Below are positions 1 to 52,040 of a stretch of 52,040 nucleotides of DNA, piece after piece. Within the stretch, counting starts at the first letter, position 1. Each line of letters opens with the position of its first letter. Under the pieces are notes generated by a model. That model ran no database searches and had not been told where the DNA came from. It saw only the letters and a program-made list of their open reading frames with translations. Origin of the DNA: an uncultured bacterium (GTDB lineage: Bacteria > Verrucomicrobiota > Kiritimatiellia > CAIKKV01 > CAIYGI01); the NCBI GenBank assembly GCA_903925685.1, contig CAIYGI010000299.1, forward strand, positions 1 to 52,040, written 5' to 3'. The position numbers were made by a program, and so were the translations under genes.

Positions 1-213
1 CAGGCCGAGGGCGGGAGGGTACGGTAGAGTCAAGTCGCGCTGGACGATGAACTCTTGCGCCAAGTCCGAAAGCGAGGTTAATGGCGCGCTGGCGTCATCG
101 ACGTAGAAGTAGTCATCGGCGAACAATTCCGGCGCCAGGAGTAACGCGAGCGCCAGAGCCAGACTTGTAGTGCTGGCACCCCCGCTTTTTTCGTCGCGTT
201 GTTTTGCATGCAT
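1..213 (-). CDS. N-terminal part of a secreted protein, cut by the window edge
   Basis: Reading the minus strand from the ATG whose first base is 213 gives an open frame of 71 codons that runs without a stop to base 1. The first 33 residues form a Sec signal peptide: a charged start (MHAKQRDEK), a hydrophobic core rich in Leu and Ala (SLALALALLLAPELFA) and a plausible cleavage before DDYFYVDD. The mature part seen is acidic and then LTSLSDLAQEFIVQRDL. An AGGAA motif lies six bases upstream of the ATG, which supports this start over the out-of-frame ATG at 209. Function is not recognisable from the fragment. The reading is limited by the missing 3' part. Confidence 0.72.
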   Translation of the reverse strand, partial: MHAKQRDEKSGGASTTSLALALALLLAPELFADDYFYVDDASAPLTSLSDLAQEFIVQRDLTLPYPPALGL

Positions 214-308
214 GTGTGTTTCCTGCATCTCTTGTACAAGTTGTCGGTTAAAATACGAGCTGGGTTCTTTTGCGGCAATCTCAAAAAAAGAGGGCGTGTC
301 CTACTCAC

Positions 309-419
309 GTCCCACTACAGGCACTGGTATGCCCTCTCTGGAACGCTTTCGGGCACGCCCAGTTGGGGCGTGCCTCGAACCGTGTCCAGAGTTTTGAAAT
401 TACCAGTTTCGTAGTGGAC
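309..419. repeat. Long imperfect inverted repeat (about 52-bp arms)
   Basis: The left arm (309-360) and the reverse complement of the right arm (366-419) share, in order, GTCC.ACTAC, ACTGGTA, CTCTGGA and ACG.TTCG.GGCACGCCC, separated by small bulges. The apex is a perfect GGCACGCCC/GGGCGTGCC stem with a five-base loop. As RNA it would fold into one long bulged hairpin. As DNA it resembles a MITE-like or REP-like palindromic element. No flanking target duplication was identified. Confidence 0.75.
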
Positions 420-550
420 CGCAGCCGATGCCGCAAAATTTATAGTTTTGTGCCGTTTTCTAAATCGTTCGTTTCTCCTCGTTATACGTGGCCTGCACAA
501 AGCGCGGCCACAACGTCACGGAGTAAGAACCACATTAGCTGGGATTGCAA

Positions 551-576
551 GTCTTTTTTGTGAGTCTTTTTTGTGA
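551..576. repeat. 13-bp perfect tandem direct repeat
   Basis: The unit GTCTTTTTTGTGA occurs twice head to tail, followed by a partial third copy (TCTTTT). It lies in non-coding DNA; a slippage duplication is the simplest explanation. Confidence 0.8.
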
Positions 577-777
577 TCTTTTCTAAATCCCTCACCCCGA
601 ATATCTGGTCAGTACGACTTTAACGTAGTGGGAGACGTGTCAGTCGCAATCAGAGGAACGTTGTAATTGGGTGGCGTGGCGGACAGACCCATGGCGCAGG
701 TCTCTGGCTTTCGATTCGCAAGCTTCTGGCTTGCGCCACGAACCACCACCCTGATACCACAAAGTGGTAGTAAGGCG

Positions 778-806
778 TTGACAGTTGCGGTTGTTTGACG
801 TTTACT
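778..806 (+). promoter_or_regulatory. Candidate sigma70 promoter of the ATP synthase operon
   Basis: A perfect -35 hexamer TTGACA (778-783) is followed after 17 bp by TTTACT (801-806), a 4/6 match to the -10 consensus. Initiation would fall within a base or two of the GTG at 814, so either the message is nearly leaderless or the true promoter is further upstream. The -35 is convincing and the -10 is weak. Confidence 0.4.
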
Positions 807-813
807 CTGGGGC

Positions 814-1095
814 GTGTTTAATTGGGAACAGTCTTTGCCTGGAGACCGGCGGCCGTTGAATGCGGCGCTGTCGCTTGGTTTTTCGATGGCGGTGGGGATG
901 GGCATGTTCGCCGGGGCGGGATGGTGGCTGGACCATCGGCGCGGCGGCGGTGTGTTATGGACGACGGTCGGCGCGGGATTGGGGCTGCTCTACATTGCCT
1001 ACGAAACCTGGAAGGTCGTGCGCGAGGTCAACGCCGAAGACGCGCGTAAGCGGACGCGGGGGGCAAATGCGCCGCGAAAACACGGTCCTCCATGA
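814..1095 (+). CDS. atpZ: AtpZ/AtpI-family ATP synthase assembly protein
   Basis: This 93-residue protein has two hydrophobic segments (about residues 16-37 and 46-64) separated by a short WLDHRRGGG turn, the layout of the small AtpZ/AtpI membrane proteins encoded at the head of bacterial atp operons. Family members are thought to aid Mg2+ supply or c-ring assembly. The C-terminus is basic and polar. The start is a GTG; no strong Shine-Dalgarno is seen. Its stop overlaps the next start in ATGA (1092-1095), indicating translational coupling. Assignment rests on position and topology more than on diagnostic residues. Confidence 0.75.
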   Translation: MFNWEQSLPGDRRPLNAALSLGFSMAVGMGMFAGAGWWLDHRRGGGVLWTTVGAGLGLLYIAYETWKVVREVNAEDARKRTRGANAPRKHGPP

Positions 1096-1478
1096 AGCGC
1101 CGCGGCTCTGTTTTGACGGTGTTTCTGCTGCTTTCCGCATGGGTGACGCTGGAGGGCTTCGTTTTGCCGCTGGCGGTGGCGCGTCATTGGGGGTATTCTG
1201 CGGCTTGGTTCCCGCTGGCCATGGGGTGGGCGCTGGCCGGGGTGAATGCGCTGGCGGCGACTTGGTTCGCCCGGCGGGCATTGGGCGCGCCGATGTATGT
1301 CTGGGCGCTGTGGGGCTTGTTCGCCAACACCATGCGCGTGGCGCTGTTGGTGATCGTTCTGGTGGTTGTGGCGCGGTTCTGGCCGACGGGGTTCAAGCCG
1401 CTGGCGACCACGCTGGTCTGCGGCTATTTTGCGTGGTTGCCGATGGAAATCCGCGGGTGGCGGGCGTGGGGAATGTAA
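1092..1478 (+). CDS. atpI: ATP synthase subunit I-like membrane protein
   Basis: A 128-residue protein with four predicted membrane segments (about 8-28, 34-57, 70-98 and 101-118), starting in a 4-bp overlap with the preceding gene. Size, topology and position between AtpZ and subunit a match the poorly conserved bacterial AtpI/UncI group, which assists c-ring assembly. No catalytic motif is expected. The gene is followed directly by a heptamer minisatellite that separates it from atpB by 97 bp. Alternative: an unrelated small membrane protein inserted in the operon, which is less likely given the order. Confidence 0.7.
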   Translation: MKRRGSVLTVFLLLSAWVTLEGFVLPLAVARHWGYSAAWFPLAMGWALAGVNALAATWFARRALGAPMYVWALWGLFANTMRVALLVIVLVVVARFWPTGFKPLATTLVCGYFAWLPMEIRGWRAWGM

Positions 1479-1545
1479 GAGGGTGGAGGGTGGAGGGTGG
1501 AAGGTGGAAGGTGGAGGGTGGAAGGTGGAAGGTGGAGGGTGGAAG
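1479..1545 (+). repeat. G-rich heptamer minisatellite inside the atp operon
   Basis: Immediately after the atpI stop there are about nine tandem copies of a 7-bp unit alternating between GGTGGAG and GGTGGAA, ending in GGAAGTCGG. The strand bears repeated GG/GGG runs on the coding side. It is the only repeat tract within the operon and is transcribed with it. Confidence 0.85.
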
Positions 1546-1575
1546 TCGGATGTCGGTAAATCGGAAAAATAAGTC

Positions 1576-2373
1576 ATGAATGCGGCGGTTGGCGGCGCCT
1601 TGGACGACTTGCAGTCGCGGATCGACGCCGTTCAGGCTTTCATTTCGGAAGATGTCGGTAATCTGGACCATCTAAAGATGCCCCTGTTCGGGTGGTCCAT
1701 GCCGGACTGGGTCAGTGTGCATGGGCTGATGGTGACGCTGGCGGCGCTGACGCTGCTGGTCGTGTTCGGGCGGCTGTACGACCGGCGCGCGGTGGTGCCG
1801 ACGGGGCTGACCAACGCCCTGGAGGCGATGGTGCTCTTCATTCGCGACCAGATTTCCATTCCTTATCTGGGCTCAGAAGATGGGCGCCGGTTCACGCCTT
1901 ACTTTTGCTCGCTCTTCTTTTTTATTCTGGCGATGAACCTGATCGGACTGATTCCGGGACTGCGCGCGGCGACCGCCAACCTGGCGGTGACGGGCGCGCT
2001 GGCCTCGATCACTTTTGTCTTCATGGTGGGCGGCGCCATGGTGCGCCACGGAGTGCTGGGCTTTTTCAAGGGCCTGGCGCCGCAAGGCGTGCCGTGGCCG
2101 ATATTGCTGGTGCTGCTGCCGATCGAGTTCATAGGTTTGTTCATCAAGGCCGGCGCGCTGACCATCCGTTTGTTCGCCAATATGCTGGCCGGACACATGG
2201 TTGTTTTTTTCATGCTGGGCATGATGGTCATTTTTGGCGCCTGGGCACTGCCGGCGGTGGCGATGGCGATCATGATTTACCTGATGGAAATTTTCATCGC
2301 CTTTCTACAGGCCTATATATTCACCCTCTTGTCGGCGGTGTTTATCGGTCAGTCGTATCATCCGGCGCACTAG
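1576..2373 (+). CDS. atpB: F1Fo ATP synthase subunit a
   Basis: The 265-residue product is the membrane stator subunit a, which forms the two proton half-channels against the c-ring. Five to six hydrophobic segments are visible. The near-C-terminal helix carries the essential arginine in LTIRLFANMLAGH, followed by a last helix with FIAFLQAYIFTLL, both hallmarks of the family. The N-terminus is amphipathic and precedes the first membrane span at about residue 50. Length is normal. The stop is followed by 166 bp without a gene before atpE. Identification is secure. Confidence 0.97.
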   Translation: MNAAVGGALDDLQSRIDAVQAFISEDVGNLDHLKMPLFGWSMPDWVSVHGLMVTLAALTLLVVFGRLYDRRAVVPTGLTNALEAMVLFIRDQISIPYLGSEDGRRFTPYFCSLFFFILAMNLIGLIPGLRAATANLAVTGALASITFVFMVGGAMVRHGVLGFFKGLAPQGVPWPILLVLLPIEFIGLFIKAGALTIRLFANMLAGHMVVFFMLGMMVIFGAWALPAVAMAIMIYLMEIFIAFLQAYIFTLLSAVFIGQSYHPAH

Positions 2374-2539
2374 AAGAGGAAAATGTAAAAGCGGTCAGAT
2401 GAAACAGGAATAAGATTACGATCATGCGGTAGGCGATCTGGTGTCTCAGAGGAGTTTGTGGTGTTGAGTTGAGTGGCGGTTATTCACAACCTGCGCCGGC
2501 GGCGTAAAGCCGGGGCGCGTATAAAAACGAGGTGAGACG

Positions 2540-2746
2540 ATGAACGGATCGATTGCGGCGTTGGGTGCGGGTCTGGCAAGCGTGGGCGCGGGCATTGGCA
2601 TTGGGCTGGTGGGCTATGGCGCCATGATGGGTATTGCCAGGCAGCCGGAGATGGCGGGCAAGATTCAGGTGAACATGCTGATTGCCGGCGCGCTCATGGA
2701 AGGTGTGGCGCTCTTCGCGCTGATCGTTTGCATCATGGCGAAATGA
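2540..2746 (+). CDS. atpE: F1Fo ATP synthase subunit c
   Basis: This 68-residue protein is a two-helix hairpin that oligomerises into the rotor ring. Helix 1 carries the glycine ladder GAGLASVGAGIGIGLVG, the loop holds the conserved ARQPE, and helix 2 holds the ion-binding carboxylate in GALMEGVAL. The position that is Gln in helix 1 of Na+-type rings is Leu here, and Glu is followed by Gly rather than Ser/Thr, so proton coupling is favoured. The short length, close to the minimum for the family, leaves no extra terminal tails. A purine-rich GAGGTGAGACG lies just before the ATG. Confidence 0.97.
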   Translation: MNGSIAALGAGLASVGAGIGIGLVGYGAMMGIARQPEMAGKIQVNMLIAGALMEGVALFALIVCIMAK

Positions 2747-2754
2747 CGACATTG

Positions 2755-2788
2755 GTTGTTTAGACCGCAGACTGTCAGGCCACAGGCC
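2755..2788 (+). repeat. Dispersed TTTAGACTGTAGGCTG-type intergenic repeat, copy 1
   Basis: The sequence GTTGTTTAGACCGCAGACTG followed by TCAGGCCACAGGCC matches the element at 33439-33470 and, inverted, the one near 19474-19518. It fills most of the gap between atpE and atpF. Confidence 0.6.
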
Positions 2789-2793
2789 GGATT

Positions 2794-3375
2794 GTGAGCG
2801 AAAATAACATGCTGGAGCAACCGCTTAGCACTAATCAGTCATCGATCTCCGTGCCGGCGCCGCATGCCAGCGCCGTCGAGGGGGCGCAGCCCCACAATTT
2901 CATGGACGTGTCCGTCCCGATGTTGTTGTGGACCTGGGTGGCGTTCGCCTGTCTGGTGTGGATTCTGAACCGTGTGGCGTGGCGGCCGATACTGAAGGGG
3001 TTGGACCTGCGCGAGCAGCGTATTCGCGGCGCGCTGGACAACGCCGAGAAGGCGCGCCTCGCGGCGGAAACCGCCCAGCAGGAGCACGAGCGCACGATCG
3101 CCGAGGCGCAGCAACAGGCCAAGGCCATCCTCGTTTCGGCCCGCGCCGCGGCCCAGGCCGTCACGCAGGCGGCCGAAACCAGGGCGCGGACGGCCGGCGA
3201 AGCCTTGCTGACCGATGCGCGGCGCGAAATCGAGGCCGCCACCGAGCAGGCGCGAAAGACGCTGCGTCAGGAAGGCGCGGAGATTGCGATTACGCTGGCC
3301 GGACAGATCGTCGGACGCAGCCTCGATGACGAGCAAAACCGCGCCCTGACCAAACAGTGGTTGCAGAACGTCTAG
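2794..3375 (+). CDS. atpF: F1Fo ATP synthase subunit b
   Basis: A 193-residue peripheral-stalk subunit: one membrane helix (about residues 42-60, MLLWTWVAFACLVWILN) followed by a long charged, Ala-rich helical region (about 65-190) that dimerises and reaches the delta subunit. The annotated start is a GTG at 2794; an ATG at 2809 is possible. Either start gives an unusually long polar N-terminal tail of 35-40 residues before the membrane span, where most b subunits start nearly at the helix. The stop lies 10 bp before atpH. Confidence 0.93.
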   Translation: MSENNMLEQPLSTNQSSISVPAPHASAVEGAQPHNFMDVSVPMLLWTWVAFACLVWILNRVAWRPILKGLDLREQRIRGALDNAEKARLAAETAQQEHERTIAEAQQQAKAILVSARAAAQAVTQAAETRARTAGEALLTDARREIEAATEQARKTLRQEGAEIAITLAGQIVGRSLDDEQNRALTKQWLQNV

Positions 3376-3385
3376 GACGCCCGTC

Positions 3386-3928
3386 ATGCATACCCGCCAG
3401 ACATCTCGCCGCTATGCCCGCGCCTGGTTCGACCTGGCGCGCGAACGCGGCGTTCTGGCCGCGGCCGATGCGGACGCGCTGGCGTTGGAACAGGTCTGGC
3501 GCGAGGTTCCGGAGTTCGCGGCTTTTTGCGGAAATTATCAGCTGCATCCGGCGCGCCGCAGGGAGTTGATCGCGACCATCTTCGGCAAGCGGGTGGCGCC
3601 GCTGACCTTGCGCTTTCTTTCGCTGCTGGAGAGCCGCCGGCGCCTGGACCGGCTGGCTGACATTCTGGACGAGTTCCGCCGTCTGAGCGAGCGGGCCGCC
3701 GGCGTGCTGCGGGCGACGGTGACCACGGCGGTGGAAACCGACGAGGCGCTGCGGACGGCCGTGATCGAAGCGTTGCAACGCCGCACCGGCGCGCGCGGCG
3801 TGCGGATTGACTGGAAGGTGGACGCGGGGCTGATCGCCGGCGCCCAGGCCCTGGTTGGGGATACTTGGGTGGATGTCAGTGTGGCGGGACGTCTGGCGCG
3901 TATGCGCCGGGCCGTCTCCGGTAGTTGA
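3386..3928 (+). CDS. atpH: F1Fo ATP synthase subunit delta
   Basis: The 180-residue protein joins the b-subunit stalk to the top of F1. It has the usual N-terminal helical domain ([14 protein letters not shown] near residue 10) and the C-terminal stretch with the family's [18 protein letters not shown]-type strand near residues 132-152. Length is typical. It lies 10 bp after atpF and 23 bp before atpA. Sequence conservation in this family is low, so position in the operon carries part of the weight. Confidence 0.92.
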
Positions 3929-3951
3929 GTCCGGATGGGAGAGGAAATGGT

Positions 3952-5463
3952 ATGATGGAAATTCGCGTTTCGGAAATCGCCTCGATCCTCAAACAAAATC
4001 TGGCGGCGGACGACCGTCCGGTGGATATAGCCGAAGTCGGCACCGTGCTTACGGTGGGCGACGGTGTGGCGCGCGTGAACGGCTTGTCGAATGTCATGGC
4101 CGGGGAACTCGTCGAGTTTGCCGACGGCAGCATGGGGATCGCGCTCAATTTGGAGGAGGATAACGTCGGCGTGGTGCTTTTCGGAGCGGACGATGCCGTC
4201 AAAGAAGGCGACCAGGCGCGCCGTACGGGGCGAGTCGCCGAGGTGCCCGTTGGCGACAGTCTGCAGGGGCGCATCGTAAACGCCCTTGGACAGGCCATTG
4301 ACGGCGGTCCGGCGATCGCGTCCACGACGCTGCGCCGCATCGAGATCAAGGCCCCGGGCATCATCGAGCGCCAGGACGTGCATGAGCCGCTGCAGACGGG
4401 CATCAAGGTCGTGGATGCGCTGACGCCGATCGGCCGCGGGCAGCGCGAACTGATCATCGGCGACCGCAAGACCGGCAAGACCACGCTCGCGATCGACGCG
4501 ATCATCAACCAGAAGGGCGCCGGCGTGCAGTGCTTCTACGTGGCCATCGGCCAGAAACTTTCGACTGTCGTGCAGGTCTACGAAACCCTGCGCCAGTTCG
4601 GCGCCATGGATTACACGACGATCGTCTGCGCCTCGGCCTCCGACCCGGCCCCGATGCAATACATCGCGCCCTACACGGGCTGCACGATGGCGGAGTGCTA
4701 CCGCGATTCCGGACGTCATGCGCTGATCGTTTACGACGACCTGACCAAGCATGCCCAGGCCTACCGCCAGCTTTCGCTGTTGTTGCGCCGTCCGCCGGGC
4801 CGCGAAGCCTTCCCGGGCGATGTGTTTTATCTGCACAGCCGCCTGCTGGAACGCGCCGCCAAACTCAGCGCCGCCGGCGGCGGCGGCAGTCTGACGGCCC
4901 TGCCGATCGTCGAGACCCAGGCCAACGATGTTTCGGCCTACATTCCCACCAATGTGATTTCGATCACCGACGGCCAGATATTCCTGGAAACCAACGCCTT
5001 CAATGCCGGCCAGCGCCCCGCCCTGAACGCCGGCATTTCCGTTTCGCGCGTCGGCGGCGACGCCCAGATCAAGGCCATGAAGCAGACCGCCGGATCGCTG
5101 CGTCTCGATCTTGCCCAGTATCGCGAATTGGCGAGTTTCGCGCAGTTCGCCTCCGATCTGGACGCGGCGACGCTGCGCCAACTGGAACGCGGACGGCGGT
5201 TGATGGAGTTGATGAAGCAGGGCGTGCATGCCGTGCTGCCCGTGGACGTTCAGGTGGCCCTGCTTTACGCCGGCAACAACGGGTTGCTGGACGACATCCC
5301 GGTCAAGTCGGTGCGCGCTTTCGAACTGCAAATCATCGAAGCCCTGGAAACGCCCGACGCGGCGGAGTACCGCCGGTTGTTCGCCGGCAAGCCGGTCATG
5401 ACGCCCGAATTGAAGGCCGTGTTGGACGCACTGCTCAAACAGATCAAGAGTCGGGGCATTTAA
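3952..5463 (+). CDS. atpA: F1Fo ATP synthase subunit alpha
   Basis: This 503-residue non-catalytic nucleotide-binding subunit of F1 has its Walker A motif GDRKTGKTT at residues 170-178. Other family marks are the N-terminal beta barrel with [11 protein letters not shown] and the C-terminal helical bundle. The ATG at 3952 is chosen because GAGAGGA lies just upstream at a good distance; an immediately following ATG at 3955 is equivalent. A longer reading from 3925 overlaps atpH and is not needed. The gene ends 18 bp before atpG. Confidence 0.98.
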
Positions 5464-5481
5464 GCCGGCAGCCGAGGAACC

Positions 5482-6351
5482 ATGCTTTCGGTCAAGGATT
5501 TCAACGTCAAGCTGCTCAGCCTGCGCAACATGCGCAAGCTGACCAAGACCATGAAAATGGTCTCGGCGACCAAGTTGCGCCGCGCCATCGAAGCGGTCAA
5601 ATATACCGACGAGTACGCCAAGCCGTTGCGCCGGATCGTGGCTCGGGTCGCCAGCGGCGAGGATGCGGCGGAACATGTCCTGATGCGCCCGCGCCTGCCG
5701 GTGCGGCGGGTGCTGGTGGTGATGCTGACATCGGAAAAGGGCCTTTGCGGCGGGTTCAACAACAATTTGTTCCGAGTCTTGAATCCATGGCTTGAGCAGC
5801 GGGCCAAGGAAGGACAGACTTCCTCCGTCAGCCTCTACGGCCGGCGGGGCTGCCTGATGTACCGCAACCGTGTAACGGTCCGGCAAAGTTACCAATCGTC
5901 CGGAGCGCGTCCGGAGTATGCCGACGCCTGGCGTGTGGCGCTTGATGTGCAGTACGATTTCGTTTCCGACCGCGTGCAGGAAGTTTATCTGGCTTACAAT
6001 CGTTTCCAAAGCGCAATGTCGCAGAAACCCGTGATCGAGCACCTGCTGCCGTTCGAGTGCGTGACAGACGTTCACGACGACGATATGCGGACCGACCCCC
6101 TGGTCGAGCCCGACAATGCGGCGCTGCTGGCCACGATTCTGCCGCAGATCATCGGCCTGCGCATCTTCCTGGCCCTTCTGCACAGCGCGGCGGGGGAGCA
6201 TGGGGCGCGGATGACCGCCATGGATGCGGCGACGACCAATGCCGACAAGTTGATTAACGAGACGATCCTGTTGCGCAACCGGGCGCGGCAGGCGGCGATC
6301 ACCCGCGAACTGGCCGAGATCATCTCGGGGTCCGAGGCTTTGAAAGGCTAG
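5482..6351 (+). CDS. atpG: F1Fo ATP synthase subunit gamma
   Basis: A 289-residue central rotor shaft. The N-terminal helix has the conserved LRNMRKLTKTMKMVSATKLRRA, the middle Rossmann-like domain begins with VLVVMLTSEKGLCGGFNNN, and the C-terminal helix ends with INETILLRNRARQAAITREL, which packs against the N-terminal helix as a coiled coil. All these marks are typical of bacterial gamma subunits and length is normal. The ATG is preceded by a GAGGAACC element and the gene lies 59 bp before atpD. Confidence 0.97.
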   Translation: MLSVKDFNVKLLSLRNMRKLTKTMKMVSATKLRRAIEAVKYTDEYAKPLRRIVARVASGEDAAEHVLMRPRLPVRRVLVVMLTSEKGLCGGFNNNLFRVLNPWLEQRAKEGQTSSVSLYGRRGCLMYRNRVTVRQSYQSSGARPEYADAWRVALDVQYDFVSDRVQEVYLAYNRFQSAMSQKPVIEHLLPFECVTDVHDDDMRTDPLVEPDNAALLATILPQIIGLRIFLALLHSAAGEHGARMTAMDAATTNADKLINETILLRNRARQAAITRELAEIISGSEALKG

Positions 6352-6395
6352 GCCGCTGTAACGGCCCGGATGGATGGCTGAAGCTTTTAGACTGA

Positions 6396-7832
<1,437 letters not shown>

Positions 7833-7839
7833 GACCGCC

Positions 7840-8172
7840 ATGAGTTTCCATCTGCGCATTCTCGGCCCCGACCGCGTCCACTTTGACGAGACCGTGACGG
7901 CCTGTGTGCTGCCGGGCGTGTTGGGTTCCTTCGGTGTATTGACGGGGCACACGCCGCTGGTGGCGGCCCTCGGAACGGGCATGGTTAAGATCACGCGCGA
8001 GAACGGAAGCGAAGTTTGTTTCGTGATCGATGGCGGTCTGGCCGAGGTGGCGGCGGACAATACGGTGGCCTTGGTCAACCAGACCTTCCTGGTGAGCGAC
8101 CCCGTCGCGGCCCAGAACAAAATCGCCGAACTGCGCGTCGCGGCGCTTTCCGCCGGTCCTGTGCGCGCATAA
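7840..8172 (+). CDS. atpC: F1Fo ATP synthase subunit epsilon (short form)
   Basis: At 110 residues this subunit consists of the N-terminal beta sandwich (about 1-84, with GSFGVLTGHTPLVAAL, a family signature) and a brief C-terminal tail. The usual two-helix C-terminal domain, which can insert into F1 and block ATP hydrolysis, is reduced to about 25 residues with one short helix. Typical bacterial epsilon subunits are about 130-140 residues. No frameshift is apparent; the gene simply ends in SAGPVRA. It is the last gene of the operon. Confidence 0.94.
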   Translation: MSFHLRILGPDRVHFDETVTACVLPGVLGSFGVLTGHTPLVAALGTGMVKITRENGSEVCFVIDGGLAEVAADNTVALVNQTFLVSDPVAAQNKIAELRVAALSAGPVRA

Positions 8173-8226
8173 TTGGTCTATACTTGACGGAAGGCGCGCT
8201 GGTAGCAGGTCATGGCGCAGGAGCGC

Positions 8227-8255
8227 TTGAATAAGGCGCAGAAGTGCGGTATAAT
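8227..8255 (+). promoter_or_regulatory. Near-consensus sigma70 promoter for the sugar cluster
   Basis: TTGAAT (8227-8232) and a perfect TATAAT (8250-8255) are separated by exactly 17 bp. Transcription would begin near 8262, leaving a leader of about 150 nt before the aldolase ATG at 8411. The operator-like sites listed next lie downstream of this start, which fits repression by roadblock. Confidence 0.75.
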
Positions 8256-8271
8256 CAACCTGCAACGGCCA

Positions 8272-8284
8272 TTGTATACTACAA
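8272..8284. promoter_or_regulatory. 13-bp perfect palindrome just after the promoter
   Basis: TTGTA-TAC-TACAA is a perfect inverted repeat about 10 bp downstream of the predicted transcription start. Its half sites resemble GntR-family operators of the TTGTATACAA kind, but the spacing differs and no regulator gene is in the window, so the binding protein is not known. Confidence 0.45.
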
Positions 8285-8308
8285 ATGAAGCTGATTCTAG
8301 AATTATTT

Positions 8309-8341
8309 GGCAAGCGTTTTCAATAAGTCCAAGCGTTTTCA
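8309..8341. promoter_or_regulatory. Tandem LacI/GalR-family operator-like sites
   Basis: Two 14-bp sites, GGCAAGCGTTTTCA (8309-8322) and TCCAAGCGTTTTCA (8328-8341), each match the TGNAANCGNTTNCA consensus of LacI-family operators with one mismatch, and share 12 consecutive bases. Their centres are 19 bp apart, nearly two helical turns, so two dimers could sit on the same face. They lie between the promoter and the aldolase gene. A LacI-family sugar-responsive repressor is inferred. Confidence 0.65.
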
Positions 8342-8410
8342 GAAAGTTAAAAAACAGAAAAATAGATGCGTGGCGCGAAAGTGCGCCACAGCAGAAATGC
8401 AGGAGAAAAT

Positions 8411-9232
8411 ATGACATCAGGACGCGATATTCGACTGGGGCGACTTTTTGGCGCGGACGGCAAGGCGGTCGTGGTGGCGTGCGATCACGGAATGTTCGAC
8501 GGTCCGCACAAGGGCATGGAGGATATCCCGGCCATGCTGGATCGGGTGGGCGATGGTCCGGATGCCATCCTGCTTTCACCCGGCATGTTACCCCGAACCT
8601 CGAACTTCTTCGGGCGGCGGGCCGCGCCGCTGGCAATTGCCCGCCTGAATTTCAACTCAGTCTTCTGCTTTCAATGGGGCTACAAGCAATCGGTGATTTC
8701 CAATCTGTACCAGCCGGAAGATGCCGCGAGTAATGGCGCCGATGCGGTACTGGTTTGCCTCACGCTTAAAACAGGCAGCGAAGCGGTGGATGCCCGCAAC
8801 GTGGAAATATTCGCCGACCTTTGTCTCAAAGCGCACCGGCTCGGCTTGCCGGTCGTGGGTGAGTATTTTCCGCACAGCCACCTGACCAAAAAGCCCGACG
8901 AGTTCCACTCGGAAATTCTCGTCGGATGCCGGATGCTGGCTGAGCTTGGCGCCGATTGCATCAAGACGTTTTACACACAGCGCTTCGCGGAGGTCACAGC
9001 CAAGTGCCCGGTGCCGATTCTGGGGTTGGGCGCCGAAAAGACGCCTACCGATCTGGCCGCCCTGAAACTGGCCGAGCAGGAGATGCGCGACGGTGCGGGT
9101 GGCGTGGTTTTTGGACGTAACGCGGTGCAGGCATCGAACCCGAAGGCTTTTGTGGCTGCCCTGCAGGATGTGGTGAAACGCCGCGCGACAGCCGAGGACG
9201 CTTGTCGCGCACATGGGCTGACCACTGCCTGA
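8411..9232 (+). CDS. Class I aldolase, DhnA/LsrF family
   Basis: A 273-residue TIM-barrel aldolase of the fructose-bisphosphate aldolase class I (DhnA)/LsrF group, which cleave or transfer phosphorylated sugars through a Schiff base. The likely Schiff-base lysine is K185 in ADCIKTFYT. The phosphate-binding end is the VVFGRNAVQASNP loop near residues 233-247, and the N-terminal VACDHGMFDGP strand is family-typical. The start at 8411 follows AGGAGA by four bases; an upstream in-frame ATG at 8366 lacks a binding site. As first gene behind the LacI-like sites and next to a sugar kinase, it probably splits a phosphorylated ketose. The exact substrate is unknown. Confidence 0.85.
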   Translation: MTSGRDIRLGRLFGADGKAVVVACDHGMFDGPHKGMEDIPAMLDRVGDGPDAILLSPGMLPRTSNFFGRRAAPLAIARLNFNSVFCFQWGYKQSVISNLYQPEDAASNGADAVLVCLTLKTGSEAVDARNVEIFADLCLKAHRLGLPVVGEYFPHSHLTKKPDEFHSEILVGCRMLAELGADCIKTFYTQRFAEVTAKCPVPILGLGAEKTPTDLAALKLAEQEMRDGAGGVVFGRNAVQASNPKAFVAALQDVVKRRATAEDACRAHGLTTA

Positions 9233-9261
9233 CCTGCGGGCGAACAGCCGCAGACGCGCCC

Positions 9262-10614
9262 ATGAAAAACAACACGCCACCCTGCCTGATCGGTCTGGAT
9301 CTCGGCACCAGCGCCATCAAGGGCGTGTTGACGGATGGACAGGGCACAGTGCTGGCCGAAGCCGGCGCGGAAGCCCGCTTTCTTCATCCGCACGACGGTT
9401 GGGTGGAGAACGACCCGGAACAACATTACCGGAATATCTGCCGCGTCATCCGCGAACTGGCGACGAAGGCCCCCGGCGAGATAGCGGCCATCTCCATGGC
9501 CGCCGCTTCCGGCAACACGCTTTTGACCGGCGATGGCGGCGCGCCCCTGACCAATATCATCAACTGGATGGACCGCCGCGCCGAGCAAAATCCGCCCGCG
9601 GCTCTGGCCGGTCTTGATGCAGCGGCGGTCGCGCGCATCACCGGCTGGCCCTGCGTCACCGGCTTTCCTCTGGCCAATCTGGCCTGGCTGCAGGAATACC
9701 GGCCGGAACTATACGCGTCCGCCGCGCACTACGGTATGGACACCGACTGGCTGTTGTACCGTCTGACCGGAAAATGGTTGATGGATCATTCCACGGCCAC
9801 AACCTTTCACCTGCAGGAGCAAACAACCGGCGCGTACTACGAGCCGTTTCTGAAGCGGCTGGATATCCCGCGGACGAAGCTGTCGGAGTTAACGCATTCC
9901 GGGGTTGCCGTTGGTCCGCTGACCGCACAGGCCTTGCGCGATACGGGACTTTCGAAGCGAACCACCGTCGTCACCGGTTGTTTCGATCATCCTGCCGCCG
10001 CCCGTTTTGTCGGTGTGCTGGAGCCTGGGCAACTCATGCTCTCCTGCGGCACCTCGTGGGTGGGGTTCACCCCATTCATGGACCGACAGGCCATTCTCGA
10101 CGCGCAGATGCTGTGTGACCCGTTCCTGTCTGCCGGCAATGGCCCCTGGGGCGGTATGTTTTCCGTGCCGTACATCGGGCGCACCATTGACTGGTATGTC
10201 AACAACGTGATTGCTCCCGGCGAGCGTGACAGGATGCGCATCTTCGACGACTTGGCGGCGCAGGCCGCCCCCGGCGCCGGCGGTCTGGTGATTAACCTGC
10301 AGGAACCGCCGCAGCGGCGCGACACCGAGCATGCCAATCTTAGCCGCGCCATCATGGAAGGCGCCGCCCGACTTCTGAACGAGAAGATTCAGGAACTAAA
10401 GCCCCATGGTTTTAGCTATGCCAGGGCGGTCATGGTCGGTGGCCCCGCCAACAGCCCGATCTGGCCGAAAATCGTCGCTGAAATCACCGGTATCGAGGTG
10501 GCAGTCGGCGGGCGTTCCGCCGGCGCGCGCGGGGCTGCGCGGCTGGCCGGCATTGGAAGCGGCGTTTTCCGTGATGAACATGACGCCTTGCGCGTGCCGG
10601 GAGAACCAACATGA
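9262..10614 (+). CDS. FGGY-family carbohydrate kinase
   Basis: The 450-residue protein has the ASKHA fold of FGGY sugar kinases (xylulokinase, fuculokinase, rhamnulokinase). The phosphate 1 motif is GLDLGTSAIKG at residues 8-18, a WMDRRA motif carries the conserved aspartate near residue 104, the second ATP-binding region contains SCGTSWVGF, and the C-terminal adenosine loop has VMVGGPANSP. Length is slightly short for the family. The start at 9262 is preferred to one inside the aldolase gene. The stop overlaps the following ATG (10611-10614). It likely phosphorylates the ketose made by the isomerase encoded downstream. Confidence 0.88.
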   Translation: MKNNTPPCLIGLDLGTSAIKGVLTDGQGTVLAEAGAEARFLHPHDGWVENDPEQHYRNICRVIRELATKAPGEIAAISMAAASGNTLLTGDGGAPLTNIINWMDRRAEQNPPAALAGLDAAAVARITGWPCVTGFPLANLAWLQEYRPELYASAAHYGMDTDWLLYRLTGKWLMDHSTATTFHLQEQTTGAYYEPFLKRLDIPRTKLSELTHSGVAVGPLTAQALRDTGLSKRTTVVTGCFDHPAAARFVGVLEPGQLMLSCGTSWVGFTPFMDRQAILDAQMLCDPFLSAGNGPWGGMFSVPYIGRTIDWYVNNVIAPGERDRMRIFDDLAAQAAPGAGGLVINLQEPPQRRDTEHANLSRAIMEGAARLLNEKIQELKPHGFSYARAVMVGGPANSPIWPKIVAEITGIEVAVGGRSAGARGAARLAGIGSGVFRDEHDALRVPGEPT

Positions 10615-11654
10615 GTATTATTGATGTCAGCGATTCCGATCGCCAGATCTACGAGCGGGAACTACAGGGCTTTCTACCGCCGAAAATCTTCGATGCGCAC
10701 GTTCATTTGTTCGATCGCTCCTGTATGAATCCGACCTATCAGTGTCTACCCCGCAGCATATTCGGCAAGTTCGGTGGCGTGTTCACTCTGGAGCAGTGCC
10801 TGGACTGGGCGAAAGCGCTGCTGCCGGAGCAGGAATTCCATCTCAACAGCTTTGGCATGCCGTCGTACGACGCCGATCTGAATGCCTCGGCGGCTTATTC
10901 CGGCCGCATCTCGGACAATCGCCGTTGCTTCGCCATGTCCTTGGTCTCTCCCCGGGATACGGCCGAGGCCGTCATCCGGCGCGTCGAGCACAACCACCTC
11001 ATTGGCTACAAGGCATACCTCAATTTCGTCGAGGGAAAAAAGCCGCGGGAGATCGCCATTCACGACATGCTGCCCGCGGCACAGATGCAGGCGGCCGACG
11101 AACGCGGGCTGGTCATCACGCTTCACATTCCCCGTCCGGGACGTCTGGCCGATCCGGTCAACCAGGCCCAGATGGTGGAGTTGTGCCGCCGCTACCCGCG
11201 GACGCGGATCATTTTTGCGCACATCGGGAGAGCCTACTATCTCAGCAATGCGATCGGGTTTCTGGACGGCATCGCCGCCTGCCCGAATGCCTATCTCGAC
11301 ACCGCCATGGTCAACCACGAAGGCGTACTGGAGTACGCCTTCCGGAATTTCCCGCGCGACCGCATTCTCTTCGGCTCCGACGCCCCGGTCGCCTTTCTGC
11401 GCGGGAAATCCGTGGAGGTCAACAACCAGTATGCCTACCTGATGGGCGAGGATTACGCGATCGGCACCTCGATCTACGACGCTAGCCATGCCGTGACCTT
11501 TACCACGTTCTTCTATGAACAGCTCCGCGGCATCAAACTGGCGGCGGAACGCGCCGGTCTGTCGCGAGCGGAGATCGAGAATGTATTCTTCCACAATGCC
11601 AGCCGCCTGTTCCAAGCGGTGGCAACGCGAAACTACGGAAACCGAAAGGAATGA
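10611..11654 (+). CDS. Amidohydrolase-2 family metal-dependent hydrolase
   Basis: A 347-residue TIM-barrel hydrolase. Metal ligands expected for the amidohydrolase superfamily are visible: HVH in the first strand (IFDAHVHLFD, residues about 24-33), a histidine in ITLHIPRPG, a histidine in IIFAHIGRAY and the aspartate in ILFGSDAP. In sugar clusters this family includes lactonases acting on sugar acids. It is coupled on both sides (ATGA overlaps) and is a paralogue of the protein at 16750-17868, with which it shares the HIP(R)xGRLxDPVN and AHxGRAY segments. The reaction is not known. Confidence 0.83.
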   Translation: MSIIDVSDSDRQIYERELQGFLPPKIFDAHVHLFDRSCMNPTYQCLPRSIFGKFGGVFTLEQCLDWAKALLPEQEFHLNSFGMPSYDADLNASAAYSGRISDNRRCFAMSLVSPRDTAEAVIRRVEHNHLIGYKAYLNFVEGKKPREIAIHDMLPAAQMQAADERGLVITLHIPRPGRLADPVNQAQMVELCRRYPRTRIIFAHIGRAYYLSNAIGFLDGIAACPNAYLDTAMVNHEGVLEYAFRNFPRDRILFGSDAPVAFLRGKSVEVNNQYAYLMGEDYAIGTSIYDASHAVTFTTFFYEQLRGIKLAAERAGLSRAEIENVFFHNASRLFQAVATRNYGNRKE

Positions 11655-11656
11655 CC

Positions 11657-13063
11657 ATGACGCTTCAGCGAGTTCCCAAGGCGGGGCTGTTACCCTTCTA
11701 TCTGAAACTCTACGACGATCTTCTGCCCGAGTGCCGGAGCGGGTTTGACGGTTTCGTCGGGCGCATCGCCGCCGCGCTTGAAACGCGGGGGCTGGCGGTG
11801 CAAGCCGCGCCGGTCTGCCGCGTTGCCGACGAGTTCGCCACCGCCGTCAGGCAATTCGAGGCGGACGGGGTTGATTGCATCGTCACCCTGCACCTGGCCT
11901 ATTCACCGTCCCTGGAAGCGATCGAGGCCTTCTGCGCGACGAAACTCCCGATCGTGATCCTCGACACAACCATGGATGCGGATTTCGGGCGCAGCATCTC
12001 CCCGGCACGGATCATGTACAACCATGGCGTTCACGGCGTCATGGATTTTGCCTCCATGCTGCGTCGTCGGCGGCGGGCGTTCGAGATCGTGGCCGGTCAC
12101 GACGCCGACCCGCGGACGATGGACCGGGCCGCCGACCAGGTGCGCGCCGTCATCGCCGCCGGAGCTTTGCGTGGCAGCCGTGTGGTGCGTGTTGGGAACA
12201 CTTTTGCGGGCATGGGGGATTTCAGCGTGGCCGAGGACGTGCTGTCCGCCAAGTTGGGAATCAGTGTCCAGCAGATCGGACTGGATGTGCTCGACGCCGC
12301 CGTTACGAATGTGACCGACGCCGCCGTGGCCAAAGAGGTGGCGGACGATCGCAAACGATTCGCCTGCGCACTGACGGATGAATCCCACGAACGTTCCGTA
12401 CGCGTCGGCCTTGGACTGCGCCACATCATTGAAGCAGGCGGTTACAGCGGGTTCAGCGTCAATTTCCAGGCTTTCGACCGCGGCGGCCGTCCCGCCAATA
12501 CCATGCCGTTTCTGGAAATCTCCAAGGCGATGGGGCGGGGGATTGGCTATGCCGGCGAGGGCGATGTGCTGACCGCCGCTCTCGTTGGGGCTCTGGCACG
12601 CGCGTTCGGCGCCGTGACCTTCACCGAAATCTTCTGCCCCGACTGGGCTGGTGACACTCTCTTCCTCTCGCACATGGGCGAGATCAGCCCGGCGGTGGCC
12701 GGCGACGTGCCGCGCGTCATCTTCAAACCGTTTTTCGGCGGTGGCTCGCTGGATCCGGCCGTGCTGACTTGCGCCGTGAAACCCGGTCCGGCCGTGTTCG
12801 TCAATCTCACCCCCGGCCCGGACGACACCTTCTCGCTCATCGTTGCCCCCGTCGAGGTGCTCGCGGAGGACGCTTCACTGGACCCAGCCATGCGTGACGT
12901 GGTGCGCACCTGGGTGCGGCCGCAGGGCAAGGTGGCGCCATTCCTGGAAGCCTACTCACGCGCTGGCGGCACGCATCACAGCGCCCTCGTGCTGGGCGAC
13001 CGTGCCGACGCCGTGGCCGCCTTCGGCCGGATGAGCGGGCTGGAGGTTGTGCGCATTGAATGA
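11657..13063 (+). CDS. L-fucose/L-arabinose isomerase-like protein
   Basis: The 468-residue protein follows the fold of L-fucose and L-arabinose isomerases: an N-terminal region with alternating strands and helices (VDCIVTLHLAYSPS, residues about 73-86), a middle Rossmann-like domain, and a C-terminal beta domain beginning near residue 335 with GDTLFLSHMGE. These enzymes interconvert aldoses and ketoses with a divalent metal. The ATG at 11657 is about six bases from GAAAGGA; an ATG at 11651, overlapping the previous stop, is the alternative. The last 17 codons are also found as a relic at 18167-18223. Sugar specificity cannot be assigned. Confidence 0.8.
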   Translation: MTLQRVPKAGLLPFYLKLYDDLLPECRSGFDGFVGRIAAALETRGLAVQAAPVCRVADEFATAVRQFEADGVDCIVTLHLAYSPSLEAIEAFCATKLPIVILDTTMDADFGRSISPARIMYNHGVHGVMDFASMLRRRRRAFEIVAGHDADPRTMDRAADQVRAVIAAGALRGSRVVRVGNTFAGMGDFSVAEDVLSAKLGISVQQIGLDVLDAAVTNVTDAAVAKEVADDRKRFACALTDESHERSVRVGLGLRHIIEAGGYSGFSVNFQAFDRGGRPANTMPFLEISKAMGRGIGYAGEGDVLTAALVGALARAFGAVTFTEIFCPDWAGDTLFLSHMGEISPAVAGDVPRVIFKPFFGGGSLDPAVLTCAVKPGPAVFVNLTPGPDDTFSLIVAPVEVLAEDASLDPAMRDVVRTWVRPQGKVAPFLEAYSRAGGTHHSALVLGDRADAVAAFGRMSGLEVVRIE

Positions 13064-13139
13064 AAATATGGCAACGGCATGCGGTTGTTGAGGCGGGAAA
13101 CGTGAAGCGCGCGATGACCCATCGGGGAATGAACCCACA

Positions 13140-13937
13140 ATGCATCTGAATGGCTGGGACATCGCGCTTCTGCTGTCGGTCTCCGTTCAGGCGACCTTGG
13201 TCGCCTATGCGCGCACGCCGCGGACCAAGGCGCTGCTGATCACGTTTCCGATCCCGACTACTTTCGCATACTTGGCGCTGGGCCAGCCGGTGGACGCCAC
13301 GAACATGCTTGGGGTGGCGCTGCTGATGCTCTTCACCCACGGCGTGCGCTGGCTGCATGTTCACGGGAATCGGCACATCATCCTTGCCATCATCTGCGGC
13401 GCATGCCTGTATAGTCTGCTGGGCTGTGCGATCGCCTATGTTGTGCCCCGTCACGAATGGACGTTTTGGACGGCGAGCGCCGCGGTGCTCGCCGTGGGGG
13501 GGACGCTTCTGTGGTTCCTGCCGCAACGTGACGAGCCGTCGCACCGCAGCCCGCTGCCGATCTACGTGAAGCTGCCCATCGTCATGGCGGTGGTCACATG
13601 CCTGATTCTGGGCAAGCATTGGCTGCAGGGGTTCATGACCGTCTTCCCGATGGTCGGCGTGGTGGCGGCCTACGAGGCTCGGCACTCGCTGTGGACGATG
13701 GCGCGGCAGATGTCGGTGATCATGCTGACCCTTGGGCCGATGTTGATTGCCATTCACATGGCTCAGCCACTCGTCGGCCCCTACGGCGCGCTGGCGATCG
13801 GGTGGCTGGTGTTTGCCGGAACGCTGCCGGTGATGGAAAGGCTGAAGGATCGCTGCCGTGGCGATAGCGATGGATACATGCGGACAGATGCGTCCGATTC
13901 GTCAGATCGGTCCGATGTCTTAACCAACCGCCTGTAA
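13140..13937 (+). CDS. Polytopic membrane protein of unknown function
   Basis: A 265-residue protein with about eight hydrophobic segments, no signal peptide and a hydrophilic C-terminal tail of about 30 residues that is rich in Asp, Ser and Arg. I do not recognise the family. Because it sits between an isomerase and an oxidoreductase gene and no other transporter is encoded in the cluster, a role in sugar or sugar-acid passage is possible, but this is inference. The first 19 codons recur as a relic at 19358-19414, so the gene was part of a duplicated block. Confidence 0.75.
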   Translation: MHLNGWDIALLLSVSVQATLVAYARTPRTKALLITFPIPTTFAYLALGQPVDATNMLGVALLMLFTHGVRWLHVHGNRHIILAIICGACLYSLLGCAIAYVVPRHEWTFWTASAAVLAVGGTLLWFLPQRDEPSHRSPLPIYVKLPIVMAVVTCLILGKHWLQGFMTVFPMVGVVAAYEARHSLWTMARQMSVIMLTLGPMLIAIHMAQPLVGPYGALAIGWLVFAGTLPVMERLKDRCRGDSDGYMRTDASDSSDRSDVLTNRL

Positions 13938-13968
13938 TGGCGGGCTGAACACAAAGGAGACGAAAGTC

Positions 13969-15255
13969 ATGACGAACAATAATGCAGGCAAGACAACCGC
14001 CGCCGGTAAGCGCGGCAAGCCCATTCGCGTGGGCGTGATCGGTGTGGGGCGGGGCAGCAGTTTTGCCTCGGGCGCCACGGACCTGGTGGGCATGAAACTG
14101 GTGGCGCTGTGCGACATCTGGAAAGAGAAGCTGGACGAGGCGGGCAAGAAGTATGGCGTGGCCACCTACACGGACTACGACAAGTTCCTGGAACACGACA
14201 TGGACGCCGTGGTGCTGGCGAACTACTTCCACGAGCACGCGCCCTTCGCCGTCAAAGCCCTGGCGGCCGGCAAGCATGTGATGAGCGAGACCTCGTGCAA
14301 CGCGACGCTCGCCGAGGGCGTGGCCCTCTGCCGGGCCGTCGAGAAGAGCGGCAAGATCTACATGCTGGCGGAGAACTACCCGTTCACGCGTTTCAACATG
14401 GAGATGCGGCGGCTTTATCGCTCGGGCGAGATCGGCCGGGTCACCTACGCCGAGGGTGAGTACAACCACCCGATGGACACGGAAGGGACCAATTCGATTT
14501 CGCCGGGGCTCAACCACTGGCGCAACTGGAATTACTCCACCTCCTACTGCACCCACGCGCTGGCGCCGCTGATGTGCATCACCGACACGATGCCCCTGTC
14601 AGTTAACGGGCTCTCAATCACCGCGCCGGAAATCACCGATGCGCTGCCACGGCGCTCCGACCCGGGGTCCGTGATCCTGTGCCGCATGGACAACGGCGCC
14701 GTCTTCCGCATCTTCGGTCTGTGGCTTCCCGGGCACAGCAACTGGTATCGTGTGCATGGCACGCGCGGCGCCATGGAAATCACACGCGGCCCGGGCTATT
14801 TCGGTCCCGAACAAGTGCGGGTCTGGCATGACGAGTGGAACTGCCCGGCGAGCACGCCGAAAGAGCGGACGTATACACCGGACTGGCCCGAGCATGCCGA
14901 CCTGGCTAACAAAGCCGGCCACGGCGGCGGCGATTTCTGGACGAACTTCGAATTCGCCAACGCCATCCGTTCGGGCAAACAGCCGTATTTGAATGTCTAT
15001 CGCGGCGTGGCCATGAGCAGCGTCGGCATCCTGGCCTGGAAGAGCGCTCTGGCCGACGGCGCACCCTTCGCCGTGCCGGACTTCAAGAAGGAAAAGAGCC
15101 GCAAGGCGTTCGAGAACGACCACTGGTCGCCTTTCCCGTCGCACGCCGCCCCCGGCCAGCCGCCGCCGTCCATCCGCGGCATGTTCAAGCTCAAGCCGGA
15201 GGCCGTCGCCCGCGCCCGCAAATTATGGGTAAAACAGGGTTATAAAGGCGAATAG
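13969..15255 (+). CDS. Gfo/Idh/MocA family oxidoreductase (GH109-like)
   Basis: A 428-residue protein with an N-terminal NAD(P)-binding Rossmann domain (IRVGVIGVGRGSS near residues 23-35, followed by ALCDIW) and a C-terminal alpha/beta domain. The segment MLAENYPF and the later STSYCTHALAPLM place it near GH109-type members, which use NAD+ in glycoside cleavage, although plain dehydrogenases share this fold. No twin-arginine signal is present, so it should be cytoplasmic. AAAGGAGA lies upstream of the ATG. It is a paralogue of the product of 18231-19346. Confidence 0.85.
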   Translation: MTNNNAGKTTAAGKRGKPIRVGVIGVGRGSSFASGATDLVGMKLVALCDIWKEKLDEAGKKYGVATYTDYDKFLEHDMDAVVLANYFHEHAPFAVKALAAGKHVMSETSCNATLAEGVALCRAVEKSGKIYMLAENYPFTRFNMEMRRLYRSGEIGRVTYAEGEYNHPMDTEGTNSISPGLNHWRNWNYSTSYCTHALAPLMCITDTMPLSVNGLSITAPEITDALPRRSDPGSVILCRMDNGAVFRIFGLWLPGHSNWYRVHGTRGAMEITRGPGYFGPEQVRVWHDEWNCPASTPKERTYTPDWPEHADLANKAGHGGGDFWTNFEFANAIRSGKQPYLNVYRGVAMSSVGILAWKSALADGAPFAVPDFKKEKSRKAFENDHWSPFPSHAAPGQPPPSIRGMFKLKPEAVARARKLWVKQGYKGE

Positions 15256-15270
15256 TTACTGGGGAGGAGC

Positions 15271-15427
15271 CAGAATTCAGAAGTCAGTAGTCAGAATAAG
15301 GAACCCGCATGGGCCAGAGAGATACGAAGAGAACAGGCGCTAAACGCAGGGTGTTGGCGGAATGTTCCTTGCGGTCTTCAACGGCTGATTCTTGGGTGTT
15401 TTATTCTGAATTCTGACTGCTGACTAC
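15271..15427. repeat. CAGAATTCAG/AGTCAG-type intergenic inverted repeat
   Basis: The left arm at 15271-15298 (CAGAATTCAGAAGTCAGTAG then TCAGAATA) and the right arm at 15402-15427 (TATTCTGAATTCTGACTGCT then GACTAC) are inverted relative to each other and built from the same short blocks. They flank about 100 bp without a gene, between the oxidoreductase and URO-D-like genes. This looks like a degenerate repeat family rather than a terminator. Confidence 0.65.
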
Positions 15428-15479
15428 CTGAGTGGTTACGGCGAATAAACGGTACGTAGTGAATAATAATAGGAGCAAG

Positions 15480-16667
15480 ATGGATAAAACGACAGGATTT
15501 GCTGAATTTGAAGACAAGTGGCAAGCCAATGCCCGGCTGGCGCTCGACACCTTTGCCCTGCGCCCTACGCAGGGTATTCCCTTGTCGTCGATGAACGTTA
15601 TGCAATGGTCGCACCTGGAGACACTCTCCGGCAATCCGCCGGGCAGCTACGCAAAGGAACCCGTCCGTGTCTACCGTGAATTCCAGCTCAAGGTCGGGGC
15701 CTGTTTCATTGACCAGTGGATTCCCGACAACCCCTTGAGCATGAAGGATCAGGGCTATGACGATAAAGCCCAGCGCGGCGCCACCACCGGCGCCGAGGAA
15801 ATCGTGCGCGATGGCATGCTGATCGACTCGCCAGAGGCCACCGTCGCGCACATGGAGAAGGTCCTCTTCCCGCAATGGGAACAGTGGCGGCGCGATCTAG
15901 AGGTCAACGCCGACGAGCAGGTTCGCAACCTCATCGCTACGGAAATTGAAGTGCAAAACCTTTTCGGCTTGAACATGCTGAAGAGCCCCTATGGCGGCTT
16001 TTTTACCTTCCCCGGCTTTCTCTATGGAAACTACGGCTATGCCAACTACTTCATGGCCTACGCGCTTTACCCCGAGGTGATCGAGCGGGGCTTCAAGATT
16101 TATGCCGATGCCGCCGAAGTCTACAACCGCATCGCCGCCCGCGCCATCGTCGAAGGCGGCTTGCCGCGGCTGATCCGCCTCGACCACGACATGGCCGACT
16201 CGCGCGGCACGCTGGTGGACATAAAATCGTTGGATAAAATCTGGTTTCCGCACTTTGTCCGTTCGATTCAACCTTTTCTGGATGCCGGCATCCGGCTGAT
16301 TTGGCACTGCGACGGCAACCTGATGTCCATGGTGCCGCGCCTGCTGGATGTCGGCCTCGGCGGCTTCCAGGGGTTCCAGTACGAGGACGGCATGGACTAC
16401 GAGAAAATCTGCAAGATGAAGACCAGGGACGGCGATGGCCTGTTCATCATTGCCGGCGTCTCGGTCACCACCACCTTGCCCCACGGCAAGCCGGCCGACG
16501 TGCGGCGCCAATTGGACTGGCTGGTTGCGAAAGGTCCGAAAGTGGGTCTTATGCTCGGCTGTTCCAGTTCCGTTGCCCCCGGCGTGCCGCTGGCGAACAT
16601 GCAGACACTGATCGAGGGGTTGGCGCACTATCGTCAGCATGGCCGATCCGCGAATGGCGTCCAATAA
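15480..16667 (+). CDS. URO-D superfamily protein (uroporphyrinogen decarboxylase / methyltransferase-like)
   Basis: A 395-residue TIM-barrel protein of the URO-D superfamily, which contains uroporphyrinogen decarboxylase and the MtaA/CmuA cobalamin methyltransferases. The motif IWHCDGNL near residue 278 has the His-x-Cys pair that binds zinc in the methyltransferase branch, which argues against a haem-pathway enzyme. The start at 15480 follows TAGGAGCAAG. Its place amid amidohydrolases and sugar enzymes suggests a role in breaking down methylated or otherwise modified sugars, for example demethylation; this is inference. Confidence 0.75.
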   Translation: MDKTTGFAEFEDKWQANARLALDTFALRPTQGIPLSSMNVMQWSHLETLSGNPPGSYAKEPVRVYREFQLKVGACFIDQWIPDNPLSMKDQGYDDKAQRGATTGAEEIVRDGMLIDSPEATVAHMEKVLFPQWEQWRRDLEVNADEQVRNLIATEIEVQNLFGLNMLKSPYGGFFTFPGFLYGNYGYANYFMAYALYPEVIERGFKIYADAAEVYNRIAARAIVEGGLPRLIRLDHDMADSRGTLVDIKSLDKIWFPHFVRSIQPFLDAGIRLIWHCDGNLMSMVPRLLDVGLGGFQGFQYEDGMDYEKICKMKTRDGDGLFIIAGVSVTTTLPHGKPADVRRQLDWLVAKGPKVGLMLGCSSSVAPGVPLANMQTLIEGLAHYRQHGRSANGVQ

Positions 16668-16749
16668 TGACCGCTGTGGGGACAGACTCTAAGATAGCGC
16701 GCTGAAAACTTGACCGGACCGCCAAGAAACATACGGGAGAATAATCAAT

Positions 16750-17868
16750 ATGAAACCATTATTTGAAGTCAAACCGGTTGACCGCGAGTTTTATGCGAAA
16801 CGCCTGCGCGACTGGCTGCCGGATAAAATCATAGATATCCACACCCACGTCTGGCTTGACCGCTTCAAGGACAAACGAGGAAACGAGCCGGTGCGCTCCG
16901 TGACCTGGCCGGCGCGCGTGGCCAAGGATTGCAGTATCGAGGATTTGGTCGAAACCTATCGCGTGATGTTTCCCGACAAAGCCGTTACGCCTCTTATTTT
17001 CGGCAACGTTTTTGCCGAGCGTGACGATCGGGCGGGCAACAACCGTTATGTGGCGGAAAGCGCCGTGAAGGCGAATTGCCCGGCGCTGATCTGTTCGCAT
17101 CCAGAATGGCCGGCGGAAGAATTGGAGGCGCGCATCGCACAGGGTAAGTTCGTCGGCGCAAAAAGTTACCTGACGCTGGCCCCGACCTATCTGCCGGAAA
17201 AGGAAATCCGGATTTACGATTATTTTCCGCACGCCCACCTCGATGTGCTTAACCGGCGCGGCTGGATTTTAATGCTGCACATTCCGCGTGACGGCCGCCT
17301 GCGCGACCCAGTCAACCTGGCGCAATTGCTGGAAATCGAGGCGCGCTATCCCCGCCTGCGGGTTGTTATCGCCCACGTGGGGCGCGCCTATTGTCCGGAG
17401 GATGTGGGTAACGCTTTCAAGGTTCTATCCAAGACCCGGAACATGTGTTTTGATATTTCGGCCAACACCAACGCATTGGTCTTCCGCCAGTTAATCGAGG
17501 CTGTTGGTCCGAAGCGCATTCTGTTCGGCAGTGACTTGGTGATTGCGCGCATGCGCATGCGGCGGATTTGCGAGAGGGGCAATTATGTCAATATTGTACC
17601 GGCCGGATTATATGGCGATGTCAGCGGCGACAAGCACATGCGCGAAGTCAGCGGGATTGAAGCCGATAAACTTTCGTTTTTCATGTTCGAGATCATAAAT
17701 GCCTTCCGTCGGGCGGCCGAAGAGACCGGCTTGACCCGTAGCGATGTTGAGGACGTTTTTTTCAATAACGCCGGCCGGATGCTGCGCGGCGCGCGGGGGG
17801 GAGCAAAGTACAGGACTGTTCAAGAACCCAAGGAAAAGGCGACTGCGAAATGCGGGCGTAAAACATGA
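16750..17868 (+). CDS. Amidohydrolase-2 family metal-dependent hydrolase (second copy)
   Basis: The 372-residue protein has the family's metal ligands: HTH in IIDIHTHVWLD (residues about 27-37), a histidine in LMLHIPRDG, one in VVIAHVGRAY and the aspartate of RILFGSDLV. It is a diverged paralogue of the product of 10611-11654 and probably acts on a related lactone or sugar acid. GGGAGA precedes the ATG. The C-terminal 20 residues are basic and poorly conserved. It is followed by gene debris and not by another intact gene until 18231. Confidence 0.82.
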   Translation: MKPLFEVKPVDREFYAKRLRDWLPDKIIDIHTHVWLDRFKDKRGNEPVRSVTWPARVAKDCSIEDLVETYRVMFPDKAVTPLIFGNVFAERDDRAGNNRYVAESAVKANCPALICSHPEWPAEELEARIAQGKFVGAKSYLTLAPTYLPEKEIRIYDYFPHAHLDVLNRRGWILMLHIPRDGRLRDPVNLAQLLEIEARYPRLRVVIAHVGRAYCPEDVGNAFKVLSKTRNMCFDISANTNALVFRQLIEAVGPKRILFGSDLVIARMRMRRICERGNYVNIVPAGLYGDVSGDKHMREVSGIEADKLSFFMFEIINAFRRAAEETGLTRSDVEDVFFNNAGRMLRGARGGAKYRTVQEPKEKATAKCGRKT

Positions 17869-17935
17869 GAAGGAAACAAAAGCAAACCGGCATAGAGTAA
17901 ATGTTGGGATGATATACCATCAAGAAAGGATCGTC

Positions 17936-18028
17936 ATGAAGACCGTTAAAAACCAGCGGACCATTCGCGTGGGCGTGATCGGCGTGGGGCGCCGCGCCAT
18001 GAGGTGGCCTTCGCCAAGGACGACGTGA
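17936..18028 (+). pseudogene. Truncated 5' end of a Gfo/Idh/MocA gene
   Basis: The first 20 codons encode an NAD-binding start (TIRVGVIGVGRR) almost identical to residues 22-34 of the oxidoreductase at 13969, with a good AAGAAAGGA upstream. After GVGRRAM the frame changes into unrelated sequence and stops at codon 31. Between 18029 and 18166 another frame continues with a plausible protein tail (DDVKEDFDGRQY and FFTEAFEQMPP) whose parent is not in the window. The region is a junction of gene fragments. Confidence 0.7.
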
Positions 18029-18166
18029 AGGAGGACTTCGACGGCCGGCAATACTCCGGCCATCTCACAAGACCGGCCAAACGGCCAAGTTGTTCAATGA
18101 GTTCTGAATTCTTTACCGAAGCGTTCGAGCAAATGCCGCCCGCCGAGCGGGAGAACTATCACCGCC

Positions 18167-18223
18167 GCCGTGGCCGCCTTCGGACGGATGAGCGGGCTGG
18201 AGATTGTGCGCATCGAGGGGTGA
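18167..18223 (+). pseudogene. Relic of the fucose-isomerase-like gene 3' end
   Basis: These 19 codons (AVAAFGRMSGLEIVRIEG then stop) correspond to the end of the isomerase-like gene at 13010-13063 (AVAAFGRMSGLEVVRIE), with only a few base changes. Everything upstream of the match is missing. It shows that a second copy of the isomerase once ended here, directly before the second Gfo/Idh/MocA gene. Confidence 0.8.
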
Positions 18224-18230
18224 AATTATT

Positions 18231-19346
18231 ATGAGCAACATGAACGAACTGAATGTCGGTATCGTCGGCGCCTGCGGGCGTGGGGCGAGTTTCAAAGCTG
18301 CCTGTGACGCGCTGGGGCAGGTGGCGATCCGCGCTGTCTGTGATGCCAATGCAAAAGAGTTGTCCGCCGCCCGCGAGCGTCTGGGCGCATTGGAGCAGTA
18401 CACGGATTACGCGGAGATGTTGGAGAAAGCGAAGCTGGATGCCGTGATCATCGGAACCCCGATGCACTTTCATGTGCCGCAGGCCGTCGCCGCGCTGGAG
18501 CGCAACCTGCATGTGCTTTCGGAAGTGACCGCCGGGGTCTCGGTCGGGGAATGCCGGCAATTGGTCGCCGCCTGCAAGCGGAGCCGCGGCATTTACATGA
18601 TGGCCGAGAATTACACCTATTCGCGTCCCAACGTGATGGTGCGGGAGATGGTGCGCCGCGGCCTGTTCGGCACGCCTTACTACGCTGAAGGCGAGTACAT
18701 CCATGAACTCAAGGGGCTGAACGAGGTCACCGTGTGGCGGCGCAAGTGGCAGACCGGCGTCGACGGCGTGACCTATGGCACCCACAGCCTCGGTCCCATC
18801 CTGCAGTGGATGCCGGGTGACCGCGTGGTCGCCGTCAGCGGCGTCGGCAGCGGCCACCACTACCGCGACCCGCGCGGCGCCGTGTACGAGAACGAGGACT
18901 CCTGCCTGATGCTTTGCAAGATGGCCTCCGGCGGCCTGGTCAAGATTCGCGTGGACATGCTCTCCAACCGCCCGCATGCCATGACCAACTATCAGATACA
19001 GGGCACGGATGGCTGCTATGAATCCGCCCGCGCCCATGGCGAAAAGGACCGCATCTGGTTGCGCACGCGCTGCAAGGACATGAACACCTGGCTGGATCCG
19101 GCCGAGCTGAGCGACGAGTTCCTGCCGGATTTCTGGAAGGAAAACATGCAGCGTGGCCAGGCGGCCGGTCACGGCGGCGGAGACTTTTTCGAAATCCTCG
19201 ACTTCGTTGACGCCATCGAGGGCACACGCCCGAACCCCATCGGCATCCACGAAGCCATGGACATGACCCTGCCGGGACTCTTCAGCCAACTGTCGATCCA
19301 GGACGGCGGACGGTGGATGGAAGTCCCGGATTCGCGGGCATGGTGA
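18231..19346 (+). CDS. Gfo/Idh/MocA family oxidoreductase (GH109-like, second copy)
   Basis: A 371-residue protein: the Rossmann domain begins NVGIVGACGRGASFKAA (residues 7-23), and the C-terminal domain contains YGTHSLGPILQW near residue 185, a motif close to that of GH109-type members. The conserved MAENYTYSRP segment near residue 125 parallels MLAENYPFTR in its paralogue at 13969. It is shorter at the N-terminus and has no export signal. The start at 18231 follows GAGGGGTGA, which overlaps the end of the isomerase relic. It is flanked on both sides by relics of the duplicated cassette, so it may be the survivor of that copy. Confidence 0.85.
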   Translation: MSNMNELNVGIVGACGRGASFKAACDALGQVAIRAVCDANAKELSAARERLGALEQYTDYAEMLEKAKLDAVIIGTPMHFHVPQAVAALERNLHVLSEVTAGVSVGECRQLVAACKRSRGIYMMAENYTYSRPNVMVREMVRRGLFGTPYYAEGEYIHELKGLNEVTVWRRKWQTGVDGVTYGTHSLGPILQWMPGDRVVAVSGVGSGHHYRDPRGAVYENEDSCLMLCKMASGGLVKIRVDMLSNRPHAMTNYQIQGTDGCYESARAHGEKDRIWLRTRCKDMNTWLDPAELSDEFLPDFWKENMQRGQAAGHGGGDFFEILDFVDAIEGTRPNPIGIHEAMDMTLPGLFSQLSIQDGGRWMEVPDSRAW

Positions 19347-19357
19347 GCGCCCAATCA

Positions 19358-19414
19358 TGCAGCTGAACCCTTGGGACATCGCGCTGCTGTTGGTGGTCTC
19401 CGTCCAGGCAACCG
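19358..19414 (+). pseudogene. Relic of the membrane-protein gene 5' end
   Basis: MQLNPWDIALLLVVSVQAT matches 16 of the first 19 residues of the membrane protein at 13140 (MHLNGWDIALLLSVSVQAT). Similarity stops abruptly at 19414, after which the frame soon ends. It begins 11 bp after the second oxidoreductase gene, so the gene order of the duplicated block was not the same as in the intact copy, or it was rearranged. Confidence 0.8.
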
Positions 19415-19473
19415 CCCATCATCGTGGCGGTGGAGTGGGTGAAGGAACGGCAGCATGGTGAAAACCGGTGTTT

Positions 19474-19518
19474 CCAAACAGTCTAACAACCTACAGCCTA
19501 TCAACCTGCATCCTATGG
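19474..19518 (-). repeat. Dispersed TTTAGACTGTAGGCTG-type intergenic repeat, copy 2 (inverted)
   Basis: On the minus strand this reads as GGTTGATAGGCTGTAGGTTG followed by TTAGACTGTTTGG, the same building blocks as the elements at 2755-2788 and 33439-33470. It fills the gap before the lyxose isomerase gene. Confidence 0.6.
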
Positions 19519-19568
19519 CGCGCTACCGGCGGCACGGAAGGCGAAAATAAAACGATACAGGGGCATTT

Positions 19569-20114
19569 ATGAAGCGATCCGAAATCAACGCGGCGATCGA
19601 GGAAGCCCGGGGCGCTTTTGCAAGGCATGGGTGGAGCCTGCCTCCCAACCCGCGATGGGATGTGACCGATTTCGGGCTGGGCGATTTCGCACGGGTTGGA
19701 TTGACCCTTGTAAACCTGGCGGAACAGCCGGAGTATTGCGAGAAAGTGATGTATGTGCGGCATGGCCAGCTGACGCCGCGCCATTACCATGCGTTCAAGA
19801 AGGAGGACATTATTTGCCGCTGGGGGCGTCTGGCGATCGAATTGCCCTCTGTGCGAGCGGTCCGTCTTCAGGTGAACGGTGAAGCGCGCGATATTCCCGC
19901 GGGAGCGCCGCTGCTGCTTTCGGCAGGCGAAAGGATCACACTCACCAGCGGAGTCATGCATGCCTTCTGGGCCGATTCCGGTTATGCCATTGTGGGGGAA
20001 GTATCCACCGCGAACGATGACGCTCATGACAACCAATTTGAAGACCAGCGTGTGGGACGCTTCGCCGCAGTCGAGGAAGATGCGCCTGCTTGCGTGAAAC
20101 TGGTCAGCGATTGA
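19569..20114 (+). CDS. D-lyxose isomerase (cupin type)
   Basis: A 181-residue cupin. The metal-binding signature is visible as TPRHYHAFKKEDI (residues about 72-84: two His and a Glu), with the fourth ligand probably the His of GVMHAFWA near residue 136. This arrangement and length fit bacterial D-lyxose ketol-isomerases, which interconvert D-lyxose and D-xylulose and often also D-mannose and D-fructose. It is unlike the long isomerase encoded at 11657. No strong Shine-Dalgarno is seen. It is followed directly by a truncated PfkB kinase gene, a common partner for phosphorylating the ketose. Confidence 0.82.
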   Translation: MKRSEINAAIEEARGAFARHGWSLPPNPRWDVTDFGLGDFARVGLTLVNLAEQPEYCEKVMYVRHGQLTPRHYHAFKKEDIICRWGRLAIELPSVRAVRLQVNGEARDIPAGAPLLLSAGERITLTSGVMHAFWADSGYAIVGEVSTANDDAHDNQFEDQRVGRFAAVEEDAPACVKLVSD

Positions 20115-20140
20115 GCCGTGAATGGAAAGTATGATGGTGA

Positions 20141-20602
20141 AATGATGACCCAAAGGAATGGGATTACCTGATCCTGAACGAGATCGAGGCGGCCCGGGCG
20201 GTGGGGATCAAGGTGCGGGACGAAGATCGGCGTCTTGACGGCGCCGCGTTGATTGATGCGGTGGAGCGGTTGTATGCGTTCGGCGGCATGCGGCTGGTGG
20301 CCGTTCACATGCCGGAAGGGTTTTACATGCGCGACCGGTCCGGTCGGCGCTATGCAAGGGGCTCGATGCAGCTGCCAGAGGGCTACATCGCCGGCGCGGT
20401 CGGGGCGGGCGACGCGTTTTGCGCGGGACTGCTGCTGGGTCTCCATGAAGGCTGGGAAATGCCGGAGGCCGCCCGGCTGGCCACTTGTTGCGCGGCGGCC
20501 AGTTTGTCGCGTCCGGGCGCTTCGGAAGGCATTCTGCCTTTGGAAGAAACGCTCGAGCTGGCAAAGCGCTTCGTCGAGCGCAAGCCGCCGGTGGCGGTAT
20601 AA
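20141..20602 (+). pseudogene. N-terminally truncated PfkB-family sugar kinase
   Basis: An open frame after the stop at 20138-20140 encodes about 153 residues that correspond to the C-terminal half of a ribokinase-type sugar kinase: WDYLILNEIEAARAVGI (substrate-domain edge) and, near the end, the PfkB signature AGAVGAGDAFCAGLLLG with the catalytic aspartate. The N-terminal half, including the sugar-binding region and lid, is absent. The only plausible starts are a GTG at 20201 or none. It abuts the lyxose isomerase gene, consistent with deletion of its front half. Confidence 0.75.
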
Positions 20603-20609
20603 GGAATAC

Positions 20610-20636
20610 GGATGGCGCAAGGGCTTCCCGCCATCC
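20610..20636 (+). terminator. Hairpin after the truncated kinase
   Basis: GGATGGCG (20610-20617) and CGCCATCC (20629-20636) form a perfect 8-bp stem with an 11-base loop just after the cluster's last frame. There is no T-run after it, so it may be a pause or processing site, not a classical intrinsic terminator. Confidence 0.35.
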
Positions 20637-20734
20637 CTCAGATTTGGCGCGCAATTTCTTGCCGCGTGGATGCGTCTGATATGAAAGAGCTGGTCGGACG
20701 TATTTGCATACGTAATTGATTTTTGATTTTGAAC

Positions 20735-20764
20735 TTGCGTTTCCGTCATGACTTGTTGTATTAT
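20735..20764 (+). promoter_or_regulatory. Candidate promoter of the HARE-HTH gene
   Basis: TTGCGT (20735-20740) and TATTAT (20759-20764) are separated by 18 bp in an AT-rich stretch. A leader of about 30 nt would follow, ending with GAGAGGAGG before the ATG at 20799. Confidence 0.45.
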
Positions 20765-20798
20765 TTACCTGATTTATCCCGAGAGGAGGTTGGATTAA

Positions 20799-21302
20799 AT
20801 GCAAGTCATGCAGGAATTGAAACGCAGGCAGAAGGCGATACTGAAAGAGTTCAGGGCGCGCGAGCGGAAGGGCAAACAGTTGCTTCGTAAGATCGCGGCC
20901 CACGAGAAGGCTTTGGAGATGCTCAAGAACGAGATGTCCGCGCTTTTCGATCAAAGCGGCGCGGCGCCGGCGGCGGGTGTGAATCCTGCGCCTTCAGGCG
21001 TGGGCGGCAAGGCGCGGCGTACGGGTGTGCAACGGGGGAGCCCGACTAAACTCGATTGCGTCAGGACTATTTTGGAAAAGGCCGGGCGATCGATGAGCAT
21101 TTCGGAAATCGTGGATGCGCTGCAGTCCGGGGGGTATGCTTTTCAGTCGGAAAAGCCGAAGGCCGCGCTTGCCGTCATGCTTTACACGCACAAGCAGTTG
21201 TTCAAGAAGGCGTCGCCCGGCCGTTTTACGGTGGCCGGGGCGAATGAAAGCCTGACCGCTGGCGGCGATTCCGGCAAGGATTGTGGCGGGCTGGCCACGT
21301 AA
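20799..21302 (+). CDS. Coiled-coil protein with HARE-HTH-like winged helix
   Basis: A 167-residue protein. Residues 1-50 are charged heptad-like helix (many Lys, Arg and Glu), probably a coiled coil. Residues 52-82 are a Gly/Ala/Pro-rich basic linker. Residues 84-146 (LDCVRTILEKAGRSMSISEI at the front, FKKASPGRFTV at the end) resemble the HARE-HTH/winged-helix domain that links chromatin or restriction proteins to DNA. The Shine-Dalgarno GAGAGGAGG is strong. A DNA-binding or nucleoid-associated role is inferred. No operon partner is apparent. Confidence 0.65.
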   Translation: MQVMQELKRRQKAILKEFRARERKGKQLLRKIAAHEKALEMLKNEMSALFDQSGAAPAAGVNPAPSGVGGKARRTGVQRGSPTKLDCVRTILEKAGRSMSISEIVDALQSGGYAFQSEKPKAALAVMLYTHKQLFKKASPGRFTVAGANESLTAGGDSGKDCGGLAT

Positions 21303-21416
21303 TGGTCCGCTGACGGGCGGCTGATTTTGCAGGCTGAGCTTGACGGGCGTAAGGAGTCGGTCTCGGCGAGGACCGCTTGTCAAGGGCTTGGCCGTTTGAC
21401 GAAGAGGTGAGTTTCC

Positions 21417-22238
21417 ATGACGTGGCGCAAGCAACTACAGGTGAGACCGGGGGCGGACTTCCGGCTCGCCGATGTGGATACGGGCGGCACGCCGGGGTGG
21501 AAAAAGTCCAGGAAGTCCGAGGCGGAAGAGCGGCTGCATGAGAATGTGGCGGCGCTGGCCGGCCTTGAGTACAAACTGTACGCCGAAAACCGGCGTGCGC
21601 TGCTGGTCGTTTTGCAGGGCATGGATGCCTCCGGCAAGGATGGACTGGTCCGCACGGTGTTTTCGGGGTTGAACCCGCAAGGTTGCCGGGTGACCTCGTT
21701 CAAGGCGCCTTCCGTGGAGGAACTGGCGCACGATTTTCTATGGCGTATTCACAAGGCCCTGCCGCCCCAGGGCGGAATCGGAGTTTTCAATCGCTCGCAT
21801 TACGAGGATGTACTGGTTGTACGGGTGCATGATCTGGCGCCGAAAGCGGTATGGAAGGCGCGTTACGCCACGATCAACGATTTCGAACGGTTGTTGACGG
21901 AGTCCGGCGTCACGGTGCTCAAGTTTTTCCTTCACATTGGACGCAACGAGCAGAAGCGCCGCCTGCTGGCCAGGCTGGACGATCCGAATCGCAACTGGAA
22001 GGCCTCGGAGGCGGACTTTGTGGAACGCGCCCGTTGGAACGACTATATGAAGGCGTATCAGGATGCGTTGACGCGCTGCAGCACGCCGTGCGCGCCGTGG
22101 TATGTGATACCATCCGACCACAAGTGGTATCGCAGCCTGGCGGTATCGGAAATCTTACGTGAGACGATGGAAGAAATGCGCTTGAAATTCCCGCCGCCGC
22201 TGGCCGATATTGCCGCTTTGAGGCGTAAAATAAAGTAG
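21417..22238 (+). CDS. ppk2: Polyphosphate kinase 2 (PPK2)
   Basis: The 273-residue protein is a one-domain PPK2, which transfers phosphate between polyphosphate and nucleotides. Walker A is GMDASGKDG at residues 68-76, the Walker B-like segment is GVFNRSHYEDVLVVRVH near residues 121-137, and the basic lid motif includes NEQKRRLLARLDDPNRNWK. Length and lid are typical of the class I/III single-domain enzymes that make nucleoside di- or triphosphates from mono- or diphosphates. An AAGAGG element lies just before the start. The next gene begins 3 bp after its stop, so the two form an operon. Confidence 0.93.
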   Translation: MTWRKQLQVRPGADFRLADVDTGGTPGWKKSRKSEAEERLHENVAALAGLEYKLYAENRRALLVVLQGMDASGKDGLVRTVFSGLNPQGCRVTSFKAPSVEELAHDFLWRIHKALPPQGGIGVFNRSHYEDVLVVRVHDLAPKAVWKARYATINDFERLLTESGVTVLKFFLHIGRNEQKRRLLARLDDPNRNWKASEADFVERARWNDYMKAYQDALTRCSTPCAPWYVIPSDHKWYRSLAVSEILRETMEEMRLKFPPPLADIAALRRKIK

Positions 22239-22240
22239 CG

Positions 22241-22987
22241 ATGCCAACCGCGCACAAGAACGACAAGAGGGTCGGCGAGGTGACCTTGCTGGCGGGTGGT
22301 TCCGCGTGGCGGGGACGGGGCGCGGACCCGGCGCTGGCGGCTGCTTTGCGAATGACGGATGGGCATGCCCCGCGGGTGGCATATATCGGCGCCGCCAATG
22401 GCGACGATGCCCAATTCCGGCGCTGGGGCGAGACCGTGCTGCGCGATGCCGGCGCCGGCGAGATTCTGAATGTGGCCCTGATGCGCGGCGGGTCCGCGGC
22501 GGAGGTCGGGCAGGCGCTGGAGCGCGCCCAGGTGGTCTTTATGTCCGGCGGCGACGTGGAGGCCGGAATGTCCGCCATAAACCATCGCGGTGTCGCCCCG
22601 CGACTGCGCGCGATGCATGCCGCCGGGATCCCCTTTATCGGCGTTTCGGCGGGCAGCATCATGCTCGGCTCTTTTTGGGTGCGCTGGAAGAGTCCAAGCG
22701 ACGACTCCTCGGCCGCGCCGTTCGACTGCCTGGGTCTGGCGCCATACATCTGCGACACACATGCCGAGGACGAAGAGTGGGCCGAGATCAAGGTCCTGCT
22801 GCGCCTGCTTGGCGCCGGGCATATCGGGTATGCATTACCCTCGGGGTGCGGAATTCGCGTTGCCGCCGATGGCCGGGTCACGCCGGTCGGCGGACCGGTC
22901 TGGCGCATGACATGGACGGATCACGGCGTATGCTCGGAGCAATGTGCTTCCCCCGGTAGCCTGAATGGCAAGACGCGGCGCGCCTAA
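22241..22987 (+). CDS. Peptidase S51 / class I glutamine-amidotransferase-like protein
   Basis: A 248-residue protein with the fold of peptidase E and cyanophycinase. The nucleophile elbow is GVSAGSIML with serine at residue 136, preceded by VVFMSGGDVEAG (about 98-109), the usual strand-turn of this family, and VAYIGAANGDD near residue 47. A histidine that could complete the catalytic site is seen in CDTHAEDEEW. No signal peptide, so cytoplasmic. It is co-transcribed with ppk2, suggesting a link to storage-polymer turnover, but a cyanophycinase identity is not supported by any diagnostic residue I can see. Confidence 0.75.
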   Translation: MPTAHKNDKRVGEVTLLAGGSAWRGRGADPALAAALRMTDGHAPRVAYIGAANGDDAQFRRWGETVLRDAGAGEILNVALMRGGSAAEVGQALERAQVVFMSGGDVEAGMSAINHRGVAPRLRAMHAAGIPFIGVSAGSIMLGSFWVRWKSPSDDSSAAPFDCLGLAPYICDTHAEDEEWAEIKVLLRLLGAGHIGYALPSGCGIRVAADGRVTPVGGPVWRMTWTDHGVCSEQCASPGSLNGKTRRA

Positions 22988-23083
22988 ACATCGCAGGCAA
23001 AGTCTGGTCTGACGAGCCCCTGACCCGCGAGCGGCTGCCTGCCAGCGCCGAAGGCCGGATTCCGGAACGGCCATGGCGGGAGA

Positions 23084-23159
23084 TGGTGGGCGGTACAGGA
23101 CTCGAACCTGTGGCATCCAGCGTGTAAAGCTGGCGCTCTGCCAATTGAGCTAACCGCCC
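23084..23159 (-). tRNA. tRNA-Val (anticodon UAC)
   Basis: The minus strand folds as a complete tRNA. The acceptor arms GGGCGGT (23159-23153) and ACCGCCC (23094-23088) pair fully, the D arm has GCTC/GAGC, and the anticodon arm is CCAGC-TTTACAC-GCTGG with TAC at 23126-23124. The T arm is CACAGGTTCGAGTCCTGT. The 3' end ACCA (discriminator A plus CCA) is encoded. Confidence 0.96.
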
Positions 23160-23212
23160 GCTTCGAAAGAAGCTATCCGACGCGCCCCGAAAAAGCAATT
23201 GCGTTTGATTAT

Positions 23213-23857
23213 TCAGAAACTGGCGTTGAAGATCGGGCAGAAATTCATGTAGTTGGCCTTGGAGACGAAATTGAAGAGGCCGATCTGGATCCCGTGCAGC
23301 GTGTCGCAGGCGTTGGCGACCCCGATCTGGACGCCGCGCATATTGCCGACCCAGTTGAAGACGCCGATCTGCGTCCCGCCGAAATCCTCGCCTGCGGTGT
23401 TGTAGAGGCCCACCTGCAGTCCGTTGCCGGTGGCGTCGATGCGGTTGATCAGCCCGAACTGGCAGCCGACCATTTCGTTGCCGACCCAGTTCATGCCGAC
23501 GGCGATCTCGACGCCGAGCAGGTTGCCGGCGCGGTTGCCGAGCACGCCGATCTGGCAGCCGCGCGTGTCGCTGGTCGCGTAGTTGAAACCTCCGATGTCC
23601 AGGCCGTAGAGGGCGTTGATCTTTCCATAGAGCAGGTTGAGGCGGAGTCCGTAGACGTCATAGGTGGAGGGAAATATCTGGGCGGGCTCCCACAGCGAGA
23701 GCTGGAAGCCGCTGGTGCCGGTGCCGACATTGGCGCCGGTTCTGACGTCGGACGGGGTGGGGACCCAGCGTCCCATTTCGGCGGCCTGCGCAAAGGTGGC
23801 GCAGAGCAGCGATGCGGCGGCGAGGGCGGTCATCCGGAATGGAGCTATGCGTGTCAT
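23213..23857 (-). CDS. Secreted GxQIGxxN-repeat surface protein (LA_2272-like)
   Basis: A 214-residue protein with a Sec signal (TALAAASLLCATFAQA, cleavage near residue 25). The mature part is a run of imperfect repeats of about 18-22 residues with the pattern GxQIGxxN (for example CQIGVLGNRAG, LQVGLYNTAG, TQIGVFNWVG, VQIGVANACD and IQIGLFNFVS). Such repeats build a right-handed beta structure and are known from LA_2272-type surface proteins. GGGAGA lies before the ATG. It is downstream of a lipoprotein gene with a 14-bp gap, so probably its operon partner. Confidence 0.75.
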   Translation of the reverse strand: MTRIAPFRMTALAAASLLCATFAQAAEMGRWVPTPSDVRTGANVGTGTSGFQLSLWEPAQIFPSTYDVYGLRLNLLYGKINALYGLDIGGFNYATSDTRGCQIGVLGNRAGNLLGVEIAVGMNWVGNEMVGCQFGLINRIDATGNGLQVGLYNTAGEDFGGTQIGVFNWVGNMRGVQIGVANACDTLHGIQIGLFNFVSKANYMNFCPIFNASF

Positions 23858-23871
23858 GGCGTGTCTCCCGA

Positions 23872-24219
23872 TTACTTGTTGAAGCGGATTGCGGTGCCTT
23901 CAACTTTTACGATGTCCTTGGAAAATAGAATCCAGTAGTGAAAATAGCTTTCCACCGTGATGTCGATCAGGGCGTCGCCGTCCACGCGGACAACGGCCTT
24001 GTCGAGGGCGGCCCGCACGGAGTTGGCGCTGGTGACGGGCAGGATGCCCAGCAGGCAGATGCGGCTGTCGGTGGCCTCGGTCTTGCCGAGAATCGTGTAC
24101 TTGCGGCCTTCGAGCGGCGTGTTGCAGGCCGCGATGCCGCCAGGAAGGTGGGCGCACCCCTGCAGCATGGCCAGCCCGGACAACAGAACAAGCGACTTGA
24201 GGCAGGTCTTTAATTTCAT
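23872..24219 (-). CDS. Small lipoprotein of unknown function
   Basis: The 115-residue product has a lipoprotein signal ending LAMLQGC (cysteine at residue 22). The mature domain of about 90 residues contains RKYTILGKTEATDSRICLLG and two further strand-rich segments ending VKVEGTAIRF. It resembles small TRL-like or YcfL-sized envelope lipoproteins but I cannot name a family. GGAGGGTTG is upstream of the ATG at 24219; longer readings would run into the divergent gene. It heads a two-gene unit with the repeat protein at 23213-23857. Confidence 0.7.
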   Translation of the reverse strand: MKLKTCLKSLVLLSGLAMLQGCAHLPGGIAACNTPLEGRKYTILGKTEATDSRICLLGILPVTSANSVRAALDKAVVRVDGDALIDITVESYFHYWILFSKDIVKVEGTAIRFNK

Positions 24220-24364
24220 TACGCAACCCTCCATGTTTCGGTTTAACGGCGGGGCCGATCTGGGCAGCGGTCCGGCACGACGGTCAGCAGTTTGCTGTGC
24301 CTGTGTGGCAAAGTCAAGAGCGATATGCCTTGACCAGTTCCGGCAATATTGCAACCATGCAAGC

Positions 24365-25573
24365 ATGTTCTGGCGTGCATCCATTATGGCGTTGGCGGTC
24401 GCTCTGGGCGCATGCTGCCTGCCCGGAAGCGCCGCCGCCGCCGCCAAACCGACCTGCGCCGTAATGAACCTCAAACCTCTCGAGGGGGTTAGCGAGGGGA
24501 TGGCGATGATGCTTTCAGAGCGCATTTTCGGCGAGGTGGGCAAGAGCGGCAGGTACCAGATGATCGAGCGCACGCAGGCCGAGCGCGTTCTGAAGGAGAA
24601 CCAGATGGCCATGGTTTGCGCCGATACGACGCGGGCCATCGAGGCGGGCAAGCTGCTGGCGGCGGAATTCATCGTGATCGGCAGCGTGGGGCGGCTGGGC
24701 GAGATGTACACGGTGAATACGCGGCTTGTAAGCGTGGAGAGCGGCGCCGTGGTGGATATGGTGACGACGGATCATGAAGGGCAGGAAGGCCTTCTGTTCG
24801 TCGTGGTGATCAACGCGAGGCAGTTGATGAAATTGCCGCCGATACCGGTGAGCGAGATGGAGCAGGCGGCCGGCTCGGCGAGAGGGCCGAAAGGCAGGGC
24901 GCTGCCTTCCATGCCGTCGATGAAGAACGGCGGGAAGATCGAACTGGTCTGGGTGGCTGACGGCGACCTGGTTTCGGAGTCGGAGGATCACCGCTCCATG
25001 CGGCGGGTGATTCCGATGCAGGGATTTTGGATCGGCAAGTACGAGGTCACGCAGGATCAGTGGGTGACGCTGATGGGGGAAAACCCCTCGCGCTTCAAGG
25101 GCGGGCAAAATCCGGCCGAAGGCGTGAGCTGGGAACAGGCCAAGGAGTTTTGCGGCAAGCTTGAGACACTGGTGAACACGCTCTCGGCGACGAACCAGGA
25201 AATGCGAATGCGGGTGCGGTTGCCGTCCGACACGGAATGGGAATATGCCTGCCGTGCCGGGGCCGCGACGAAATTCAATACCGGCGGCAACGACGAGAAG
25301 GACTTGCTGGCGGCGGGCTGGTACGAGAAGAACAGCGGCGGGACGACGCATCCCGTGGGGGCCAAGCAGCCAAACGCTTTGGGACTGTGCGACATGCACG
25401 GCAATGTGGCGGAGTGGTGCGAAAACCGCATGGGGACATCGAGCCACAGGGTGGTCAAGGGCGGAAGTTTTAACAGCGAGGTCGAAGAGTGCGTAACCTC
25501 GGCCCGCGACGACCTGCGCCCAGGCAGGCGTGACAAGAAGGTTGGCTTCCGCGTTGTAGTCTCGCCGTTCTAG
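24365..25573 (+). CDS. CsgG-like / SUMF1 (FGE-sulfatase) fusion protein, exported
   Basis: A 402-residue exported protein. A signal sequence (MALAVALGACCLPGSAAAA) is followed by a CsgG/LpoB-like domain (about 30-155: GRYQMIERTQAERVLKEN and LLAAEFIVIGSVG are the usual strand-helix marks). A linker then leads to a formylglycine-generating-enzyme-type domain (about 185-402: FWIGKYEVTQDQW, LPSDTEWEYACRAG, DMHGNVAEWC and a C-terminal GFRVV). In the usual FGE active-site segment after GGS, the first cysteine position is Ser and the second is Cys, so canonical formylglycine formation is doubtful. The ATG at 24365 lacks a clear Shine-Dalgarno; 24386 is an alternative. Confidence 0.8.
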   Translation: MFWRASIMALAVALGACCLPGSAAAAAKPTCAVMNLKPLEGVSEGMAMMLSERIFGEVGKSGRYQMIERTQAERVLKENQMAMVCADTTRAIEAGKLLAAEFIVIGSVGRLGEMYTVNTRLVSVESGAVVDMVTTDHEGQEGLLFVVVINARQLMKLPPIPVSEMEQAAGSARGPKGRALPSMPSMKNGGKIELVWVADGDLVSESEDHRSMRRVIPMQGFWIGKYEVTQDQWVTLMGENPSRFKGGQNPAEGVSWEQAKEFCGKLETLVNTLSATNQEMRMRVRLPSDTEWEYACRAGAATKFNTGGNDEKDLLAAGWYEKNSGGTTHPVGAKQPNALGLCDMHGNVAEWCENRMGTSSHRVVKGGSFNSEVEECVTSARDDLRPGRRDKKVGFRVVVSPF

Positions 25574-26847
25574 CTTTTCTTGGGCGTTTCCGCGGGCGCG
25601 GGGATGGCGGGGGGATGCGGGGCCGGGATGGCGGGGCAGTTGGGGACCAGGTATCTGGCGATCAGGATCATGGCGGTGCGTTCGGCCAGGCTGGATTCCG
25701 TACGTCCGCCGGTCACGTCCTTGATCTGGCCGTCGAACAGTATCTTGCCGTCGGAAGCGCGGACGATGAAATAGCGGACCAGCGCATCGATGGCGGGAAC
25801 GGCCATGCCGAAGTTGTCGCTGGTCTTGCCCTGCTTGGCGGGGTCAATGTCGTAAAGCACGGCCAGGATCAGTTGCGCGCCCTTGGCCTGGGCGTCTTTG
25901 CAGACAATTTGAAAATCCCTTCGGTCGAAGGCGGCGGCGTGTGCGCTGGCGTCGAATTTTTCCGCAATGTCATGGCAGGCGATCTTGGCTTCGCGGCAAT
26001 CCTTGGCCAGCGCGCCGGAAAGGTCGCCGAAGCGGCGGCAGCCCTTGCCGTCGCGGATGGCGCAAAATAGTCCGATTGATTGGCGGCTCCAGCGGTCCTG
26101 CATGGGCCAGAGGCGGGGCGGCTCGGGGAGTTGCTGGAGTTTTTCGGCGGCGATCTGCTTCCACTTGTCGGAGGTGGTTGTGGCAGCCACCTGCTCGAAG
26201 GCGCGGCGGGCCTCGATGGCGTCCTTCTGCTCGCGGTAGGTGTCTCCCAGCAGGATGTTGGCTTCGTCCATGTCGATCTTCACGAACAGCGCCTGATCCA
26301 TCTTGGTGAAGACGTTGGTGAGAATTGTTTGCGTTTCGCTGTACTTGCCCTGCCGCGCGAGCGCCTGGGCTTCGGCCCAGCCGGCGTTCAGTTTGTCGCC
26401 GGTCTCGATTTGCTGGAGCACCTTCAGCTTCTCGGAAATGGGATAGCTGACCTGCACCCAGGCTTCGTACGTCCCCCATGTGGGATGGATGCTGACGCAG
26501 TCGGGGATGATTTCCACGTTGCGGAGCACGAGGGCGGGGTCGACCGGACTGGTGGAGCCGTCTTCGGCAACACGCGCGGGAAAGACCGCGGCCAGTTGTT
26601 TCATGGCCTCCTGAAAGGCGGCATCGCGGGCGGCTTCGGAGGTAGCGGCGCCCAGAGCATGTCCGACGCGATAGAGGAAGAGACTGTCCTCGGTCTTTGG
26701 GTGTCGGACCCATTCGGGGACGTTGGCGGTGCTGGAACCGGTGGTTCCGCAACCGGTGACTGAGAGCAGGAAGCCCCCGAGCAGCAAGCACGGCAGGAAG
26801 ATCCGCAGGGAAAAGCGACAGGTCAGGATCTTTTGCAGTGCTGTCAC
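25570..26847 (-). CDS. LPP20-like lipoprotein with C-terminal Pro-rich tail
   Basis: The 425-residue product has a lipoprotein signal ending LLSVTGC (cysteine at about 33). Residues 43-140 form an LPP20-like domain (PEWVRHPKTEDSLFLYRVG then regular helices and a WVQVSYPI strand). A helical region follows, with WAEAQALARQGKYSETQTIL resembling a TPR unit, and then a beta-rich domain with FDGQIKDVTGG. The tail is Pro/Ala-rich. The start codon is GTG with GGAAG upstream. Its stop shares CTAG with that of the convergent CsgG-SUMF1 gene. It is the last gene of the operon starting at 31448. Confidence 0.7.
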   Translation of the reverse strand: MTALQKILTCRFSLRIFLPCLLLGGFLLSVTGCGTTGSSTANVPEWVRHPKTEDSLFLYRVGHALGAATSEAARDAAFQEAMKQLAAVFPARVAEDGSTSPVDPALVLRNVEIIPDCVSIHPTWGTYEAWVQVSYPISEKLKVLQQIETGDKLNAGWAEAQALARQGKYSETQTILTNVFTKMDQALFVKIDMDEANILLGDTYREQKDAIEARRAFEQVAATTTSDKWKQIAAEKLQQLPEPPRLWPMQDRWSRQSIGLFCAIRDGKGCRRFGDLSGALAKDCREAKIACHDIAEKFDASAHAAAFDRRDFQIVCKDAQAKGAQLILAVLYDIDPAKQGKTSDNFGMAVPAIDALVRYFIVRASDGKILFDGQIKDVTGGRTESSLAERTAMILIARYLVPNCPAIPAPHPPAIPAPAETPKKS

Positions 26848-26902
26848 GTCTTGCTTCCTTCCATCTTGCGTGTCCTGGTTCGGTCCGCTGGGAACCGAAA
26901 CT

Positions 26903-29209
26903 TCATCGGCCCAGGGGGGCGATTACGCGGAGCGGACGATTATCGAAATTGTTGATCAATTTCACGCGTTCCAGCACGATCACGCCAACGTTTAATGGAC
27001 TCCGCTCCGCCAGTTCCGGCGTCAAATCCAGAACGTTCAGCTCCCACGGCCACAGGTCATTCTCGACGCCGATTCCGCCCTCTTCAGTACCCGCGACCTG
27101 TCCCAGCAACTGCACCAAGACCTCAAACCGGCCCTTTGGAAGATTCCCAACGTTCACCTTGAACTTGCCCGCGGCATCCGTCGTGGGATTCGGATAAGGC
27201 CCGTAACTCAGCAGTTCGCCCGACTTACTGATGTATACAAGGCTGACGATTGCCCCCTTAACGGGGGTGCTGTTATCTTTGCGAATGGCCTGTCCGGTCA
27301 TTTCGAGCTTTTGAATTTCCACCTCGGGATTGCCGACCTCGGTTTTTTCATGCACGACGATCACGAAGACGGCATAGTACTTGCCGTAAGCGCGTGTTCC
27401 ATCGCTGGTGGTAACTTTCTGATCCATCTGCACGCAAAGTTTCCCAACGCCCTTGCCGACACCCTCAACCTCGATGCCGGAATTCCCTATGTTCCTGGCG
27501 CTGAAGACCCGGCTTGGGTCGGCGAAAAAGTTCGGTGGACTATCCGGCGTGAAGATTCCCGACTGGGGCTTTCCGCTCTTCAAATCGTACATCTGCCCGA
27601 TCCCGACTGACAACGTCTGCTTCTGTTTGATGTTAAGGTGAATGACGCCGCCGAAAATTTGCGCCTCGTTGTCGCTGAGGGAATATTTATCCGGGAGAAA
27701 TTCCCGCGCTTTTGTCCATCGCTCGCGGTTGTTAATGCTTGCGCAGAACGCGGGTTCTTTCAGTTTGCCGTCGAACGGATTCGCGCCGGAAGTCCCGGCA
27801 TCGCTCTTGCTGCCCTTCCGGCTGAAATTGATCGGGCCATCCCCCGTGTTGAATATCAGGCAGTCCGGGCCGTTGAAGCGGGCTTTCGCGGTGTCCCCGT
27901 CAACATTCCACTTTTCCAGCGATTCCTTGCTCCATTGGATTTCGACGGCCTGGTTTGCCGATCGCCAGGCGCCTTGCAGAGTGCTCGATTCCTTGCTCGT
28001 GGAGGCTTTCGTGATCAGCGAAACGCTTCCGTTGGCGAGAAAGGTCATCTCGTATGACAGCACGACCGGATCGCTCCCGGACTTCGGCTTGAGTTCGCCG
28101 GTCCAGATGCCCACCGGGTCGCCGGAGCCGCTTCCGGTCGTGTTGCTGGAGTTGTTAGAAGATGGAGTGGCTTCAACCAGCCTGCCTTGGAGCGGAAAAA
28201 CATAACCATAGCGGCTGGTCGGGAGACGATGCAGATACACCACTTCCCGGCCTTCCCGCTCCGCAAGCTTGATGGTCAGCGTTCCCTTGGTTGGGTAGTC
28301 CTGCATAATCTGGCCGCCATTGCCGTAGTCGCCGCCGGTCCAGTTCGCCTGGATGGTCGTGGCGCGATCCTCCCAGGGGCCGGGTAGGGGCACGGCCTGG
28401 AAAGATATGTCCGTGGTGGGCAGGCTGATGTTCGGTCCGCTTTCACCCTGTGCCTGCAACCGTCCTGAAACCCGGCCGTCGCGGAAAGTCAGGGAAAGTT
28501 GCGCGGAACGGCCATCGGCTTCCGCCTTGCCTGAATAGGTGATGGTTTTGGTGGTGGATACCGGAGCGCCCGGTTCCGCGGCCCTGGAAAACTGCAGGCT
28601 GTTCCCGGTGTGCGGATTGGAGGGTTGCGATTCGCCGGCCTTGGCGCGTCCGGGCGCGTTCTCGACTTTGTCATCCTGCGTCGAAAAACCGGCATTGACG
28701 CTGGAATCGGTTTTGATGACGCCGCGGACGCCGCTGGGCTCCGCCTCGATCGGCTTGGGTTTATCCGGCAGTTCACGCCGATCGGTTTGTTCCTGAAGTT
28801 TCTTCTTTTCATCCGTTGGCCAGCTCACCTGGACCCAGGCGGAGAATTTCGAGGACTTTTCCTCGACATACTGGCACCCAGGCACGACTTCCGCGCGCCG
28901 GATTCTGGATGGCGGCAACGGCTGGCCGTCCGGCATCTCGATTTGAGCGGCGATCTTTTGCAGGGCATTCCTGAAGGCCGCTTCCTGCGCATCCGATTCG
29001 GAGGACTGTCCGGCGGCATGGCCCACCACATATAGATACATCATGTCGCTGCTCTTGGGCTGGGCGATCCATTCGGGACGCTCCGGATCGGAGCGTCGGG
29101 CATGGACGGCGAGCGGTGCGCCCGGAACGGCGGCAATCAGCGCGGCGAGGGCAAGCAGCCCCGCAAATGAATGACGGAAGTTACTGGCTCTTGCGGATTT
29201 TGTATTCAT
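26903..29209 (-). CDS. Large exported protein with LPP20-like N-terminus and carboxypeptidase-regulatory-like C-terminus
   Basis: A 768-residue protein with a Sec signal (cleavage near AVHA, residue 38). Residues about 43-130 match the LPP20-like domain of its neighbour (PEWIAQPKSSDMMYLYVVGH in place of PEWVRHPKTEDSLFLYRVGH). The middle (about 130-600) is Ser/Thr/Gly-rich and strand-rich, with repeated lipocalin-like strands. The end (about 630-768) resembles a carboxypeptidase regulatory-like beta sandwich (VKGAIVSLVY). The ATG at 29209 lies within the 3' end of the LpoB-like gene, a 29-bp overlap. A TTG at 29221 is less likely. I see no enzymatic motif. Confidence 0.65.
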   Translation of the reverse strand: MNTKSARASNFRHSFAGLLALAALIAAVPGAPLAVHARRSDPERPEWIAQPKSSDMMYLYVVGHAAGQSSESDAQEAAFRNALQKIAAQIEMPDGQPLPPSRIRRAEVVPGCQYVEEKSSKFSAWVQVSWPTDEKKKLQEQTDRRELPDKPKPIEAEPSGVRGVIKTDSSVNAGFSTQDDKVENAPGRAKAGESQPSNPHTGNSLQFSRAAEPGAPVSTTKTITYSGKAEADGRSAQLSLTFRDGRVSGRLQAQGESGPNISLPTTDISFQAVPLPGPWEDRATTIQANWTGGDYGNGGQIMQDYPTKGTLTIKLAEREGREVVYLHRLPTSRYGYVFPLQGRLVEATPSSNNSSNTTGSGSGDPVGIWTGELKPKSGSDPVVLSYEMTFLANGSVSLITKASTSKESSTLQGAWRSANQAVEIQWSKESLEKWNVDGDTAKARFNGPDCLIFNTGDGPINFSRKGSKSDAGTSGANPFDGKLKEPAFCASINNRERWTKAREFLPDKYSLSDNEAQIFGGVIHLNIKQKQTLSVGIGQMYDLKSGKPQSGIFTPDSPPNFFADPSRVFSARNIGNSGIEVEGVGKGVGKLCVQMDQKVTTSDGTRAYGKYYAVFVIVVHEKTEVGNPEVEIQKLEMTGQAIRKDNSTPVKGAIVSLVYISKSGELLSYGPYPNPTTDAAGKFKVNVGNLPKGRFEVLVQLLGQVAGTEEGGIGVENDLWPWELNVLDLTPELAERSPLNVGVIVLERVKLINNFDNRPLRVIAPLGR

Positions 29210-29786
29210 GGGAGATGTCAACGACTCCGGTTTCGGTGTTGGCCAGCTCCCAGACGAAGCGGTAGGTGATCTCGCGCTGGCCGCGGGGGTTGCGCCGTTC
29301 CAGGGCCGAGACGCGGCCGAAGAGGAGGCCGTTCAGTTTGGCGAGTCGGCCGAATTTCTGGAGATCCTCCTGGTCGATCGGATTCTGCGTGATCCAGTTG
29401 TATTCGATCAGCCTGTAGATTTCGGCCGCGGCATTGCCGCCCGAGGCCATGACATCCACCGCGGCGGTGAACTTGAGGGTGTTCTCCTTGTTGAGGATGA
29501 CTTGCAGGGATTTCTGGAGTTGCCGGACGCGCACGTCGTAAGGGCATTCGCGCGTGTCGACGGGGCCGAGGGCGACGACATAGCCCTTGGGAAGCTGGCG
29601 TGTCAGGAGTTCGCGGGCGATGCTCTCGCTGGCCAGGTCGTAGTCATGGTCGTCCAGTCCGAACGACATGACGCCCGCCTCCTCCGTGGACACATACGAG
29701 GTCGTGGGCGGGTGGAAGCAGCCGCCCACGCATGCGGCCAGGGCAATCGGTCCCAATATACGAACGCAATTCCGATAGAGTTTCAT
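29181..29786 (-). CDS. LpoB/CsgG-like lipoprotein
   Basis: A 201-residue lipoprotein (signal ending ACVGGC, cysteine at residue 23) of the LpoB/CsgG-like fold. Residues 45-195 alternate strands and helices, with LNGLLFGRVSALERRNPRGQ and ITYRFVWELANTETGVVDIS as the family's closing strands. LpoB activates the peptidoglycan synthase PBP1b in enterobacteria. The YcfL-like gene just upstream mirrors the E. coli ycfL-lpoB pair, which supports the name, but the target here is unknown. Start at 29786 chosen because the signal peptide begins there; upstream in-frame codons belong to the neighbour region. Confidence 0.75.
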   Translation of the reverse strand: MKLYRNCVRILGPIALAACVGGCFHPPTTSYVSTEEAGVMSFGLDDHDYDLASESIARELLTRQLPKGYVVALGPVDTRECPYDVRVRQLQKSLQVILNKENTLKFTAAVDVMASGGNAAAEIYRLIEYNWITQNPIDQEDLQKFGRLAKLNGLLFGRVSALERRNPRGQREITYRFVWELANTETGVVDISHEYKIRKSQ

Positions 29787-29848
29787 CTGAGCTTCCCTTC
29801 GTCGTTGTCCTGCGTTGTCGTTCCCGGCGGGCTTGCCGAACCTTCCGT

Positions 29849-30295
29849 CTAGCGGTTCCAGCGTTCGCTGGTGCGTCGGAAGCGTACGATGAGGATGAAA
29901 TCCTCGGCCGTCTTGGTTGGCGCCACGGCGCGCATCCTGGCCTTTTCCATGCCGCTTACGTTGATCTGAACCCAGGTGGTCAGTCCTGAATTGATGGAGA
30001 GCCCATTCTTGGCCAGCCACTCGAACCGGTACTCGAACTGGCAGTCCTTCTGCGTGATGTTCTGGGCGGTGATCTGGGCCGAGATCAGGTCGTTTTCGCC
30101 GCGGGCGGCGGTCACCTCGGTGACGTTGAGCCAGCCCCGGAGCATCTTCGAGTTCACGGTGATGGAGTTCTTCTGGTAACTCTCCACCGTGATGCCCGCG
30201 GAGGGTGGGGTGCGGCACCCGGTCAGGACCAGGGCAAGCCCGAGCCCGAAGGCCCCGGCAGCCAGCCAAAGACGGGTTGGATCGGCGTGTTTCAT
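29849..30295 (-). CDS. YcfL-like (DUF1425) lipoprotein
   Basis: A 148-residue lipoprotein with signal ending LVLTGC (cysteine at residue 27). The mature part has the DUF1425 pattern: a first strand with INVTEVTAARGENDLISAQI-like alternation, QFEYRFEWLAKNGL and a closing TEDFILIVRFRRT-like strand. YcfL is an outer-membrane lipoprotein encoded beside lpoB in enterobacteria and its function is not well defined. The start at 30295 gives a normal signal peptide. The gene lies 62 bp before the LpoB-like gene. Confidence 0.78.
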   Translation of the reverse strand: MKHADPTRLWLAAGAFGLGLALVLTGCRTPPSAGITVESYQKNSITVNSKMLRGWLNVTEVTAARGENDLISAQITAQNITQKDCQFEYRFEWLAKNGLSINSGLTTWVQINVSGMEKARMRAVAPTKTAEDFILIVRFRRTSERWNR

Positions 30296-30326
30296 GGGGT
30301 CTTGCCTCCTGGTTTGATGCGGGTGG

Positions 30327-31448
30327 TTAGTCAAGTTTTGGGGCCGGCTTGACGAGGGGCTCCATGGTCGTGGGAACCTTGTCGCGGCGGCAGATGCTCA
30401 GCCGCTTGATCTCGCCCTTCTGGTCCACGATCACGCCCTTGCTGACCTTTTCGTTGACCTCGGTGATCTTAATCGCGCCGACGTAGCCCTCGTTGTACCC
30501 CAGGCTTTCCTTGGTGTCCGGATCGAGCATGACCTCGCCCGCGCTGTAGACCTTCAGGAGTTCGTCCTTGATGATGGCGCCTCGCCCGCGATTGACGATC
30601 ACGTTGTCGCCTTCGATCGACACGATTTTAATCGGATAGGCCGTATCCACTATGCTCGCCGCCTCCTTGATGGCCGCGTCCTTGTACATGCCGCTGATCG
30701 CATCCGCCACCACCAGGGAGGGGGTGTCGCGCTCACGGACCCGGGCCGTGCGCTCGACTTCATTGGGGAAGGAGGAGACGATCTTGCCCGATTTCACATC
30801 CACGGTGCGGACCACGGTCCGGAAATAGGCCCGGATCTTTTCCTGGCTTTGCCCGACATACGGAACCTGCTCACGCCGCTTGTCGACGACAAAAGTCGTG
30901 ATCACCGGCAGCACGACATAGTCGGCCCCGGACATCTGGCCGATTTTGACGGCCTTGTTGATATCCGCATACTCGGAATCGCCGAAATCGATTTCCTTGA
31001 TGACGGACTTGAGATCCTCGCGCTCCAATACGTCGAGTTTTCGCGCATTCACCAGGGCGTCGACCAGATAAGTGGTGTAGCCCGGATTTTCGATCAGCCC
31101 GGGGTCGGTGATGCCGAAGCGCTCGTTCAATTCACGGTCGACCCGTCGCCGCTGATCCCGCGCGAAGACCGCCGGAACCACGATCACGCGGGCCTTGCGC
31201 GGAGTGTCATCCTCCGCCACCGCCGGCGCCGCGGAGCGGACGACCTTCGGCTGCTCGCCTTTCACGGTCTCCGTGGAGAGGATTTGCGTTTCGCCGCCCG
31301 GCCCGGTCCGGATCACCGTGGCGCTGTCCTTGGTCCCGGGTTTCTGCCCGACTGTGACGTTCATGTTGACGTCCTTCGTCTCCTGGGCCAGAACCTGCAT
31401 TCCCGCCATCGCCAATGCCGCGATCGCTACCATCGATGCCCTTTTCAT
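30327..31448 (-). CDS. CsgG-family exported protein
   Basis: The 373-residue protein has a Sec signal (VAIAALAMAGMQVLAQ) and, after a Thr/Gly-rich region to about residue 85, a CsgG-like domain (about 85-260: VDALVNARKLDVLEREDLKS and QMSGADYVVLPVITTFVVD are family marks). A further C-terminal beta domain (280-360: VIVNRGRGAIIKDELLKVYS) resembles the FlgT-type barrel. CsgG-type proteins form or regulate outer-membrane channels. The ATG at 31448 is preferred over 31484 because the signal starts there and GGAGCGG precedes it. It heads the five-gene operon that runs to 25570. Confidence 0.8.
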   Translation of the reverse strand: MKRASMVAIAALAMAGMQVLAQETKDVNMNVTVGQKPGTKDSATVIRTGPGGETQILSTETVKGEQPKVVRSAAPAVAEDDTPRKARVIVVPAVFARDQRRRVDRELNERFGITDPGLIENPGYTTYLVDALVNARKLDVLEREDLKSVIKEIDFGDSEYADINKAVKIGQMSGADYVVLPVITTFVVDKRREQVPYVGQSQEKIRAYFRTVVRTVDVKSGKIVSSFPNEVERTARVRERDTPSLVVADAISGMYKDAAIKEAASIVDTAYPIKIVSIEGDNVIVNRGRGAIIKDELLKVYSAGEVMLDPDTKESLGYNEGYVGAIKITEVNEKVSKGVIVDQKGEIKRLSICRRDKVPTTMEPLVKPAPKLD

Positions 31449-31586
31449 TTTCCGCTCCTTCCGTTGCTTGTTACCGCAGACCACTCAATATCTTCCATCA
31501 ATCAGAGCAAACTTCCGACAGGCGGAATGCCTCTTCCCGCGCGCCGCCTGCCAATATGTGTATTCGGCCATTCAAACGCACAAATG

Positions 31587-33053
31587 TCAAGCGGGTAATT
31601 TATAAATCAACTCCGCCTCCACCGCCCGCACGAGCGACTGCGCCAGCGTGCGCAGCACGGCCGGCGGGGTGGTCAAGGGGGGCATGACGTAGAGCACGGG
31701 GCCTAGCGGACGCACGAGCGCGCCTTCGGCGCGCAGCCGTTCGCGCAGGCGCGCCGCGCGCGCGGACTCGGCCGCCGCGTCGGGCGCCGGATCCAATTCC
31801 ACCGCCGCGATCATGCCCAGCGTGCGCACGTTGCGGACGCCCGCCCGTTCCGCCAGCGGCGCCAGTTCCGCCGCCAGCAGCGCCCCGCCGGCCACGGCCT
31901 GCGCCACGACGCGTTCGTCGCGAAAGACGTCAAGCGTCGCCAGCGCCGCCGCCGCCGCGATCGGATTCCCGCTAAAAGTGTGGCCGTGACAGAAGGTGTG
32001 GTCAACCGGTTGATCGGAAAACGTATCCGCAATCTCCTTGCGCGCCAGCGTCGCGCTGATCGGCAGATAGCCTGCCGACAAGGCCTTGCCCAGGGAGATG
32101 ATGTCCGGACGGATGCCGGCGTGCTGAAAGGCGAACATCCGGCCCGTGCGTCCGAACCCCATTGCCACTTCGTCCACAATCAGCAACACTTGATTGTCGG
32201 CGCAAAGCTTCGCCATCTGGCGCAGGCATTCGGGCGCATAAATGCGGATGCCGCCCGCCGCCATGCAAAGCGGCTCGACGATCAAGGCCGCCAGTTCGTG
32301 GGCGTGGCTGCTCAACACCAGGCGCAATTCTTCGAGACAGGCCGAGCCGCAGAACTCCGGTGTCAGGCCCCAGGCGCATGTCCCGCAGCAGGGCGAGGCC
32401 GCCTGCAGCACGGGAAAGACCACGCCGGCGAAGGGCGCATGGAACGACGGCACGAAGCCGGCCGACATCGCCGCCAGCGTGTCGCCGTGATACCCCAGGC
32501 GCAACGCCGCAAAGTGCCGCTTTTCCGCCTGCCCCTGGTTGAACCAGTATTGCACCGCGATTTTAAGCGCCGCTTCGACGGCCGAGGCGCCGTCGCTCGC
32601 AAAGAGCACCCGCCAGGCATCCGTCGGCTCCGCGGTCTCGGGATAATCCTCATCCAGTTCCGCCGCCCCCTGTCCGCGCCGCGCCGCGCCTTCGACCAGC
32701 CGCGCCAGACGGTCGGCCAGTTCGATGGCGCGCGGATGGGTCAGATTGCCCAGGATGCTGTGCTGGAGTTCCCCGGCCTGCCGGCGAATGGCCTCGATCA
32801 CCCGCGGCTGGCCATGTCCCAGCGCGCAGGCCCACCAGGAGGAGATCGCGTCCAGATAGCGCCGCCCATCGATGTCCACCAGATACGGGCCCTCGCCGCG
32901 CACGATCACCGGCAGCCCGTCCGCCTGCGAAAAACGCGTATAGGGATGCCAGAGGTTGCGTTTGTCCCGGGCGTTATAAGAGGAACCGCGGATGGACGCA
33001 GATGAACGCGGATGGAGAGTGGAGGGAACGGCTGCTTTTTTATCTGTGTTCAT
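31587..33053 (-). CDS. bioA: Adenosylmethionine-8-amino-7-oxononanoate aminotransferase
   Basis: A class III PLP-dependent aminotransferase that makes 7,8-diaminopelargonate in biotin synthesis. Clear BioA features are NLWHPYTRFSQADGLP near the start, AISSWWACALGHGQPRV, LIVDEVAMGFGRTG and the PLP lysine in SLGKALSAGYLPISAT. Up to 488 residues if the ATG at 33053 is used. That ATG and about the next 25 codons lie in a hairpin repeat, and the encoded leader looks unlike other BioA proteins. The conserved core begins near 32955; no ATG is closer, so the true start may be a non-ATG codon. Confidence 0.88.
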   Translation of the reverse strand: MNTDKKAAVPSTLHPRSSASIRGSSYNARDKRNLWHPYTRFSQADGLPVIVRGEGPYLVDIDGRRYLDAISSWWACALGHGQPRVIEAIRRQAGELQHSILGNLTHPRAIELADRLARLVEGAARRGQGAAELDEDYPETAEPTDAWRVLFASDGASAVEAALKIAVQYWFNQGQAEKRHFAALRLGYHGDTLAAMSAGFVPSFHAPFAGVVFPVLQAASPCCGTCAWGLTPEFCGSACLEELRLVLSSHAHELAALIVEPLCMAAGGIRIYAPECLRQMAKLCADNQVLLIVDEVAMGFGRTGRMFAFQHAGIRPDIISLGKALSAGYLPISATLARKEIADTFSDQPVDHTFCHGHTFSGNPIAAAAALATLDVFRDERVVAQAVAGGALLAAELAPLAERAGVRNVRTLGMIAAVELDPAPDAAAESARAARLRERLRAEGALVRPLGPVLYVMPPLTTPPAVLRTLAQSLVRAVEAELIYKLPA

Positions 33054-33073
33054 CCGCGTTTATCCGTGGTTCT
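32981..33073. repeat. GGATGAACGCGGAT-type inverted repeat hairpin
   Basis: The left arm (32981-33013: AGGAACCGCGGATGGACGCA then GATGAACGCGGAT) and the right arm (33042-33073: ATCTGTGTTCATCCGCGTTT then ATCCGTGGTTCT) are inverted near-copies with a 28-bp loop. It sits between bioA and the MGMT-type gene and overlaps the apparent start of the first and the stop of the second. Confidence 0.75.
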
Positions 33074-33413
33074 CTTCTTTGGCTTGCCACAGACGGTCCC
33101 GGTCGCACAAGCGCCCCGTGTCATCGAACCTCACGCCTTCCGCCGCCAGCAGGCGCCGCTTGCGCGCCAGCGCCGGGCCGGATTTATGCCCTTGAAACCC
33201 GCCCAGCCGCAGGCCGGACGCGATCACGCGGTGGCACGGCACAACCGGCGCGAATGGATTGCGCCGCAGCGCCTGGCCGACCGCGCGCGCCGAACCGCAA
33301 CCCAGCCCGCGCGCGATCCCGCCATAAGTCGCCACCCGTCCGCGCGGAATCGCGCGCACGGCGGCGTACACCCGCGCACAAAAAGGCGAGACTATTGGAT
33401 TTTTACTACCCAC
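33060..33413 (-). CDS. ogt: Methylated-DNA-protein cysteine methyltransferase, catalytic domain only
   Basis: A 117-residue protein covering the C-terminal MGMT domain: FCARVYAAVRAIPRGRVATYG, RAVGQALRRNPFAPVVPCHRV with the methyl-accepting cysteine near residue 60, and IASGLRLGGFQGH. The N-terminal domain found in Ada and Ogt is absent, so it belongs to the short alkyltransferase type. It repairs O6-alkylguanine in DNA. The start is a GTG at 33413 with no strong ribosome site. Its TAA comes from the hairpin repeat at 32981-33073. Confidence 0.85.
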   Translation of the reverse strand: MGSKNPIVSPFCARVYAAVRAIPRGRVATYGGIARGLGCGSARAVGQALRRNPFAPVVPCHRVIASGLRLGGFQGHKSGPALARKRRLLAAEGVRFDDTGRLCDRDRLWQAKEENHG

Positions 33414-33438
33414 TTACATCGCCATCCTAAATATTCAG

Positions 33439-33470
33439 GTTGTTTAGACTGTAGGCTGTTAGGCTACAGG
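33439..33470. repeat. Dispersed TTTAGACTGTAGGCTG-type intergenic repeat, copy 3
   Basis: GTTGTTTAGACTGTAGGCTG followed by TTAGGCTACAGG matches the elements at 2755-2788 and (inverted) 19474-19518. It lies in the 119-bp gap between the MGMT-type gene and the next. Confidence 0.65.
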
Positions 33471-33532
33471 CGCCCTTGCTATCCCATCCCGCCCCCCACG
33501 TCAACCAGAAGTCGGAGGGTGTAGGTCAGAGG

Positions 33533-36500
33533 TCACGGAATTCGCGGAGGAGGCTTCTCAATATCCTCTGTCGGGCGAAGCCTCCAAACAGTATGGCGCG
33601 TACACGCAATCAGCGTGCCGTGCCATGTGTCGAGGAAGAAGGGCGCCTCATTCTCCAAGTTTGGCAATAAGGGGCAATCCTCTGCCGATTTATGGCGGGG
33701 AAGACACTTGAATTCGTACGGCGAGAAGGCTCTGTCGACCATCGCATATAAGCCGTCATTCAGGATCGCCATACTTTTCCCCGACTGAAAAGACCCAACC
33801 GGCGTACGAAAGCTGTCGTGTGCGATGTTGATGAACGCGTTGCTGGCCGTATTCCAGAGGTACTGCTCGCGACCAGACCACCCGCCGAGCAGGCACCCCC
33901 CGTCTTCTGTACGCCGAGGCGTTTCCGGCCAAGTGGTGTACCAGTCCCGGACCTTCGATATCGCGCCATTCGTCAAGTTGAGCGACCAAAGGCCCATGTT
34001 TGCGGAACCCTGCGGCCATTGGCCGGCAACAACCATTCCCAAACGCTCATTCGTCTTATCCAGAAAGAACCCAGGTATTGAATATGGCGGACAGTTGTCC
34101 AGTGCCGATGCTTGCTGGCGTCTGGCGCTGCTTGCCAGAATAGTATAGTCACCCCGTTCAAGGTCGTATTGCACGAGCAGCCCCTCGCGGAAGCGGATCT
34201 CCCATCCGGTGCCGTTCCTGATCGTCTCAAGCACGCAACACCCCAAGTAGAGTTTTCCTCCAACTTCGATGACAGATGTGATTTCAACCTCCGGCAGATC
34301 TCGTCCGGCTATGAGTTGTCGCACGCGCCCGCCATTGAGCGGAAAAATCAGCAAGCGGCTGGATGTGGGAACATACACGGACTGCTGCCCGACATTGACC
34401 TGCTTCCACGTCACCCTCGGGTATTTATCGAAAAACACGAACGCGTTGGTTGTCGTATCGACGGTACCCAATCTGTTCCGGCTGCCGTTCTTCAGGTTCA
34501 GAGAGTGCAATGCGGCGGTCTCTGGACGCCCCTCCCCCGTCAGCACATAGGCCGTGTCACCCGCCAGTTCGACATCCTTGATGACGGCTCGGCCCGCCAT
34601 GGAAAACAGTTTCTCTTGAGATATCCATGGAGAGTCGCGTTGGACAGGCTTTTCCGATGCGTTGTAAGCCTTATCCATCTCCTTGCCATACCGAAGCCTG
34701 TAGCAGAGCCGAATTCTCCCGATGTTTTCTTCACGCGAGTCAGTGGCGCCCCCTTTCAACATCGAACCATCAACAGGGTTGTGATATTCAAGGGGCGCCA
34801 GACGGTAACGGGAATCTTTGAGTTGCGCTACGGCTTTCTCGATATACGCTCCGGGATGTTCAGCGCCTTTTTTGTCCCAGGTGTCGAGAAACAGAAACGC
34901 GTTCGGCATGGTCACGCCTTGCTTCTCCTCGGACTCCACGATCGCTTTCATCGCCGACACAACAACATTCGTTGGGAAGCGCGCTCGCGCCGCTGCCTCA
35001 AGCGCGTGGCAGAGGTAATACATGGCGGCAGGTCCTTCACGAATGGCCTGGTCCACGGCCACCGTCACTCGCTTTTCGACGATCTTATCCGCATCTGGAT
35101 ACACGCCGCTGGCGATCGACGCCGTAAGAGCCGCACACATACTGGCCTGAATACTGCCCTTGTTTTCCCAACCCGCGTAGAAATCCATCAGACGCTGTTT
35201 TCCGCTCTTTGAAAGATTCAGGATCGATGAATTTCCGGTATTCTGAGTTCGATACTCAACTCTATCTCCGCCGATCTTTTCTTGTTTCCCGTATTCTCGC
35301 CACTTCCTGACATATCGCAGGTTGACCCATTTCAGCTGATTCGGCCAATCATTGCCTCCGATTTTCAGAATGCCATCGAGCCACTCATCGGCATTATTCG
35401 CCCATATGGCGACATACGTTCTTCGCATGTGGTTGTATGTTTTGTCCGTTGGATAGTATTTCCAGAAGAAGTCATGATACCGGTGACGCAACGTATCCAT
35501 GCGTTGCGCCAGAGTCGCGTCATACTGACTGCTCGATTCCATCGCAATAAACAGCGGTTCTTCAATGCCCCAATAATCGGACGGAACGCACTTCTTGACG
35601 ATCCACTCCTCGCGGATGGATAGATCGCGTTCGATGAAATCAAGCAGCGTTGTAAACTCTTTTCTCGTCGCCAGCGTCCCCGCCATGTCCTCCAGCGCTT
35701 CGCATAACAGCATCTGCTTGGCGACAGTTTGAGAAGCCAGCGCGAAAGCGCTTTCCGCCGTTGCCAGGACGGCTTCAGGGGAGGAATGGCGCGCCTTTAA
35801 ACGGTGGAATTCGGCGGCCAACCGCTCTGCTTCATTGAGTCTGGCGCCGGGCTCTTCCTTGATCGGGGACAATCGCAAATGCGTAAGCACATCGTTGACC
35901 ACATGCTCGGACAGAGGCCCAAGTTCATCAACCTTTCCTTCCACTGACACCGAGCCGATTTCCTTTCCGGGGGCGTCGCTCATGGAAGCACGCACCTTGA
36001 TCGTGTCGCCTCGGGCCGAAGCATCAAGGTCAAGCAGGATCGTGGAAGCCAGCAGGCTGCCTCGCCGATCCCCAGTCAACCCGGATTCCTTGTTGACATG
36101 CTCAAGCCGGCTTCGTTCCAGGAGCGCGACATCCGGTGAGCGGACCAGTTGGCGAGCGACAAGCATTCGCAGGCAATCACCCAGACCGTTCAGGCGAGAA
36201 GGCAGGTCCACGCTCCTGACGCTCAGCAGGGAAAGGGTAAGACACGCAGGATCGCCCTTCTTCCGCTGCCGCTTTCCGATTGCTTTTGCCAGCACTTCCG
36301 TGGCCGACGTCGCGAATGCCTCCAGGGAACCTGCCCGCGCGAGGGCTTGATCGCACAGCCTCACGCCGGTCGCGGCGTCAAAGGCAACAATGGATATGAC
36401 GGCTAGCGTATTGCTTGTTGCCTTATCGCCATGCAGTTCCGCGAAAATATCGCACTGGAGCAGTTGGCCCGCTTTCAGGGCATCGTCGACGGACAGCAGT

Positions 36501-36724
36501 CCTTCCAGGGCCAGCTTGTGTTCGGCGAGCACCTTGCCGACATTGGCACGGTCGAGGAGTACAACGCCGCCATCCTTGGATAGCATCGTTTCCATCAACG
36601 CCACAATGCCTTTCGCCTGCTCATCCCCTGACGGGCACAGCGCCAGGCGCGGCTTGGCCTGCTCACCACACACAAGTGAGGCGAGAAGCGAACACACTGC
36701 AAGAATGTAGGCGTTAGCCTTCAT
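33533..36724 (-). CDS. Exported protein with tandem CsgG-like domains and a propeller-like C-terminus
   Basis: A 1063-residue exported protein. After a short signal (AYILAVCSLLASLVCG) there are two CsgG/FlgT-like domains (about 25-150 and 155-290: VVLLDRANVGKVLAEHKLAL in the first, VALLERSRLEHVNKESGL in the second). A long helical region follows (about 300-690). The last 370 residues contain repeated strand motifs (AYVLTGEGRPE, VYVPTSSRLLIFPLN, LYLGCCVLE and a WSLNLTNG unit) of a beta-propeller kind. Enzymatic residues are not evident. It is the last gene of the island and starts 122 bp after the hydrolase gene, so it could be read from the same transcript. Confidence 0.6.
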   Translation of the reverse strand: MKANAYILAVCSLLASLVCGEQAKPRLALCPSGDEQAKGIVALMETMLSKDGGVVLLDRANVGKVLAEHKLALEGLLSVDDALKAGQLLQCDIFAELHGDKATSNTLAVISIVAFDAATGVRLCDQALARAGSLEAFATSATEVLAKAIGKRQRKKGDPACLTLSLLSVRSVDLPSRLNGLGDCLRMLVARQLVRSPDVALLERSRLEHVNKESGLTGDRRGSLLASTILLDLDASARGDTIKVRASMSDAPGKEIGSVSVEGKVDELGPLSEHVVNDVLTHLRLSPIKEEPGARLNEAERLAAEFHRLKARHSSPEAVLATAESAFALASQTVAKQMLLCEALEDMAGTLATRKEFTTLLDFIERDLSIREEWIVKKCVPSDYWGIEEPLFIAMESSSQYDATLAQRMDTLRHRYHDFFWKYYPTDKTYNHMRRTYVAIWANNADEWLDGILKIGGNDWPNQLKWVNLRYVRKWREYGKQEKIGGDRVEYRTQNTGNSSILNLSKSGKQRLMDFYAGWENKGSIQASMCAALTASIASGVYPDADKIVEKRVTVAVDQAIREGPAAMYYLCHALEAAARARFPTNVVVSAMKAIVESEEKQGVTMPNAFLFLDTWDKKGAEHPGAYIEKAVAQLKDSRYRLAPLEYHNPVDGSMLKGGATDSREENIGRIRLCYRLRYGKEMDKAYNASEKPVQRDSPWISQEKLFSMAGRAVIKDVELAGDTAYVLTGEGRPETAALHSLNLKNGSRNRLGTVDTTTNAFVFFDKYPRVTWKQVNVGQQSVYVPTSSRLLIFPLNGGRVRQLIAGRDLPEVEITSVIEVGGKLYLGCCVLETIRNGTGWEIRFREGLLVQYDLERGDYTILASSARRQQASALDNCPPYSIPGFFLDKTNERLGMVVAGQWPQGSANMGLWSLNLTNGAISKVRDWYTTWPETPRRTEDGGCLLGGWSGREQYLWNTASNAFINIAHDSFRTPVGSFQSGKSMAILNDGLYAMVDRAFSPYEFKCLPRHKSAEDCPLLPNLENEAPFFLDTWHGTLIACTRHTVWRLRPTEDIEKPPPRIP

Positions 36725-36846
36725 GGGCATTGGGATCTCAACACCAAGATTTTTTTATCATTCAAATTTCCATACCCCAAGCCAGTTTTATTTGTCGCTT
36801 GTCGTGACTCTGATCCGACCTGCATCGGGCGGTCAGGCCGACTCTA

Positions 36847-37827
36847 CTAGCGGGGCTTTCCCGTCACGGTCTCCTGCCAGATTTCCGCAAAACGCCGGGA
36901 GGGAAGCCAGCTTGTCAATTCGCGCTCTTGACGGGCACGGCTGCTGTCGGACGGAAAAATTTCCTGGGTTTTGAGATCTCCCAGCCAGAAAGAATCGCCC
37001 ACCGGCGGTTTTGCCTCCTTGGCCGACGCGGAGGCGCTCAGGACCGCATCGAAAAACTCCACGGAGATACGGCCTGAAGCGCCAATTGCATGGCCGATGT
37101 TGGGTTCCCGCACGAGGCACCATGGCGCCCCAAGACGGCGTCCGACGGCGAAGCGGGACGTGATGGCTTGTATGCGAAAGTCCTGGTCCGTTTCTCCAAA
37201 GAAGAAAATGGCCGGGATTTTAAGCACGCCTTGCTTGCCCACATCGTCATAATAGCCCCCTTTATTTACGACAAAAGCCATCACTGCCTCGGGATGCAGG
37301 CAGGCAAAGTTGTAGGCATATTGCCCCCCGGCGGAGATTCCCCAGATCAGCAGCGGCCGTTTTTCCAAACCTGCCGCCTGGCCGATCAAGCCGCCGAAGG
37401 TCCGGAGGGCGTCAAAAAGAACGCGCCCTTGGTCGCCTTTGGCCACCTGGTAGTAGATTGTGCGTCCATTGGTGAGATAGCAACCCAGCAGGGCCAGGCG
37501 ATATTTGCGCGCGAGGTTTTGCCAAGCAGGATCTTTAACCATGCCGCGTCCGTCACCCTGGAGTCCCGGCAGTAGAACAACCACGGCCAGCGGAAGTGAT
37601 TCCTTTTGCGGAATCCAGAAACTGAAGAGGGATTTGCCCAGGACACCATCTGTTTTGGCCTCCCACTCCAGGGGCGCCTCCGGCTCGACGGCCAATCCCG
37701 GGAGACCCGACACCACCAGAGCCAGCGCCAAGAGCCTCCCACAGCGGCTGGCGTAACGGCTTAGTGCGCGACGCCGGATTGTTATCCAGCTTGCCATCTC
37801 TCGATGTTCATGTCGCGGTTTATTCAC
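36847..37827 (-). CDS. Exported alpha/beta hydrolase (esterase-like)
   Basis: A 326-residue protein with a hydrophobic export signal (LLALALVVSGLPGLA) and an alpha/beta hydrolase fold. The nucleophile elbow is WGISAGGQYAYNFA with Ser165. An acidic residue in FFFGETDQDF and His in NIGHAIG complete a plausible triad, and VVVLLPGLQGDG is the oxyanion strand. It resembles PHB-depolymerase/LpqC-type secreted esterases. The start is a GTG whose overlap with the preceding stop is 4 bp, or an ATG at 37797 giving a cleaner signal peptide. It is the active counterpart of the C-terminal domain of the preceding fusion protein. Confidence 0.78.
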   Translation of the reverse strand: MNKPRHEHREMASWITIRRRALSRYASRCGRLLALALVVSGLPGLAVEPEAPLEWEAKTDGVLGKSLFSFWIPQKESLPLAVVVLLPGLQGDGRGMVKDPAWQNLARKYRLALLGCYLTNGRTIYYQVAKGDQGRVLFDALRTFGGLIGQAAGLEKRPLLIWGISAGGQYAYNFACLHPEAVMAFVVNKGGYYDDVGKQGVLKIPAIFFFGETDQDFRIQAITSRFAVGRRLGAPWCLVREPNIGHAIGASGRISVEFFDAVLSASASAKEAKPPVGDSFWLGDLKTQEIFPSDSSRARQERELTSWLPSRRFAEIWQETVTGKPR

Positions 37828-40800
37828 TGTTCCTCATTCCATAATTTCTTGAAGTCTTCCGATGGCAGTGTTTCCAGGTAATTCGGCGGAATCCGCTGCA
37901 CCTGTTGATCATCGGCGTGGTAGCAACGGCCATCCCGTAAATCCGTCACCCAGCGCACGCTGCTGGTAGCCCCGTCTTTCCGCAAACACTCGGAAAGGAA
38001 TGCCCGGGCCAGGCGTTCCATGCGCGTGCTTCGGTTATGGACCTCACCGGACCAGATTTTCCAAAGAACCGGCACACCGGCCTCGCGGGCAAAAGTCACC
38101 CATCTCAGCGACGGCCCCAACCGTTCCAGGATATTGATCCGAAGATCGTCTTCCGCACCGCACGTAACGAGACACGGGATGCCGCGGAGGACGGAGACCG
38201 GGTTAAGTCCCAAGGCAAAATCAACGGGGGTCCAGGTGGCCGCACTGTGCGCGCTGATAGCCGACACCAATTCCGGTTTCCAGAGCGCGAAACGATGGAC
38301 GAACTGGGCTCCGCCCCCGTAGCCGTGCAGTAACAGCTTGTCGGTTTGAATATTATTATAACGGGACCGGAGTTCAGCCAGGGCATCCAGCAACGCCTGC
38401 CCGGACCAAATCTGGGGACTGTGGAATCCACGCGCGGGGTCTTCAGCGTCTTCATCCACGCAGACGAACTGGGGTAGGAGCAGGAACATATTTTCAGAAT
38501 CGGCAAAGGCAGCCCATGGACTCCCCTCCGCACAGTAGGCGAAAGTCCCTTCATTGAGGGATGGAACGATGACAAGGACGCGGTGGGGCGGACCGTCTTT
38601 CGGACGATAGCCACGGGGTACTCGAACATGGCAGATCAACTCGGCATTCTTGATGTTGGGCGTGCGCACCGTAAATTGCAGGATATGTTCGTCCGGCCGG
38701 GTTCCATTGTCGGCACTTCTCAACTCACTCAACAGCCGCAGCGTCGTTTCCCGGACCAAGCCGTAATCGCGCCGGTTGTAATCAATCCGGTCCGGGGAAA
38801 TACGCTTGATGACGTTGAGTTGGCGTGGGCCGCTCAATTCCAGTGCCAACCGCGCCGCGTCCAGCGCCTCAGTTTTCCGACCGGCGGCGCGCAGAACCCA
38901 GCCAAGGCGCATGGCGGCATTAGCGCGCAGTTCCCGCGCGGTTTCCGGAGGAACCACAGTGCTTGCTGGATTCTCGACGATGCGCCGGAAAAGCCGTTCG
39001 GCCTCCTGAATCCTGTTGTTCTGGTACATCACCAGGGCAAAATCCATCACGAGGGCTTGCTCGTCATAGCTTAAAGCGCCCGTTCCCATAAACTGTTCCA
39101 ACTGGGGAAGCCGCCGAAGATAGATCTTGCACAGATCTTCCAACGGCATGGCCGAATAAGGATAGGCGTGGATAAACCTGACCCAAGATCGATCCAAAAG
39201 CGGATGCTGAGCCCAGCAGCGGCGGCCAATCTCTTCCTCCTGGTGCGCAATATAATCGAGGTTCAGGACTGTATCCGGCAGGTTTCTCCCGACCATGTCC
39301 GGCGGTGGAATCCGTGGCATCGTCCGCCAGTCGGCGAGAATCTGGGTCCGTGGGTATGCGCCGCAACGAGCCTCGGCTTCCTTAAGCATCCGGCTGAGTT
39401 CGCCGCGCAGGGCCTCGAATTCACTGTCCGGAACTTCTTTCATCAGATTCCAGAGCGATAGCTCATGAATCAGCGTCCGCGCCCAGAGTTCCCCGTGGAC
39501 TAAATTTCCGGGATTCTTCGCGAGTAGAATTTCCCGCTTCAGTTCATTGCCGGCATAGTCCACCCATGCGCGATATTGCGCCCGCTCGGCCTTCCCATCC
39601 AACGGATACCGCATGGGAAACGAAATCCAGTAATTACTCTCATGCAAGGCATTGATGACGAAGGCGAGGAGCGTATAAGAGTGGGGATACTTCTTGATCA
39701 GCGCGGGATCCGGCACGTAGGTATCCCGTTCCCGGCCATAGACAATGTAGAGGGCGGCGCAGGCCTCCTGGAAGAGGTCCACTTGCGAATCGTCAAACCA
39801 CGTCGCTTCCGATGCGGCCCACCAATTAAGCAACTCGTAATCAATCACTCCACCCCCATGAAACACGGGCCGGATGTGGTGTGGATAACTGTGCTTGGGT
39901 TTGGGGAAGCTACGAGGGGCGTCGGGAGACCCCGCGGCAATGAGCGCCAGTTCGCGAAGTTGGCGTGCCATGTCAGCCACCCTGAGGAGTGCCGCTTGTC
40001 CGGGGGAGGCGGCATGCCGATCGAGCCGGGATTGCACGCCGCCAAACCGTTTTGCCAGCTCATCCGGCGGAAACCGGGCGATTTGTTCCAGAAGGGCTGT
40101 GTATTCGGCAAAGGCCCCCGGGGCGTCGTCCGGGTGTTCCGCGATGAATTTCTGTAGGTCCTTGAAAAAATCGCGCTTTTGATCGGAATAGAGAAGTCCA
40201 TTCGGTTTCCACGGGTAGAACTGGTAAATCTGCGCCAGTTCCAACCAGGCATGCCACGGATGCGCCACCGGCAGGCGCGCCAGCCATTCCTCATTCAGGG
40301 CGAAATTGACGTACCCTTGAACGCCATCCTCCGCGTCCGAGCCCCGGCGGAGCCGGTTGCCCCAAAGCGCTGTGTTTGTGGGATCCGCCTGCATCAATTG
40401 CAGCAACGCCGTGTTTGCCCGGACAAAATCATCGGCCTTCACCAACCGGGTCAGTTCAGGCACTGGCACAAGCTCCGGGTTGTTGCGCAAAATCGGCGGT
40501 TGGGCGACTGGCTTCATGGCGCGGACGGCGGCGATCATGCGCACCACGTCCGTAGGCCAGGACTTCTCGTTCCTGGGCATTTCCAGCGTGTAGTCGCCCA
40601 GTCGTTCCCCCGTCAGGGTATCCAGTACCGTAAGTTGGAGGGACAGGTTTGTTCCCGAGGACAGGAGCGTGCCGCCGATACATTTCCCTGCCAGCAGGTT
40701 CGGAGCATCCTGCCACCGTGTGCCCAGGACATCGGGCGTGCCCACTAACTGGTCATATTCATCGCGCAGACGCGCCAGTTCGTCGGCCAGCCGGATTGGC

Positions 40801-42137
40801 TGTTGGCGATCCCGGACCAGTTCATTGACCATCAACATTTCCAGATTGCGGGCTTTTTCACTTTGTCGTGGCCGGGATTCATCCACGACACCCAGAAACG
40901 TGATCCCTTCATCGGGAATGCCCCTCCCATAGGCGGAATTTCCCCGCGCGACCAAGCCAATGCGAACGAAACGCCGCAGCGCCCCGGCCAGATGTGGGAA
41001 ACCCAGAAGTTCATAACACCGCGCCTCCCACAGGCAGGCATCCTCAAACTTCATATTGAGTAAACTGGCTTGCTCGAATTCGGAGGCGGCAGCCCAGTAG
41101 TCCCCGCCCGAAAATCGAGCCATACCACGGTAAAAAGGCTGAAGGGCTTCGGCTTGAATCGTCATCTCAAAAGGAAGGGGCGGTGCGGATTTTCCGGAAT
41201 CGCTACCGATCACCGAGAGCAGCCAGTCTACGATCTCCGGCGAAAACCGGACCACACCCGCTCGCAACTCAATGTCGAAACGACGTTTCGGCCCGTTCAA
41301 TCCCCGAGTTACATTCAGGACGGAAAGTTCCAGGCTTGGTTTCGCTCCAGCATGGAATTCCCCGCTGACCAGCCATGCGGCACCCAACAACGCCAAGGCT
41401 GGCCGGTCATTATCCGTAAAGCCCGCGCTTTTCAGCGCCTTCTCACGGGTCACACTGCGGATCAAATTCCGATCGACGATCGACAGGCCCCGTTCCATGA
41501 GGCGCGCGCGCAACTCAGCACCGAGTCGCATAGCAGTGGCCTGGCTATCGGTCCCGTCTCCAACCGTAGCGAAATCGAGCACAACGACGGCATGGCGGCC
41601 GGCAGGTGCGACGGCAGTGATGGCAGCCAGATGCCGGCGCAGGAAGGTTGTCACCATGGAACCCAGCAGTTCGGCCCGATCGGCGTTCGCTGGATGGACG
41701 CGCACGGTCTCCGATCCGAGGAGTCGTCCACTGCGCGCCTCGATCAGTTCCACCAGCCAGTCAGTTCCCGCTGGGTCGGCAGACCGCAGGTGGACAAATC
41801 CATCGATATCCAGCAGCCGCCCGAGCCGTGCCATTCGATCCGGGTTTGAAACCAATGCTGCCAGTTCCTGCTCCTGGATAAAGAGCTCGATCTGTTCCCG
41901 ATCGACAAGCGCCCATGTTTTTTCGCCGGCCAGCCGCACGGTCAGTTGTGCCTGCAAGCCGGCCGCCTGGGGGTCCATGACCAAAGCCAGGCGAACAACA
42001 GAGCTGGCGTCCGGTAAAGATGACTCCGGAACTCCGCCGCAGACCTTCATGCTACAGGCCAGCAGGAGCGTCAACGGGAAGACGATCCTGCGAACCGTCC
42101 GGCGAAAGCGCCGCCAAGAAAACTTTAATTGTGTCAT
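37824..42137 (-). CDS. Giant tandem-CsgG / degenerate alpha/beta-hydrolase fusion protein
   Basis: A 1437-residue exported protein. Its first 45 residues are a basic plus hydrophobic signal with a lipobox-like LLLAC. Two CsgG/FlgT-like domains follow (about 48-165 and 175-300: WALVDREQIELFIQEQELAAL and LSIVDRNLIRSVTREKALKS), then a very long helical, partly TPR-like region (about 330-1150). An alpha/beta hydrolase domain closes it (about 1175-1400). In the nucleophile elbow LLLHGYGGGAQFVHRFA the serine position (residue 1274) is Gly, though Asp (CGAEDD) and His (SGEVHNR) remain. It is coupled by ATGA to the gene before it. Confidence 0.68.
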   Translation of the reverse strand: MTQLKFSWRRFRRTVRRIVFPLTLLLACSMKVCGGVPESSLPDASSVVRLALVMDPQAAGLQAQLTVRLAGEKTWALVDREQIELFIQEQELAALVSNPDRMARLGRLLDIDGFVHLRSADPAGTDWLVELIEARSGRLLGSETVRVHPANADRAELLGSMVTTFLRRHLAAITAVAPAGRHAVVVLDFATVGDGTDSQATAMRLGAELRARLMERGLSIVDRNLIRSVTREKALKSAGFTDNDRPALALLGAAWLVSGEFHAGAKPSLELSVLNVTRGLNGPKRRFDIELRAGVVRFSPEIVDWLLSVIGSDSGKSAPPLPFEMTIQAEALQPFYRGMARFSGGDYWAAASEFEQASLLNMKFEDACLWEARCYELLGFPHLAGALRRFVRIGLVARGNSAYGRGIPDEGITFLGVVDESRPRQSEKARNLEMLMVNELVRDRQQPIRLADELARLRDEYDQLVGTPDVLGTRWQDAPNLLAGKCIGGTLLSSGTNLSLQLTVLDTLTGERLGDYTLEMPRNEKSWPTDVVRMIAAVRAMKPVAQPPILRNNPELVPVPELTRLVKADDFVRANTALLQLMQADPTNTALWGNRLRRGSDAEDGVQGYVNFALNEEWLARLPVAHPWHAWLELAQIYQFYPWKPNGLLYSDQKRDFFKDLQKFIAEHPDDAPGAFAEYTALLEQIARFPPDELAKRFGGVQSRLDRHAASPGQAALLRVADMARQLRELALIAAGSPDAPRSFPKPKHSYPHHIRPVFHGGGVIDYELLNWWAASEATWFDDSQVDLFQEACAALYIVYGRERDTYVPDPALIKKYPHSYTLLAFVINALHESNYWISFPMRYPLDGKAERAQYRAWVDYAGNELKREILLAKNPGNLVHGELWARTLIHELSLWNLMKEVPDSEFEALRGELSRMLKEAEARCGAYPRTQILADWRTMPRIPPPDMVGRNLPDTVLNLDYIAHQEEEIGRRCWAQHPLLDRSWVRFIHAYPYSAMPLEDLCKIYLRRLPQLEQFMGTGALSYDEQALVMDFALVMYQNNRIQEAERLFRRIVENPASTVVPPETARELRANAAMRLGWVLRAAGRKTEALDAARLALELSGPRQLNVIKRISPDRIDYNRRDYGLVRETTLRLLSELRSADNGTRPDEHILQFTVRTPNIKNAELICHVRVPRGYRPKDGPPHRVLVIVPSLNEGTFAYCAEGSPWAAFADSENMFLLLPQFVCVDEDAEDPARGFHSPQIWSGQALLDALAELRSRYNNIQTDKLLLHGYGGGAQFVHRFALWKPELVSAISAHSAATWTPVDFALGLNPVSVLRGIPCLVTCGAEDDLRINILERLGPSLRWVTFAREAGVPVLWKIWSGEVHNRSTRMERLARAFLSECLRKDGATSSVRWVTDLRDGRCYHADDQQVQRIPPNYLETLPSEDFKKLWNEEQ

Positions 42138-43084
42138 ATTGGTTTCAAGACTAACTTGGGTAATAACCGCTCCGCTATTTGAGCGGCGGCTTTCTGAAGC
42201 GCGGCCTTGCCGGCGATCTGCTCGGTCAGATCAACAACCACCGCGGTCTGACGGTCAGTGGCGATCACTTTATCGGTCTGAGGATCAACGGCCTTGACCT
42301 CCAAGCGCGCCTTGACGCTAACCAGATTTCCGTGGCGCATTGCAAATTCACTGAAACCCTCGCCTTCAATCAGAATGTCGGCCTTCTTGGACTCTGCCGC
42401 CTTCTCCAGAACTTCAAAGCCCGTCTCCTTGCATAAAAGCGTCAATTCCGTCTCGGCGGCCGGATCAATCGTGGCCAGTCCAACATGCCGCTCGCGAACA
42501 TTAATTGCTACAATAGGCCGCTTGGCATCGCCCAATTGCTTTTTTAGCGCGGCAATCCGGTCTTCCATCCTCACTTCTTTGGCCACCAGTTTGTCGGCAT
42601 CCTTGGTAATGGTGGCGGCAATTTTCTCGGCCAGCGCCTCCGTCAAAGGCCCGATCTCGTCGCTGGTCTTGCCCTTGACGGATTCGCCGAGCACCCGCGT
42701 GGTTTCCGTGCCGATGATCTTGGCCACAAGATATAGCGTTTTGTCGGCTTCGATCACGGAGCCGGTCACCAGGACCTTCGCGCCGGTCAACTTGCCCACC
42801 TTCACGGCCTGATCCGGCGTGACCATGCCTGAGAGGTTCAATTCGTGCTCGTCCATCGTCTTCTTCATGTCCTGGCGGTCCACCAGATAAAGCTCCGGTT
42901 TGGCCACGAGTTTGGCGAACAGGATATCCGCTACTTTGGCGCCATAGTCCCTGGCGCCCGCACCGCGCTCTTCGAACGGGAAGATTGCCGTTGGATACAC
43001 CGCCGGCGCTTTTGGCGCATCCGCCGCCCATGCCATTCCGCTTGCCACTGCCAATACAACCATAACCGCGATATGTTTTTTCAT
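42134..43084 (-). CDS. CsgG-like exported protein
   Basis: A 316-residue protein with a Sec signal (VMVVLAVASGMAWA, cleavage near residue 21). Residues 28-175 form a CsgG-like domain: LYLVDRQDMKKTMDEHELNL is the strand-helix mark and AKVLVTGSVIEADKTLYLVA a core beta hairpin. Residues 190-316 form a second, more divergent domain of the same kind (IVAINVRERHVGLATIDPAA, ADILIEGEGFSEFA). Compared with the giant neighbour, it is the minimal member of this family in the operon. It starts 40 bp after the gene upstream and ends in a 4-bp overlap. Confidence 0.78.
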   Translation of the reverse strand: MKKHIAVMVVLAVASGMAWAADAPKAPAVYPTAIFPFEERGAGARDYGAKVADILFAKLVAKPELYLVDRQDMKKTMDEHELNLSGMVTPDQAVKVGKLTGAKVLVTGSVIEADKTLYLVAKIIGTETTRVLGESVKGKTSDEIGPLTEALAEKIAATITKDADKLVAKEVRMEDRIAALKKQLGDAKRPIVAINVRERHVGLATIDPAAETELTLLCKETGFEVLEKAAESKKADILIEGEGFSEFAMRHGNLVSVKARLEVKAVDPQTDKVIATDRQTAVVVDLTEQIAGKAALQKAAAQIAERLLPKLVLKPI

Positions 43085-43123
43085 TCTGACCTCCTGCGTT
43101 TTGACTCGTCCACTGGAAAATGG

Positions 43124-44128
43124 TTACTTCTCTTTCACCAACTGTTCCAACACCTTCTCAAACAAGAACCGCGGGGTTGGACTTTCGTTCCACTTGGAGA
43201 CAATGACAAAACCGCACACCACGATGCGTCCTTTCCCTTCGCCGAACCGCATGTCAACCCACACCCAGCCGCTGTCATCCTGCGTCACCGCTGCCCACAC
43301 GCCGGTTCGATCTCCCTGAAGCGCCAGGCGAGACGACACCAGTTTGCCATCCGGAGCCCAGCCCTCCGCATCCAGCCGCTTGTCAAGTTCGGTAATGATG
43401 CCGGCCTGCTTCAGGCTGATGGCCGAGGGATGCGGCTGATCGCTGCCGGCACTGCCCGGCAACCGCATCGAGCCATCGGCCGGCGCCAGGCATAGCACGG
43501 GAATCCCCGCGGCCGCCGCCTTTACCATCATATCGGTCAACCCGCGATACTCCTTCATCGAGACCCCTTCGGCAATGATCAGAACCGAATCCTTGAACTC
43601 CGCGAACGCATCCACGTTATGCGTCTCTTTGAACGGGATACCGATCTTGGTGAACAACGCGGCGGTCTTTCCCGCCGGATCGAACAACTGGATATTCAGT
43701 TTCTTGAGCCATTCGGCTTTGCCGGCGAACGGATCTTCGGGAAATATCCACAACGGTTTAGTCGCCTCAACCACGGCTTTGTCCGCGCCCGCTCTGGTCA
43801 AGGCCAAGGCGAGCGACGCCGGCATGACGACGCCTTCCTTAACGGCAGGCACGGCCAACTTGATCTCGACCACGCTGGGTCTGGAGGGCGCGACGTCAAC
43901 CGCCTGTTCTCCGCGGGCGATGGTGCGTCCTTCGCCGGCAAATTGCCACGATACCGTCCCCCGTGCCGATTCCTGCGAGGTTACGGAAACATGGAAAACC
44001 GCTTGCTTGCCGCCGAAGACGTTTCCCCATGGTTCTTGCGGGTGGAGCGTAAACACGGCTTCCTTCCCCTGGCCGGTGGACGCATATGTCAGGATTGTCG
44101 CCAAAACGGCAAAAAGCGTTCTCAGCAT
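43124..44128 (-). CDS. Exported protein with glutamine-amidotransferase-like domain
   Basis: A 334-residue protein with signal sequence (LFAVLATILTYASTGQG) followed by a strand-rich domain (about 25-130) and, from about residue 150, alternating strands and helices (DSVLIIAEGVSMKEYRGL, AAAGIPVLCLAPADGSMRL, GKGRIVVCGFVIVSKWNE) of a class I glutamine-amidotransferase-like or ThuA-like fold. The catalytic Cys of a true amidotransferase is not seen at the expected elbow, so it is probably a binding or scaffold domain. The ATG at 44128 overlaps the end of the anti-sigma gene. Function unknown. Confidence 0.65.
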   Translation of the reverse strand: MLRTLFAVLATILTYASTGQGKEAVFTLHPQEPWGNVFGGKQAVFHVSVTSQESARGTVSWQFAGEGRTIARGEQAVDVAPSRPSVVEIKLAVPAVKEGVVMPASLALALTRAGADKAVVEATKPLWIFPEDPFAGKAEWLKKLNIQLFDPAGKTAALFTKIGIPFKETHNVDAFAEFKDSVLIIAEGVSMKEYRGLTDMMVKAAAAGIPVLCLAPADGSMRLPGSAGSDQPHPSAISLKQAGIITELDKRLDAEGWAPDGKLVSSRLALQGDRTGVWAAVTQDDSGWVWVDMRFGEGKGRIVVCGFVIVSKWNESPTPRFLFEKVLEQLVKEK

Positions 44129-44880
44129 GGGCCGTCCTCCTTCGGCTTTAGACGCGTGACCGTCTGATAAACACGGTACTCCTTGGAGCCGACAATCGTC
44201 ACGGCGATGGCCGTGGGCTTGCCATCTTCCACGACGTCGCTGGAGTCGGAGTAAATCCGGATCGGTGCGTTCAGGGAGAGCCGGGAATCCACGGCAAAGC
44301 GGCCATCTGCCACCGGGTAGATCCACAAGCCTATCCGGTCGTCACGTTTTTGGTTCGGGGCGATGTCAATGACCTGCTCGCTTCGGGTCAGAACGTCGGA
44401 TTCCCACACTTGCTTCCATGGGGCACGACTCCCGGTGCGAGAGACTACGGCAATATGCACGGCAAAATGCGATCCATCGTGCTCGGACTCGTCTTTGTCC
44501 GGGTCAATCCCCAGTTCCACCGCGCCGTCGGACTGCGCGACCCATCGCAGATTACCGGCGAACAGGCGGTTTACTTCGTCGAACAGGCGATGGACGGACG
44601 CGGAGGACTGGACAAGATCGGGGGTCCCGGTGCTGTTCGCGAGCAGCGGGAGCCGAACGACCGCCAGCGCGATGGCCAGAGTGGTCGCCGCTCCGAGCGA
44701 GAACCAGGCAAGCCGACTCCAAGGCGAGAATGCCGGTGTTTCCGCCAAGGCGGAAGAGGACCGGTGGCGCGCTTCGCGCATCTGTGTCGCGATATTCCGT
44801 TCCAGAGCGGCGAAGGATTTGTCATCGGCCGCCGCGCGAGAAGCCCAGTCCTTGAGCAGTCTGTCGAGTGGATCTGTCAT
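44122..44880 (-). CDS. Membrane-anchored putative anti-sigma factor
   Basis: A 252-residue protein encoded directly after the ECF sigma gene with an ATGA overlap, the usual arrangement for anti-sigma factors. Residues 1-55 are charged and cytoplasmic (DPLDRLLKDWASRAAADDKS). One membrane helix spans about residues 56-82. The remaining 170 residues would be periplasmic and include GSHFAVHIAVVSRTGSRAP and a beta-rich sensor-like part. The zinc anti-sigma HxxxCxxC motif is absent, so binding to the sigma factor is inferred from position only. Start at 44880 is set by the overlap; an upstream reading lies inside the sigma gene. Confidence 0.72.
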   Translation of the reverse strand: MTDPLDRLLKDWASRAAADDKSFAALERNIATQMREARHRSSSALAETPAFSPWSRLAWFSLGAATTLAIALAVVRLPLLANSTGTPDLVQSSASVHRLFDEVNRLFAGNLRWVAQSDGAVELGIDPDKDESEHDGSHFAVHIAVVSRTGSRAPWKQVWESDVLTRSEQVIDIAPNQKRDDRIGLWIYPVADGRFAVDSRLSLNAPIRIYSDSSDVVEDGKPTAIAVTIVGSKEYRVYQTVTRLKPKEDGPC

Positions 44881-45443
44881 GATTTCAGGTATCGCACAAG
44901 ACGCTTCTGGAGTTGTTTGCGTGCTTCGTAGACGCGCCAATACATGGTGGCCGCCAGGCAGCCCTCAATCCGCGCCGCTTCTTTGACATCCAAACCCTGG
45001 ACGGCGGTGAGTGTAATGGCGGAGCGAAGCGAAGGGGACAGGTCGGCCAGCGCCCGCTCGATTTCCGCGCCGGTCTCATTCGCCATCAAGGCTCGATCCG
45101 GTCCCGCCGCCCGGTCAGGTTGGTCGGGTGGCTCGGCGTACACATCCGCCGGATTCCGGCTCCTGCGGCGGAGGAAGCTGTGGGTCGTGTTCATGGCGAT
45201 CCGATAGAGCCAGGTGGAGAAAAGGGCTTTTTTCTGGAAACCGGCGATGCCGTTGGCCATCCGGATGAATACTTCCTGTGTGATTTCATCCGCGTCGGCA
45301 TGATTGAGGACCATAGCGTAAATCATGGCTCTAACCTTTGGCATGTGCCTGTGTACGAGTTCATCCAAATGCCGCATTTCGCCTGTTTGCCGGAAACTGT
45401 CAACAAGATGTTCGTTAGAAATACCGTCCATAACAGTATCCAT
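44877..45443 (-). CDS. ECF sigma-70 family RNA polymerase sigma factor
   Basis: A 188-residue sigma factor with regions 2 and 4 only. Region 2 spans about residues 20-90 (YAMVLNHADADEITQEVFIR and FSTWLYRIAMNTTHSFLRRR). Region 4 spans about 130-185 (LADLSPSLRSAITLTAVQGL then DVKEAARIEGC and ATMYWRVYEARKQL). There is no region 3, as in ECF factors. GGAG lies 15 bases before the ATG at 45443; a second ATG at 45431 is possible. It heads the co-directional operon reaching 33533 and is divergent from the peptidase gene at 45550. Confidence 0.92.
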   Translation of the reverse strand: MDTVMDGISNEHLVDSFRQTGEMRHLDELVHRHMPKVRAMIYAMVLNHADADEITQEVFIRMANGIAGFQKKALFSTWLYRIAMNTTHSFLRRRSRNPADVYAEPPDQPDRAAGPDRALMANETGAEIERALADLSPSLRSAITLTAVQGLDVKEAARIEGCLAATMYWRVYEARKQLQKRLVRYLKS

Positions 45444-45549
45444 CTACACGATTAGACTCCGGAAAGCAAAAAATCTTTGGTAATTATTCGCGGATTTTTG
45501 GCCAACTTCGGTGCTTTCTTCTGCGCCCGCCATTTGCTATACTGATAAC

Positions 45550-48500
45550 ATGTTCAAAGCGTACGTCAGGCTTGGCGGTTGTGCGCTGGTGGCGGCGTTG
45601 TGTACGGTGCTGCATGCCGCCCCCGCCAACCGGCTGGTCGCCGCCGCCATGAAGGGCGATGCGCTGGTCTGCCAGTACACCTTTGCCGATCCGGTCGTTC
45701 ACCATGCGACCGGCGGCGACAGGGTGCAGGTGGCGGATGCCGAAATCGTTTCGGCGCCCGGCGCGCCTTTGCTGCCGCACTTTACGGCCCGCATCCTGAT
45801 ACCCGACGGCCGCGGCGTTCAAAAAGTGCTCGTTGAGCCCCTGAACACGCGGCAACTGGATGGCGTATTGCGCATCCCGGCGGCTGCCGTCCCGGTTCCG
45901 CTGTCTCGTCCCGATCTTGTCCAGCCAGCCCGGCCTGACCCCGCCATCTACGGCAGCGACAGCCTCATTCCGGCCGCCGCCGGCGCGCAAACCGCTGCGC
46001 TGGTCAAACACGGCCGTTCCATCTTGCTGGTGCGCCTGAATCCCATCCAGTACCGTCCGCAATCGGGCCGCGCCTGGTTCACTCCCGCTTTTACCGTCAC
46101 CGTCACGCTCCAACCACCCGCCGCCCGCGCGGTGGCGGTGCGCGCGCCGTCGCTACGCAGTCGCGCCAGCGATCGCGCTGACCTTGCGCTATCCGCTGAC
46201 AATACCGGTCAACTCAATACGCCCACCTCTTCCTCGCCCAGTTCGGCCGCCGCGCCCGCCTCGGCGCTGGCGCCGCTCGGCGGTGGCGCATTGCCGTCCG
46301 GCGACTTCGACTATGTGATCGTCACAGACACCAATCTGCTGGCCACGCCGCCCCCTTTTAACTTCGCGGCGCTCTGCGCGGAGCGGCGCGCGCAGGGCCT
46401 GAATGCCACCAATGTCACGCTCGACTGGATTGCCGCCAACTACAGCGGACTGCGTCCCGACGGCGGCACGGACATGCCGACACGCATCCGGGCCTTCGTC
46501 GCCGACGCCTACACCAACTGGGGCGTGCGCTACGTCTTGCTTGGCGGCGACGTGTCGCACGTGCCCGCGCGCCAGTGCTTCGTGGACTCCGGCGTTCCGG
46601 GCTACGCCGAAAACATGCCGGTGGACATCTATTACGGCTGCCTGGACGGCACATACGACGGCAACCGCAACGGCGTTTACGGCGAACCGAACGACGGTGA
46701 AGACGGCGGCGATGTCGATCTCAGCGCCGAGGTTTACGTTGGCCGCCTGTCCGTGGCCAGCACCCAGGAGGTTGCCAATGCGGTTCGCAAAATCTTGATC
46801 TACGAGGCGCAACCAGCGGCGGCGTTGACCAACATCTGCATGGTCGGCGAGTACCTCGGATTCGGCGGCATCTCGGACTACGCCACGCCGGCACTGGAGC
46901 AGATTCGCCTCGGCGGCCTCTACGACGGGTACGCCACGACCGGTTTCATGAACTCTGCATGGTCCAACACCTGGTCCACCAGCGTCAACCTCTACGACGA
47001 CCAGCGTGGCTGGAACAAGTTCGACCTGGTCGCGCTGGCCAATCAGCGCGGCTTTCAGGTTTTCGACCATCTCGGCCACGCCAACCAGGTCTACAACATG
47101 AAACTGGGAACCGGTGACCTGTTCCTGTTCACAAATGCCAGCCCGTTTTTTGCCTATTCCCAAGGCTGCGACGCCGGCTGGTTCGATGCGCCCGACTGCT
47201 TCGCCGAAGTTTTGACCACGATGCGCGCCGGCGCCTTTGCGGCCATCATGAACGCCCGCTACGGGTGGGGCGAATCCGACAGCACCGACGGCCCCTCGCA
47301 GCGTTACAACCGCACGTTCTGGGATGCGGCTTTCAATGCCGACGCCGCCCAACTGGGCCGCATCAATCAACTTTCCAAGGAACGCTGGCTGGGCGACATC
47401 AACGGCGCCTGCATGCGCTGGTGCTATTACGAGCTGGCGCTTTTCGGCGATTCCGCCACGGCCTTTGCCCGCCCGATTGTCGGCGGTCCGCCGCTGATCG
47501 CGCATACGCCGCTGGAAAACACCACCAACAGCGTGGGCGCGTACGCCATCGAGGCTGTGATTCAACCCGGCAGCACGCTCGATGCCAGTTCGCCGGCAGT
47601 TCTTTGGACCACCAACGGACCCGCCGGCCCCTTCGCCACGGCGGCGATGAGCCGCGTCGAGGGCAGCCTTTTCCGCGCCACGCTGCCACCGCAGCCGCTC
47701 GGAACGACGCTGCACTATTGGATCAGGGCGCGAACCCTGAGCGGGCTCACGGCCACGGCCCCCGCCACTGCGCCCGCCGACAGTTATGCGTTTCAAATCA
47801 CATCGTCCCTCAATCTGTTCGTCCTGGGTGCCCCGGCGGATATCGGCGTGACGTTGCCTGGATATGGTTATCATGCGCTGGCCTCGGGCGTGACCGTTCG
47901 CGCCCGGGCCCCCGCGCTGGTATACGACGGCGCTGACCGGCGCTGGGCCTGCCGCGGCTGGAGCGGTCTCGGCAGCGTGCCCGCTGCCGGTGCGGAAACC
48001 AGCCTGGTATTCACAATCGACAGCAGTTCCGTCATCGAATGGCAGTGGCGGCGGCAATATGCCCTGATCCAGACCGCCTCCGTCGCGGGGGTTGTCAATA
48101 CCTCAACCTGGTGGGACGCGGGGGCTACGGGTGTCACGGTCGCCGCCGCGGAACGCTGTGTGCAGGAGGGGACCAATTACGCCTTTGTAGAATGGCAATG
48201 GAACGGCGCGCGCTATCCCAACGCCACCGATGCGGCCCCGCTGTCGGCTTCCGGCGTGCTTGCCGGCGGGCCACGCAGCGCGCTGGCGATTTATCTGCCG
48301 CTTGCGCAGTCCAGCGGTACGAACGGACTGCCGGACTGGTGGCAGCGTCGTTACTTCGGCGCGACAGGGGTGGATGCGGGGGCCGACAGCGACAACGATG
48401 GATTCAGCAATCTGAAAGAGTATCGCGACGGCAGCAACCCGCGCGATGCGCTGAGCCGGCCCAGCGGTCCGGATGTTGCGCATGCAGCGCTTGACGACCC

Positions 48501-50613
48501 GCAAAAGCATCCCGCGCCCTGGTCCGTCAGCGCCGGGATCACCGATTTCAGCGGCGTTGCCGAAGCCGTGCTGCAATGGCGGCGTGTGCCGCAGAGCGGC
48601 TGGCACAACACCGCCATGACCGCCGCGCCCGGCTCGGATCTGTACACGGCCGAGATTCCCGCTCCCGGCGTGTTTGGCGACACATTCGAGTACAAGATCG
48701 TCGCCACCGACAGCAACTCCTGTTCCTCGGAAAGCGCGGTCCACGCTTTCTTTGTCGCCTATCCCGTCAGCGGCGTCAGCCCCGGCGCGATCACCAACGT
48801 GCTGCTCGCCCCCGGCGCGATCAGCAACTGCTGGCTGACGATCGCCAACGGCGGAAACACCAGCCTCGTCTGGCGCCTCGCGCTTGAACCCAGCCGTTCA
48901 ATCGACGATGTCGAAGCCGGAACCAACGGCATGATCCACGGCGGCGCGGGCGACCGCTGGCAGATCGCCACCAACCGCGCCTGGTCCGGCGCCCACGCCT
49001 GGTACAACGGCGATGCCGCGACCCGCCTCTACGCCAGCAGCATGCATGCCGCCCTGCAGCTCCCAGCCGTCGCGTTGATAACCAACGCCAGCTTCAGCTT
49101 CCAGCACTGGATCGCCTCGGAGTTGGACAGCGATGTCTGGTGCTGGGATGGCGGCATTGTCGAGATTTCCACCAATGCCGGCGTCAGTTTTTCGACGCTC
49201 ACCCCCATCGGCGGTTACCCTTTCCGAATCAGGGGCTGGGATAAATCCCCCTGGGCGGACGGCACGCCTTGTTTCGCCGGCAACGGGGAGGGATGGAGCA
49301 AGGCCGTTTTCGATCTCAGCGCCTACGGCAATCGGACTGTCATTCTGCGGCTGCATTTCGGTTCCGACGACAACACCGAGTGGGAGGGATGGTATGCGGA
49401 CGATTTCACGCTGACCGCCGCCGCGCCCGCGGAAACATGGTTCCAGCCCGCTGCCACCAAGGGCATCCTGCCCGCCGGCAGCGCGACCAACCTGGCCATC
49501 GCATTCCGCGCCGCCGACATGCTGTCCGGCTACCGTTCCGCCACGCTGTGGTTGGCCGACAATGGCCCATTCACGCCGCTGCGCGCGATTCCGCTGGCGC
49601 TCCAGGTCGCCGATTTCTTCTACACGATCAACCAGCCCGATACGAACACGATCACCATTACCGGCTACAACGGATCCGGCGGGGAGGTGGTCATCCCTGC
49701 CGTCATCGAAGGCCGGACCGTCACCGCCATCGGACACTGCGCGTTTCAATCCCGCGCCGATCTGACCGGTGTTACGATCCCCGGCGGCGTCGCCTCCATC
49801 GGGGATGGGGCTTTCTGTAACTGCGCCAACCTGACGGCGATCGCGGTGGAGGATGGGAATACCGCCTACTGCAGCCTGGACGGCGTGTTGTTCAACAAGA
49901 GCCGGACCAGGCTGATCCAATATCCGGGAGGCAAAGCCGGAAGTTACGCGATTCCGGACGGCGTCACAAGTTTCGGGATCGAGGCCTTCGGCGGTTGCAC
50001 CCGTCTTACCAGTGTCACGATTCCCGACAGCGTCACGAACATGGGCGCTTTCGCTTTCGTTGGCTGCACCGGCCTGACCGGCGTCACGATCGGCAACGGG
50101 ATCGCCAGCATCGGCGACTATACATTCTATTGCTGCACCAGCCTGACCAGCGTCACGATTCCCGGCGGTGTCGCCGGCATCGGCGACTGGGCCTTTGCTT
50201 ACTGCGTCAGTCTGACCAACCTCTATTTCGAAGGCAACGCTCCCAGCCTTGGCACGGATGTGTTCGCCGGCGACGGCAATCTGACCGTCCATTACCGGCA
50301 TGGCAAGACGGGCTGGGGCGCCTCGTTTGGCGGTCGTCCGGCCTCGAGCTGGAACCCGGAGGCGACGGTTTCGCACTTGAGCTATAGCCAGCAATGCGGT
50401 TTCACATATGCGGATAATTCCTACTATGCTTTCATTTACGATTACTCGGCCGACGTTCTGGAAAGCGCGACGGCGGGGTTTGTCGGCGGCAACATCACCC
50501 TCGCGTTCCAGGCTCAGACTGCATCGCCGGCAACCACGCATATCGCGTATATCTACAATGTCAACGTTGGGCGATACACCGGGGCAATGGCTTTTCTGGG
50601 TCAGAGCCTGTAA
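45550..50613 (+). CDS. C25 (gingipain-type) peptidase with BspA-like repeats and C-terminal sorting-like domain
   Basis: A 1687-residue secreted protein. Signal peptide with GGCALVAALCTVLHA. Residues about 30-220 form a propeptide-like beta region, followed by a gingipain-type caspase-like domain (about 250-650) with the catalytic histidine H510 in DHLGHANQ and the catalytic cysteine C540 in YSQGCDAGWFD. Ig-like and beta-sandwich domains follow. About residues 1365-1600 are BspA-type LRR_5 repeats (units such as LTSVTIPDSVTNMGAFAFVG). The last 80 residues are shared with the following gene's product. Other cleavage-secretion signals are not evident. A TATACT at 45538 could be its -10 element, which would make the message leaderless. 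Confidence 0.88.
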   Translation: MFKAYVRLGGCALVAALCTVLHAAPANRLVAAAMKGDALVCQYTFADPVVHHATGGDRVQVADAEIVSAPGAPLLPHFTARILIPDGRGVQKVLVEPLNTRQLDGVLRIPAAAVPVPLSRPDLVQPARPDPAIYGSDSLIPAAAGAQTAALVKHGRSILLVRLNPIQYRPQSGRAWFTPAFTVTVTLQPPAARAVAVRAPSLRSRASDRADLALSADNTGQLNTPTSSSPSSAAAPASALAPLGGGALPSGDFDYVIVTDTNLLATPPPFNFAALCAERRAQGLNATNVTLDWIAANYSGLRPDGGTDMPTRIRAFVADAYTNWGVRYVLLGGDVSHVPARQCFVDSGVPGYAENMPVDIYYGCLDGTYDGNRNGVYGEPNDGEDGGDVDLSAEVYVGRLSVASTQEVANAVRKILIYEAQPAAALTNICMVGEYLGFGGISDYATPALEQIRLGGLYDGYATTGFMNSAWSNTWSTSVNLYDDQRGWNKFDLVALANQRGFQVFDHLGHANQVYNMKLGTGDLFLFTNASPFFAYSQGCDAGWFDAPDCFAEVLTTMRAGAFAAIMNARYGWGESDSTDGPSQRYNRTFWDAAFNADAAQLGRINQLSKERWLGDINGACMRWCYYELALFGDSATAFARPIVGGPPLIAHTPLENTTNSVGAYAIEAVIQPGSTLDASSPAVLWTTNGPAGPFATAAMSRVEGSLFRATLPPQPLGTTLHYWIRARTLSGLTATAPATAPADSYAFQITSSLNLFVLGAPADIGVTLPGYGYHALASGVTVRARAPALVYDGADRRWACRGWSGLGSVPAAGAETSLVFTIDSSSVIEWQWRRQYALIQTASVAGVVNTSTWWDAGATGVTVAAAERCVQEGTNYAFVEWQWNGARYPNATDAAPLSASGVLAGGPRSALAIYLPLAQSSGTNGLPDWWQRRYFGATGVDAGADSDNDGFSNLKEYRDGSNPRDALSRPSGPDVAHAALDDPQKHPAPWSVSAGITDFSGVAEAVLQWRRVPQSGWHNTAMTAAPGSDLYTAEIPAPGVFGDTFEYKIVATDSNSCSSESAVHAFFVAYPVSGVSPGAITNVLLAPGAISNCWLTIANGGNTSLVWRLALEPSRSIDDVEAGTNGMIHGGAGDRWQIATNRAWSGAHAWYNGDAATRLYASSMHAALQLPAVALITNASFSFQHWIASELDSDVWCWDGGIVEISTNAGVSFSTLTPIGGYPFRIRGWDKSPWADGTPCFAGNGEGWSKAVFDLSAYGNRTVILRLHFGSDDNTEWEGWYADDFTLTAAAPAETWFQPAATKGILPAGSATNLAIAFRAADMLSGYRSATLWLADNGPFTPLRAIPLALQVADFFYTINQPDTNTITITGYNGSGGEVVIPAVIEGRTVTAIGHCAFQSRADLTGVTIPGGVASIGDGAFCNCANLTAIAVEDGNTAYCSLDGVLFNKSRTRLIQYPGGKAGSYAIPDGVTSFGIEAFGGCTRLTSVTIPDSVTNMGAFAFVGCTGLTGVTIGNGIASIGDYTFYCCTSLTSVTIPGGVAGIGDWAFAYCVSLTNLYFEGNAPSLGTDVFAGDGNLTVHYRHGKTGWGASFGGRPASSWNPEATVSHLSYSQQCGFTYADNSYYAFIYDYSADVLESATAGFVGGNITLAFQAQTASPATTHIAYIYNVNVGRYTGAMAFLGQSL

Positions 50614-50617
50614 TTTT

Positions 50618-50632
50618 CCGATCGAAAATCGG
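50618..50632 (+). terminator. Small hairpin between peptidase and transglycosylase genes
   Basis: CCGAT-CGAAA-ATCGG forms a 5-bp stem with a 5-base loop four bases after the peptidase stop. It is preceded by TTTT but not followed by a T-run, so it is a weak candidate for attenuation rather than a strong terminator. Confidence 0.3.
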
Positions 50633-50637
50633 CTATC

Positions 50638-51783
50638 ATGCGCAGAGCGACAAAGACTCCGGCGTCGGCGACTTGTGGTGATGGTTTTTGCCACGGGCGG
50701 CCCCTTTACGTTTTGCGCCGGCTGGCCATGTTTCTCGGTTCGCTGTCGTTGCTCTGCTCAACCGGACAAGGCGCAACTTCAGCGCAGGCACCCAAGGGTG
50801 GGATGGCCTTGCAGCCGCTCGACATGGACTATTACGTTCATTCGGACTGCTGGCTGAAATACAGCAGCGGCTATGCCGGCCCCTTTACCGGGGTCAATCC
50901 GACAAGCGCGGAAATCTTCGGCGCCATACGCGCCCTGTCCGTCCAATACAAAGTACCGGTCGAAATCATCGGCGCGGTTTGTTTTCAGGAGAGCGGCGCC
51001 TACCAGTACGGCGCGGATGGATTCGTTGTTCACAATCTGACCGAATGCCGCGCGTTATATTATGGCGCCGCGGGCGCGCCGCCCGGATTGGGGCTGATGC
51101 AATTAACCGGTTCGACGGCCGAGGCCTTCAATCTAAATCGTCTCGTAACCGACTGGCGTTACAACCTGGAGGCGGGAGTTGAAGTGCTCAAGCAGAAACG
51201 CGATTACGCGATCAGCCTCGATCCTTCATCGCTGCAAACGATCGAGAATGCCAATTGGAACGTGCTGGAAAATTGGCGATATGCGCTGGCGCATTACAAT
51301 GGCTATAGCATTCCTGAAAATCCCTACGTCGCCTCCGTCTGCGGCCTGATAGCCTCGCCGCCGGCGCGGCTTTCCGGCCTGTTCAGCGGGGTGACGCTGA
51401 CGCGGCCGCAAGACGTGATTGCCGGGTTCGTCTATGGCAAGGGCTTTGCCGTAAAACCGGACAATTCCTGGCTTTACTATAATGGCCTTACATATTATGG
51501 CGCCGCGCATTTGGGGATCATGGTTAATCCTGCCAACGCTTCGTATGTGAGCTCGAGTCAGAAGTGCAATTTCACCTATTCGGGAAACAGCTATTTTGCC
51601 TTGATTTATGACTACTCGGCCGGGTATCAGGAATGCGCGACAGCGGGGTTTATCGGCTACAGCGCCAGCCTTACGTTCCATGCTCAAGCAGCCTCGCCGA
51701 TGGCCACGCACGTCGCGTACATCTACAACACCAATGTCGGACGCTACACCGAAGCGATGGCCATTCTGAATCAACAACTGTAA
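50638..51783 (+). CDS. Secreted lytic transglycosylase-like enzyme with shared C-terminal domain
   Basis: A 381-residue protein (or 351 if it starts at the ATG at 50728, which gives a cleaner signal peptide MFLGSLSLLCSTGQG). Residues about 95-220 resemble goose-type/SLT lytic transglycosylases: the catalytic Glu is in CFQESGAYQYG (E118), followed by GLGLMQLTGSTAEAF and an ALAHYNGYSIPENPYVASV region. It would cleave peptidoglycan glycan strands. The last 80 residues match the C-terminus of the upstream peptidase at about 51 positions, suggesting a common export or anchoring route. No clear Shine-Dalgarno is seen at either start. Confidence 0.78.
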   Translation: MRRATKTPASATCGDGFCHGRPLYVLRRLAMFLGSLSLLCSTGQGATSAQAPKGGMALQPLDMDYYVHSDCWLKYSSGYAGPFTGVNPTSAEIFGAIRALSVQYKVPVEIIGAVCFQESGAYQYGADGFVVHNLTECRALYYGAAGAPPGLGLMQLTGSTAEAFNLNRLVTDWRYNLEAGVEVLKQKRDYAISLDPSSLQTIENANWNVLENWRYALAHYNGYSIPENPYVASVCGLIASPPARLSGLFSGVTLTRPQDVIAGFVYGKGFAVKPDNSWLYYNGLTYYGAAHLGIMVNPANASYVSSSQKCNFTYSGNSYFALIYDYSAGYQECATAGFIGYSASLTFHAQAASPMATHVAYIYNTNVGRYTEAMAILNQQL

Positions 51784-51983
51784 GCGCCGGATCGCTCAAG
51801 TCCGGCTGAAATCCCGATGACAGGCGCCCGTCGCTAAATGAGTGATGGAGGCTGCGTAGTTACAATTCGCCTTGGGTTTTGATGCGTCTGCCCTGGCGGT
51901 CCATGATCCGCGCGTAGAGAGAGGGCAGGGAGTGCGCAGGTGTAAATTTCCTAGATGAATCTGAAAAAAGATGCAATTTGGTC
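51784..51983. other. Intergenic stretch with hairpin and a possible gene relic
   Basis: A perfect GCCGGA/TCCGGC stem (51786-51806) follows the transglycosylase stop and could end transcription, though no T-run follows. On the minus strand, 51904-51860 reads MDRQGRRIKTQGEL then stop, and the frame extends upstream with CPLYARI before being lost. It looks like the tail of a protein but I do not recognise it and there is no supporting start. Nothing else is seen in this stretch. Confidence 0.35.
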
Positions 51984-52011
51984 TTGACAGGCGATATATT
52001 GGTGGTATATC
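51984..52011 (+). promoter_or_regulatory. Promoter with overlapping operator palindrome
   Basis: TTGACA (51984-51989) and TATATC (52006-52011) are separated by 16 bp. The perfect palindrome GATATA-TTGGTGG-TATATC (51993-52011) covers the -10 element and part of the spacer, so a protein bound there would block polymerase. This is the layout of autoregulated small regulators and toxin-antitoxin operons. Confidence 0.6.
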
Positions 52012-52023
52012 ACTATATTCATT

Positions 52024-52040
52024 ATGTCCGCTCGCATTCC
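52024..52040 (+). CDS. First codons of a gene cut by the window end
   Basis: An ATG at 52024 opens MSARI, with the window ending after the next two bases. It lies 12 bp after the -10 element, so the message would have a very short leader, and no Shine-Dalgarno is seen. The promoter and operator just upstream make a real start plausible; the identity cannot be stated. An antitoxin or small DNA-binding regulator is a guess from the operator alone. Confidence 0.35.

Follow-up and report, generated by a model that had tools for sequence, protein, structure and literature searches.

Most of what is known about envelope stress responses comes from Proteobacteria and Gram-positive bacteria. The RpoE/RseA/RseB system of Escherichia coli and the class-I ECF operons share with the locus described here a sigma factor gene, an overlapping gene for a one-span anti-sigma factor, and a gene for an exported protein. 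The curli channel CsgG possesses two transmembrane beta-hairpins and a lipoprotein signal. LpoB is an activator of PBP1b, and TolB, composed of an N-domain and a six-bladed propeller (PD40), binds Pal.

In Thermoanaerobacter tengcongensis, the Tt-RpoE1/Tt-TolB system combines an ECF -10 element with the sequence CGTC, autoregulation, and a neighbouring gene annotated as tolB (PMC3397946). An AAC in the -35 element formed part of the original ECF description, and later definitions were narrowed to the possession of sigma2 and sigma4 domains alone (PMC8103513).

The window analysed in this work is a stretch of 52,040 nucleotides from an uncultured bacterium of the Kiritimatiellia (Verrucomicrobiota). 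Our literature search found no paper dealing with CsgG together with Kiritimatiellota, and our searches on CsgG/LpoB/TolB proteins and on the ECF factors of this group returned no description of the operon. Predicted positive autoregulation is common to this operon and those of the RpoE/RseA/RseB type, but the output genes code here for CsgG-fold proteins. As in the Tt-RpoE1/Tt-TolB system, there is an ECF sigma factor, autoregulation (predicted in this case) and a TolB-type neighbour, and the predicted -10 element reads CGTC in many relatives. However, Tt-TolB is itself the anti-sigma factor (PMC3397946), whereas here the anti-sigma factor is a separate protein and the TolB-like proteins would be outputs.

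The operon and its conservation

The features of the locus, all on the minus strand, are as follows:

45452..45479, minus strand: predicted ECF promoter (-35 CAAAGA at 45474-45479, N16, -10 GTCTAA at 45452-45457)
44877..45443, minus strand: P1, ECF sigma factor, 188 aa (Pfam, TIGR02937 superfamily and PDB matches)
44122..44880, minus strand: P2, anti-sigma factor, 252 aa (family alignment A3; ATGA overlap with the sigma gene)
43124..44128, minus strand: P3, exported protein, 334 aa (AlphaFold2; LacZ_4 in relatives; adjacency to P4)
42134..43084, minus strand: P4, exported protein with a predicted tandem CsgG/LpoB/TolB-N fold, 316 aa (PF03783, AlphaFold2, Foldseek)
37824..42137, minus strand: P5, cargo protein, 1437 aa (profile from relatives; alignment with P6)
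36847..37827, minus strand: P6, exported alpha/beta hydrolase, 326 aa, GTG start (GISAG; homology to the P5 C-terminus)
33533..36730, minus strand: P7, cargo protein, 1065 aa (profile from relatives; weak propeller match at the C-terminus)

All seven ORFs were recovered from the window sequence. The initial annotation had described seven chained genes, and their coordinates and overlaps agree with the sequence; the length of P7, given there as 1063 residues, has to be corrected to 1065. The intergenic gaps measure 39 nt (P3-P4) and 116 nt (P6-P7), and terminator-like sites are not in excess in the region (10, against a mean of 13.4 in shuffled sequences).

With respect to the regulatory proteins, the only Pfam domains of P1 above the cut-off are Sigma70_r2 (PF04542, 8.5e-16) and Sigma70_r4_2 (PF08281, 1.4e-07), so that the protein contains regions 2 and 4 only. 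P1 also falls in the TIGR02937 superfamily and matches SigH, SigE and RpoE in the PDB at 1e-22 to 1e-18. A hydrophobic span is visible in the P2 sequence, and the family alignment outlines a short cytoplasmic N-terminus, one membrane span (approximately residues 56-80) and an extracytoplasmic domain with invariant tryptophan residues. The P2 of the window has no Pfam match, and its profile found nothing credible among PDB sequences. The suggestion that P2 is an anti-sigma factor is nevertheless borne out by relatives, since its orthologue in locus L025 carries a zf-HC2 zinc finger (7e-6) and the protein at the same position in L023 matches zf-HC2 at 3.6e-4, under the Pfam cut-off. These sequence features support the assignment of P1 as an ECF sigma factor and of P2 as its one-span anti-sigma factor.

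The core order ECF sigma factor, one-span anti-sigma factor, P3 and P4 recurs in Kiritimatiellota and in more distant Verrucomicrobiota. Cross-species linkage, the check proposed in the initial annotation, is thus found in many loci, and the existence of a single ECF-headed operon formed by the seven genes is supported. The conservation of this order in relatives shows that the linkage is far from what chance would produce, the genome of 4.12 Mb containing only nine sigma-70 region 2 genes. In 37 of the 38 well-matched loci, P3 is the gene immediately upstream of P4. The sigma gene is found near P4 in 18 of the 32 strong loci with enough flanking sequence and is missing from the other 14, indicating that the module does not always rely on linked control. 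The P3-P4 pair stays together where the sigma and anti-sigma genes are missing, and an RseB identity for P3 is therefore unsupported. P4 and a large P7-type cargo protein co-occur in 40 of 45 genomes, 6.5 being expected (Fisher p = 7e-36, with genomes counted as independent and their kinship ignored).

P4 is the most conserved component of the operon, its identity to relatives being 51-76% by alignment and 54-77% by BLAST. This conservation is nearly that of RecA despite a patchy distribution. The closest sister species compared, from the same genus, lacks P4. Because the identity range is close to that of RecA, it neither shows nor excludes horizontal transfer. When genome contigs across all GTDB species were scanned, the named matches were all PVC bacteria. 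A mobile-element origin was rejected, P4 being absent from the plasmid and phage collections searched and P2, P3, P4 and P6 having no PHROG match; a defence-system origin was also discarded, as PADLOC gave no match.

The predicted promoter

The sigma gene has its first ATG 8 nt downstream of the sequence CAAAGA-N16-GTCTAA, which was missed in the initial annotation. An exact match to this motif occurs only once in the 4.12 Mb genome, at this operon, and its leave-one-out score is 31.3 bits, in comparison with at most 9.9 in 50 shuffles. Among relatives, 19 of 33 sigma genes have the motif just upstream with a score of 18 bits or more (leave-one-out) and the other 14 do not, and sites of at least 22 bits number 28 in 0.99 Mb, compared with 0-2 in shuffled sequences. 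The base preceding the predicted -10 element GTCTAA is C in many relatives, giving (C)GTCTAA, and A in the window. The -35 consensus CAAAGA differs from the GTTAC of the Tt-RpoE1 system (PMC3397946) and lacks the AAC found in typical ECF promoters (PMC8103513).

The motif is not restricted to sigma genes. It is found ahead of an unlinked CsgG cargo gene (G014:C167:619), of another cargo gene (G109:C51:23231), of a divergent cargo gene in L087, and of P3 in L091 and L093. As the predicted promoter precedes sigma genes of the family and, in relatives, cargo genes and P3 as well, positive autoregulation of the operon is predicted. By sequence comparison, the regulatory half of the model is well supported. 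With this motif, any genome of the phylum can be searched for the regulon. For the Verrucomicrobiota/Kiritimatiellota, which have been little studied, the operon represents an ECF system that is defined by its promoter and extends throughout the phylum.

These data also bear on the reading in which a sigma factor operon merely carries duplicated CsgG-domain genes with no common function. CsgG-domain genes are frequent in this genome and the sigma gene is missing from many P4 loci, as such a reading would have it. However, the P3-P4 adjacency, the P4/P7 co-occurrence and the same promoter before sigma and cargo genes make a chance neighbourhood very unlikely.

Exported proteins and their folds

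The Pfam CsgG profile (PF03783) matches P4 above the cut-off (34.3 bits), although only through profile positions 36-101 of 210, and the match falls on the first of two successive domains in the AlphaFold2 model (pLDDT 87; approximately residues 30-166 and 190-312). Each modelled domain has about 130 residues and the fold shared by LpoB, the TolB N-domain, PelC and the periplasmic core of CsgG, and also by FlgT/FlgO and GNA1162. Foldseek retrieved LpoB as the best match (2.6e-6), together with TolB, PelC, CsgG and FlgT. Identity to the proteins sharing this fold is only 10-20%; P4 also differs from them in its tandem arrangement and its operon context.

The initial annotation attributed to CsgG-type proteins the formation or gating of outer-membrane channels, and P4 and the cargo proteins could accordingly be pores of an outer-membrane secretion channel, with P5 and P6 acting on the secreted substrate. 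This would agree with the Pfam match and with the presence of CsgG among the Foldseek matches, but LpoB, TolB and PelC match P4 equally well or better. Moreover, the strands of the P4 model are joined by short turns without inserted membrane beta-hairpins, the LpoB-sized domains leave no room for the two hairpins of CsgG, and a lipobox was found neither in P4 nor in P7 (P5 has a marginal one, LLAC). The channel reading is therefore unsupported. No CsgA/B/E/F-like curli partner appears among the Pfam matches of the operon proteins, and we regard this alternative as very improbable. The model points to P4 being composed of two LpoB/TolB/PelC-type domains and not being a curli-type channel. Many proteins annotated as "CsgG family" are unlikely to be curli channels, and a repeated use of CsgG/LpoB-fold domains as modular adapters would account for such annotations.

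Being the top Foldseek match of P4, LpoB suggests another alternative, in which wall stress would lead the sigma factor to raise P4 and cargo proteins that stimulate penicillin-binding proteins, the hydrolases trimming wall or lipids. LpoB also appears, below threshold, in the Pfam (19.3 against 22.3 bits) and TIGR02722 (19.9 against 110.6 bits) scans. On the other side, LpoB is an outer-membrane lipoprotein, whereas a lipobox is missing from P4; among the neighbours that were annotated, no gene for a PBP or for wall functions stood out as recurrent; and a match to this fold is by itself common among many unrelated proteins. We consider this alternative unlikely.

The AlphaFold2 model of P3 (pLDDT 92) consists of an N-terminal Ig/LacZ_4-like beta-sandwich and a C-terminal alpha/beta (Rossmann-like) domain, and LacZ_4 matches were obtained in three relatives. 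An amidotransferase fold, previously proposed for this protein, remains unproven: Foldseek gave mainly beta-sandwich enzymes and complement-type domains, the P3 profile found nothing credible among PDB sequences, and the family alignment contains GEG in place of the GxCxG of class I glutamine amidotransferases and no invariant cysteine that could be the nucleophile.

The cargo proteins start with CsgG-fold domains homologous to the first domain of P4. In P5 and P7 the Pfam CsgG scores are under the cut-off (16.5 and 15 bits), but a profile built from relatives detects two such domains in each, and the repeated CsgG-type domains of the initial annotation are supported. The C-terminal modules vary and include propellers, TPR, ankyrin, formylglycine-enzyme-like and hydrolase modules. 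P5 comprises a tandem CsgG-fold region (approximately residues 47-280), a helical/TPR middle part and a C-terminal alpha/beta-hydrolase-like domain, with which P6 aligns (E 1e-5). Two hydrolase domains had been claimed, and one of them lacks the nucleophile. In P5, GYGGG occupies the GxSxG position, the nucleophilic serine being replaced by glycine; P6 presents a fitting nucleophile elbow, GISAG (residues 163-167), and a homologue in operon L102 has an intact GHSAG. P6 is thus probably an active hydrolase, judging from its motif; its matches to PHB-depolymerase-type models are sub-threshold.

P7 is formed by a tandem CsgG-fold region (approximately residues 28-267), a helical middle part and a propeller-like C-terminus (approximately 705-1050), whose profile weakly matches the sensor-kinase propeller 4a2l (3.7e-5). 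This order, a CsgG/TolB-N fold followed by a propeller, would suit a Tol-Pal-like or periplasmic-ring system in which P7-type proteins are enlarged TolB proteins and P4 forms a FlgT/PelC-like ring; the TolB N-domain, the PelC dodecamer and FlgT of the H-ring are all among the P4 Foldseek matches. The propeller assignment is weak, however, with TolB/PD40 not among the Pfam matches of P7, and no Pal or TolQRA homologue is seen in the operon. We consider this possibility doubtful.

Proposed working of the module

We give about an even chance to the reading that the operon is a self-regulating envelope module under ECF control, whose conserved P3-P4 pair provides a periplasmic scaffold for giant cargo proteins of variable make-up. 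An envelope signal would be sensed by the periplasmic part of P2, freeing P1, which would transcribe the operon from the CAAAGA-N16-GTCTAA promoter with positive autoregulation. From the shared fold and the gene linkage we infer that P4, probably with P3, could form a soluble scaffold or ring on which the cargo proteins would dock through their matching CsgG-fold domains. Through docked cargo, the periplasm or outer membrane may acquire binding or enzymatic modules by which the envelope would be protected or remodelled. The whole would operate as an envelope response of the RpoE/RseA type, with a family of enlarged TolB/LpoB-like proteins as its output, and not in the manner of a curli channel. 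The biochemical role of the module is inferred. Positive evidence for the secretion system suggested in the initial annotation is lacking, and a module for envelope stress or maintenance fits better.

A further proposal, which we put forward tentatively and hold to be possible rather than probable, is that P3-P4 is the invariant core of an undescribed Verrucomicrobiota envelope machine with one periplasmic scaffold, on which interchangeable giant cargo would be received by way of homologous tandem CsgG-fold domains, and with one ECF factor turning on all components jointly from a non-canonical promoter. P4, a component conserved to nearly the degree of RecA, has no assigned function. Contigs C166 and C116 were considered as a single paralogous operon, but their ends do not overlap and the joining is unproven; C166 carries a second P3-P4 copy and C116 has four cargo genes.

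Conservation of the sigma-linked core

The seven minus-strand genes P1 to P7 (33533-45443) constitute an ECF envelope operon whose output is uncharacterised and unusually conserved. All seven ORFs lie where the initial annotation placed them, and their translations match its descriptions; the one slight difference is the length of P7, 1065 aa instead of 1063. Genes overlap at P1-P2, P2-P3, P4-P5 and P5-P6, and gaps of 39 nt (P3-P4) and 116 nt (P6-P7) separate the others. Terminator-like sites are not enriched in the operon region relative to shuffles. A class-III aminotransferase gene is found about 480 nt after P7.

Relatives of P4, which carries a CsgG domain (Pfam), are present at 19 loci in the GTDB collection, in 16 of 58 near relatives and, at E <= 1e-40, in 56 of 388 genomes of the phylum. 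Fetched neighbourhoods of these relatives were scanned with family profiles. P3 lies directly upstream of P4 in 37 of the 38 loci with a strong P4 match, the sole exception (locus L092) having it one gene further away. Judged by identity between families of the class, the conservation of P4 (54-77%) is close to that of RecA (67-81%), the values being 35-52% for the sigma factor and 26-49% for P3.

P1 contains sigma-70 regions 2 and 4 (Pfam), and a sigma gene is located upstream of P4 in 18/32 loci with a strong P4 match and enough flank. Since the whole genome has only nine sigma-70 region 2 genes, this linkage is not due to chance. In distant Verrucomicrobiota P2 and P3 fall under the detection limit; even so, most of the loci checked there have a sigma gene followed by a gene for a protein of about 200 aa with a single hydrophobic span, one for a secreted protein and P4. 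The genes often overlap, and in some of these loci a cargo or other gene is inserted.

No Pfam family matches the window's own P2. The protein can be assigned with good confidence as an anti-sigma factor because of its single span, the ATGA overlap and the zf-HC2 zinc finger of relatives, which is found at the start of the L025 orthologue (7e-6) and, just under the cut-off, in the L023 protein at the P2 position (3.6e-4).

The conserved site upstream of the sigma genes, CAAAGA-N16-GTCTAA, often with GC preceding the -10, is a new finding beyond the initial annotation. In the window it adjoins a divergent gene:

45452-45479, minus strand: predicted ECF promoter, 8 nt before the first sigma ATG
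45511-50613, plus strand: C25-peptidase/LRR protein of 1700 aa, divergent from the operon, its start 31 nt past the sigma promoter

Only one exact match to the pattern exists in the 4.12 Mb genome. With leave-one-out scoring the site reaches at least 18 bits at 19 of 33 sigma genes, each of these outscoring all 50 shuffles, and 0.99 Mb of fetched loci hold 28 sites of at least 22 bits (0-2 in shuffles). The promoter is predicted to be autoregulatory. Away from sigma genes, the site precedes an unlinked cargo gene (genome:contig:position G014:C167:619), a cargo gene upstream of an operon (G109:C51:23231), a divergent cargo gene (L087) and two P3 genes (L091 and L093); some other exact matches across the class, without recognisable link, are probably chance. 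The predicted site shares the GTC of the -10 with ECF promoters but lacks their typical AAC -35 (PMC8103513). Tt-RpoE1 of T. tengcongensis also uses N16 spacing and a -10 CGTC, whereas its -35 is GTTAC (PMC3397946).

The 45511-50613 product, a candidate giant surface/secreted protease, contains peptidase family C25 (gingipain type), C25 propeptide, MAM-like and BspA-type LRR regions.

Structure of P3 and P4

The P4 AlphaFold2 model (26 sequences, mean pLDDT 87, pTM 0.68) consists of two successive domains, each strand-helix-strand-helix-three strands-helix. Its top Foldseek match is LpoB (2.6e-6), followed by Cj1090c, the CsgG pre-pore form, GNA1162, the TolB N-domain, PelC and FlgT. P4 shares the periplasmic core of CsgG but not its channel part, since the short turns between strands in the model include no insertion big enough for the CsgG membrane hairpins and the sequence has no lipobox. 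The channel initially proposed is thus not supported.

A gene duplication inside one operon may have occurred in L025, where P4 is immediately followed by another P4-like gene (L025:3788-4798; about 30% identity, to the P4 second domain).

For P3 of the window, Pfam gives nothing. Its model (mean pLDDT 92) combines an N-terminal beta-sandwich, which is LacZ_4 in three relatives, and a C-terminal alpha/beta domain, and its PDB matches are mainly proteins bearing beta-sandwiches. The amidotransferase label previously given to P3 is unproven, and such activity is unlikely, GEG being conserved in place of GxCxG. Loci without sigma and anti-sigma keep P3 beside P4, an argument for P3 acting together with P4 and against a role as an RseB-like co-sensor.

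Homologues of P3 residues ~32-216 are also found inside proteins of 1400-1890 aa from other Verrucomicrobiota (G128:C94:79016, G075:C15:104005, G122:C1:921835, and others).

Cargo proteins and additional CsgG genes

In P5 and P7, CsgG falls under the Pfam threshold; a profile built from relatives detects two CsgG-type domains at each N-terminus. Downstream genes of relatives mostly encode proteins of 900-1800 aa with one or more N-terminal CsgG-fold domains and variable C-terminal modules, such as propellers (Kelch, BNR, PQQ), TPR, ankyrin, HEAT or formylglycine-enzyme-like. P7-type proteins are present in 45 of the 388 genomes, 40 of which also have P4 (6.5 expected; Fisher 7e-36, a statistic that ignores kinship among the genomes).

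P6, a predicted exported alpha/beta hydrolase, has no Pfam match and weak PHB-depolymerase-type matches (NCBIfam). The P5 C-terminus is homologous to it (1e-5), the nucleophile elbow being GYGGG in P5 and GISAG in P6, and downstream of the core (sigma, anti-sigma, P3, P4) in L102 there is a P6 homologue that has GHSAG.

Sequence comparisons support a sigma/anti-sigma pair, the predicted autoregulatory promoter, a conserved P3–P4 pair and modular CsgG-fold cargo; the regulatory interpretation of the initial annotation was right and is strengthened. An envelope signal acting on the P2 periplasmic domain would free the sigma factor, P4, perhaps with P3, would form a periplasmic scaffold, and cargo proteins might dock onto it via their matching domains.

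Other CsgG genes are present in the window:

23957-25573, plus strand: CsgG + formylglycine-generating-enzyme (FGE-sulfatase) protein, 538 aa
25570-31484, minus strand: second CsgG-containing cluster, four genes in a row
30327-31484, minus strand: stand-alone CsgG protein (48.8 bits)
25570-26847, minus strand: TPR protein, weak match

The 25570-31484 cluster has no promoter motif. The genome also contains another P3–P4 copy (L008, G000:C166:145-2202), which lacks sigma and promoter; its P4 is 69% identical to that of the operon and nearer to the L012 copy (77%). Another contig (L007, G000:C116) carries four tandem cargo genes. The L008 and L007 contig ends do not overlap; both loci are possibly one paralogous operon split across contigs. 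Operon cargo proteins from L051 and L028 show the CsgG/FGE pairing too, FGE being C-terminal.
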